A stretch of DNA of 64,000 bases from contig NC_090712.1 of NCBI RefSeq assembly GCF_040954835.1, positions 4,783,284-4,847,283 on the forward strand, in the 5' to 3' direction. The position numbers and the translations under genes were made by a program. Below the pieces are notes generated by a model. It did no database searches. It had not been told where the DNA came from and saw nothing but the letters and a program-made list of their open reading frames with translations. How positions within the stretch are numbered: the first letter of the stretch is position 1; the number at the start of each line of letters is the position of its first letter. This DNA is from Lepisosteus oculatus (taxonomy: Eukaryota > Chordata > Actinopteri > Semionotiformes > Lepisosteidae). Of the stretch, positions 1-64,000 are shown one piece after another.

Positions 1-344
1 CTAGAGGACTGTCAATGCACCATTAAATACACATAAGTGTAACTTAAGCTTTCGATTTTTAACTTTTGTAACAGTGCTGTTCCTCCACATTGTCCTGAGC
101 GTGTTGGGCCCAGGCTGTTTTGACTTAGATTGTCGAGAAGCAAAAGTGATTTAAGATAAATAAGTCTTGGTGTAATAAGACTGTGGTACAGTCCTACAGG
201 TACTGGCAGGACCCTTCAGTGTTCCAGGACTGTGCTGACATTGGTGGAAAATAATCAGTGTTCATTTATTTACAAATCTGAAACTGCAGCATATGAAATC
301 ATGAGGGTTTTGTAGAGTGACCCAATGCCTGCGGGTTTCTTTTG

Positions 345-760
345 TGTCAACTGTTGTTGTTATTAGTAGTTTCTTGCCATATGTACATGCACATTGGAGT
401 TCTTAATCGCGCTGATCTCTCGGGACACACACAGTACAACAGACAGCACTACACAATGTAGACAACAGGAACAATAAAAATATTGTGGAAAAATAAATAA
501 ATATGTAGTAGTAAGACTGAGAGAAAAGAAAAGGGTAGACTATGTAAAAAGTGCAGAGTGCAGATGTGTATTGAGTCTGAGGCCCTGCAGTTAGCTGTTG
601 AGGACGCGTACTGCAGTGGGATAGAAGCTGTTCTTGAGTCTAGTGGTCCTTGCTTTAATAGTGTGGTACAGCTTGCCAGAGGGTAGGGGAGAGAACAGTT
701 TGTGGCTGGGGTGGTTGGGATCCTGAATAGATCCTGTATAAATATCAGTGCAGGAAAAGA
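345..760 (-). mobile_element. 3' end of a non-LTR retrotransposon (LINE), 5'-truncated
   Basis: Read on the minus strand, 734 down to 591 encodes a short open segment with the pattern QDPNHPSHKLFSPLPSGK followed by ARTTRLKNSFYPTAVRVLNS and a stop at 591-593. This pattern (NHP..H.LF..LPSG....I..RTTRL.NSFYP.A...LN) is the conserved C-terminus of ORF2 in fish LINEs of the L2/Rex-like type. An AT-rich 3' UTR follows down to about 345. An in-frame stop lies a short way upstream of the conserved block, so the copy is dead and truncated. The class is recognised from the motif; the exact clade cannot be assigned by eye. Confidence 0.7.
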
Positions 761-1726
761 GTTTAGCTAGTCGTAACCTTAAGCCTTTTGATGTCTGAAT
801 GCATCGTCGTGGAAATGCTGGTTTGTGATGTTTTCGATATAGCGTGTTGGTGTTTCTAGGCTGGTTTCCTTGACAATGAGATCAACTGCAGGACCCCATC
901 TTTTCTCAAAATTAGCTTGGTAATCATGCTGGGACCAAACTTTATCCACAGAGAAAAAGAATAGCTTTGTTTAATATTAACCACACTTCATTTCAGTGTT
1001 GGGATTAAGGCGGCCATTTTGTTGTAATGCTCCTTGTCAAGGTCTCTGACCAGGACTTATTTGAAAAGAAAGGACATCAGCCAGGGAAAGGGAGCCTTTA
1101 AGTTTAGTCGCTTACTCATTTAACTTCAATTAGACTATTACTCTACAAGTCAAATCACAGTCTGTGACTTGTAAAGCAGGGTCAGGTTACCTGGTAACTG
1201 TTCTAAACACAGACTCCCAGTCTGCAGGAGGATGTGTAGGGACCCTGGAGAATTTGAAATGCTAGAAGCTTCTGAAACTGAACGGTGAGTTTGTAACACG
1301 TAATAAGAGGTGAAATGTTTTGGCATTGTTGACTGAAGTCTGGCTCAAGGTGTCTAAGAAGGGGGCCCAAATAAAAGGGTAATTCCTACTGAGAACCTGA
1401 TTGCCCGGTGTTGAAATTGTGGAGGATCAGAGGAGATTTGTGTTTTTATGAGTTCTCACCAGATTCATCTGTGTAAGTAAAGGAGATTGAGCTGTGAGCA
1501 GGTGACCAGGTGAGAGTCTTGCCCTGGTGCCCATCAGGGAGTGGAAAGACTCCAGAAACAGCCATGGAACTGTTTATCTAGAGTCCTGGGTTCCCACTGA
1601 AGATCCATCACAAAGCAGAGCTGATGTGAAGAACAGGAAGCCAGAGGGCATGCTGGGAACCATGCCTATCCAGAGCAAGCCACTGGCTGTCATCTGCCTG
1701 CTCTTAAATACTGTCACTCCAGACAG

Positions 1727-4700
1727 GTAGGTGAGTGGCCTTTCACTGGAGAACTTTGTTTAAAAACTGTCTTTAAAAAATGAGTCTTTCTCATGTTGCT
1801 CAAAGCTCAAGGGGTGCGGTTCTCAGATGCTTTCAAGACAGCATCAGAGGACGTAGGAAGTTGACATGAAAGAAGTTACAGTATGAAGCATCAGAAGCAG
1901 AAGTAATATTTGTCCACAGTTTTCCTGGCAGCTTTCTGAGATGTCCCCTGCTTTCATGGTTGCTGTCCCATTCATGAGACTCTTTCCGTCTTTATGATGC
2001 TGTCCTTTGCTTACTCCTGACATTTTTTTTCTTTTTAAGCGGCTGTTTTTTTTGTAGTAAAATAATTAAAAGGGAAAGTAGGCCAATCACTCTAATGATT
2101 GGCTATAAAAAGGAAGAAATCTGACTGCAGGCAGAGTCAGGTTAATTTTGAATCACCTTGCATCCCTACTGCGTACTAGACTGTTCAAGATGCTAGTTTG
2201 TATTCAACCCCTCAGCCTTGCCTCCAGAGATCTCTTTCCTCTGCTCCTAGGGGAAGAATCACCTTCATTTTCACAGGAGCACTTACAGGCTGTAGGCTAC
2301 TGGCACGGGCGTTGAAAAGCTGTCTTTCTGAACCTTCCGCACACTCACATTATGCAACACTTGGAGGGTTGTTCGTATTGTTTTGTGATGCAGAGTGAGT
2401 AGAGCCCGGACTAAAAATAGGAATGTGCTGATGTGGCATCTTAACTGAGCTGCAAATCTCTGCGCACTTTGTACACCCAGTGTATCCCGGAAAAAACTAA
2501 AATGCAGAATAGTTCTAAACTTCATTCCCGTTTGACAGTATTCTACTGTATTTCTGCAAACTATCTTTAAGCACAAAATTTCACAGCAAATTTTTCACAG
2601 CATAAAGGGGGCTAAAGAGAATACTTTCAACAAAATAGATTTCTTCTGGCACGATTTCGCAAATCATGAACATAAGTGGAATAATGGGTTTTATTTAAAA
2701 TTCTAAAAAAGTGCCACACAGCAAAAAAAACCTGTGTTCTTGTATTTTGAAACATTTCATTTGCATTTGCATTTTTGCAGTGTAGCCAGTGGTGTGTGTA
2801 TTTTTTTACATCTGCACTTGAAGTTACAAACCTGTAACTGCACACAGGGGAGAATGAGGAAGTGCAGGCAGACTCCTCCCACCCGTCCACCTTCAAACCA
2901 ATACTCGTTTAACAAGTCACACAGCCCTACCGGAGCCACAGCACTGATTGGAGGAGAGATGCCGCCCTTACTGTCACCGTGTCTTTGAAAGTCAAAAAGA
3001 ACCCTGGCTGACTATTCCCATGCTGTCCTTGGTGGTATTCTGCCAATAATGCACCTTTCCTCGGGAGTCCTGGTCACAGGTTGCTAATGAAATGTCCCAG
3101 ACTCGAATCCATGATAAAAGAGCTCAACCTGCTCTCAGACAAGCACCTTTGCCAGTGGGCCCCATGCCGTGTTAATGATGTGTGTGAAATTAGTTTCCAG
3201 CTTCCTTCCTACCCTGCTAGGAGACACAGAGGAAGAGGCAGGAATGCTTTTCCTAATGACTCTCTCCCCCCTTAGCCCCTGTCCATGTTCAGCCTGCAGG
3301 GGTGTAGGGCACAGTAAAAGAAATGCCTTAAGAATTGCAGCAGTGTTAAACATAATGAGTGACCGGCATATCATAGCATGTGTTTTTGTCTTTGTGGGAG
3401 GGTTGAAGCAGCTGATAAATCCCTTGAGCCAATCCCCTGCATAGAATCTATTTCACTCGGTGCTCTATTAAAGCATCTTGTTGTGCTCCCTTTTTGCAGA
3501 AAGAGTTGTTGGTTGATGACCAACATTTCAACATACAAACATTTGACCAGGCTAACCAGACCTTTTCACCAGGCCAACCCTGAAAGGCTAATACGAACTG
3601 AAATTCTCAGTTTGTATTTTGAGGTTGTTTTTTTCTGTGGCTGATGAGCTCGTGGGTCCCTTGGTCTACCACTTTACGACCTACACCGGACTCAACAGCT
3701 GAAGAGTTGTATTCGTCCCCTGCTCAGAACTAAGAGTCTTTTTTCTTCCCTCAATCTCAACAGAAAAAAAAAGCCTAGGAGAGGAAAACATACCACACAG
3801 TAAGTAGGATATGCCTGAAATAGAGCCAGATGACCATCCGTAACAAGTCTGCTAATCCTGTACATTGCATAAAGGATCATTGTGCACAACAAGCAATTGC
3901 TTTTCGTGCAAATCCTGTTACTCAGTACAAAATAGCCATATGGATATATATTTTCTACAGTGAACAGTAGGTAGCCTTTGACCGAGGGCTTGAAGCATAC
4001 ACAAGAGCTGTATTGTGTTTCCTTTTTAATGCTTGTGACTAGGAATGGGCAACCTGATACATGTGTGAGCAGTGGTGTGGAACAGAGATTTTGCCTGTGT
4101 GTCTCCTGATGCTGATCCTGCCCAGCACAGGGGTCCCCTTGGAAGGAGCAGCTGCCGCAGAGCTGTGTAGCAGAAGAGGACTCCGTGAGCAGGTGATATT
4201 CCGGCTGTGGTCCGGAAACGAGCGTGTCTTTGTCGGGAAGCGTTGCCACAGAAGGACGTCTTTTGCCTCCAGCACAGGGGGCCTGATTTGGAAGTCTGTC
4301 ATCTGTCATCGCCGTCACGTGAAAGGCCCCGGCTGTTTGATAGGCAGATGCCAGCGATCACAGAGGCTTTGAGCAGATGCATCTCTCCATACGGACGTCA
4401 CTTAAATAGACTGTTTTCAGGCTTTACATGGAACTTGTTGGTTTTTGACCACCACGACCAGGCAATGGGTTTGAGACTGATGTTGCAAAGTCCCTTTCTG
4501 TATCCATTTTACACAGAGAGACCCTGGGTCAAAGCTATGAAGCGTGTTCTGGTTCAGCAATTACCATACTTTTTTCAAATAAGTAAAAAAAAACCTGCTA
4601 ATGTTATAATAAAAATACTATGGGGACTCGTAAATTAGCGTCCTGAAGTATTTATTTTTACCCTCAACGTCATGGTATTGATTTATTGTTTTTAGTAAAG

Positions 4701-7663
4701 GGTTGTTGGAGTTTGGAAGTAGCGACCCAGCCGTGTTGTTGAAGCCGATGGCTTCTTTCAAGAAACAGCTGGACGAGATTGATTTGCTGTTATCCAATGG
4801 GCTAGATGCAATTTTAATACAGTTTTGTGTGTATGTTATGGATATGGCCTGTGTGCATCACGAGAATGTCTCAAAAAGGACAAGCCAAACAAACTATATT
4901 TCATTCTGCCGTAAGGAGATGTGAGATTTCTGGATGCGAGCCTTAAGGTTCTTTTGTTGAATTAAGGTTGAAGCACAAGTGCAGGCACTAGCAGTTAAAC
5001 TGACCTGGAAGACCATGGAAGGAATCCTCTAAAAAGAATAGCTTGTTCTGAACTTCATCTGGTGGCTCACTTTTCCTTGCTCATTTCTTTTGGTATTCAT
5101 TAGTTCTCTCTGGTATCAAGCAGGCCCCAGCTCTGACAGCGCTGTGCTAAAATTAACTGGCCTTGGTGCTGGCGTCTGTGGGCTGCTTGTGTTTCACTGC
5201 TGAGGCCAGCTAGGATTCAGTTAGCTTCCTTTATTCCTTCTCTGAGCTATTTCTTTTTTTTTTCATTTTGGGTAACTGAGCTTCTATTGAGTTTCTAATC
5301 GACCTTTTCTTTTTTTAGTTTACACTTTCCTTGTTCATTATATGGTGTATTTGTCAAATTATAATGTGGACAAGAAACTCTTCTCACAGCAATATAACAT
5401 ATATTTATAGTTATGCCTAGAATTGAATGTTGAAACGTGCTGTATTTAATTCTATCCTGTGTGGTGATTTGGTCACACAGGTTTTGTATTTTCCAGTTTT
5501 TTTATAGTTATCCAAGAAAAATGCTTCCTGTTGGAGGAAATTTTCTTGACTCCACAACCAAATCTGTTTAGTGTGTGGATGATGAACTAGAGATCAACTG
5601 TGTTTCCTCTCCAACAGCTAATTTGAGAATTAGATAAGATCTCTATATTAGCCATATATAATTTCTTGCATTAGGTATTTGTCTTTTCACATACCCCAAC
5701 TTGCTCTCCATGAGACACACAGACAGGGAGGTAGAAACATGGGGTCAGAGCGCAGGGTCAGCCATTTATATGGCACCCCTGGAGCAGTTGGGGTTGCCAG
5801 CCACAGGATTTGAACCAGCAGTCTTCCAGCCACAGACACAGATCCTTAGCCACAGTGCCACCACTCCGCCCCAAAGATATAGACTTGGTTCCATATAAAT
5901 TAGAGCTTGATCATTTTTAATACACCAGCCTACCTAAAGCTTTTATTTTTTAAACATTTTTCTACTTTTTGGTCAACTTAATGTCCCTATGCAAAATGTT
6001 AACATTTGTATTAAAATTGTGAATTGTGAACAGTCTGTGAAATAAACTGATCTCCGGGAAGCAGTGCTCTTACAAAAGAGAAGATGTTGTAACTGGTACA
6101 GCCTCTTTCACACAAGGTTCGGGTCTAAATCTGGGCGCTTGCTGTGCAGGAAACTGAACCATGGTTGCTCAAGAGCAGTACAATGTCACATCTAATCCAG
6201 GGATGTAGGGGATTTAAATATTTCCCTTAGGAAGATACCTCCGGATATTCAGCAGCTTTATCACTTGAAGATTCAGCGATTTCTTAGCATTTTTAAAATC
6301 AATGCAAAGCAAGGGATGCACCAATAGAGACACAAAGGACAACATTTCAATTTCTAGAATGAGTCCAGATTGTTAAATCTGTTATAGAAAATAACAGCCT
6401 AGATTAGACCCAGCCAAGATTTCTTCTGTCCCAGTAACCCCATCTCTGCCCAGGAAATGAATTCTGGGCCCAGCGGAGCCATCGTTTTCAAGTTTGTAGG
6501 CTGTTTTTCTTTTATAGTTTTACCAAATAAAAAGGCCAATGATACTTCAGCATGGAAATTGTTTTTTGTTTTTGAGCTGTGATTCATTTTTTTAACATTC
6601 CTCGGTCAGTCAATTACATGACTGCTGATGATGACACTGGCCAACAGCTTCTTGACAAAGCTGGTTCAACAATATTGACTCATGGGAAATAGTTTATACA
6701 AGGAGCATTTGTCTCCAGGGTTACACACTGAATCGGATCCCTCTGTTTTTTTCCCTTTCTTCCCTTTCTCTTGGGATCCCTGGTTATGAGAGTCCCTTCG
6801 TTTTATCTTGGAAGTAAATGAGGAATTTAATCAAACAGCGCCCATCTGATCAGCCTGAGCTCAGAATGAATGGCTGGCTCCCCATTACATCTCCCATGAT
6901 GCCCGGAAAGGCATCACAGGTTGAGGCCTCTGTGGAAGTGGTCAAAAGTCTTCCTTCAGACCTGCCCCCAAAATGAGGTTCAGGCAGTCACCCGTGTGCT
7001 GCTGTTGAGGGGGGTCATGAATACTGAGCACCAGGTGATTGGTACTGGGGAAGGAGCTCATGTTAAGTGCTGCTTAAGTGCTTCCTGACGGTTTTTAAGT
7101 GTGTTCCAAAACACCACTGCAAAGGACTGGAGTGCCAGCTAATGGGTTCTGATTGCCAAAGACAGGGCGACAGGGGATAGGACTGATGTGCAATCACACT
7201 GCCCGCGCCTCTAAGTGGGCGAAAATGGCAATCACAAGATGCACAATTCTCAGAAGTGGCTTTAAGATGCTAATAATAACTCAAAGCATTCTGCTTCTGA
7301 GCAGTCGGGGTCATGCAGGCAATTAGGTTTAACCCTGCTAATGCGAAATAGTATTCTTAAATTTATTTCAGAGGTGTTAGAGTGATCAATCAAGTCCTGA
7401 GAGGGCCGCAATCCTGGTGGTATTCCAGGTATCATTTAACTGGGAGCCTGAGAAGGACCTGGGGAAAAGAATGACAGCTTAAACGATTACAGTATAGATT
7501 GCTGGAACAATTTGAAATGGGATTTAACAATGAGCTGAACTGGATCCAAGGGGTTTCTTCACTGGCCACAGTGCCTCAGCTGAGATCACTTCTTTAAACT
7601 CTCACACGGGATTTGCAATGCCTTGCCCCCCCACCGGCCAGACTGTCTCTGACTTTGCTGCAG
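1727..7663 (+). other. presumed intron of the Stum-like locus
   Basis: AT-rich sequence without recognisable coding exons. It holds one SINE (5690-5873, minus strand). The long open frame at 3692-4318 on the minus strand (208 codons) shows no domain and turns into ordinary AT-rich sequence, so I do not call it a gene. A 34-bp segment at 2855-2888 recurs near 27.3 kb. Confidence 0.4.
5690..5873 (-). mobile_element. tRNA-derived SINE, copy 1
   Basis: On the minus strand this begins with a tRNA-like head. An A-box-like stretch (GGTGGCACTGTGGCTAAGG) is followed by a B box (GGTTCAAATCC), then a body with CCCCAACTGCTCCAGGGG, and an end near GTCTCATGGAGAGCAAG. The same order of blocks, with many identical bases, recurs on the plus strand at 28146-28345. 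Two dispersed, opposite-strand copies of a Pol III-type sequence support a SINE. Confidence 0.75.
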
Positions 7664-10600
7664 GTACAATGGAGCCAGTGCTCGCCTTGCTCTGCTGCCC
7701 CCAGAGCTCGTCAGTGGCCAGGGGGGGGGGGGGCGGAGCCAGGATGATGACAGGCCTGAACCTGTGGGTGGGGCTGCCCCAGCTCTTCACAGTTGCCTTC
7801 CTGCTGATTGGCTGGATCTGGAGCATCGTCTGGGGAGTTCCGCTGCTGCAGCTGTCCTGCAGGCATCACTGAAGGCTCGTGTCTATGCAGCCCCAGACAA
7901 GGGGACAGGGCATTCAGAATGGTGGCAAAGCAGAATTCGTCATCCAGTAATGTCAAAACCCTTGTTTTCTTGTTTTGCAAATGCCACAAGTCCTCATCAA
8001 AATACTTAAATGGAAATTTCTTTACACATTGAAAACTAATTGTACTATACTTGCAATTGTACTGTACAATATTGAGTGGCAAAAGGAGCTCTCTCTTTGA
8101 GTGTTTCCCCAAATTAGTGAACTTAAAATTAATTAATTAATTGTGTTTCATGTGAAATAGACCCTGCTTTCACCACATATTTAAGTTTGGGACAGGTCTC
8201 ATTCTCCTGGAGGTTGTATTTTCATGACAGCACACATTTTCTAATTTAGAGAAAGGCTGTTGTATTAATTTGGTCTTGATTTCTTTTTTCTTATTTTGTA
8301 TACTGACTACAGATGCAGATCAACACCAAACTGTTGGTTTATTAACAAATTACTAGTAAAATTTGCTCAAAGCAATTCTGAAGAAAGAAAGATGGTTTTT
8401 GACTCGACCCAGATTACTGTTTAGTCTCAAATGACTGAACCTCTTGCTTAAAAGCAGGACAGGAGCAACTTACAGTGAAAGGGACAGGTAATCAGGTCAA
8501 TTCTGGGTTTGAACATGACTGCAGACTCATAGATCTGCAGTTTATGTCATTTGGACCATCAATACAAAATGTCAATTTATTATATGGGTTTCATAAACCT
8601 TTTGTGCGCAGTTTGTACCAGAAAACAATGCATCACAGTTAGGCCTGGCCGGCCTTAATATAAATTGGACCCTGTGCGGAGCTGTGGGTGAATTAGGAAG
8701 ATGAGATTTCTTCAGGCGATAACGATCCGACCTGTGAGACTGAAGAGACAGTGGTCTGAGGACGAGGTCAGGTTCAAAGCCATGGTTTCCATTCAGAGAA
8801 GTTCTAACAAAGGCGAGGTATGAACTCCAGAGAGAGAGACCAATACCGGGCACAGTATGATGTGAATCAGGGTTTAAATGGGAAGTAGGTTGATGGTAGA
8901 AAGCTGGGGATAATTAGTTCCCTCGTGCGGCGGTGCTTAGGGTTGATTAGGTGCTTGCGGCGAGTAGCAGCCATAACACACAGGAGCAATAAAATTAAAA
9001 AAAGGTTTATTTTTTTCAATGCAACCCAACATCACCATGTGCAAGTCCATGAAAATATTGGATACTAGTTTTGATTTAACTGAATATGTTGAACTATAAA
9101 GCAAATAAATAAGAGTTGTAGCCAATATCCTTACACTTCAAGTGTTATCCACTAACAATGACTTGTGATTATTCATATGGATGTCTTATTTTTGTGCAAC
9201 CCAACACTGTGTTCAAACATTGTTTTCAGAATTATATGTTTGAATTACTCCAAAGCCTAACAAATAAAAGGTATCTGTTAATCATTCAGCACCCAAAGAG
9301 GATGAGGGTTAAAAATAAGGAAAGTTGATTTTGCTTAGGATCTTTGGAGCATTATCACTATGTATTAATACAACCAAATTCATTTTAATTTCTAGTCAGC
9401 TTATCCAGTCCCAAAGAAATGTTTCCAGAGGTCAGTATAATTTAACAGTTTAAGTGTGTCTCTTGGTCTTTAGCCAATATAGGACATGTACGGACCTTAA
9501 CATATGGAGATCGGTTGTCTTTAATTATGGCAAAGTAAACCGCGTCAGGGGACAAGAACAGAAATCTCCTTATTAAACACAAGTTTTATATACTTTTAAA
9601 CAAATAAACATCAGTCTATTCTCCTGAATCCTTATCTTAATCGGAGGTTTCTGGCTCCCTTCTAGCTTAGCACATTGACATCATGGTCACTGGACATGGT
9701 CCCCTGGGTGAGAAACTGTCGTGAACACACCAGCGCAGTGAGTTTAATCCGGTTTTAAGATGTAAATCTAAGTCCTGATCGTTGAAGGGCTTTCAGCAGT
9801 GAAAAGGGGCCCAGTTCCATGGTTAGTTTACGAGATTATCTCTGCCTGAAATTCCTTTATTACAATTGCTCATTTAAACCAATTTAGCCTTTTTACTTCC
9901 CTCAAGCTCATGTCAGATACTAAACCCCTCAGGAGCTGAACTCCTGTTCAACTGTGGTTCCTGAATACTAGCAGTAGCAGTCTTGGTAATAGTAGCATTT
10001 GTAGTTGTAGAGTATTGTATGTAAGTGAGGATGGATCAGAAACACTGCGATAAGAAGATTATTGGAGGAATTTGACCCGTGTCTGGGCCATTTGTGACAA
10101 CAGACTCTGCTTGTGACTTCTCTAGACTCCTAACCAGACAGCATTACAGCTGACTCAAGAGAGGCTCCAGCTTCTCCTTGTTCTTAGGTGATCTGCATTT
10201 TTCCTAGTTGAAGCAGAAAAAATGAAATAATGTGCTGTAGCTGGGCTGTTGCAACCTCTCGTGCGTCTTCAAGTCACAAGGCTTTTCTGTTTTCAGTTCT
10301 GATCCCAGTTCAGTTGACTCTACAAAAGTCCAAAAAACAAGTAGGATTGCATTTTTTTGTTTCAACGCAGTAAAACTGAAAGAACTGACACTGACCCAAC
10401 ATTGTTGGGATTGGTTACTGAAAACAACCACAAGTCTGGACTGAATATTGAAAACCTATGGTGCTGTCATGCCATTTTCTGCTCAAAATGCAAAATTTGT
10501 TAATAAACGTTAAAATAAAATAAACGTTTCCTGAACCAGATTTTCCCCTCCAGAGGACTCAGTTATGTATGGATAATAGTGGTAAGTCTTCAATTATAAA

Positions 10601-13305
10601 AAGCAACAAAAGTGCTTTTGTTTTTGCTATGTTTGCTGTGAAGCATTTGAGGGAGTACATTTTGTTTTCATTTTTTGAGCAGTTATGTGAATCCTCCTGC
10701 CATTGTTTGAGACACAGAAACTGCAACTACTTTGCTTTAGCTTCTCCAACTGTGAAAGCAGAAATACAAAAAAATGCTTCTGATAAGTTTAGGGACCACA
10801 GAAATTGAATATCCCAGTGATACCTGTCCAGCATGGCTACACTGTGTGTTGCACTTAACACATAGTATGTAAAAGAGTTATAGTTTCCATAGTTACATAA
10901 AAATCTTGAGTATGACGTTAATAATTAAAAATCCTTTAACAAGATAGAATTCTGGAGGATTATACTGTGGTTCTTACACAACAGGAACTCAGGACTACAT
11001 TTAACCATGAACAGAGCTCACAGCTGTCTCAGTGCATTTAGTCATTTCACAAATGACTGGTGAGGGTAGCTAGTCTGCGTTTCTTATTCTGAGCCACTGT
11101 CTTGTTACTCTGCGCTTGAGCAGGGTCCTCATATGGGCCAGGCTGTCCTTGGGTCCTTCTGAAGTGATATTTATAATATATATTACTCTGATTTCCCCTT
11201 CAATTTTTAAAAAAGTATTCAAACTCCAAGGTTTATGAAGCCAGAACAAAATGTTTTATCTATATGGACTCATGATAAAGGCCGCAAAACTTTATGTATG
11301 TTTGTAATAGTAGAAATTAGTGTCCTGATAAATGTTTTCTGGTGACTGTTATTGTCCTTGACTTTGTTCTCTTTTTTATTTTTCTGATTAACGTTTTAAT
11401 ATTTTGTGTTTGTAACTGCTTCTTTTTTTTTTTTAAACTGAAAAATACTTTCACTTTACATGACTCCATTTCACCAAAAGGTATGGAGTAGAAACAAGTA
11501 CAACTGATACAGTGACTGTTGTAACCTGGGCAAGATGACTTATCAACTTTAGCAAATGTTAGAAACATCAGAGCTGATGAGCTGGTTACCATCCCTGGGT
11601 GGTGTATCTTAGGAAGGAAGTGACAGAAGAATATGTGAAACTACAGCTCTGATTACTGTAGAGCTGATTTTTTAAAAGAATTCAAGTCAGGGCAATATGT
11701 CACATCATGTTGAGTTGGTAGTGATCTAAGGATCAAAGGGCAGAGGTCACTGGTAAGATGCCATTACATACTATGGGTAAAGGTCAGGGTGAGCAGGCTG
11801 GGAGCAAAGATGTGTTTGTCCTTGAAGGCAGCACAGGGATAATGGCATGATGTTTCTTTATATCCACCTGCTGCATGTATTGACGCATGACTTCATTTTC
11901 TCAAAGACTTTGAACTTTTAAATGATAGCACAGCAGCTGGGAATCCCCCTTCTATATATATTTTTTGGGGGGTGTTAGTTTCGTTTACACAGAAACAGTG
12001 AAATCTGAAAGTAGACTTATTTTGCAATCCAACAACACACCACAAAATGAGCACAGAAATCTTCCACATTTGAAAACTGTTGCTCACTCAAACCAGGTCA
12101 CAGGTTCCCTCACAAATTTTGTTTAGATATCGACAGAATGTTCATATATTTCTAATTTTGGAAAAATCAAACACAAACCCACATACAATTGCATGGCATT
12201 CACTCCTAACAATACTGAAATTCTTTCTCTAACATACTGTAGTACACCATGTGGATGGTGTGTACTGAGAAATAACAAACAGGAAATAAAGTGGCTTTAT
12301 TTTCTGAATCTAATCATTCACTTTGTTCTGTCTAGTAGGTCCAGAACTCTTGTACAAACTCAGGAAAACTCCTAGCTTCAAGCTGAACAGCACCTCAACC
12401 AGACAGGGTGAATTTCACTATACAGATATGTTTAGCCTCTGTGTGTGTCCAAAAAAAACAGACTCACAACCCCCTAAAGTCCAGTTACACAACTATTACA
12501 GATTATTTAACTGGCTTCCAAAGTACTCTGCTCAGAATATTAGTATACTAGCTATAATGATCTTCATGACAGGACACATCATCAGAATCATATTTATCTA
12601 TTCACCCTGCTAGTCCTTCACTCTTATTTTATACCAACACATTTCCTCCCTTGTATCGCAGCTTGTGCAATCGAACAAAAACACTGATTTGTTACTAGTT
12701 TACATACTACCAAAAATTTGCATCGAAAGTCAAGCCCTTTCAGCTTTGTCAACAAATCATCCTTCTTTATGTGTGCACTTCTGTTTCTCTGTTCTTGTTG
12801 AAACAGATTATGTATTATTTATTTCCAGTTTTCTAAATATCACTGGCACATACAGGATGACGCTCAGGTATCACCCTATACATGCCAACGATGTCACATG
12901 TTTCTTGTGAGGTTTGTGTGCCAATAGGCACAACAGTTCATGGTCTATTGAAAACCTTGTTGACCTCCACATCTGACAAAACTTTGGCTTAATTCCATTT
13001 TGAAAAACTCATTATAAAATCTGCCCTACTTTGGGAATTAACAGACTTCAACTTCTCACAGGAACCATGGGAGGTAATGAATAAGGCAACTGTGTTAAAC
13101 AAATCAGATTGTTTCGGTCATTCCTGTAGAGTCACACTTGGATAACAGAAAGAGATACGCTTGTTTGTGTTATAGAACGTGGTGTGTTATTGTGTAGCAT
13201 CCTGATTCTTCAGTATCTAAAGACATTTTACTTCCATGTTGAAGAGATGAGACGAATAGAAAAGGTTTTAAAAGAGTGTTGTTATTTTCTGGAGGAGAAA
13301 AATAC

Positions 13306-13442
13306 CTGGAGGAAAGCTTCTTCATGTGTGGAGTGGGAGAAGGTGCTTTAGAATCTGGAAGTGTTCGATTTTTCACGGCGAAGGCAATCTGAATATCTTC
13401 ACCCAAACAAGGTGACAGCCTTAGCAAGGCTGTTGGCTGCAT
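13306..13442 (-). CDS. exon-like open segment of unknown gene
   Basis: On the minus strand a 137-nt segment is bounded by a good acceptor (tttctttgcag) and a donor (CCAG|gtattt). It is open in one frame, beginning ATG CAG CCA and encoding a peptide with LRLSPCLGEDIQIAFAV and a KAPSPTPHMKKLSS end (45 codons plus two bases). Its base composition is more balanced than its AT-rich surroundings. I do not recognise the protein and cannot find partner exons on this strand in the window. It may be an exon of an unseen or lineage-specific transcript, an old retro-fragment, or chance. Confidence 0.2.
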
Positions 13443-14413
13443 CTGCAAAGAAATATATTTGTCAATTTTAGAAATTAGCCTGAAGTGTTTCCCTGAGAAT
13501 GTTTTCAGCTTGTCTCCAAGCTTTGGTGGATATAAATCTGAAGCAGTGCCTGAAAGTGCCTTGGAATTAAACAAGGCATTTGCAAGACACACAGAAGGCT
13601 TCGCTGCTTTTAATATGAACTCTTTGCTTAGTTAAACCGATTTACTATAAATCCATAATAATGTTTTCCACTACTTGTACAGAGATGTAGAGATGCCTTG
13701 AGAAAACATTGCTCAAATATCATCTGGATATTTCTGGATACTCCATTGAACATATTTATGAACATGTTTAGCATTTAATTCTTAACTTAACCGGTGTGAG
13801 CTTTGTTATGGGAAGACTCAATTGTAAAAACCCCACCCAGTTCCCTCCTCACAATAAGTAATGTTTGAGGGTTTCTGCTTGGACCTTTAACTATATACAA
13901 CCTCTCTTTGTAGCTCTGTGGTCACATTTAGGCAAAAGACAACTTCTCTTAAGGATGAGTGGAAAACGTAATTTAATGCACCAGATTAATGAACATTCAG
14001 CTGCTATAGACTAGCCCACTGGAGGATAAAACTCAGGCTGAAGTAAAAAAGAACTGGGTCACCTGTTTCCAGATCCGACTTCTCAGCTTTTCAAAACCTT
14101 ATGAACAGACCTCTCCTCCTTTTTAATGCCCGTACCCGGGGTTTTGTTTAACATACTGTGTGAAAAACCTGTTCCCAAGTAGTTTAAACCTGACTATATA
14201 CTGCATGTATATTGAAAGAAAAGTAACACAAAATATTTCAACACTGTAAATTTCATGTGCATCCCAGAACTGTATTCAGTAGACGGCATATCACGGAAAG
14301 ATCCAGTACCATAACAGTTCCATTTTTATATGGGTTGAAAGGCCACGTGCCTCTTTCTGAGATTCAAAATGCAGCAATCTGTTAGAAATATTCTGAAATA
14401 TAGCTTTTAAAAA

Positions 14414-14560
14414 CAGAGGGTCCCACTAACTCCCCTTCCAACAGCAACCTTAGCTTTCCCAGGAGTCTCCCATCCAGGTGCTGACCAGACTCACACCTAC
14501 TGAGCTCCAGTGGGCTGCTAGTTGTGACTTGCAGTGTCATTTAGCCACTTACAAACATGT
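14414..14560 (+). repeat. fragment of a dispersed repeat (tail module)
   Basis: The segment with CCACTAACTCCCCTTCCAACAG and CAACCTTAGC matches the 3' part of the element at 24481-24963 (CCACTAACACCTCTTCCAGCAG, CAACCT). It then continues with a module (TTTCCCAGGAGTCTCCCATC and following) that I recall as the usual continuation of this repeat in other fish. It is a partial copy of the same family. Confidence 0.5.
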
Positions 14561-15498
14561 TTGAAATAAAATGTCTTCCATTTTAATTCCAGTCATTGTG
14601 AGAATGGACAGTTCATTAGCAAAAATGTTTCTTAGGTATGGCAATTATTTTAACACCTCATTCCTGATTACAAATAATAAATTACTTATATTAGAAAAAG
14701 TTATTTTTTATATGGAACATATGTTTTTTTAAATCAGATACTATAAATAACATTGAGAATTTAAATGAAAACAATTAAACAATTTATTTTATTGGTAATA
14801 AAAGTTAGTGTGCATTGACATGTGTCACATATGTACAGTATGTGATGCAATAATATATTACATTTAATGAATATTTCACATTTTCAAAAAGACATAATTG
14901 ATGAGAAAAAAATGTTGCTGGTAGAATAAACGTAAAAATCTTCTGGCTCATCCAACCAAATCAAATAATAATTGTATTTTTTGTACAATGCTTTAGTACA
15001 GCACAAATGCAGGTTTTTAGAGTCTGAAATGAAACTAAACTTTTGGATATCAGAGAAACTGCAGCCATTTTTTCAGCAGAAGTAAAACTGCGGCGAGGAC
15101 ACCGCTGCAGAAACAGAAAATCATTAACGCATTATTAAGGATATCCTGTAACTCTTGTTCAGTCGGAGCAGAGAGTTGCACTGTTAACCTTCAAAGAGAA
15201 ACTGAATTTTAACATTAAAATCATTCAAAACATCCAAAAATAAGAAAGCTAAACGAACCCGTGATATTTATGTAAATTATGTAAGATTATTTGAAAAAAA
15301 AGTATCCCTAACAACTTTTATATTGCATGTATGCGTATGCGTTTGTTTGGTTCGATGTTACTTATTGTTGTTTGTTGTTGTAAATAGTTATAGAGCACTT
15401 AAAGAAAGTTGCACCGCAAACCGGCGGGGCTCCGCTTTAGGACCCAGAGGACTGCCCTGGCGATGCCTGAACTAGATAAAAAAGGGGGGTTCAGCGCC

Positions 15499-15506
15499 TG
15501 ACGTCA
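15499..15506 (+). promoter_or_regulatory. palindromic CRE (TGACGTCA)
   Basis: A perfect 8-bp cAMP-response element, TGACGTCA, lies 30 bp before the atl2 start codon. Proteins of the CREB/ATF family bind this site. Because the 5' UTR is probably short, the site would sit at or just upstream of the transcription start. Its use is inferred from position only. Confidence 0.5.
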
Positions 15507-15532
15507 GCGGGGTTTGATTATTTTAAACAGAA

Positions 15533-15544
15533 CAAGATGGCGGA
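15533..15544 (+). promoter_or_regulatory. TISU/YY1-like element overlapping the atl2 start codon
   Basis: CAAGATGGCGGA contains the start ATG (15537-15539). It matches the TISU consensus SAASATGGCGGC at 11 of 12 positions and is also a YY1 core (AAGATGGCGG). TISU elements are known to direct scanning-free initiation on mRNAs with very short 5' UTRs. It supports this ATG as the true start. Confidence 0.6.
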
Positions 15545-18500
15545 GGAGAGCGGGTTGAAGGCTCGGAATCATTCTGAACGAAATCGGAAAAGCAACGTCT
15601 TTGGCGAAGGTAACAGTTTATCCAGCAGCTATCCCGAGCAGCGTTGCTCTGAGGGGACGGGAAGCGATACGTGCCCCGCTCCGGCGAGCCGGCTGGCGCT
15701 CTGTTTTGTATCTGTTGTTGGTGTGTGTGTGTGTTTTTTTTGCTGAATTCTGTACCGAAAAAATAAATGTGTGTGTGTGTGCGCGCTTGTCGCTGCCCGG
15801 CGGGGAGAGCTCTAGGCGCACGGAGTAGGTGCGCTTTGGGCAGGGCGCTCGCCGTGCCGGGGCTGGTGCGCCAGGTCCCGGCTCCACCTGGCCTGCGCCG
15901 TCCCGCTGGACCGCACTGCTCTGCCCGGGCTGCCCGGGGGGCTGCCGCCGCCGCCCCGCGGGCCACGAGTGGCCGTGCCGGCCCGTCCCGGGGTCTTGGA
16001 GGAATGATGAGGTTGGAGCGGGGGGTATACAGTCGCCCCTGTGTTCAGGAAAATAAAGCACACCGGTCTATCCTGGTCCAGATACACATATGTGTGTGTG
16101 TTTTTCAGAACAGCCGGCGCCGGGTCGCAAACGTCTCTGGAATTGCGTTGGGCGCTTTGACCTGTTTCGGTGCGGTTTTTTTCACCTTCCTTTGAGATGG
16201 CGGGTTTATTTACTCAGGCATGTATGCCCCTTGCTAATTGCCGTGAACCCTCCCACCCCGGGAGGTCGATAGAGATAAATGGCGCTGTTTATTTATTTTT
16301 TCTTCCCCAATATCGACTTCAGAGGAGGTAGGGGCACGGCAGCTGTTGTGATTGGCGCTGCGCAGGTGCGGGTCTCTGGACCGAGCCGAACTGGGTCCGG
16401 GCACTGGCATTTACCCGAAGGGCTAGACGTTTCTTTGCGAGTGAAACAGAAAAGCCACCTGTTATGTTGCATCAGTTTAAGATTCTGAACTGAGGGGTGG
16501 TTCTGTGCCGGGGTTGCTGCTCTAAATGATTAAATTGACCAGCTCGTGGGGGGGGCGGTATTTTGCGGGGCTTACGCAGCGCGTGGCACACGGGGTCCGG
16601 CTCGCGCCAGCAGATGTTTCCTGAGCTCGGCACATCTGGAATTGCGGTGGCCAGTGATAATGACCCTCCAGCGCTGTTAGGGGCAGTTTTTTTCAGGGAG
16701 CTTTACCACTGCACCTATCAGAATAAAATTACTAAACCACGAGCAGTCATTTTTTTTAAAAAAAGTCGTTTCTATGACTAATTTAGATCAGAAATGGACG
16801 CTTTCTCGGTTTCCGAGTTGCAGTCCTACTTTTCCCTCCTCCGCCTGCCATCGCTCAAGATTTGCATAACTTGGGCGCACACGGCTTTATGTGGATTGAA
16901 CTCAAGTCTCTATTAGGCGGTGGGAGAGCATTTTAAGAATGGACAGACGCGAGCAAAAAAACTTGACAAGGAATAACAGGTTTTGGTGGAATTTGGTTCT
17001 GTTACATTACAACGTGAGTTTGACTGCTTTCCTGTAAATCCCCGTACTTTACACACTGTGCAGAAGTACAGTAGCACTCCTGCCACCCGTCAGTACTTTG
17101 TGAGTTTTTTTTTTTTCCCCCTAAGCTGAGATAATCTTCAGGCAACAGTATTTTCCCAATCATTGCTTTTGCAAGCTGCAAGGAGTAAAAGTTTCACTTT
17201 TCTTGGCTGTGCTGTTTCAACTTTGGTCTCCTATGTTGCAATTTGAACCCTGGTCCAGTTTGGCACTGTCCAGGGTGTATTACACTTGGCATTTTCAGAT
17301 AAACTATTAAATTAATTTGTGTTGGTTAGACATGCAGGGTTATGTAACTAGTGCTGATGCATAAGAAGTAACCTCCGGTACAGAACATGTCTTGATGAGC
17401 AGGACCCTCATGAATACAAGACTGTAAGTCAGACCTGTGCCAGCTGTCATGCACTCAGTCAGAAACACCTGTTAATGATCTGAGCCTGTGAAGCAGGTCA
17501 CGGACCATCTTGTAAGACCAGGTCATTTCCATTACACAAACATTTGTCAGATCCCACCATCAAAACAAGACTGAACTGTCTGTATTTTTAACTTTATTTC
17601 TGTATCATGATGTGTGTGTGTATATATATTTTCTTTTCCTTTGAATAAAGGCATCACCCAAATTGGTGAGAAACTTTTCATCCGTGTATGTATTGATTAA
17701 TCCTCCAGTGAATCTCTTTATATAGAAGAGTAAAAAGTAATGTTTGTCTTCGGATAATTGTAGCGCAGAATTGACTTGCAGCATCAACAGCAGGAAGTCC
17801 TTTCCGCTTGCGTTTGGCCACTCGGAACCAGTGCTTCTTTCGTTTTGGAAGCGGCCGGCGGGTCTTTCGATCTCCCTGTTGGTCTGCTTCAGCCTGCGCA
17901 GTCCTTTCCCAAGGGTGTGGTGCAGAAGGAGGACCTTGTGAAGTAAACGTGGTCGATAGATGGAGTCTGTCGGCCACAGTCCCTGCAAGAGATGCCCTTA
18001 AAGCGAGGAGGTTGCGTGTCGCTTAATTCTGATCAGGGTGCTGGCCTGCACCTTGACCAGAAGGGGTTTGTTTTTCCAAAGCTCTGTTGACTTTTTTGCA
18101 CGCGCCCTGTGAGATGCCCGAGTGTGCCGTCAGGCTAGGTGTGGAGGGCTGTGCTTGTAGCGCTTGCAGAACTTGCTGCTCCTGCACCAGATTTGGGGGT
18201 TATCAAGCCGATGGAAGCGCTCACGCGCGGGGAAGCCTTGCGGGGAGATAACGGCGGTTTGGTCTGGGGCTGCTCTGAACTGTGGAGGGCACGGCCCGCT
18301 CTCGCAGGCCTTATCACAGGCCACCGGGCACTGATTTGCTCAGGCTCCCCGTCAGACTGACTGCGGAACGGCTGGTGGATCAGACTGCTGAATCAGTTCT
18401 AAAAACTGCATAAGAACAGGTCCGAACAAGAGGAGGCCATTTGGCCTGTCCAGCTGTTTCAGTAGGAAGCAGCCGATTGATCTGATCCAGGTGTTTCTCA

Positions 18501-21500
18501 CTGCACATGTCTGTGTGGCATCTGCTTCTGTCCACTGGTTCGTGTCTCACTGTTCAATCTAGGGGAGTCTTCTGGGCTGGCTTTGTCCATGCCCTTGAGC
18601 ATTTGAATGCTCTTTCGGCTTCCTGTTCAAGACCGTAAAGGTTAAGTTCCTTCAGCCTGTCACTATAGGAAACTGAGGAGGGTCTTATTGCATCATCAAG
18701 TAGTAGGCTTTTCTTTAGTTTAGGCATTAAGCCATTTTAAAATGCCATTTATTGTGTGTTACAAAAACATTTAACTTGTATGCCTGTTTTGAAAATGGAG
18801 CTGAGTCTTACAATTTTGTTGGATCTGCTCAGAGCTGCTTCCCACGGTCTTCACTCAAGTTTCTTGGTATTCCACAGTTATGGAGGGGTTAGTTCCTAAA
18901 CATGAACTTCAAGAAATCTTGAGATCTCTGTGAAGAGTGACAGTGCTATGTTTTGGTGCCAAGCTTTAGGCCTATGACAAGAAATGTTTCTTTGTGCTGG
19001 GCTTTTTTCTCTCTTCAGTTGAATGACAAAAGCTGGGACTCAGTTATAAAAGTTTAAGGTGAGAATGCGGGTAGAGGTATTGGATACTTTTGCACTGTGG
19101 TTAGCACCCTGCCTGAACTTCAGAGAAATGCAAGAGCCCTTCCCGTAAATCTACAGTTGGTTCTTAAAATCTTAGCAGAAAGTCAAATCAATATTCAGTG
19201 AAGAAAACTGCATTAATTAACTTTAGCATTAGGGGCAACTCTATTAAGGCTACCAAATCTTTTTAGTTGTTTAGTGAAAAGACTTAAGAGAGTCAATCAT
19301 TGTGTGGGTTTGGTTTCACTGGAGTGCTTTTCGAACAACTGTTTCTTGATTACGGATTTAGAATTCAAACAACAGGCTTTTGTTACACAATTCTGCTCTA
19401 CAGCTCTGGAGTTGGTTTTGAGAAATGGTCTGCTTTTAAAGAGCGATTGTTTGCTTTTCCCTTTACTGATTCATAAGTACAGTGCCCATCTCGCACCACC
19501 CCAAACAGAAATAGTACGTTTCTGTGACCTTGTCTGACCAGTTCTGGAGCAGTTTTGCTTGGTGTTGGTTAATAGAAATGGGAGTGATGCTGTATCAGCT
19601 CTTCTAGCTTGGTTTTTTCAGGTATGATTTCCATCATTCTTCAGTTTCTCCTAATCTTTAACTATTTGAAAAGCATCGTAAATTTTAAAACGACTGCATC
19701 GCAATTCTCAGTTTATGGCCGTGATTATCCTAGGTATCCTAACCTTTTATAGCTTTAAACAAATTGATGTAAATTAACTTTTTGTTTTGTGGATTATTTG
19801 CACCTTCTAAGAATTGAATTTCATACAATATCAGCTTCAAGAACTGTTTACAGTGTGTCATGCAATGTTCTCTGCTAGTAAGGTCAAAGATCTATTAAAT
19901 TCTGCCTTGAGGACTTCAGTTTACCTTTAACATTTTCATTTAGCACTGCATTTGAGCATAACCTTCCTGCTACGCATAAGTTCTATATACTGTAAGTTTA
20001 TTTCAGCTAATACTGTTTTGATACTGTATTTGCCTAAACACAGTAGATTGATTTTATTTGGGTAAAAAGACTGCAGCTAAAGACATGCAAAGATCTTCTT
20101 TTGAAGAAGCTGAGAAGAAATAACCTTTTTTGCATAGATGTATTTATATAGCGATGGGGGGAGGGAATCTTGAATGTCATGTTATCGGGTATTGCCCATC
20201 TGCCAAGCTGTGCATCTCAGTTCTTGCTCTTCAGATGTCGTGAGGACAGCAGGATAGCCTTGGCTTAAATTGCAAGGAAATTAAAGGGAAATGCAATTGA
20301 AAAGGAAAGCAGATGTCTAGTATGTACATTGCTGTCATATAATGTAAATCCAGATTAATCTTTCTCTTTACCAACTTATCCTTTCACACATACTGCCAAG
20401 AGTGTATTTTATTTGTTAATGCAATGTTAAGTTTGTGAGCACTCTGCTGTTTGTAGGTAATTTGTGTCATGCGTTTTCCCAGTTTTACAATGCATAAGTA
20501 CGTGTTAGTGAGGTCTTCCTAAAGCTCAATGGCAAGGATGCAAAAATACCTGACAACTGTTGCGGTTTCTAATAATAGTTTAATTTGTCTCCTTCATGCC
20601 AGGAGTGCATAAGTATCAGTACTTTAGCTATGTTTTCATTTTTGTCAAGATAGCAGCTTTGGAGTGTGTGGTGTTTAATCTCCACCACGAAGACCAGTCT
20701 GGTTAAGAAGCTCCAGGAGTGCGGAACTGGGGCTTCAGGGTGGGCTGCTTGGTCACGTTCGGGTAAAGGGGCATGGGAACTGGCTTCACTGTGGCACAGA
20801 GTTAGCTTCTGGCTGTGGTACAGCAGGCCTCGCTCCACGTCCGTTCACTGGCTGGCCTGAAGGATTGTGTGTTCTGAGGTCCCATTCCAGCTGTCAAGCT
20901 GCAGGAGTTAATTCACTGTTCTCCTCACCCTGACTGTAAAAGGAAGCTGGGTGGAGGCTGTATTGTCAGCGTGTAGCCGAGTGAAACCTCGAAGAATGCT
21001 GGGCGTTTGTTACGGGGAGGTGCTGTACGAGCCAACTTGGTATCGGTCTTCCTACTGATCCGATTTGACAAGACCAGCAAGGAGATTGTTTCCAGTTCGA
21101 GCCCGTAAGAAGCTGCGTGTTCTTCAGTGTGCGTCTTCTGAGAGCAGAATAACAGACTAGACCTAGGCTCTTGCCTGGGGACAGGGGGTGATTCATACTA
21201 CAGTATGTGGTACGAGGTCTGCTTTTTGTTCTTTTTTTACATGAATTCCATACGTTTCTAGAAGTACTCCACCCAGATGTATAACTCGGGTTCCAATTCA
21301 GAATGTAATGAGCAAGGTTCTGGTAGGCACTGTACATGGTAGTGCAAGTAACATATTCAAACAATTGCAAATTGTGTAGGCTGTGCATTTCCTTTCCGGT
21401 GAGATTTTTTTGTGGGGGTTGTTGTTACAGAATGTCCGACTTGGGACATTAATATACAGCTAAGATTTTACACTGAACGGCTGTTCCAAGCATCTGCCTT

Positions 21501-24500
21501 TCTGCATGATATAATGGGAAATCATTGGTCATTGGTTTTCTGTGTCCCGGGTCGAGAGTACCTGAGCATGAATGCAAGGCATTTCCAAATGTTATCTTCT
21601 GTTGACCAGAATCGTCACTGAGGCTGATTTTCAGCCTGTCCCATCTGCGTGCTAAAAACCGCTGTGTCTTATTATTCTTGCTGTTAAGGGCCCCCAGTGG
21701 GAGAGTTGTCTCCTGACAGGGTAGAGCTGTTGAGAACTTGGCAGGGCAATGTTGTCTTTTTTTTTTTTTTCACGCCTTGCTCACATGAAGAGGCACGCTT
21801 GAGAACAGACATGGAAGAGCCTGGGTATTACCCGAGCGCAAGTCTGTACGCCACACGCATGTATATTTAGATGGTTGTGAGGTTCCATTAGCTCGCCCAT
21901 AAGGAGCATGGCTGGCTGTCACTGGGAAACTTTGTGAAATAGAGAAGGTTTATTTATATCATGTTCTATATGGCAGCTTGTAATACCTGCAATGTCATCA
22001 TTTGCAGTAATGTGATAAGGCCCAGCCCCTGCTACACTCTTTATGTCTGAATGTTTTGTCCTTGGCACAACATTGATGGAAGTGATCACTGCGTTCATGA
22101 ACGAATCTGGAGGCTGCCGTTGGGGCGCTAGACACTGCACCATTCCCCCACCCCCACCCTCCCCCAAGTGGATGTGTTCCTGGAAAAACCCCATCTCCTC
22201 TGGTTCTTGATCTACCTAGGCTGTTAATCAATAAAGGTGCTGGATCTGTAGTTAAATACAGTTCTTGGCTCTCGCGCTCGGTTGGCATTTCCTGTGCCTA
22301 CCTTCTTCCAGATGTAATAGTGTTGTTCCTGTCTGTCAGGCCACTGATAATTTAAGAGTTTTGGAGTTCTTAGTGTTTCTTTGCAAAAACCCACTCTCCC
22401 TCTGGAGCGTTTTCAAAAGCAGGAAGTTTAATTAGCCCAAGTGGTTCTAAAGGCCCTGTTAGTGAAAACTCAAGGAGGAGAGAGGATTGAGAACGATGGC
22501 TTTTAAAAAAACCCATGAGCACTTAAGTCCCGTTTTTGCCTCCTCCCGGGGTGGGTGACGGGTCATGAGAGCTGACATGTGAAGAAGCAGTGGTGTGGAC
22601 AGGCTCTGAAGTCACTCTGGATCATGTGCCGGGGCTGGGGGATGGTTTGCACATATTTGCTGCAAGGCATTGGCGAGCCAAGATAATTGGATAATGACAC
22701 GTATACAAGCGAGCCCTACCGCTTATTACTGCAACAAATTTCCCTGTTGCTCCCGAAAATGAGAATAGTTTGGTTTTTTTTTTGTAGTGGGAACACTGGT
22801 GTTTTATTGCGCGCGTGTGGCACGGGTACATTTATTTTGCCAGTTCACGTTGGCCAGACGGACACGGGGAGTACTGTGGGCGCTGGGCCCTCGAGAAAGC
22901 CGTTGCACGCGGGCGTACCGCCCCGATGAGCGTGCGAGAGGGGGCCCGTGGGCCGGGCTGTCGTCAGGCGCTGCAAGTGGAGCTCGGTCACCCTTGGACC
23001 TGGCCATCAATTGGGTTGCAGTGCCCAGCAGTTGGCAGACCATTATACAACTCTGCCTCACATTCCTCCCAGTGGACTGCACAAAACCTGAATTCATAGC
23101 TTAAGAGGATTTGGCCCCGCTGCTCCACATGAGCTGTTGCTCTAACATACTAATGATACGACAGTATTGTTCTCCTAATAAACGAGGCATGTAGGTTTGT
23201 TCCCTGTGAATTGTTCTTAATATTCATCAGGCTGGCTTATTCAAGCGTTGGTTACCTCATCACCTGTGCCCACGTAGTTCCCTGGCCAGTGCAGTGCTTT
23301 AGTGGCTTGTGGTAGGAGTGTCGCAGTTCGTTATGATCTATAAAATGATGCCTAAAATATCGGAGTAGTATCAAATCTGTGTAATGTGTAAAAACTTGTA
23401 TAAATAATTTTGTTTGTATGACGTTTGGTATAGCTTTTTAGTTTCGCTATATCAGTTATTTAAATACCCAAGTACAAGTGTCATCTTAATTTTATTGATC
23501 CCGTTTTGGAATAGTACTTAAATGGGAGTTCTTTAATGAAGTCCAGGTGCTCCTTAATTTCAGGTCTGTGTTGTAATGTGTCCGAATACTTGTAATGTTT
23601 CACACTTTTGTCAAAATTAGAGCAGACCTAAACAATGACTGTTTTTTCTCTTTCCCCAGGGCAAAGACTCTATAGTGCTTTGATTGTGCTGAAATCAAAA
23701 AAGAATCTTTTGTTGGAACTGGACGTGGTAACTGCAGAGTTGTATTTATTATCTGGGAACTGAGTTAGAGAGAGAGAGCGAGCTCCGTTCATTTGCTTCC
23801 CGATTCCTGGTCTCGGCGAGTGCTCCTCTGATGTGTGGATTGTTGCCTGCTTGTGTAGGCTTTTCTTTCTTAAACTTGCAACCAGCCAAGAAATGTAGCT
23901 ACTGAGACAGTCTAGAGTCACGTATGAGCAGGCAAGGTTGTTTCAAGGCAAATGAGAGCTAAAATAATTCTATTAAATGCTGATTATAGACTAGTCATCT
24001 GTCATGATCTCGGGACTCCAGAAGTCTAGAATCGGCAGGCTGGCAGTGTATCCAGGATAGCTCCAACAGAGAAACCTTGTGCTAGCACGTGCAGTGCAGT
24101 AGAAAAAGGTGACATTATTATAATTTTTTTTTTTGGGGTGTTCCAGATGTGAGCGGTGTGGAACGGCTCTCCCTCAACTCGGACGGCTGGCCGCTGAACG
24201 GCGGCGATGTCCCCATGAAAGAAGCCCGGCCCGTTCAGATCGTGCTGGCCCACGAGGACGACCACAACTTCGAGCTGGACGAGGAGGCCCTGGAGCACAT
24301 CCTCCTGCAGGAGCACATCCGGGACCTGAACGTGGTGGTGGTGTCGGTGGCGGGGGCCTTCCGGAAGGGCAAGTCCTTCCTGCTGGACTTCATGCTGCGA
24401 TACATGTACAACGGGGTACGTACGCCGGCGACAAGCGCCCTCGGTGGCGTCGCCAGGAGCTTAAGTGCGGTGTGGCAGGGATAATAATAATAATAATAAT

Positions 24501-27500
24501 TGCTTACACTTATATAGTGCTTTTCTGGACACTCCACTCAAAGCGCTTTACAGGTAATGGGGACTCCCCTCCACCACCACCAATGTGCAGCCCCACCTGG
24601 ATGATGACGGCAGCCATAGTGCGCCAGAACGCTCCCCACACATCAGCTACATGTACCAGTGGGGAGGAGAGCAGAGTAATGTAGCCAATTCATAGAGGGG
24701 GATTATTAGGAGGCCATGATTGGTAAGGGCCAATGGGAAATTTGGCCAGGACACCGGGGTTACATCCCTACTCTTTTCGAGAAGCGCCCTGGGATTTTTA
24801 ATGACCACAGAGAGTCAGGACCTCGGTTTTACGTCTCATCCAAAGGACGGCGCCTGTTTACAGTATAGTGTCCCCATCACTATACTGGGGCATTAGGACC
24901 CACATGGACCACAGGGTGAGCCCCCCCTGCTGGCCCCACTAACACCTCTTCCAGCAGCAACCTACGCGCGTGGCATTTCTAAATGTGCTGCTTACACTGG
25001 TGGCCCCTGTTTGACTCCAGGTCAGCTGATGCCCGAGCATGAGCCAAAATCTCTTGCACACCTTTCACTGAGCTTCATGGGGATGATCTACAGCGTATTG
25101 ACCAGCACCGAACACTTACAGTACTGGATTTGTGCACACTCTCCAAAAACACATTGAGATGCGTTGTAATTGTTTCCTTTTGGTGGCCAGTTGAAGACCT
25201 ACAATGGGGTGGCAGCTGGGGTGACCAAGCTCCTCCCTGGGTTATGCCCCTGGCATCCCAGGGCTAGTCCTGCTTCCGATCGTACGCTCTATCCATAGTT
25301 CACGCTGGGTTTCCGAGTCATCACAACTAATTGCAGCATCTCTGATTGGATCTTAATAAATAATATTAGAATTGCTAACTTCAGTCTTTGTCGTGGTCTT
25401 GGTAGAGTGCTAGTTTTGCAGAGTTTGAGAATTGTCGGTTTTCTTTTTTTTTGTTAAAAAGTGTGCAGAGGCTTTAAGCATTCCCCGACGCTGGAGATGT
25501 AGGTTGTGTTTTTTTTTTCCTGAAGTTCATGAACAGCTCCTTTTGAGTTCACTGTAAGAAAAACATGTTCGTGATGAGCTTTCAAATGACCAAGAAATGC
25601 ATTTAGGTGCTCTGTAATACCCACGTTTTACGTCTTCATGCTTCTCTGAAAACGAAGACGTGGCAGGGGCGTCTGCATTTTAAAGTTGCTTGAGATGGGA
25701 GGCTGTCCTAACTTACCTGTGAGGGGCTGAGTGAAGGAAGAAGAGCTGGTTTTCCTCATGAGGAGGTGACTGGGAGAACTCCTGGCCCTGGCAGTATTTG
25801 TCAAGTCGGTGAGCTTGCAGCAGGATGTGTGGATCACTTTACAAGCTGTGATTTCTGCTTATAGGTCGGGTAACTTGGGAGGAGCTATTTTTGTATTTGT
25901 GTTAATGCTGTGAAGGAGAAACGAAATTACTTCTTGATTGATTGTCGGTGTCCTTTTAGATGTTCTTTTGATTTCACAGCAATTAAGAACGGTTAAGTGT
26001 TAAGCTATGGTCAAGTTGACATCATGGACCACTTTCCATCTTTTCCTTTTTAGTGCAAATGAAAAATAAACCCTTAGGTGCTTTGGAAATTTCGATGAAA
26101 GGTTAGGGTGTGTTTACAACAGTTTTGTTGTCCAAAACAACAGAGCACTCAATTTACTGCATCTTGTGAAAGTTTGGATGTCCTATAGTACATGAACTTT
26201 TAGCTTGTATTTACTACCAGGAGAGACAATAGGCATTTTCATTCCTACACTGCACAGAACAAATTGATACCAGGTTTTACTTTGGAGAAGCGGTGTAGCA
26301 GACTGGTAGTGCTGTGAGGGAGAATAGCTGTCGTTTGTCATGCTTGTGCTTTTTGATGTTGTTTTCCGCTGTTGGTGTTGTAAAATGCTTGTCAGAGGTT
26401 TAACTGAGGCGGCAGTCCTACTCTGTCAACAGCATGTTTAGGGCAAATGCAGTCCAAGCTGCTGGACTTATTTTTGTAGTCTTTGGTCTTTTCTCCCATC
26501 GCTTCTACAAGACTATATATAGCTCCTAGTTCTCGATGCGTAAGGTACCTCCATGCTGGGCAGAATGACAAGTGCAAAGTCACCGAGTGTCCGTGCATGT
26601 CCACTGCAGCCTGGAAACCATCCAGAATGCTGCACATGAACGTGTGGTCCAGGCCGGGGGGTTGTTTGGCAGAGCCTCTGCGATTGGCTGTCCCAACACG
26701 GGCAGGGCGGGGGCGGGCCCTCCCCACGGGGAGCCGTTATCTGCACACGCGTACGAGGCCGGCGCAACGGGAAGCGGGAGGCTTTGAGCCGTCTCCGTGT
26801 GCTTATCTCTGCCTTCTGACATCTGTTCCCTTACCCTCACGCTTTATTTTTGCAACTCCGCTTTTAAGAAAAACCAGCAAAGCTCTGTGAAATGGAAACG
26901 CGTGACAATTCCTGTCTGATATAAACGAGAGTCGGCTGTCAGGGTAGTTCACCAGCACGGCATGATAACAATATTAAATCTGAAAAGTGTCATCTCGATG
27001 CTTTTGATGGATCGCTTTCTTTCCTGCCAAGTGTAGAAAAGGTTTTATTTCAGCAAAGCGAATGTTTCTTAAAGTATCGTGGTACTGCCGCTGTGGATAC
27101 ATCCATCCCGTTCAGCAGGTTTACAGTAAGGTTTTCTGAAATCCTTGATTGTGTCTTCAGTTGTACCTGTGTGCTTCTGTAGACTGGCGTGAGTATGGGA
27201 CGCTTTGAGCCGACGCATGAATGTACACCTGGGGGACTGCTCAGCTGGGTGGTGTTGCCCGTGACGTTTAAAAGATGAATGGCTGGAGTGTGGGTGAGGA
27301 AGTGCGGGCAGACCCCTCCCACCCATTCTCCCCCGTGTGCGATCACGGTGTTCGGAGCTGCCAGCTGAGCTGTGAAAAACACGTGGCTGTTCCAAATCGG
27401 CTAGGCGTTAGTTTAACCCACACCCGTTTTCATCTATTATTAAAATTCTCCCATTTAAATAAAAGCCAGGGATGTTTGCACACAGTGAAATGTCTCATTC

Positions 27501-30500
27501 TTTCGTATTTTTAGAAGCTGTGGGATCCTAGGCCTATATGTGCAAGTTACAGATTAAATAAAATAATGTGAAAACAACCATTTTTTTTTTTAGTTATTGC
27601 AGATTGTTTGCTTATTTTTGTTTAAAACAACTGGTTAATTGCTTCCCTGGTTGAAGGTTGCTGCTCTCATGTAGTCTGATATCTAGAGATGATTATGCTT
27701 TAAACCTCAATTTAAAGCTATTAATTTCATAACAGTGTTATAAATGCAATTTTAGAAATAAGAGAGGGGCTTAGATCATGTTTTCTGGCTTTAATTTAAG
27801 ATGAATTTAAGTTTTCATTTAATCACAGTAATTATCAGTTTCAAATATGAATACAATTTGAAGTGCTAAGAGTAAGTTTCATACACATACTGTAGTTTGA
27901 AATAAGAAACTTAATTCTATGAATTAAGTTAAATCTGTTTTAAACAATGTGTTGCTGTAACATTTTATTTGTAGCAGAAATGTCCAAAGTACAGTAATTA
28001 CATAGTTCATAGTCTTGCAAAGAACGTGCAAGTTTATGCATGAATTACTTAATGAATTTGTCCTGTTTGCAGGAAATGGTACTTTTAAAATGTTCTATAA
28101 ATGATTGGGTTTTCCTCACATACACTGAAACATTATCAAATTGGGCGGAGGGGTGGCTCTGTGGCTCAGGATCTGCGCCTGTGGCTGGAAGGTTGCCGGT
28201 TCGTATCCCGCGGCCGGCAGAGGAATCCTACTCTGTTGGGCCCCTGAGCAAGGCCCTGAACCCCAACTGCTCCAGGGGCACTGACCCTGCGCTCAGCCCC
28301 AGGCTTCTCTCCCCGTGTCTCATGGAGAGCAAGTCAGGGTATGTAACCCCTGAAGAAGCCCTCGCTGGTCTTTCAGAAGAATCACAGGGCTTTCTTGCAG
28401 CCTGCTGAAATCTTTTGTAACCAGCCAATTTCTGCACAGTATGAAAGTTAACCCTATCAGGGCATATAACCTGTTTCCAGTAATTGTGTGAATTAGATGT
28501 TGGCTGAGTCCATGTAGTTCCCTGGTGTGTGTGGTTTGATTTGAGCTCTTTCTTTATGAATGCTGATGGCACAGTGCCCTCCAGTGGTACAGCTTGGCAC
28601 TGCCGATGTCTTAACATTCACAGGCCATGGTCAAGGGGCATAAATGGTTTTTGTTTTCTTTGCCTTAGAATTCCAGTTCTTGGCTGGGAGGCCATGAAGA
28701 CCCCTTGACCGGCTTCACCTGGCGCGGGGGCTGTGAACGAGAAACCACCGGCATTCAGGTCTGGAGCGAAGTCTTTGTGGTGGAAAAGCCCGATGGAAGC
28801 AAGGTGAGTCTGCCCGCAGTGAAGGGTTTACCTGTTCATCCGAAAGATCCTTTTCCGTTGGTCCCACAGTTTTACTCTTTCGTAGAACAGATAAGTGAGC
28901 TCTTAACTGCGCTTCACAGTTTTCACCATTCACTCCAGTCCACAACTGGCTCGCTTGGCTCATTCTCTTGATTTGCCAGTGAATGTGTTTGGAATCCTGT
29001 TAAAACAATGTGCATACTTCCTGTACATACTAGAGGCTGTTCATAATCCGTTTTTACCAGTTAATTTTTCTCTTATTAAATGTTCAGCCTCTCGTGTCCC
29101 TGTAATTATATTTGGCAGTGCAGAGTGTCTGCTGCAGATGTTGTGTATGGTTGGGCACGTGGTAAATGACCTTTATCTCCTTTGTAGGTTGCAGTGCTTT
29201 TAATTGACACTCAGGGGGCCTTTGACAGCCAGTCAACCATCAAAGATTGTGCAACTGTGTTTGCACTGAGCACCATGACCAGCTCAGTACAGGTTTGTGG
29301 TTTTTCATTAACTCTTCAGTATGCGCAGTTTAACTCTCATCTCCCTGTACAGAGGGGTGCAGGTAATTGCATTGTTAAAAAGCAATATTGAACCTTTTAA
29401 TCTTCAGGGAAGTGGTGTTTTAAATGGGTTAAGTGAAGAGCAGGGAGAGGTCTGTGCCTCGGTTTTTATGTTTAAATTTGTCTTTTACAGGTGTACAACT
29501 TGTCCCAGAACATACAGGAAGATGATCTTCAACATCTTCAGGTAGGTATACCCCCCCCTCCCCCCCACTATATTCATTACATATTCATGCAAACACTGTA
29601 AATATAGGATGCAAACTTGATTTAGTTAGACTCCAAGCAAAGTATTGGAGAGCGCTGTGTTAATCACAAGTCACAAATTTGCTAACTACTGTTGTGCTTA
29701 AGGTAGGTTATTGAAACTGGGTAGTGGGAAAACAGGACTCCAGAATCCATCAGGTTTTTGAAATCTCTTCAAAGATCTACAGATCTAGATCTTTTTTAAA
29801 AAAAATCATTTAAGATGAAGCTCATCATTTGTTCTGTTATTTGTCTATAGCTCTTTACGGAATATGGACGCCTTGCTATGGAGGAAATCTACAAGAAACC
29901 CTTTCAGGTATGTTTTTCTCGGATTGCCTTTGGTGATGAACATGTATCTTATTTTTCAGTAACAATCTAGTACAAGAAGAGGTCATGATGAGCCACAGCC
30001 TGTCCTTGCAGACATGGTGCTGAGTTATGGCTGGCTGGGGATGTGGGCCGGTTAACCTGGCTGGCACGCCTTTGGATTGTGGCAGGAACCCCCCCGGTCA
30101 TGTGACAAGCATGCAGACGCCACACAGAAGGTGTGAAGGCCCAGGCTGAAGTCAAAACCATGAGCGGGCGACCATGCTCTGGCACCTTCAGCCCTTAAAT
30201 CATTAGGCTTGCTTACATTCCTCATGCATCATGCACGGTCTCTAAAATACAAATTATTCCTTTAGCAGAAAAAAATTGCCAACATTTTTGATGGTTGTAT
30301 CAAACCTTTTCTTTCAAATAATTCTTCAAAATACACTTTTCAGATTTTTTTTTCTTTGAGCCCAACTTTTATTCCTACCTGGAGAGTCAAATCTTCCCTT
30401 CCTACGAGCTGGGAGAGTTTAGGAGAGTGCATTTTTTTTTGTCAATTTGAAACATGAGCATTGATGCTCCATCTTCATTGTCTCCCCCCAGAAACTTATG

Positions 30501-33500
30501 TTTCTTATTCGAGACTGGAGCTATCCATACGAACATCCTTACGGCCTGGATGGAGGAAAGAAGTTTTTGGAGAAGAGATTGCAGGTGAGTGCAACATCCT
30601 TTTTTTTTTAAAAAAAAAAGTGGTTTGTTGCATAATTTGGGGTGGGCAACTGGAAATGTCTGAGTTTCCTATACATCGGGGAGCACAGTGAAATCGTAGC
30701 TGTTTCAGAAGAGTTGCTGAGAGGCTGAGGCATGGATTGCAGAGTATTTATCAAGGAGCCCTGCTCTCTGTTAGTTGCTTAAGCCCTGCTTCAGCTTTCA
30801 TTAACCTACATAAGGCTACGAGTGAAATGGCCTCCAAGCCAGACTTGCCATTGGTTATTTTGTGGGATAAAAAGAGCATCTTGTGCTGGAGGGTACTGTG
30901 TGTGCAGCAGGCAGTAGGGGTTACCCATCTGTCAAGGCTTCAGAATAGCTCTTCAGAGGGTTTTCAACGTTCGCCTCCTGTCGACAGGTGAAGGAGAACC
31001 AGCATGAGGAGCTCCAGAATGTAAGGAAACACATCCATTCTTGTTTCTCCGACATCGGCTGTTTCTTGCTGCCACACCCTGGTCTAAAAGTTGCCACTAA
31101 TCCCCACTTTGATGGAAGATTAAGAGGTATGGCATTCACATTCACCCCAAAATTCATCAAGCCCTTCGTCTGCTTCCACTCTAAGCGAGAAGGAACTGCT
31201 CTCCAGGACTTCCAGTACGTGAAGATCTTGCCTGGTCTCCACTCTGTTCCATCCGAGTCTTGTCCTTTGCACATCGAGAGCTAATTGAACTCAAAGGAAA
31301 TTACACCTTTAGCCAAGAACCATAGTCTGCAGCGAAAGGCCAGCATTATTTTGGATTTTTCACATTTATGTACAATGCAGGTGCATTTAGTTGGCTTTTC
31401 TCATTTTAAAACGTATTGCCAGTTTTGTCAATTTTTTTTATTCAATAAATTGTGTGTACCTTATCGACTTTCAATGGTGTAAAATGTATTTCCAATAGTG
31501 TTTTCTGCCTTTGGCTTACTCAAAAAATATGGGAAGGATTGTTCTCTTCTGCATGGTATGAACTTACTGGCGGCTCTACTGTGATGTTTAGATATAGATG
31601 GTGATTTCAAGAAGGAGCTGCAGTCTCTTGTGCCATTGCTACTAGCCCCCAAGAATTTGGTAGAAAAAGAAATTGGAGGATCCAAAGTGACCTGCAGAGA
31701 TCTCGTGGAGTATTTTAAAGTAAGTAAATATCATTTTTTGCCTTCATTTTAGCACCACGGATATTGTTCCTTAATGTATTTTTTTTAATCTCTAGGCATA
31801 TATCCGGATATATCAAGGAGAGGAACTCCCTCATCCCAAATCCATGTTGCAGGTAACTGGATTGTCAACTGCTCCTACACTTGTTTTTAATTTTTTTTTT
31901 AATTATACACAAATAATGCTGCAGTGAATTGATAGAATTACTTGCTTGAGATGAAGGTTATTGAGCTGTGCTTTTGTCTCTCTCCCCCACATACTCAACT
32001 ACTTACACTCACTGGAGAAAATCCTAGGAACCTCCTTCATCCAATGTTGGCATATTTGCAGCCTAGTCCCATTCATCCCACTCTGGGATGAGGGTAGCGG
32101 GTGTTTCGGATACTGGTTTTCAGTAGGGTTGACATGGGAATTCTTCAGCCAAGGGAGGTGTTGGAATCGTCTTGTCTTTTCAAGTCAAGCACATATGGTC
32201 TGCTTGCCACTGGGAGAATCTATTTTATTTGACTGGGATTTCCTCATATTTTAGCCAGTGAGTGTATGATGAACACTCTAGGTCCTCCCTTCATTTAATG
32301 GGATCAGTTTTCCCTTTTTCACAGAAAACTGAAAAACCTACTACACTATTTAGGGCATTTGTATCCACACTAAGATGTCTGCATAAAGTAGTGCCAACAT
32401 TGTTAGAAGCTTATCGATCCCAATCCCTGTATCTCATTGTCATATTTATACCCAGTTGTGAACTACTCTTAATCTTTTATTGGTTATTTTACTGCACAGT
32501 AACAACAGACATGAAAGTTTATTATAGGAACAGATTGTGCAATCAAGAATGTTGCGTGAATTTCAGGTGCATTTGTGAAAATGACAGAAGATCATCCTAT
32601 AGTCCGAAAGGATTGTCTGCACTTTGAATAACATTTCACAGTCCCCGTATTTCCCGCAGAAACCCCAGGACGGAACAATTCCATCAAACACCAATCCAGT
32701 CTTGAGGTTTATTCGGGTCTAAATTGTGGACTGTCACTTGTTGAAAATGGACGATTACAGTGTCCTGGTGCGGCAGGTAATGAAGTGCTTTGTGTTCATA
32801 CCCAGGCAACTGCTGAGGCCAACAACCTTGCAGCTGTTGCAGGAGCAAAAGACGGCTACAACAAAAGCATGGAGCAGGTAGGCATGTCCTGGCTTTGCAG
32901 CAGTTCTGAAGATGCTCTTTGCAGCTCTTGATGGACGTGCTTGATTAACGCCGCAATCCGATGAACCTTAAGTGCAGGCACACCGTAAAAAAACAAAACA
33001 ATCGTGTAGCGCCTTGAAAATAAACTGCAATTAAGTGGAGGTTCTAAGGTCAATAATCTCCTTTTCACTAATCCGATAGATGCCTTAATTTAGAGTCTAT
33101 TGCACCTCACACTGGAGTGTTTTAAATCATGTATAACGTTTACCTGACCTTACTTTTGACTGAGGAAAAGGCTTGTCCATTGAATGAGGTTCTGGCTTTA
33201 GCTCAAGAGGAAATAAGCATATAGGAGAAATTCCGGAGTCCTTTACCCCCAAATGACTGCGGTCGATCTGACACCGGTTGGGTCACCTGCTGGAGGGAAT
33301 GGCACGGCTCCTGCGTGTTCCTCGAGGAAGCCGAGCGCTCCGAGGACCGCGCGACTCGCTCTGTCCTGGCCTAGAGTACGACCGCCGCCGCTAACCTGTC
33401 CTGTAACGTGCCCAGGTCTGCGGCGGGGACAAGCCTTACATTTCTCCCAGCGAGCTGGAGCGCAGGCACGAGGGCTTCCGGGAGTCCTGCGTCAGGCAGT

Positions 33501-35534
33501 TCTGCTCCGTGAAGAAGATGGGAGGGGAGGAGTTCTGCCGCCGCTACCAGGACCAGCTCGAGGCGGAAATCGACGAGGCCTATGCAAACTTTGTCAAGCA
33601 CAACGACAGCAAAAACATTTTCTTCGCCGCCCGCACACCAGCCACTCTGTTTGCCGTTATGGTGGCCATGTACATCGTCTCAGGAGTGACTGGTTTTATT
33701 GGGTTGAACCCGGTAGCGACCCTTTGTAACCTCATCATGGGAGTAGCTCTTGTGTCCTTGTGCACCTGGGCGTACGTGAAGTACTCGGGAGAGTTCCGAG
33801 AAGTGGGGATGCTCATCGATCAGCTAGCGGAGACCTTATGGGAGCAGGTGGGTGTCAGCTGTTCTTCCGTTGTCCTTTCTGACTTTGGATTCCCGCTCAA
33901 GATCGAGGCGAGGTAATTGTTTTCGGGAGAAGTGTCCGAGTGGATTGCTTCGGCTGTTATTAAACAGTCACTTGAACTTCTGCAAGATTTTTCGTGAGAA
34001 TGTATGAAAGTGACGTTTGTGAGGAAATGCATCTTAACCCAGGTAGTAGGTTATTCTTATATAGTGTATGAGGTAAGCTGCTGTAAAGACCATTTAAGTT
34101 GAAGCCAATTTACTCGTCTTGCATCTGTCCTGTTGAATTCAGCTTTGCAACCTGCTTTTGCTTCATAAACAATGAACAATGTTTTCCATCTTTGTACACC
34201 AAAATCAGAGTTCACAAATGTTGTAGAAACACTTATATTTGGTTAGAACTGCATCTCCAGTGGTTTTAGTGTAAGAATCATGCAAAGCAAAGTAGTACAT
34301 TAAGATGAATGCCTTGCCCAGTCCACTGGAAGATAAAACTACACCACGCCTAGGCGTACTTTGGAAGGCACGGTTTTCTGCACCTTTTTGCCTTCAGACT
34401 TCAGAAGATCTCCAGAATATTAGGAAACTAGTTGATGTAACTTGACCAGTTTATCTGAGAATTTCTAATCCAGTGTTCCATTTTGACTGATTTTGGTTTA
34501 CAGAATAATTCCCTCTCCCCTTCAACCTTTTTGTGTGCTGCTGGCCTCTTGGGGGGGTTTTGCAGTGCAGTTAACCTCTCGCAAATTAGAGAGAGCTTGA
34601 TCCAAGATCCACACATTTCAGTGATGACATGAATTGCTGCTTGCCTGATTTGTCGGTCTCTTTTGACATTTCCCTGCTTTAAATCCTAACCTTTCTCTTA
34701 TTCTAACCCTGTTCTTGCTTCTTTTCCTTTGCTACACAGAGGACTCCCAGAAAGGTGAGACAGGATGGCACATCCCACCCTTGCTTTTTTCCTTGCTTCA
34801 ACTTTATTTGGTTTTCTTTAACATGTCTGCTGCTAACTTGACCCATTCCCTCTTTTAGGTGTTTTCCAAGCTGTTTGAATTGTTGAGAAGTCGAATGGCA
34901 AGGCGTTCTTTTGTACCTGCCACGCGAAAGAGACTGTCCTCAACCAACAATAACAAGAAGAAAAACTAGCTGTTTTTTAGTTTTTGGCTTTGTTCTCGAG
35001 CTGGGTGTTCGTCTTTTATTTTTATAAAGTACATTGTCAGCGCTGTGGACAGGCCAAGCAGGTCTAGATAAATACTGTGCAGACTACTTGGCTCACACCA
35101 CATGTAGAGTACAGGTTTGCACCTAGATCTTTTGAACTGTTTTTTTTTAAAGAGGTTTGGGGGACAGTTGGTGGGAGTGGGGTGGATGTTCTGGTTATTC
35201 TTGTGTGATCTTCACATCAAACTTCTCATTGCCATCGTTTACTTTTTTTAATTTGAGTAAAAAGGTATCTTTTATAAGTAAATGTTTTATTTTCTTACCG
35301 TTTCTGTTTTTTCTTCATTCATGTCCAGATTTACTTTGTTTTGGTTTTTTTTCCCCTCTGAGTTTAGCCTCGTTTTACCATACTCTTTTCCTGTCGCACA
35401 TTCTCACTTTTCAGGTTTTGAAGCCCCTGAGTGATCATGTTATGGAAGACAACATGAGACAGACTGTGGCCAACCCCATCAAAGCTGCAATAGCAGGGCA
35501 GGTCACCCAGCACGCCAAGTTAAAGGCACACTGA
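15537..35534 (+). CDS. atl2: atlastin-2, ER-fusion GTPase (13 coding exons, 576 aa)
   Basis: Membrane-anchored dynamin-family GTPase that tethers and fuses ER tubules. Coding exons: 15537-15609, 24147-24415, 28669-28803, 29188-29292, 29491-29541, 29851-29907, 30492-30584, 30988-31126, 31592-31719, 31796-31852, 32806-32877, 33416-33847, 35415-35534. All junctions are GT-AG and the phases agree, giving 576 residues (human ATL2 is 583 from memory). The P-loop GAFRKGKS is at residues 94-101, the G3 motif DTQG at 166-169 and the atlastin-type G4 RD at 237-238. The three-helix middle domain follows, then two membrane segments (about 469-489 and 494-514) forming the ER hairpin, and a C-tail ([16 protein letters not shown]..). 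Family assignment to ATL2, not ATL1 or ATL3, rests on [16 protein letters not shown] and the C-tail. The short, divergent N-terminus ([11 protein letters not shown]) is the usual variable part. An alternative C-terminus lies at 34740-34969. Confidence 0.95.
15610..24146 (+). other. atl2: atl2 intron 1 (8.5 kb)
   Basis: It begins with the CpG island. It contains short GC-rich patches at about 17.75-18.35 kb and 22.8-23.0 kb, a degenerate dispersed repeat (18405-18680) and a (GT)n(AT)n tract at about 17611-17630. Open frames in the GC-rich patches (for example 17605-17988 minus) do not resemble a protein I know. No exon is evident. First introns of this kind often hold regulatory elements, but none is identifiable here. 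Confidence 0.6.
18405..18680 (+). repeat. degenerate copy of a dispersed fish repeat
   Basis: The order of words AAGAACAGG.., GAGGAGGCCATTTGGCC, AGCAGCCGATTGATCTGATCC, GAATGCTCTTTCGGC, and GGTTAAGTTCCTTCAGCCTGTC, then CACTATAGGA, matches a common interspersed repeat of fish genomes that I recognise from memory (GAGGAGGCCATTCGGCCC ... CTTAGCCTGTCAGTATAGGA). It is divergent and non-coding. Its class (LINE 3' end or SINE) is uncertain. Confidence 0.5.
24481..24963 (+). mobile_element. complete-looking dispersed repeat with (TAA)n start
   Basis: It starts with a short (TAA)n run, then TATATAGTGCTTTTCTGGAC, CAAAGCGCTTTACAGGTAATG, a CACCTGGATGATG module, a GCCAGGACACCGGGGTTAC module and a tail ending CTTCCAGCAGCAACCT. 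Degenerate relatives of different parts occur at 14414-14560, 45058-45400 and 59628-59760. I recall this family as abundant in several fish and in coelacanth. It is non-coding and lies only 65 bp after the splice donor of atl2 exon 2, apparently without harming that donor. Confidence 0.65.
28146..28345 (+). mobile_element. tRNA-derived SINE, copy 2
   Basis: The head carries GGTGGCTCTGTGGCTCAGG (A-box region) and the B box GGTTCGTATCC. The body has GAGCAAGGCCCTGAACCCC and AACTGCTCCAGGGGC, and the copy ends near TCTCATGGAGAGCAAGTC. It is the same family as 5690-5873, on the opposite strand. It sits in atl2 intron 2 about 320 bp before exon 3. Confidence 0.75.
31986..32600 (+). other. atl2: middle of atl2 intron 10, containing a MITE
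   Basis: Intron 10 (31853-32805) is one of the few introns here with a clear insertion (32004-32266). The rest is AT-rich sequence without a recognisable coding exon. Confidence 0.5.
32004..32266. mobile_element. TA-flanked MITE with terminal inverted repeats
   Basis: The left end TACACTCACTGG (32004-32015) and right end CCAGTGAGTGTA (32255-32266) are perfect inverted repeats. The similarity continues inward for about 15 more bases with roughly five mismatches. If the outer TA is the target-site duplication, the element itself is 32006-32264, about 259 bp. This is the structure of a non-autonomous DNA transposon, plausibly of the Tc1/mariner group. No transposase is encoded. Confidence 0.65.
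34740..34754 (+). CDS. atl2: atl2 15-nt alternative microexon (RTPRK)
   Basis: AGGACTCCCAGAAAG is preceded by a pyrimidine-rich tract ending ctacacag and followed by a good donor (gtgagaca). It is in phase 0 and would add RTPRK after the WEQ that ends exon 12, just before the alternative last exon at 34859. Short basic in-frame microexons like this are typically regulated in neurons; that regulation is inference. Confidence 0.65.
34859..34969 (+). CDS. atl2: atl2 alternative last coding exon (basic tail ending KKKN)
   Basis: After the acceptor ccctcttttag the phase-0 frame reads [16 protein letters not shown], then a basic stretch with [10 protein letters not shown] and KKKN, and stops at 34967-34969 (36 residues). 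From memory it resembles the known human ATL2 isoform 2 C-terminus, which also starts VFSKLFE. Used with the microexon it gives 578 residues; without it, 573. Lysines at positions -3 and -4 fit the KKXX COPI retrieval signal. It is mutually exclusive with the canonical tail at 35415. I see no AATAAA between it and 35415, so its mRNA may run on to the distal poly(A) site. Confidence 0.75.
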   Translation: MFSKLFELLRSRMARRSFVPATRKRLSSTNNNKKKN

Positions 35535-37040
35535 GAGGCCCGATCGCAGGCGCCTTTAATCCGACTCTGTTGTAACTCGAATGCTCGTCGTAGACTGAGG
35601 ACTGTTTGAACCAAAGTTTGCTCTCTAATGTAGAATTAAGAGCTGAGCCGGCTTCACCGAATGCTGCCACCAATTCTGAAGATGCCCATCTGGCGAACTG
35701 TTGCAGTCTTTCTTTTGGTTCAAAGTGGGGGAAAGATGTTCTTGCTAAATGTGACAAGGTTGATGCGTCGCCCACTTTTTGATTAGATTGGGAATTGAGA
35801 TTTGTCCCCATGACAGTGGGACAGTGAGCGCTGGTTTAGAATTTTTTATCTCTATTGTACGCAGAATTTTATAAGTGGATTGCACTGGTTTGGTTTAAAG
35901 GGTATTTCAGGGAAAGGCAGCTTTGCAGCTGCTTTGTTTAACTCAAGCAAACCTTTGTCCTAGTGACTTTTTGTGAGCCTGTCTGGACTAAATTTAAAGA
36001 TCCTCAGTGGAAACAGATTTGCGAAGCCTCGAGCCACTACATTTTTAATAACAATTTTAGTGTGTACCAGTATTAAACATTGCATGATATCAGATCTACA
36101 CGGCACGCACAACATCAAGGTAAAGTTACTGTAATTAGAGGAAATTAATTCACAACTGTACATTGCCTTGCCTTCATAGCTGCAGACTGGCCCTAAAAGG
36201 ATTTATCAAAGAAAAGCTGTACTAAAGGTGACTTTTCTTTTTTTTTCTGTAACATAGCACTAATGTAAATTGATTATGCCAATGTTTGTGACAATTCCAT
36301 CCAAAATACATTGCCTACAAGCTCATGTCTGTACAGTTTAGATTTTTTATCAGATCTCAGAGATAGGGCATGTATATGAACTATAAATATATAAATACCA
36401 GTTTTCTATAAAGGTTTTTGTAGTTTATTGAAAAAAGATTCTGTAGTAGGCTAAAGTGCAGTTAATGTAAAGGAATGTTTTGTGGTTGGTGTAAATGTGA
36501 GAATGCTTTTTTAAACCAATGTGAAATATCTTGCCTTGGGCACTGTAATTCCACCCCTCCTGGCAAAGCAAATTGGAATGCTAGTGGAACTTGATTTCTT
36601 TATTTTTGTTGCTTTTTAAAGTTATTTCTTGTAATTTATTTTCAGTACATAAAATCAAACTATAGTAATTCATGCAGATTAAATTGGGGAAGCAAGGGAG
36701 ATCAGGTCCTATTGGGTTAGTTGTGAAATGTTGTCTTGCTTTTAAAAAAAACCTTGATTTTTATTTTGAGGTTAAATAACTTCAAAGAGGGAGTAAGGGG
36801 TGTTTTCTTGATGGAGCTTCTGGATGGTGCTTCCTGCTTGTCCCTTTTCAGTGTCATTTGATTTCTGGACAATGTCTTCTAATAAATAAGCCTTGAACAA
36901 TGTTATTTGTCCTTAAAATAGATTTTACAAGGTTCACTAGAAAAGAAAAAAGCACTTTCTTTCCCAGGGGGAAATGCTTCCTATGTGGTGATCTGCTGTT
37001 TAGTGTTTTCCCTTTTCAATAAAAGAATTCTATATTGGCC
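35535..37040 (+). other. atl2: atl2 3' UTR
   Basis: AT-rich sequence after the canonical stop with no open frame of note. It contains two poly(A) signals, at 36881-36886 and 37018-37023, the second followed by a T/G-rich stretch. The length is inferred. Confidence 0.6.
37018..37023 (+). terminator. atl2: atl2 polyadenylation signal (AATAAA)
   Basis: Canonical AATAAA about 1.48 kb after the canonical stop, with a GT-rich stretch shortly after. Another AATAAA at 36881-36886 could serve as an upstream alternative. Confidence 0.5.
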
Positions 37041-38130
37041 TTGTTCTTCCTTCAAGTGCAACTGATGGTTTTTAATCAACTTTAGAAAACAAATTGTCTA
37101 AGGATTAGCTTTAGTGAACTGGTCACTTCTGAAAGAAGGATGTCATGAAAGTGAGATTTACAAAAGTGTGTTACTCTAGTTTACTTACCTATGGCTAATC
37201 ACCCAGGTTTTAATACCAGACTTTATTCTGCACTCCATTTCAATGATTGTGCTAAATAGTAATTTTTCCCAGTCAATTATGGTGGTAGGATTTTATTAAA
37301 TGTATCTGATTCAACTCTAAAATGGGTCTTTTTTTCCCCCCTCGCCTTAAATCTCTTACCTTTATCTTGAGAAAAGCCTAGAAAGCTTAATTTGTTTTAA
37401 TGTAAGTGTCTGTTGCCACTGTCTCACCCCTATTTGTTAGTTTTGCAGCAGGTGGAGGGGGGACTTCAGAGTTATAGTGTGGCTTGGCAAGAGGTATAAA
37501 TGAGCAGTCCAAGGCAAACATTTAGTACCAATATTGTATGGCAATTTCCCTGCAACCCTAACCATGGTTGCCTAGAGTTATTGATCTAACTGCAGTAAGA
37601 TAGATGCAGTCATGGGGAACTGATTTTAATCATTCTTATGCCTCAAACTGTCACAACAATATAATTGTGCACAATGAGTGTCTTGGACTTCATTTAGAAT
37701 TAAATGCACCACCTATTCGATATTAAAGATAAACCATGGGTCAAAACCACAGCAGGAGCATTTTTCAAAATGAAATAGTACCTGAGAGCACTGCATATGA
37801 AAACTACAAAGACATGACAAAATAACAGGCATATAATGCAATGGACCATGCCCACTGCCTCTGGCACACCATAGTTGAGAGACACATCCACAGTTATAGA
37901 ATTTAAGCACAACTACATGATAAAGAGATGCAGTTACTTCAATGGTCAAGTTCAAACAAAGCTGCTGCCACTTCTGTTTGCCAAATTCACATTCCTTAAT
38001 CCTTTAGGCTTTGTGAAGGCTACAAATACAAAGCCATGATTTGTTTTTATCACAAGAAGTTCACAAAAGGTTCAAATGAATTTCAACAGCCCATAGCTGT
38101 ATCATTTTAATAAAGTCCAAAAAAAGATGC
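37041..38130. other. convergent intergenic spacer between atl2 and eif4a3
   Basis: About 1.1 kb of AT-rich sequence separates the presumed ends of two genes that face each other. I see no coding or structural RNA signal in it. Confidence 0.5.
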
Positions 38131-38154
38131 AAAAATTAAGCACTGGGCAGTCCT

Positions 38155-38392
38155 TTTATTACAGAGCAAGATAAAATGGATCACAGTGAATCATTAATCA
38201 AATACTTTATTTACAAGTCTAATATAAGCAGTGACATATTACAATATCCACTATTGTAAAAGATGCAAAAGATTCTTACCAATAAAACTTAAAAAAAAAA
38301 ACAAAAGCAGGGTCTGAAACTCAAGGTTTTAATATAAAAAGTCCCGAACAAAGATATACTGGAATTCCAGGCCTCAATATCTTCCAGCTTCT
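38155..38392 (-). terminator. eif4a3: eif4a3 3' UTR and polyadenylation signals
   Basis: On the minus strand AATAAA occurs at 38211-38206 and 38160-38155, about 180 and 230 nt after the stop codon. Either would give a short 3' UTR. Confidence 0.55.
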
Positions 38393-41300
38393 TCAGATCA
38401 AGTCCGCAACTGGAGAGAAACAAATTAAGTTAGTCAATGAGTACAGTAAACTACTAAAATATAAAAAGTTTTAGAAGCTCAATTGCATGTGTTTAGTTTT
38501 GACTTCTTAAGACAAAGTGGATTTGTATACAAATTTCCCAAGCTATGGTAGAGCTTATATAAGCAGTCCAGATCCTAGACAACTATAGCCCTGTGTGTTT
38601 ATAGGCATTTCACCTCAAGCATAAACAAAACCAAAAAATCAAACTGCAAGAAAGGATCAGATCACCTTGCTACTTAAAATGAGCTGAAGGAAAAACCCAG
38701 AAGACAGGGGTACCTTAAGGTTCTGAATTTAGACTGGTTCAAATAAATGTTTGCTACATGTTTTAAAAACAAATACATTATAAACTAAACCCAGTCTTGG
38801 GAAAACTGCCACACCTGGAAGACAAAAGAAACCCACCTCAGAGAAAAACACACAAGGGTAGAAGAACCTAATAAACCACTGTACCCCTGCTCCCTAACCA
38901 CTGCACTGCAACCAAAATCAAGCAGAAAGTTACCGTTCATCGGCATCTCGTCAATCTGCGTTGAGTAGTACTGTTCAATGTCCCGAAGGATTCGGATGTC
39001 ATCGTTCTTGACAAAGTTGATGGCAACACCCTTACGCCCATAACGCCCTGATCGTCCAATTCTGAAAGGTAAGGAGGTGCATCAGCTCCATGTTCAGGGC
39101 AAAGTTATTGAAAATAACCAATGAACAGACCAAAATGTCCAGTTTCATTTTAATATTCATGAAGAAAGAGTCCAGATGAGCACATAAGTGCATCAAATGA
39201 ATAACATCTGGTTCACACGATGGGCTACCTAAGGCCAATTCCATGATGAGGTAGAAGCCATTCCCCAAGACTGTAATGGCTATTTAAATATGCCACCTGA
39301 CACTCAATTATCAAGGGACAATACCTGTGAATGTACAATTCTCTGTTGTTGGGCAGATCGTAGTTGATAATCAGGGACACCTGGGGCACATCCAGACCTC
39401 TGGCCCAGACATCTGTGGATATGAGAACTCGGCTGAAAAAGAAAAGACATGGGTTAAAAACACTCTTCTACACCTAAGACTGGTTGACCGAGTTTTGCCC
39501 AGTGCTTTGAGGGTAGCTTAAACCTAAAGCCACAATAAACCTATACTAATCGAACCAAAAGTAGGTTCTATTATTTGAGATGACTGCCTCACAAAAAAAA
39601 AGAAGCAAAGTCACCTTTTAGATAGGTTACATACTTTAAACCAAATACACATTCCCCTGACAGGCATCGGTTAGGCAGACCATCTTGAGGAAACTAGCAA
39701 AGTAACTTCTTTACATGCCTTGCACCCGATCTGAACTCTTTCATGATGGATTCTCTCTCCTTCTGTGGCATGTCTCCATGCATCGAGGACACTGTGAAGT
39801 TGGCCTCCCTCATCTTCTCGGTCAGCCAGTCCACCTACAGTTACGACAAAAACAAGACCACAAAGAGAGTCAGTACCATATACAGGAGTCTACAACTAAA
39901 ATGCAGCTACTGTTTTGTACTAACAAGGTAATGTTAAAAATGAAAGAAGCAGATGCCATTCAAGTACCCCCAGCTGTCTGTGAGATTTTCATTATGGGGA
40001 CTGTTGAAAGAGACCAAGCAACGACTCTCTATCACTTCCGATTCCCCCAGCACTTGCACAGTCCTGGCTTTGGTGGGAAAGGTTATGGTACAGTAAGGAC
40101 TAACTTCCACTTGATCGATTACCAATTTAAAATCAAACCCTTCCCTTTTGCCATTTCTGTCCATACACCTTTCCAGACCTAAGTATACCCCACCAATAAG
40201 TCTAACTGAAGCCAGAGTTTCATGGCCACAAATTGTAATCCAACCATCATTTATTCTGAAAACTATCTGAAATCTAAGATTTAACTGGACCAAAGTGTGC
40301 TCATGACCTCTGTAAAATACTGCACGAAAAACTAAAATGTGACAAAATGCCACTGTTTCCAATCCAAAACATGTCCACTAAGCTGTTCTGCTCTTCAGAA
40401 AAGCACAAACCTTCCTCTTGGTGTTACAGAAAATGACAGCCTGCGTGATTGTCAGAGTGTCATACAGGTCACACAGCGTGTCGAATTTCCATTCTTCTCT
40501 TTCCACAGCCACGAAAAACTGCTTGATGCCTTCTAGTGTCAACTCATCACTGAAATAAGGGCAAAGGAAAAGAAACTCAATTAATATATGAGCTAAGAGA
40601 TACGTAAAGTAGTCAATTTACTTGTGAGCAGCTTTACAGCAAGACCCAAAATATGAACCCATTAAGACGAACTAAAAAAAAACTTCCTTGGTGCAACAAA
40701 TTTAAATCCGGAGAGCTCTTACCGTTTGACCAGGATTCGGATGGGGTCCGTCATGAATTTGTTGGTCATCTCCAGGATTTCATGTGGCAACGTGGCGCTG
40801 ATCAGACACACCTGTGTAGCAGGTGGCAGGTATCTGTACACATCATAAATCTGCTCTTTGAAACCTTGAAAAACAGAAAAAATAGGTTTATGTTACCATT
40901 TAAAAACCAACATTTAACACTCGATTTCAGGAAGGCCTTAAAAACCCATCTAAACAATACTGATACCCATCTATGTACATTCCTCTCAGTGTCAAGGCTT
41001 TCTATACAGGTACACAATACAATAAACCCTACATGTGTCCGAAGTGCTGTAAATAAAAGTAATTTGTTAAAAGGGATATTTGTCTTTACAAAACCATTAT
41101 CCACCAAAACTGAAAATTTGATACCATTCAGTCATATAAACTGAATGCATCCGACATTTGAAATACTCTGAATTAGGAAATTACCCACATTTTGAAAATC
41201 TACATATAACTAAGACTGGAGCATTGGGTAGCAGGTGCTGCTGGCAAGAATACAAAAAAAGGAACACTTTGTTGATGCAAGGTTCACAAAAGGGAAAGAG

Positions 41301-43880
41301 CAGCATCACTCTACCTTTGTTCAACATTTCATCGGCTTCATCAAGAACCAGCATCTTGATAGCACGGGTTCTCAGGCTCCTCCTGCGGATCATGTCTGTT
41401 GAAAGCAGCAGAAGGCAGAAACATCACAGTGAGCACCACACAGCCGGAGGCCAAATCTGAAGCCAAAAACGGTTTACAAGATGCATGCAACCCGTCGTAC
41501 TTAGGACGGACGTGCTTCTGCAAAAACCAAGTCTGGAGTAATTCATGCGTTCATTACCAAACACGCGTCCTGGGGTCCCTGCAACAACGTGCTGTCCGTA
41601 ATCCAGCTTCCGGATGTCCTCGCCGACATTTGTCCCACCGATGCAGGCGTGGCACTGCACGTTCATGTAGTCGCCCAGAGCCAGGAGGACCTAGCGAGGA
41701 TTTCAAACGAAAGTGACGGCTCCGACACGACGCTCAATTTCCCAATTCACACCGATTGAATGGAGCCCCTGTACCCACATAACCGGACACTTGAGCCTGC
41801 AGCCCATGAACACGCTAAAGCAGGGGCTGAGAGGCATTCGAGCTTCCACTTTCTTCAAAGAGACATTACCCAAGAGGCTGAGGGCAGGATGGAAGGCGGC
41901 ATTAAACTTCACTGGGAAGTTACACAGAAAAGGCTTCATTTGAAGAGGTGTTATCACAGGTCTAACTTCCAGCAAACATGTTTATCGTTCTGGAAAAGAT
42001 CTCATTTACGGGGGAACCGCAGTCCCAATCCCAGTTATTAAACCCCAGTAACAAGGTATAGAAATGCTACAGAATCTTACAAATTGAGCACAAAATCTTG
42101 AAAAAACTGAAAGTCACCATATTTTTGCCGACCCCTGGTCTTGCCACGGGCAAGAGTGCGAGTTCCCGTGAGCTGGGACGTGAAGCAGCCCTTCCTGCTC
42201 ACTAGTCACTGTAACGACTAGTGTAACGTACGCGCGAACAATTACAGGTGGTGATATACCTGTATATATACCTGCCTGTGATATAAATAGAAGATTTTAC
42301 AAGTTACTGTGTCCATTTTACTTTTATTGTGGTTTGAAACGCACTTATCAATGCTGATTTTTTCTAACCCTGAAATATAAAAACAGTGTTGCAGTTCTTC
42401 TGCAAAAGACTCTCATGCATCATGCACCACAAATTATTGAACAACATAAGAATCTGGGGCTTCAGAGAGAAAAGACGAAGATAAATCAGGAAATCCAACC
42501 TTTTGTATTTGCCCAGCCAATTCTCGGGTTGGTGCCAAGATGAGTGCTTGTGTTTCACGAACCTACGAAGTTTAGAAACAATTGTGAGGCACATTTAAAC
42601 TGAGGCAGGAAGACAATGTGGCATTACATGTCATTTCTGGTAGATGCATCACTCATCTACCGATGAAAACATCAGCTGTTACAGTGTACAACAATCATCA
42701 AAGCAATCTAGACATTTAAGCAATTCCACATATTGATGTGCAAACTTATACCGAAAGCTCTTTTCCCCATCTTCACGGGTTCTACTTAAAACTTCCAACA
42801 GTCACACCTCAAGGCTTGACAGCCAGCTGTTTGACATTTGTACATCTCCCACTCATGCATAAAGACCAAGATATTGGTGTCAAACAGTTAATCTACAGTC
42901 TGGAATGCCAATTGCACATTACAGAACGGAACATTCATAGTTCAGAGAGCTGCAGTCAACAGCTGAGGTAAAAAAGTGGGACACTACTAAAATACCTATT
43001 TCTGTATTTGATGAGCAAGTAGTAAACAAAGACAACCAAGGAATCAGATGAAAAATGGTCAAATTCTCAATGGCGCGATGCACAATTATTCCCTTCACCA
43101 TACACGTTGAGATTTTTTTTTTTTAAACTGCACTTTTCTCCCCATCAGCTCCGCCAATACCCTCAAAGGCACGAAATAAAAACACAGCTTTACCTGAATA
43201 TCCAAGCACTGCAGTACGGAGATACAGAAAGTTGCCGTTTTGCCCGTGCCAGACTGAGACCTGGAATGAACAAAAAGTCAGGTTTTCAACACCCTGCTCC
43301 AAACAGGATCGGCATGCAGACTAAACGTCTTCTTCAACGCTGAGCTTACTGTGCAATGACGTCTCTTCCTTTGATGATCTGTTTAATCGCTCTTTGCTGG
43401 ATAGCGGAGGGTTTCTCGAAACCTGTATAAAAAACATGAAACCAACACAGAACTCTATTAGAACAACGATCTCGCCAGGGAAGGCAGACTCAGGAGCGAA
43501 AACACAAACAGCTCCGCCTCCATTAACGACGTTCTTAATATTTAGCCTACTTTTCCCAATGGTAAACTACAATGAAGCATTTAACACCTCAATAAAAGCT
43601 ATGAAAAAAATCGAAATATGACCTTGTAGTCAAACCGTCTGCGCATTTCTAGAAGCTTTAATTAATGCGTGCCCATCTTCGTAGGCTTTCAAAACTGAAC
43701 AGGCCCCAGCCTTATCCCCGGCTCACCGTAAGCGTAGATGCCGCGGAGGAGGTCTTCCCTCAGGCCCATCGTATCAAAGGTTGGAGTCACATCCACCTCC
43801 TCGCTCGTCTCGAACTCCACTTTAGTCATGTCTTCCTCCTTCAGGAGTCGTTTCCTAACCGGTGCCGGGGCGGCTGCCAT
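38393..43880 (-). CDS. eif4a3: eIF4A-III, DEAD-box helicase of the exon junction complex (12 exons, 406 aa)
   Basis: The ATP-dependent RNA clamp at the core of the exon junction complex, nuclear and cytoplasmic. Coding exons (minus): 43880-43727, 43422-43350, 43260-43194, 42562-42500, 41690-41558, 41395-41315, 40864-40723, 40549-40411, 39834-39719, 39432-39325, 39061-38934, 38409-38393; total 1221 nt. The Q-motif area [10 protein letters not shown] starts at residue 52. Motif [11 protein letters not shown] is at 75-84, PTRELA at 109-114, GG at 137-138, TPGR at 158-161, DEAD at 182-185 and SAT at 213-215. ARGLD is at 333-337 and HRIGRSGR at 358-365; the end is ADLI. All helicase motifs are intact. 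The N-terminus [20 protein letters not shown], with [20 protein letters not shown] shared by vertebrate eIF4A3, separates it from eIF4A1/2. Human protein is 411 aa from memory, the difference being in the variable N-terminus. Intron 9 uses a GC donor. Exon 1 contains only this ATG in frame with a family-like start. Confidence 0.97.
42563..43193 (-). other. eif4a3: eif4a3 intron 3 with two hairpins
   Basis: It contains a perfect 8-bp stem with 7-nt loop (GGTAGATG/CATCTACC, 42640-42662) and a perfect 10-bp stem (CTGTTTGACA at 42827-42836, TGTCAAACAG at 42878-42887). Related eIF4A genes host snoRNAs in their introns, but neither hairpin shows convincing C/D or H/ACA boxes. Confidence 0.35.
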
Positions 43881-44180
43881 ATCGAGATGGGATACAAAGG
43901 AACACCTAAAGTCAAGACCAGGAACGATACTTTTCGGGCGCCGACAGCAGGCCAAACTGCAACCAAGAGACGCGTGCTAAATGACGCTAAAAAAGGGTCC
44001 AACGCAGGTAGTGACGTAGGCTGTGGAACGGAAGTCAAGTCCACCGTCATGTGACCAGAGAGCCACCAACCCGCTAACATTAGCGTTCGAGATGAACTAA
44101 TCACTAGTCTGATGAGCGTATGAGGACGCCATCTTGACTAGGTACATGCACGGTGCTTCACGGTCACCGCAACAAGTATA
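43881..44180 (-). promoter_or_regulatory. eif4a3: eif4a3 5' UTR and promoter region
   Basis: Sequence upstream of the eif4a3 ATG is richer in CpG than what lies beyond 44.2 kb. It contains a YY1-like site, CAAGATGGCGTC, on the minus strand (44136-44125). The transcription start is not visible; housekeeping genes of this kind usually start within a few hundred bases. Confidence 0.45.
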
Positions 44181-45970
44181 TAACAATTTCGTCGATTTTC
44201 TCTTGAATTTTCCACTCTTGATTACAGTGTTTAAAAATGAAACTCTTATGAAAATAAAATAATAAAAACGTTGTATATACATAAATGATATTTATATGGA
44301 GTTCAAATGATTACATTTTTTTTTCAGTATATGGAAGGTAGCTATACAGTACACGGTTCAATTATGTCAATGGACGTTCGTTAAAAAATCATTACATTTT
44401 TTAACGATAGTCTAATTATGCAGCATTCTAAATGATCTTGGGTACTGTATGTACAACAGGTAATAATTTTAATTATACCTGCTAAAAAAAGTAATTCTCC
44501 TAACATTTCATTAGCTGTGTGACTATTATCGACCTTTCATGTGTTGTCGTTTTTTCATTTTAATACATTAACCAGAACAAGCAAAAAACAACCACTTATC
44601 GGAACCACAATAACTGCCTAACGAGGCAGGTGGAGAGGAGTATGGGGATGCACTGTGTAGCCTTGCATCGTATATTTCACGCACAATATACGTCACCTCA
44701 TGTTAAGATCTATAAAAGTGATCGACCCTTTCAGCCATGAAATGTTAATACCGATGGTAAGCGGTGAGCAACAACAAAAAATAATCTCGGACTTTCCTAT
44801 ATTTTTGTGCTACAAAGGCTCCGCATCCGGTCTGTGGACAGCACTTTCCCAAAACGCCACACGGGGGACCCCGATCCACATCACTTTATCGTCATTCGTG
44901 ACGTTTGTCACAACGTCTAGTTGAAGATGTAGGTTAATGTCTGGCAGAAATCCTGAAAAATGTCAAAGCGGTACAACGTGCAGAGATCTTAAGACCTTAA
45001 TGTGGGGGTAAGGGACCCACGTCACCCACCCATGAAGTACAGTGCTAGGCCCGTTTATAATAATAATAATTCCTTGCATTCCTTGCATTTTATGAAGCAC
45101 TTTTCATCCCAAAAGGACTCCAAAGCCATTAACAGATAGTAGGCCCGGAATGGCTGAAGTGGTGCACTCACCTGGATGATACGTGACAAGCCCCACTGCA
45201 CAGCAGATCAGGAGAAGTGAGAAATTGCTTTACCAGCTGAACTAAATTTGCTGAAATTTGTGTAGGTCAGATTGTACAATTGTACATTCCACCCAGAGTG
45301 GAATGTAGCCTAGACACTGAGGTTAACATGTGCCTGGGGTCTTTAATAACCTGGGTTTAATGTTTTACTGTAAGATGGCACCATCTACATCATTGTTCTG
45401 TCATCACGCTGACACTGTAATTACAAAATCTGCTTCGGATGTTGTTTTGCATTCTCGAGAATGTTTTTTTTTTCTCAGTCTTTGTTAAATCACGAGAAGT
45501 TTCAGACCTGTGGAGCAGGGTGGTGCAAGCTGTTGGGTGACTCAGTCAGATCTAGCCCACTAAGTAAGCAGAGACCGCTGAAGACAGAAGTCAGAGATCT
45601 GTGGTCTGAGGAATAAAGGTCACAAACAGTACACATCACCAGCATAAAACCCCCCAGTGCCATCAGACTGGCTAGTTTGTGCCAGAAAGGTGTCAGAAAG
45701 AAAAGTGATTTGATAAATGTGTGTCTTCTTTTGAGCTAGACCATTGGCAAAAATCGTTTGTTGTTCTACAATGTTGAGAGTTTTCTGGGCTGCACAGATA
45801 CAGGTCTGAAGTTCAGGTTGGACCCATGCTTGAGAGTTCAATCTCTAAAGGTTCTGGATAAAGAATTAAAATAGGTTTGCAGTGTCACAACATAAAAAAC
45901 CCGTCTATCTTGTGCATTGGCACTAATATGACTAATGACATACAAAACTGGCCTCATAGAATGACAGTGT
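44181..45970. other. intergenic interval between eif4a3 and gng4
   Basis: AT-rich sequence with one degenerate dispersed repeat (45058-45400). No supported gene. Confidence 0.5.
45058..45400 (+). repeat. degenerate relative of the (TAA)n-headed repeat
   Basis: It starts with (TAA)n, then TTATGAAGCACTTTTCATCC, AAAAGGACTCCAAAGCCATT, a GGCCCGGAATGGCTGAAG module, CACCTGGATGAT, and TGGGGTCTTTAATAACC. The order parallels the element at 24481-24963, but identity is low. It is an old copy or a sister family. Confidence 0.45.
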
Positions 45971-48900
45971 ATGTTTTTTTTTATTTTTTATGTTTATTTC
46001 CTTCTGCTACATACATGGCTGTACACTTTACAAAACAGGTTGAACTCTTTATTTTTTTTTCAAAGCTAAAGCACCACACATTCCATGTAATACTCAGTGC
46101 TCTGCAACATATTTCATATCTACATACGTTTGTAAAAATGAGCAAATTCAAGTTTAAAAAACGGCAAAAGAAACATCTAAAATTGTGCTTTTTTTTTCTC
46201 AGTCAAGACTGTGATACAATAGTATACAAGATAAGTCTTTCTCACAGCACTTGACAATCTAACATGCAGGTAACAGGATCTACTGTCTCTTTCTAAAGAG
46301 AAGAAACGCTGTCTCCTAATTGAGCAGAGAAACATGCATTCTCGTGCCTTTCAAGTAAGGCAAGGGCCACGCAGATCTGAACTTGGGTTTGCAGGTACAT
46401 CACAAGTCATAATCATAAAAGTAAAAACCAATAAATAAGTAAAGAAGTGAAGCAAAACCGATAACTAAACAATTTAGAATACTAGGTGTACATGGAGTGC
46501 TGGTCGTTAACATAGTTCAGTGTCAAGACAGGCAGTGCTCTGCAGCTGGTGGATTCTCTCCTGCCATCTATCATCACAGTGCTGCAGAGTGGACCGTTGG
46601 ATGAAGCAGACTCTTCTCCTGGTTGCACTAGTTAAAAAGAACCTTTGCTCTGGAAAATATCAACTACAAGAAGGCATTCTTCAACAGGCTTTTTACGCCC
46701 TTTCCAAAAAAATTACTTTGATTATAGTCTGCAAACCCCTTGGTGCTGCTGATAGTAAGACATGATTCACTGATGGCTATTTAACGCTGGAATCTGGCAG
46801 TCCTCAATAACCCCCAACAAGACACCAAAGTATTCTAATCATTTACAACTGTGGGCTAGTACAGGTAATACTGGGACAAAATATTTAATAGGATGCACTT
46901 TAAGGTTCTGAAAAGGTGGGGTTTTAAGTGATAGAGTTAACACCTCATTCAGGAACATCTTGCCTCTAGTCTGGGTTCAGGGTAGCAACACTTGACGTCT
47001 ACGAGGAACAGTTAAAATCATATTGGCACTGCAGCTGCTTCAACAGCTAAATCAGCTGAATATTTTCAAGGCTCACTGGACAGCATCAGGGTCACAGGCA
47101 TTGTTCGGCAAGTGCATACACACTCTCGCAACACACCGTTCAAAAGCTAAACGAAAACGAAACGTCTTTATATTGGTGTTTATATTGTTCTAACCAAATT
47201 GTTCCTTTTTTGTTCACATATATATCTCTAATTCGCTCCAGTTAAGAAAGAGGTTAAGGACAATGTCCCTAAACAAACGAGACGATTCCTGGGACCCCTT
47301 TGAATTCCTCTGCATCAGTCCCTGGCTTTTTCCTGCCACTCCCCTCTCCTACCAGCAGACTGACAGAAATCAGATCTGGAGCTCAAAGTAAGGTAACAGG
47401 CTATTTTACAAAACAAAACACGTCGGACTGTGCACCCATTATTTCTCACAGTCTCAGTGGACTTGCCGACAGGCTACTTTTTGTGCTGCGGGAAAAAGAC
47501 CTCAGAGCTGACACTGGCTTTGATTTTGTGTTGACCCTTGAGCCAGCTGGAAATCAGGTTTGCAAAACGGAGAGAGATGCCAAGCTGGATGTCTGGCTCC
47601 CTTAAACGCTGACAAAAAGCCAGCATTAACAGATGGTTGTATTTTTAAATTCATTTTGGCAATTCTAAATACTCCATACAAGCAGGTTCACCCCAATTGT
47701 TATTTTCAATTAAACCCTTACTGTACTTCGTTAAATAAGAAACAAACAAATTTGCTTTCCTGTATTATATATAATACAGTGTACTCTTTAAAGGGGTTGA
47801 GTTATCTCTATAGTGCCAAAATTATAATGAATAGCTGATCCGCGGCTCAGTCGTAGCCTGGCATTCAGTCCATCACACACCACTGGAAAATGTGTAGTTC
47901 AGGAGGGGTTTAATTGTGACTATACCAGGGTGGATTCTCTAAGATGGCAAACAGGCCTGCTATACGTAAAGCTCCAGGTGAGCTTCCTCTGCTGTAACGA
48001 GAACAGTACAACAAAGACGTGTAGGGCCTGCTGTGCAAGGTATGGAGATGTAGCAGATTCAAGTCAAAGAAAATGAGCAATGACAGCAGCGGGATGCACA
48101 CTCTCTAGCCCTGTGAACTTTATAACACACAGTCATCTTTTCTGCAGATGGACAGAAGGCCTTTGTCGGCGCCGAAATGTTGACAGTGTCTAATAAACAT
48201 CCTCAGAGTAGAGAGTGTGCGTCCTGCTTGTCTCGGTGCTTTGATTGATACCCATCAGAAGCCATTTCAGTAACACTGGGTGTGCTTTCTCCTCTTTTTT
48301 TTATTTTAAATAGCAAATCATCTGCTCTTGTTCTGTTGTTGCATTGCATTGTGTTTCTCACTATGTTTTCTGTGTTCCACGGGACACTGGCGTATAGTTT
48401 CTCCCTACATAATGACAGATGATCAGATTACCACGCATGGCCCATTGTTTACCAGAGTGGCCACAAGTCTGGAATGTGTCTAGTTTAAATAACACTCAAA
48501 CCCAGCCAGTGCCGTTAATGCTGTATTCTCCTTCACCAGGGCCAGTCAGGGTGGGAAAGAGGCCAGCTGTTGGTGGTTTTGTACTGCTTAGGAGAATCAC
48601 AATGGAGCTCTACCACCTGCCAGTCTCCTGTTGTAAAGAAAAGGGATTGTTCTGGAGCATGTGACGTGGCACCCTAACCACAGTACTTCACAGTGTGCGT
48701 TAGCCAGGTGTCTTTGAAGTGGACTGTTCAATTCCACAATGACCTCTGCCTGAAGATGTGCCTTTTTTCTTTGCAACACTACACTAGCTGATTAAAACAA
48801 ATTTAAGCAAAAAGACTTCCAGAACATCACACAGAAGTATTTCCACTTCAAGGTGAGACGACATTAATTCCTTTAAGGTAGACTTATATTGGGGCTTATT

Positions 48901-50109
48901 CTGAACATTACTTTCCAGCTTGGAAAAGCCAAATCAATCATGATTATTCTAATGTTTGATAGAAACATGGCTGTCATTGTGTCTTATCCTAGTGCATTAC
49001 AGATCACTGTTTATTAAAGATCCCCAATGTAACTATTTTCATTTCAAGGGTCTCTCCATCTCAAAGCGCAGTATGACTGGAGAACATTTAAGTGGCCAAA
49101 AATTTGGATGTGCATTAGTCAAAAGCCAAGTGACTTTCAGAAAATCTCAAAATACCTTTACAGGACTTAAATCAGCAGGCTCGAGTCTTATATCTGATCA
49201 CATTTAACAGGGAGCAGAATGTGGTCTCTCTGAAATGTGATTTCTTTTAGCTATGTGATTGAAGAGATGGTTATAGAGGACAGAAAACAGGAGAAGTGGA
49301 GGAGGCTCAGTCTGTAATAGTCTCACAATGCAATCAACAAGCATGCAAATGTAAGAGCAGCTGCAATGGAAATAGTCCAAATCATAATACTAAAAGGTAG
49401 CTGTGCCCTTTTCACAGTAATTGCTCAGATTAGTTATCAGTCAATTATAAAAAAAAAATCAACTCGGCATAAAAATCTATTGCTGACAATTAGGAATTTT
49501 AACTTAAATACATTGTACCAATATTTTAACGAGTAGGAATATGTCAAGAAATTAATGTACCTCATAAAAAGGAAAAAAAAGGTCAGGCACAGCCGGGGAG
49601 AAAGGATTCCCCTGTGCATCTGTTAAAATCTAGACCTGATTTTCAGCTGCTCCCTTGATTGTCCTGAATCTGCCTTATCTTGCAAAGTCTCCCCACCCCC
49701 CATTACCAACCACATTTCATCTTATCTTGGGATTCAACTCCTGTTCTGGAACGCCACTGTCTCGCTCGTGTTGTGTATTGTTTTAAAGCACTCGGGAGTA
49801 TTTTCTTCTTCTTGTGTTTTCTTGCCTGAGGCCCATGGAGAAAGTCTAGTCGTTTGAAACAAAAATCTCTCTTTAGGCAATGAGCGACGCTGTTCTCTAC
49901 TAATAAGCATAACGAACCTAAACGAAACACAGACAACCAAACGACACCAGCGACTGGACTGATGCGACTCCTGCAGTCACCAAACTGAGGCGGCTTTTAA
50001 CGGGGGGGCCGACTCAGAACTCCTCCTCGGCTCCTCGTTAACTCCTGCGTGTGGTCAAGGTGCTGGGCGCTCAGGAAGCCCAGGCTCGCTGCTCGGCCCG
50101 GCGGGGGCC
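45970..50109 (-). other. gng4: presumed long 3' UTR of gng4
   Basis: No gene is recognisable in this 4.1-kb stretch downstream of the gng4 stop. On the minus strand AATAAA occurs at 46053-46048, 45998-45993 and 45985-45980, a cluster typical of a transcript end. Another candidate near 48.3 kb would shorten the UTR. The extent is inferred. Confidence 0.35.
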
Positions 50110-53100
50110 TCAGAGGATGGTGCAGAAGAACTTCTTCTCCCGGAAGGGGTTCTCGGAGGCTGGCACCGGCACGATGAGCGGGTCCTCCCGGATGTGGGCG
50201 TCGCAGTACGCCATGAGGTCCGCCGCCGCCTTGGACACCTGCGGGAGAGACCGCACGGGGGGAATAAACGCACGGAACGCTTCCATCCCGTCCCAGATCC
50301 CTGTCCTGGAGTGAGGGAAGCCTGCCTGCCGGGTACTGCCGGCGTCACGCTCCACAGCTTTTCCTAGAATTTTCCGTCGTAGCCTTCATTTACATAATCG
50401 TAAGAAAATCACAGCGAGTTGTAGAGAGTCGCAGCTCGCGCCCGTGACCGTCAGCTGTGTAGTGTGACACCCCCAGCGATTCAGTCATAGCGCTCTTAAC
50501 AGCCCCTACGACTCTGCAACTCGCTACGACAAAATCAAACTGGTGGGCTCTGTAAGACTGGTGTCTGCGACAGTCAACAGCCAATGAGCGCTCAACATGG
50601 AAGTAGAATGCGTGCAATGCCCACAATCAGTGAAGAACAATGGTGGTCAAACCGTATTGTCCACAACCAAACAAATGTGGTCTATCTTGTGTTTTTCGGC
50701 GTATCCCCTTCTTTTTTCTCGTCACAAAGGAGAGCACAGGCTACAGCAGAGGCAGCAACTGCCTGCTTGTTCTCCATGTTGTTTGTTTACTTTCGTGCAG
50801 GTGCTCCTCTTGTGCTCCACGGTGATTGGCTGCCGGAATGAGGCGACCTTGCGGTTCTTTCGCGGCGCAACAAGAGATTTGGAACCATGATGAAAAGTCG
50901 CGAGGGAATCGTGTGATTAGGCACCCCCTGCGATTCCTAGTCGTATAACTTGACACCCTCTAGGACAGGAAAGGCAGCCAGATTCAGCAACTGCAGTCGT
51001 TAAATCTCACATGCTCTCTGATTAGAAGTCGTGTCGAGTCGCGTAGTGTGACGCTGGCATAAGCAAACAAAAGGGTTCAGAATGGGCAGGGCGGCTGCCA
51101 GGGCAGCCTTTGAAAATATTAAGAAGATTGGCTTTAGAAAAAAATATAATAACAACAAAACATTTACTTTCTAGATCTGTAAACTGGGAAATTCCACATC
51201 TGCAATGACCACCTGGAGAGTACCCATTAATACAGCAGGGCGTTTCACTGAAGCAGAGCACCTTTGCTCAAGGGCATTCCCACCTGAGATCTGAGCTCAT
51301 AAAACTACAGTTACAAGTCCAGACCCCTAACTAGTGCTCCACATACACAGTCCAAAAAATGCAGTTTTATTTTTCAGTCACACAAAATTAATGGGACCTT
51401 TTGTTGTCACGACTGTGGATCCTTTTGGTTTTCTTCTTAATTAAGATCTTAGCTGCAACACAGCTTGGCACTGAAGTTTGAACAGAACCTAATTAGCTTT
51501 GCAACAACCACAATATCCAATGGTAATGCACCCTTTGTGGACGCAGTTTTGGAGAGTCTTGCAAAATGAAAATGATAATAATACTGATACTGTGAATCAA
51601 AAACATGAAAAAAGGGCACAAGGTCAGAAGTGTGCATGATCACTAGTATCATTTCCAAAATTCACACTCCTGGGTGCACAACCAGAATCATATCTTTTGA
51701 CTCTTAAGTTTTAAAGATGCATTATTAGATCAGTGGAAACCAGCACATGCAGAGTAACAATTACATTTTTAAACAGTTTGACATTACATTAAGTGGGAGA
51801 GGCCCCTGTGTAAAAAACAACTGAAGGGAAAGAGGAGCTCCTGAATTCAAACCGAAGAAGGAATTCTCTAAGTATAGAAAACTGCCTGTTTGTGACATCA
51901 TACATCCCACACCCTTGAAGGTGATTTCAAGAATTCCTGGGAATTCTGTTATAGAGACCAACTATAGCAACATTCCAGCATTCTCAGTCACCGACTGCCT
52001 GTGGAAAGAGCCGTTCCACTGTGACATTTCAGATTCCGGAGTTAAACTGCGGAGAAAGGTGTGGAAGAGGGAGACAGGAGAGGGAGCTCACTGTGTGCGG
52101 AGCAGCCAGGGAAACACTGCTGGTGAGGGTGGGTGAGGAGTCTGAGTGTGAGCGAACTGGTGCTCACTGTTGGCTCAAGAGCTGGGCACGCAGACAACCA
52201 GACGACACCCTTCTTACAGAAGACATGAGTGACATAACTCTGTGAGTGGAGCTGAAGTCTTCACAGTGACCAACAATGTGACCAGACCATACTGATCGTC
52301 CGTCTCTCCACCAAAAGCACCTCCAGTTTCAAAAGCGAAATGCCCGACACAAGCTTAGTGTGGTTGTCGCGAACATTATTTTTAATGGACTGTTAGAAAT
52401 GATGAGCCAGTGTTCCAGCTGCTGATGTGCCCTTTCGTTTCGAACTCTCGGGAGATGAAAATGCATCACGGGCGAGGAACGCCCTGCAAATACACAGGAA
52501 ACACAGCTACCGAGAAATTCCTCTCTGAAATGTGCCACAGATTTTTTTTGCTCAAACCCTGTGTGGGAGGATGTAAAATGGAGTCTGCTCCTTGATGGAT
52601 TCTGTTACCATGGCTCCCCAGCGCTTTTATTCCTATGCTTTGGTCATGTCACAGTTGGGTCAAAACCAACTTCGTCTGAAGCTCTCCCCATTTCTGCTAA
52701 ACAATAACTCCGCACCTCTTCCCTCTTCCACTCAAGGAAGCATCAGTTTGGATCATATTGCTGGAAAAAGTGTAAGTGAAGCGCTCGTTCACTCCACTCT
52801 TGCTCTCCTGCTGACTCTACATGACTACCTATGTGGATTTGGTTTGCTACAGCCCTCTGTGGCCATGAGTGACAGCACCCCTCCTTCTGAGCTGGGCGGG
52901 CGAGACGATGTTGGCGCTGCAATGCCATCAATGACAGGGGGATCAGTGTTTATTTTTAGGGACCAGGGTGGGTTTAGAAATGTATGGGAATGGGCAGATT
53001 ATTTGGGATGGGGGATTACTTCACGACATTGTTTCCTTTTAATTTTATGTTTAGCCTTCAATGGCCTGGGGGTAGAGTAGTGTGGTGGGAAAGCCTTAGG

Positions 53101-56100
53101 ATTCATAACTGGCAGGTTGTGGGTTCGAGTCTCCGCTGCAGACAGTGGTACCATGAGTGAGGTATCGCACCCCAGTTGCTCCAGTCCACCCAGCTGTTTA
53201 AGTGGGAATGAGGTAATCCCTGCAATGGACCAGTGTCTCATGCAGGGGAATCACCTGCTCTCTATTCACCTATGCTCCAGAAACCAGGACTAGCTGTGGT
53301 ATGGAGTTTATTCTGCTTTACCTGTTAAAAGCTTAGTCATGTATTACTCAATAATCCGAAGAACGTGGGTATCTCATCAAGGTATTACATCCTATAAGAA
53401 ATTCAAATTCAGGATGTGTTAAGGTCCAATGAGCTATCCTATATAGTCCAGTGTTGCACCTAGCATTTGAGGAAATCCCATAAAACTGAACAAACGTACA
53501 TTTACTGCAGCCAGAGAGACCTCCAAGGCAGTCCTGGAGAACGGCTATATATGTCTGACCTTGTTTTTTTTTTTAAACATTTATCTTTTCCACACGAAGC
53601 TTCAAACAAGCAACGCACGTGTCTGTCAGCTCAGGTGTTCTTCCGCTTTTAAAATCCGAAAGCCGAAGCTGGTAAAAAAAAAAAAGAATCAATAAACACG
53701 GATCTGCAGGAGTCTCTGAACTCACCGTGTCGTCTTTCCTGCTGCTACAAATGCGACTCTAGATCTGCTGCTGGTGCCTGGGCTGACATGTCATCTAGTT
53801 GGATGAGCTAGAATTATATGCCGCACCGATGGCGGTGAGGCCCTCTAATTACCACATATCTCGTTCCGCCATGCGATTGAGGAAATAATGAATACTCCTA
53901 CCCGCTATCAGCTGAACATGTACTTTGTTCCTACAATCGATACCTCCTTCCACTGGCAGCCCCATAATTAGATTTAGAGATGAGCGGAAGAGGCCAGAGT
54001 CAGTTCTCCCTAGTAGAAAGACAGCGCCTGGCAGGGGTGTGTGTGTGTGTAGGGGGTTATTACAACTAAAGGCAAAAAGAAACTATTAAACTTGCTACAC
54101 GGCACAAAACAGCTGAGACTACCTGAAGAAGGCAGCAGTCCTTTCCTGTAAAACAAGCCCCTTATCCCTGACTTCCAGTCTGGTCCAAATCCTAAATGGG
54201 CAGTTAGCCTTGTACAAGTTTTATTTTCCTGCAGTGATGTGCCACACAGTCTATAAATGAGAAAATGTGAAGGTATTCACTCCAGTCATATATATTTTGT
54301 TTTGCAGCTAAAATGTGAATAGTACCCTTTTAGAAAGAAAGAACAGGGTCTAAGCTAAAGTGGAGATTTTTTTTGTCCTTTGAAAGAACAAAAATAGGAA
54401 AAAAAAAGGCCAACGTGTAATGAAAAAATGATATACTTGTAGAATACTTTTCACTCTGGTAATTACAGTGCCCTTCCCCTGACACACAGGGTAATAGCTG
54501 AGGGAGATACACTGTACACCAGTTATGTAATTAAGGAGCTTTAAGATAATGTCACAGCCCTGGAGAGCAGGGTTCCAGTCAGTTTTAATAATGCTAGCAG
54601 CTTCATTAAGCATACAGCATCACGAGGCATCTTCTACATTCTTTGTAATAAACTGTGTCCGTATAAAATCAGTAAGGCACTCCAAGACAAAGAAACAACA
54701 CTGAAAAAATATGAGCAGGATTTCTCTGTTCTGTTTCACCTTGCAGTGTTTCTAAACTCAAAGAGTTCATGTGACCAAGCTTCTACAATTCCATGTCTCT
54801 GAAATCAAGGTGTATCCATCCCCCACAAAATGAACTTCATATACAAAAACAGAGGGTAAAAAGATTTCTCTATAAAAACAGCATCGGCATGATAAACATC
54901 CTCAGACTGTCGGATGTACGTATTTTGTATCCAACCAATATTTAGTCCTTAGTCTTAATTTTTCTATAGCATTCATAAAACCATACCAGAAAATACAGGT
55001 TTGATCATTTCCATCTGTTTGTTTATTTGTGAGGAAATTGGATTCCTACCACTGACAGTATCTCTGTTGCATGTGCTTGATAACATAAAATATCAAAAAC
55101 AGGACAGCTTGTCTTGTTGCAGTGTGCACTGAATAGAATGATCTTTGTTTTACTTGGATTTTCATTCTTTATAGACTTGGTTAAAGGCAAAACAAGTGCA
55201 ACTATCTACCGATCTTTATCTCGGTGGCCTTCCTTTAGTTGTATCTCTTACACTGTTTATCAGGGTATCAAGCTGTGCTGTGTCCAGTAAAGTCATCACC
55301 TCTGTCAGCCTAATGGAGGTCTGCTCTCAGTGCTGCACAGACAGCCAATGTGACTAATGTCCTGGGATCAGTTCTTTCAAAACTTTGCCTTGTTCAGCTC
55401 ACTGCAACTGGAACTGAACCTTCAATTTAGGAAAGGCTGAGTCCTTGTGGGATCTGATGTTACAGGAAATCGAAGGCGCGTGCACCCACTAGTAATCCAA
55501 TAGCTGTAGATGTTTGCAAGACTAGACACTGATCTCTCATACAACAGAAAAAGAAGGGTGATTTGCCCACACACTGAACCGGTAACACAGCTGAGATCTC
55601 TTATTCACCCAACTGCAACATAGTTTAACATGTGAATAACCACAGTTAAAGTATTCTATTCACCTCATTCAAGTTGTTTTGTTTTCCAGAAACTGGGTTA
55701 GGTCTAGCATCAGAGTTACAATTAGCTGCATAAGTACAATTATAAGCGATATGCAGACCCCTGTGGTCTAGCAAATGGCCTTTGGCAAAACAAAGTAATC
55801 TGTAGGTGAAAGCTGGTCATCACAGGGCAGGGCAATTAGATTGACCATAACATTATTTGCAGCAACAGACAGCATGATCCATCTGCAATATTAGTACAAA
55901 ATGTAGTAAAATAAAGTACAGAACTTAACTCAAATGGCCCATGAGAGCTGAATTGTTTTTTTAATGATACTTTTAAAAAGACAACATCTTTCCACTGAAT
56001 TTGAAAATCACAGATATTATTACAGAATGTCAGCTTTCAAATGCAGTGTCCTCACTACTTATATGTGCACTCAGTCAGAAAGTGGCAGTACCTTCATTCT

Positions 56101-56190
56101 GTCCATACAGGCCTCCATCTTCAGCTGCTCCACTGCCTTCCTGGCCTGTGATATACTGGCTGTGCTGTTGTTGGCCATGCCGTCCTTCAT
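50110..56190 (-). CDS. gng4: G-protein gamma-4 subunit (two coding exons, 75 aa)
   Basis: Gamma subunit that pairs with G-beta and anchors the dimer to the plasma membrane downstream of GPCRs. Coding exons (minus): 56190-56092 (33 codons, [18 protein letters not shown]..) and 50238-50110 (42 codons plus stop). The join falls after DRMK and before VSKAAADL, the conserved intron position of gamma genes. The N-terminal helix that coils with beta ([17 protein letters not shown]) and the NPFREKKFF motif are intact. The protein ends CTIL, a CaaX box with final leucine that directs geranylgeranylation. [18 protein letters not shown] and REDPLI..FFCTIL point to GNG4, not GNG2 or GNG3, and the length equals human GNG4 (75, from memory). 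The coding exon begins nine bases before ATG after acceptor ctctgtttag, so the 5' UTR lies mainly in an upstream exon. Confidence 0.95.
50400..51060. repeat. repeat-structured block, possibly transposon-derived
   Basis: Related words recur inside the block in direct orientation: TGTGTAGTGTGACAC (50456-50470) with GCGTAGTGTGACGC (51041-51054), and ACCCCCAGCGATTCAGTCATA (from 50469) with ACCCCCTGCGATTCCTAGTCGTA-like sequence (50922-50944). GTCGTA, GAGTCG and CTACGAC words are frequent at both ends. The composition is CpG-rich compared with its surroundings. This resembles the ends of a DNA transposon, but I cannot define termini or a target duplication. Confidence 0.3.
51185..51350 (-). mobile_element. 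tRNA-derived SINE, second family, copy 1
   Basis: On the minus strand: GTGGAGCACTAGTTAGGGG, TCTGGACTTGTAACTGTAG, a decayed B box near GAGCTCAGATCTCAGG, then GCCCTTGAGCAAAGGTGC and CTGTATTAATGGGTA. This order (tRNA-like head, TTGAGCAAGGT, TGTATAAATGGGTA tail) is a common fish SINE design and parallels the copy at 53055. Confidence 0.55.
53055..53275 (+). mobile_element. tRNA-derived SINE, second family, copy 2
   Basis: The A-box region GGGGGTAGAGTAGTGTGGTGG and the perfect-looking B box GGTTCGAGTCT are followed by GAGGTATCGCACCCCAGTTG, CTCCAGTCCACCCAGCTG and TTTAAGTGGGAATGAGG. The body parallels the minus-strand copy at 51185-51350. Confidence 0.6.
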
Positions 56191-56230
56191 TGTGGCTACC
56201 TAAACAGAGAAGATAACATCACAGACACAC

Positions 56231-56296
56231 AGCTCGGTGACATCACAATCACAGAGCTCGGTGACATCACAATCACAGAGCTCGGTGACATCACAA
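56231..56296 (-). repeat. 24-bp tandem repeat, about 2.7 units, next to the gng4 acceptor
   Basis: The word AGCTCGGTGACATCACAA starts at 56231, 56255 and 56279, a spacing of exactly 24 bp with nearly identical units. The array lies 30-95 nt upstream (in the sense of transcription) of the acceptor that opens the first coding exon of gng4, where the branch point would be. Each unit contains TGATGTCA on the minus strand, close to a CRE. Confidence 0.8.
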
Positions 56297-59200
56297 AAAC
56301 AGACACATCTCTGCAAGTTTGATTAATTAGTTGGACACAGCTCTCTTTGCTCTTCCATTTCTGGCACACAGTTATTAACGCCCTCTCTCTGCATGTCTTT
56401 GCCTGCCTGTAGGAGGCGCTGTAGGGGTGTGGGTGTGGGGGTGGGGTGCCTTATACTGAGGACCATGTGGTATAGGATCCAAGAGATGGCACGCCTGTGC
56501 ACAACCTACATCAATTTACGAAACCGGACTTGGGCAAGCAGAGTTAGTGGGCATCACTGCTAGGGTCACTGAACCCTGCCCCAAGGACTCTGAAAAAAAA
56601 GGCTGATTGAAAATGTTGCCTAGGAAACACTCTGGAGGAAAGTCGCTGCAGGCATCAGGACAAGCAGACAAGCAGCAGCGGTAGAAACGAGAAACAAACA
56701 ACGACAGACGCCGGGGACTGGATTCCATGACCATCATTCCTCTCCAAGAGCACGCACCGTTCCTCGCCGTCACCACCTCCGAGCGCTTCCCGCTCCGCAC
56801 GAGTGCCAAGGAGCATTCCGTGGAGATCGAAACGAGTGCCAGCGCAACGTGCTGCATGCCGTCCACTCCAACGTGTCGTTGTTGAACGGCATAACAGCTG
56901 AAAGAGCCTCACAAAGGCGAAACAGAAGCAGCAGCCGGGTCACGCCACCTAGGCTTCACACTGACAGTGTTTTTCACAACTCCACCACGCGTCAGGCATT
57001 TAAGGCAACCAGCTCTTTACTGCGCAACATTTCAGGAGAATTTCAGAGGAAGATGGTTCTCATAGTAAAATGCTTTGAGGCCTGGGAGTATGGGAATTCC
57101 GGAGCACTTTAACTCCCAGGGGACACGTGATGCTGATGCAGCAGACAAGGAGCTGTTCAAGTGTTCCCTGTTCTGATGAAATTCAGTCATCACTTGTAAC
57201 TGCCTCATATCTTGTTGGATGTTGTAATCATACAGTAGACAAATTCTCCTCTTCAGTGCTTATTACAAATTTCAACACACCCATTGTTACATACGTAGTT
57301 TATGTCACTACAACACCAGTAACCTAGAAGATACAAATCTAACACAAGGAAAATCAATGAATCAGAATTCTGCTACTTGGAAAATTATTAAAATGACTGG
57401 GTGCTGGGGAAAATGATTAAATTGGTTCACTCCCCTAAATGAGCGCCTGAGTGAAATAAGAGCCATCAGATCTCCAGAGGATCGGACTTCATGAACAAAG
57501 CCCTGAAAGGTCAGGGAAAGAGATCCTGTCATTGCTGGTTCTAAAATGCACGCTTGGAGAAAAGACCCTTCATTTACAGTTTAGATAAAATATTTTACAC
57601 CTGAAACTGTGAATTTTAACTGGCTAGATCTGCATCTTTCCCCCCCTCTGAATGCTGTTGGGTCAAATACACAATTTTTAACAAAGTGAGGGTTCATTCT
57701 GCAGCTGACAGTAAAAAAGAAAGCACCTGACAGCACTTAGCTATCTTTGAAATTCAAGCAGCCTTTTGCCCTAATGCCTGTTAATGCAGCTCCTTGTGAT
57801 CAAGGGACTAGTTTTCATAGTGATCCCTGTTCCAGTTTGCAGAGGCTCGCAGGCAAGCACACGCCTCACTTGAAATAATTCAGCCTCCGTGCCTGTGCTA
57901 CTTTTAAACGCCTGTGTGGCGATATCAAGCATACAGGCTGCAAATGACTTTTAAAATTGCATTAACACAACAGGAGCAATTTTTAACACGGCGACTGAGT
58001 TGGCGCGTCACACTTGCCAGCTGTGTCGCACACAGGACCTCAGCAGCTTGTTTCAAGGGATCAATACAAGATGAGGAAGGTTCCTCTCTGAAAAAAACCC
58101 AACTGAAATCCCACATAATGCAAGTATGTGACAATCCTTCAGTTTTAATCTCTGGTGGCAGATATACTCTATGTGCGACAATCTTTAGGATAAGATTTGA
58201 CATTAAATGTTCTAGGTTTTACACCAGTCCTTTCTTGCCTATAGCCATAAAAGCTGCAGGACAGCAATGGTGCCTGGAGCTTCTGCACTCCCAAAACTGC
58301 CCTACAATCCTTCCCCATCTGCCCAGGGTTTGGATCCAACCCAGAACACTAACAATTTACTTTCTCAATGCTTCCATTGAATCATGCAATATAATTGCAT
58401 TTTCAAGCACATGTTAAATATAAGCATGGGCGTGTTTGCATGTGGCAAGTGCTGCATGTGAATTTAAAGTAGATGATTGGGGTGGGATTAAAAAGAAGCA
58501 GCAATTGTGGGAGTATTGGGCGGCATTGCTTTAGCAGATGGGAACCTAAGGCAGAGGAGCTGGTAAGAGAAGCTCTCGACTGACCATCATTTCTTGCTAC
58601 CAGTACCCACTCATGTCAAAGACCAAATAATTATGAAGCTAGTTCACCAGAGTGAGCTCATCCAAGCTTGTTTGACACCTGCTGAGCTAAAACAGGTTTA
58701 ATGACTGCACTGCCCCCCACTTGAAGAATCTCAGGAATTTCTTCCTCTGTAAGGTAGTGTGGGGAACCAGTGCGAGCTTCAAGCAGACACATGGGCTTGA
58801 TTTCTCAGTCCATCGTCTCTTACAAACACATCACACCGAACTGGGGAAAAGCCTGCTGTGAAAAGGCTCCGTATCCTTTTGGGACCAAAAATTGTTACAA
58901 TATTTTTTTTAATTAAAAATAAAATAACATTTCAGAGAAATGTTAACAATTGTATCTAATGGCACTTAGCCCCATGGTCACAGAACACAGCTCACACAGT
59001 CATAGGCTGACAGGCTTTTGTGTCAGAAGACAAAAAAAACCATGATCACTTCATCTCAGTGGTGCTTGTTTTTCACAACAATAGCTTGAATCTTGGCTCC
59101 TCCTGCTTCCTCATTAGTGACCCTCTTGGCTCAAGTTCAGTGAAGCCACAACACTACCCACATCCAAAAATCTGGAGGCCGCTTGAGCCAGAAGAGATTT

Positions 59201-59627
59201 GAGGAATCTGGATTCTAGGCCGTTCTTTTGTAGGCTTCTCTCTACAAGAATTACTTGAAACCTACAACACCTTCCAGGCCAGATTCCCTCTACTGCAGGA
59301 CAGTCACACCTTGCTGTCCAACCCCCATGTCTTGCAGACAATCAAAGTTTGGTGAGTTCATGCGAAGAAGAAAGGTCGTTCATTCTACAGTTCTCATGTC
59401 AGAGGTCCCCCACAGTGCCTTAATGCTGTAACCTCTCACAATCCCACAAAAATAACTGGCTTTCCTCAACATCCACCTGACATCTCCGGCAAACCTGCTG
59501 GATGCAGACTGGGCAGCCTCAGTGTTGACACGCAGTAACATTTCTATGCCAGCAGCACCACTACAACGCCGATCAGCTGGAGGAGTGAGAAACTGAAATT
59601 CAGGGGGCAACGTGAGGATGGCGACAT

Positions 59628-59760
59628 TACAGGAGCAGAATCTAGCCAGGACACCAGGATTAATATCCCAGCTCTTACGAACACTGTCAGGGCATGTTTA
59701 ACAACCAAGCAGCTTGGTTGAGCTCATTGTCTCATTTGAAGGAGAGGATTTAGAGATCGG
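59628..59760 (+). repeat. degenerate fragment of the (TAA)n-headed repeat
   Basis: AGCCAGGACACCAGGATTAA, CATGTTTAACAACC and TTGTCTCATTTGAAGGA parallel the GCCAGGACACCGGGGTTAC, TTTTTAATGACCACAG and GTCTCATCCAAAGGACGG words of the element at 24481-24963. Confidence 0.45.
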
Positions 59761-61417
59761 TTGGAACAAAACACCCTGAAGGACTAGAAATTCTTCATTT
59801 CAGTCAATGATTTGCTTAATGAATCAATAACCTAAAAGCGTTCCAAGTGATTTAGGGTGTAATATAAACCCAACTGGGCTGAGTTTCTCCAGAAGCACTC
59901 AGAACCACTGTCTCTGGACTCCTCATTGACCCCACTTTTTCAAGCAAATGAAAGAGCAGTTCAGGTTAAGGTATCACACATCACATGAAGTCATTTAGTT
60001 GCCTGCATGCTTATTTTGTGATTATGTAATGGCAGACACAGGAAGGGTACATTATCACACTCATCATTTTAGTCATCTGCCCCTACAAATGACAGGCTTT
60101 CCTGAAACACAGAACAAGCTGATGGATGAACCGGGTGTCCAGGTGTCCAGAGGTTAGAGGTCATGTGTGGACAGAAGTATAACTGAGATACTGTGCAGGA
60201 AAAACACAAGGTATATATAAGATAAATTAATCTAAACATTAAATAAGAGTTCACGCAGATGACTTCATGTAACCCAACGGCATGGAAGTATATTAAAAGA
60301 TTGTTTGGAATTCACATTTAATTGGTGTGATAATGAATTATTAAAACATTCGATTTATTTCATTTATAACTAATTTAATCCCTTAAAATCATTCAACATC
60401 TTGATCAATTTCAAACACACCGAAGTAAAACACACCAGCGACAATTTGTGCTCCCACTCGGAAATACGACTCCCGTGAAACCGAGCAATGTGATTGGACA
60501 GACCGAGCCTTATATTTTAAAACGTTTGTGTAGCGACGTTATACGGCAACCTGACAGTACCTTTACAAAGGCAACATAAAACAAGTACACAACACTGTTC
60601 CGTGCGAAACGTGCTGTAGGAATAGGAATTTCATTATGTTTGCAACACGACAAATAAAATCTCCTTCGCGTTTGCAGACGAGCTATTTTAAAGCAGGTAA
60701 TTCATCTTTTGGCGAAGCCGCGGTCGGCTACAGTACAGTATGAGGATCTTTATTATGCACGAGGGGTGGGGGTTCGAATAAATCTTTAGGGAGGACGAAA
60801 TGAAATGTTGAAAAGAAACGTCTTTGAGGGGGGCGCGTCTAGATGTCTTCAAAGACGGAATACATCGATAATTTTTAAATATACGTGAGAGAATCCACAA
60901 TACACATTCCCCCATTTCTTCATACATCCACGAAGGCTCCATTTACCTACTACTAGAGGATGAACTAGCAGCACTACGACTGTACCCTCCAAAAGGGCAT
61001 TACAATTTTCTGAGGAGCCTCTTCATGTCGTACAGTAATTATATGGGTCAACCAGCACTGCCAGTCAAATCTAGCACCTCAATGTAGCGCTACCAAGGCA
61101 CAACTTACAGTGGAGATATTATATATATATATTAAAAACGTAATCCAAAAAGGCAAAACCCAGTAATTGACTCACTGCCATTGTTTTACCGAATTCCAGT
61201 CTCCAGCGCTCAACGTGAACATTTCATTGCTGTTTGATCTCTCCGCGAAAAATCGGTATATTTTCACCTTCTACTTGCTTGCTAAATAGCTAGAACCATG
61301 TTTGTTCTTCGCTATAGGTGTTAACCTTGCAGAGTAGGCATTATTCCTTCGTATTGCATTGAGCGTGTCACGGACATAAGGACGCACTTGAAAGAAAATC
61401 AGTTAAGCATCACCTAC

Positions 61418-62200
61418 CTGCACGGAGAATTGCCCGGTATTCAGAAATCAGGACCGATTTCACCTACAAAGGATCAGCAGAATCAGAACTAGGGGGCGAG
61501 AGGACTCGCATCCAGTTAAAACACAGCAACGAGACGCACTCTAGCCAGTTACAGTGGAAGCAGACTCGATAATAGCCAATTTTGGTTCTTCGGCATCGTG
61601 CTGTTATTAAAGCGATTTTAAGAAACCTTCGCCTGTGCTCTCTGAATGCACGCAGGCGTCCTGTGAATAGACACAGATCTCGGATTCTGAGAAATGCACC
61701 CCCCGGTCTGGATCAGCACTGCCGGGTTTGGAGAGATGATGATAAATGCAGTTGGGGGAAGACCTGCTCCCTAGGACGAGGGGAATGTAGGGCACGGAGG
61801 GGTGTATCTAGCCATTAGACACCCAGAAACGAAGGCTGTTCTTGCTAATGGGCAAGTAAAACGATTTGTGAGGATTGCGTTGGCAATCGTGGACGCTGGC
61901 GCACAGGGGCTGTCAGAAACGGTTTCGTTTCGCCCAGATTCTCCGACACCGACCGGTTGTGCGCCTCCCCGCCCTTCCCTAGCTACAGGAGTGTGAACAT
62001 GGCATCCGCTGCATTTTGATTGTGCCTCGCTCAACCGGCCCTCATCGCAGCACGGTGCTCTGGGGACGGAGAAGGCTTCCCTGCTTAATTTTACATCACA
62101 GTTTTGCATCACTGGGTCTCCCAGTTGGTCCATCTTGAAAAGTGAGTTACGGTCGTAGGATTCATCAGGAAAAAAAACCCCGAAGCTGTCGCACTGCAAT
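61418..62200 (-). promoter_or_regulatory. gng4: probable gng4 5' non-coding exon and CpG-rich promoter
   Basis: On the minus strand CTCCGTGCAG is followed by gtaggtgatg, a near-consensus splice donor with its exon edge at 61418. Sequence above it up to about 62.1 kb is relatively CpG-rich. Because the first coding exon has only nine bases before its ATG, an upstream non-coding exon is required, and this is the best candidate seen. The transcription start and exon length are not determined. Confidence 0.4.
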
Positions 62201-64000
62201 ATTTAGCTGGTCTTAGAGGCAAAATATCTTTGTAAAATATGATCCATGTTTAAAAAATGCGGTGCCAAATTACGAATCGGAAGTGTACAAACCGACTAAT
62301 TTATCTTGCTTCATCTGTTCAATGTGAGCATGATAGCGTATTTTTTTAAAGATGTAATGCTTCTACCTAAATAGATCTAGCATAGCAGTATTTTCAATTA
62401 ACAGGCAATCACAAAAACATTGCCCCCCACTGATAATTTGCTCTTATGTTGTAAATTTACAACATAAATAAGTTGATGGTCAAGCTGTATCTTCACAGGA
62501 TGACCATCCTAATTGATTTGTAAACACCAGTCTTGTTCTTCATTATATTTCATTAGTTATTATAAAAGGGCTTGATCAAAACAATAACATATAGTTTAAG
62601 GTTTAGGTTTATTTTCTGCTTGTTTACTAATTATACTAATTATTAAACGTATACTAATTCGTATACTAATTCATTTGGTATTCCATTTTTCCCCTGTAGA
62701 TGGAAATTTGTCATGTGGTATTGTGGGGAAAAGAAGCATTCATATATCTAGAAAGAGCTACCGACTTCCAATGTAGCCAGGAGAACTCATGCACAAGTCC
62801 TGCCATAAAAACGGAGCTGTTTGTACAATTACAGCTGGTGATACTTTACATTATTTTTGTCATTCTAGTCTCACCCTGTAATTATGCCACCACTATCAAG
62901 GAGAGCTCTTTTGCCTTTTATTTGACCTTTCACAATATTTTGAAAATGTTTTGATAGAATAGTGATTACATAGTATAGAAAAGGAAGAATGTACATATCA
63001 TGACAATTTTTCATGACAGACCAATATCGGTAAGCATTTATAAACAACTACTGTATGTACACCGTGCTGATCTGCAGAGGCTGAGAGTGCTTACAGCAAG
63101 CTGTGCTGTCCCTTGGAAGAGATTCTAAGATTTATCACTCTATGCTAAGATGTATAATCATCAGCATCTACCTTAGGTATACCAGTTGGCAAGCGCTGTG
63201 CTATTCTAAAATAGACAAAAAAATTAATAGTTGCTGCAGTGCAACATGTAACAGCATATTAAATTAAATGCACAGACTGAAAAACTTACACTTGTAAATT
63301 TCCTGGACATCCTCATTGACAATCTCAGGTCAAGTGCACTCGGGAAAGCAGTCTTCCGGCAGCTCTGCTACAGGGATGAGGAAGATCTGGCGATCTCCAT
63401 CAACACAATGATAAAGCTCACATGTACTCCTGCAGGACCCGTTTCCCTTGGGGCTCTACAGTCTCTTCACAGGGGACTGTTGGCAGCCCAGAACCGATCC
63501 TTCCTTTACAAAAAATAAAAGCCTGGTACATAATTGATGTGCTGGGACATCTGTCCTCCCTTTCCTCGATGCAAATTCCCAAAAATTACAACCATGTTCC
63601 AAGAATAGTTTTAAGTGTGATCAGCTGACAAAAATGCAAGCTAATTAGAGTACGTTAATCTTAACGGTTCAAGTAAAAAAAAAAACAATTCCCAAACAAT
63701 TTAAATGCCAGATACAATGGGGTTTTTTTTTTACACGACCTGAATAATTTGTCAGTAAACAAGATTGCCTGTGGATGTTGCCCGTGTATATACAGTAGCC
63801 GAGCCGCGGCGCAGTCCCTGCACATCGGGCCGTGCGTTACAGCGGCAGTTTCCCTGTGGCCCAGGGCTGGGCCGAGCGCGCTTCACGCATGTACGAGCAA
63901 CTTCCAATCTGGGACATTGGTGTCCCCACGAGAAAGGGATAATAAGAGCACAGGGGATTTCTTTATGATTCTCGTCCATGCCGCTGTTTGATTGGATTTT
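62201..64000. other. right-hand end without a supported gene
   Basis: AT-rich to about 63.25 kb, then a protein-like open segment (63274-63507, plus) and a small CpG-rich patch at about 63.78-63.9 kb. Neither can be tied to a gene from this window alone. Confidence 0.4.

Follow-up and report, generated by a model that had tools for sequence, protein, structure and literature searches.

The window that we analysed is a stretch of 64,000 nucleotides from the gar Lepisosteus oculatus (contig NC_090712.1; G000:C17:4783284-4847283 in our numbering), and it carries the atlastin gene atl2. Exon 12 of this gene occupies positions 33416 to 33847 of the plus strand. Its 5' boundary, after ...GCCCAG, was set by reading the sequence and by the point at which similarity stops, and its final codons, LAETLWEQ, end in phase 0 at a donor (33847/33848, CAG/GTGGGT) that scores 9.9 bits. 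The exon has similarity to the atl1 and atl3-like genes, and in the PDB it hits chain 3x1d, an entry with the name Atlastin, at an E-value of 2.3e-45; we take that chain to be the Drosophila protein. None of the three exon-12 proteins matched a Pfam family; among three other open reading frames (ORFs) in the atl2 gene region, two matched GBP, a GTPase family, and one matched nothing. A search of the 1.2 Gb assembly with exon 12 found three atlastin loci, namely the window gene, an atl1-like locus (C8; L004) with 64% identity to atl2 across exon 12, and an atl3-like locus (C18; L005) with 47%. The name atl1 was assigned from a GSTNE insert and the name atl3 by elimination. Eleven atl2 exons as far as 33847 have matches in the atl1 and atl3-like loci, a number that, with an exon 1 still to be located, agrees with the name 'exon 12', and the three genes share the alignment column at which this exon ends. 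A search for copies from other vertebrates gave 97 pattern matches among the genome_contigs and 51 among the viral_contigs, none of them confirmed as a relative.

The window holds several other features. Two segments, 28141-28312 and 24484-24580, resemble non-exon parts of the atl1 locus and are probably dispersed repeats. The minus strand carries the exons of a DEAD-box helicase at about 38800-43980, which we take to be eif4a3, with a Helicase_C match in one of the three ORFs tried. The terminal exon of a G-protein gamma subunit, with a GGL domain, lies on the minus strand at 50110-50382 and presumably belongs to a gng4-like gene.

Downstream of exon 12, the plus strand of atl2 offers two ways of ending the protein. 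A pyrimidine tract at 34711-34739, with a TGC at -10 to -8, leads into a microexon of 15 nucleotides at 34740-34754 (AGG ACT CCC AGA AAG, encoding RTPRK), whose acceptor scores 12.7 bits and whose donor scores 10.7 bits. An alternative terminal coding exon, identified from its frame and its acceptor, follows at 34859-34969; it consists of 36 codons and a TAG stop (34967-34969), and the peptide ends in NNNKKKN, a KKxx sequence. The canonical tail exon lies at 35415-35534, behind an acceptor of 8.6 bits, and consists of 39 codons and a TGA stop, with the ending HAKLKAH, a KxKxx sequence. All of the routes from exon 12 remain open, including the one that skips the microexon and joins 33847 to 34859 in frame. 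The first-pass annotation had proposed just this arrangement, with its phase-0 junction at 33847, its 15-nucleotide microexon, its basic exon ending in KKKN and its open routes, and the arrangement proved exact to the base.

The two tails differ strongly in charge, with a net value of +10 for the alternative and +2 for the canonical one. The largest hydrophobic moment is 0.31 in the alternative tail, 0.32 in the canonical tail and 0.54 when RTPRK precedes the alternative tail; the microexon may extend an amphipathic stretch, which may bear on membrane contact. Comparison of the atl2 tails with the PDB returned matches to non-atlastin proteins only, with E-values of 0.18 or more, and a genome-wide search with the canonical tail returned only the tail itself. 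Past the tail exons, the first polyadenylation hexamers in a scan of the plus strand were ATTAAA at 36072 and 36678 and AATAAA at 36881 and 37018, so that the group spans 36072-37023. Between the two tail exons (34970-35414) the same scan found neither AATAAA nor ATTAAA and only weaker variants, such as TATAAA at 35023 and AGTAAA at 35256 and 35277.

For the scoring of splice sites we used a simple position-weight model based on consensus frequencies. On this scale the acceptor of the microexon is equalled or bettered at seven of the 63980 plus-strand positions and its donor at nine, each site itself being counted. We also collected candidate short exons, defined as pairs of acceptor and donor around 3-30 nucleotides, each with a score above 5 and with a sum of at least 16. 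The window contains 17 such pairs, seven on the plus strand (one of which overlaps the RTPRK microexon) and ten on the minus strand, and the RTPRK microexon has the highest sum of them all, 23.4, the runner-up being a minus-strand pair with 23.2. The acceptors of the two tail exons are not rare: that of the basic exon (9.1 bits) has a score that 74 positions reach, and the canonical one has a score that 102 positions reach. An acceptor-like site at 35329, proposed by no one, scores 12.0 bits and stands above both. At least 36 open codons follow 57 of the 251 acceptor-like sites of the window, which makes the open frame weak evidence for the basic exon when taken by itself. What raises this exon above chance is its match to human splice variants together with a parallel layout in the atl1 gene of the same genome.

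The C-terminal extension of human atlastins is alternatively spliced in both ATL1 and ATL2, according to passages of a recent review (PMC12312388). The same passages describe the ATL2-1 form as autoinhibited, describe the ATL2-2 and ATL2-3 forms as subject to little or almost no inhibition, and ascribe the latter two variants to Crosby 2022, Bryce 2023 and Jang 2023. This bears out the proposal of the first-pass annotation that the canonical tail restrains fusion in human ATL2. The parallel with the gar gene is close in the parts of these sources that describe the variants: the gene is the same, the junction follows exon 12, and the alternative tail is slightly shorter than the canonical one, by three residues here (36 vs 39) and by four in human, where ATL2-1 has 583 amino acids and ATL2-2 has 579 (PMC10454310, which used a probe spanning the junction of exons 12 and 13a). 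Human ATL2-3 carries the insert RSPRK (PMC12312388), and four of its five residues are identical in the gar RTPRK. The likeness to the human ATL2-2 tail was judged by junction, length and insert. As in the ATL2-2/ATL2-3 type, the gar gene has, after exon 12 and ahead of its canonical last exon, further coding sequence that joins in phase 0 and ends in a stop codon of its own. It should be borne in mind that a passage of PMC10454310 applies the name 'ATL2-3' to another transcript, one that is shortened at its N-terminus. In our judgement the atl2 exons in gar are, with a probability of about 90%, orthologous to the C-terminal splice choice of human ATL2, which has already been described and is not new.

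What is new from this genome is a matching layout of atl1 at the corresponding junction, and this provides some evidence of the age of the switch. Downstream of exon 12 in the atl1 locus a 15-nucleotide exon at L004 2382-2396 encodes GSTNE, with an acceptor of 12.7 and a donor of 11.6 bits, and the plus strand of this 9.5 kb locus offers no other candidate pair for a microexon. It is followed at L004 2875-2985 by a tail exon of 36 codons (ALYKLY...ERKKN) that ends in RKKN. The junction, the length of the microexon and the phase are those of atl2. For atl1 we found no second tail, either within 8.4 kb past exon 12 or when the genome was searched with the canonical tail of atl2. In human, GSTNE is the extra peptide of ATL1-1 (PMC12312388, in the passage on ATL1 variants), so the five-residue insert is identical in the two species, and its exon in gar lies at the junction homologous to that of atl2. 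The tails themselves offer less. An ungapped alignment of the atl1 tail with the alternative atl2 tail scores 9, a value reached in 721 of 200000 shuffles, and six residues are common to them (K-L at 4-5, S at 11 and the terminal K-K-N). When the alternative atl2 tail was tested in this way against the canonical one, 693 of 50000 shuffles reached the score; similarity between tails is therefore only modest evidence, and the case for a shared origin leans as much on position, phase and length. The atl3-like gene has a simpler end, in which exon 12 is joined over a 91-nucleotide intron to a tail exon (L005 1227-1289) that ends in KKSS, and no microexon was found in that intron. Just downstream of the atl3-like gene, at L005 ~1423-4763, lies a long CT-rich repeat stretch with many acceptor-like sites.

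The microexons of atl1 and atl2 also have a layout like that of a known class. Srrm4-dependent neuronal microexons, as described in part of PMC12626420, share with that of atl2 an in-frame position, a length of 15 nucleotides, and a UGC and pyrimidine tract just upstream. Both gar genes have a TGC with a pyrimidine tract at this place, and their layouts fit putative Srrm4-type control; TGC is weak on its own, because 60 of 268 acceptor-like sites also have one at -20 to -4. A literature search found no paper that connects ATL2 with microexons and SRRM4, and the words 'atl1', 'atl2' and 'atlastin' are absent from the main texts of the zebrafish microexon papers that were searched. The ATL2-2 form is called neuronal-specific in a passage of PMC12312388, a restriction that is not absolute, since part of PMC10454310 reports it from breast tumours and normal breast.

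The C-terminal lysines deserve separate consideration. The COPI sorting signals KKxx and KxKxx have lysines at -3 and -4 or at -3 and -5, and arginine is not accepted, according to the relevant part of PMC3521961. By this rule the alternative atl2 tail fits KKxx, the canonical KLKAH fits KxKxx and the atl3-like KKSS fits KKxx; the atl1 ending RKKN keeps the lysine at -3 and has arginine at -4, so it is not strictly dilysine. Both atl2 tails and the atl3-like tail thus agree in sequence with COPI dilysine cargo, and COPI binding is putative here. The rule, in the part of PMC3521961 concerned, is given for type I membrane proteins, from which atlastin differs in having two membrane segments and a cytosolic C-terminus. 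Strict dilysine endings occur in 37 of the 3718 ORFs of 10 amino acids or more in the window; against this background, the fact that three of the four atlastin tails have one suggests a trait of the family. The dilysine signal is thus not specific to the alternative tail, and the swap supplies no COPI-type ending that would otherwise be missing, given the canonical KxKxx and the atl3-like KKSS. At most, the swap would exchange one dilysine class for another.

The layout of atl2 could in principle have other explanations. The splice-like sites might be decoys or relics, persisting around exons that are unused in this species or that are only noise, and a sceptic could point to the weak hexamers that follow the basic exon directly, to its unremarkable acceptor and to the many sites in the window with an open frame as long. 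The first rank of the RTPRK pair among the microexon-like pairs of the window, the agreement in sequence and phase with the human variants (as far as the partial accounts of these go) and the atl1 twin with its GSTNE exon tell against such an explanation, and we regard it as highly unlikely. A different proposal accepts the exons as genuine and reads the swap mainly as a trafficking switch, in which the KKXX of the alternative tail adds a COPI retrieval that is missing from the canonical form. The lysines at -3 and -4 do obey the rule given in PMC3521961 (again for the part concerned), but so do those of the canonical tail at -3 and -5, and the atl3-like KKSS, the near-dilysine RKKN of atl1 and the scarcity of such endings among window ORFs make them look like a feature of the family. 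Moreover, a literature search on atlastin with dilysine or retrieval terms gave no title on such an atlastin signal among the matches listed, and a listed paper that has the word atlastin uses it in its discussion only. We rejected the dilysine switch as the main meaning of the swap and consider it very improbable. The first-pass annotation had expected the swap to alter both regulation and ER retrieval; escape from autoinhibition agrees with the human ATL2 variants, in the portion of the review that covers them, and the retrieval part finds no support, since the canonical tail ends in KLKAH.

If the atl2 exons are thus read as the counterpart of the human splice choice, one may still ask whether the microexons of atl1 and atl2 had separate origins at their common junction, a question that concerns the age of the arrangement and not the identity of the atl2 exons. 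Only six of the 15 bases are identical in the two microexons, and RTPRK and GSTNE share no residue in register. The human inserts also act oppositely on autoinhibition in the account given in passages of PMC12312388: absence of RSPRK modestly strengthens inhibition in ATL2-2, and absence of GSTNE weakens it in ATL1-2, so that in ATL1 the insert goes with the stronger inhibition. A linker as short as this may change fast, however, and coincidence would have to account for the same junction, length and phase and for a 36-codon tail ending in KKN in each gene, so we find independent origin somewhat unlikely. The shared layout suggests that the combination of microexon and tail probably predates the split of ATL1 and ATL2, in keeping with the suggestion of the first-pass annotation that the switch may be old. 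We can also imagine a fuller history, in which the alternative atl2 tail and the only tail found in atl1 descend from one exon that existed before the duplication, when the 15-nucleotide microexon and the choice of two tails were already present, and in which, in this lineage, the exchange of KxKxx for KKxx sets the preference for beta'-COP or alpha-COP as well as the restraint on fusion; taken as a whole, that history is a long shot. Work by Bryce in 2023 is said to have analysed atlastin C-termini across species and to have argued that autoinhibition arose in vertebrates, in which case conservation in a fish would be largely expected.

The splice choice in gar atl2 probably works as follows. 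Splicing of exon 12 to 35415 would yield the canonical tail, the counterpart of which keeps fusion in check in human ATL2-1. Splicing to 34859, either direct or through the microexon, would yield a tail with a strong basic charge, 36 residues long or 41 with the microexon, in an isoform comparable to human ATL2-2 or ATL2-3, and this isoform would be expected to show little or no autoinhibition. The choice would then lie between a tail of low charge with an inhibitory human counterpart and a highly charged one whose human counterpart inhibits hardly or not at all. The sequence itself shows the splice anatomy and its counterpart in atl1; the use of these transcripts, the loss of autoinhibition and neural Srrm4-type control are what we infer from the human work combined with the sequence layout.

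Our findings make dilysine retrieval an unlikely reason for the tail swap in atl2. The sharing of the layout by atl1 and atl2 helps to date the ATL2 isoform switch, since it suggests that the control of ER fusion by splicing is probably older than the split of the two genes. A fish that carries both forms of the atl2 tail may also serve as a model in which to test how the choice of tail releases atlastin from autoinhibition.
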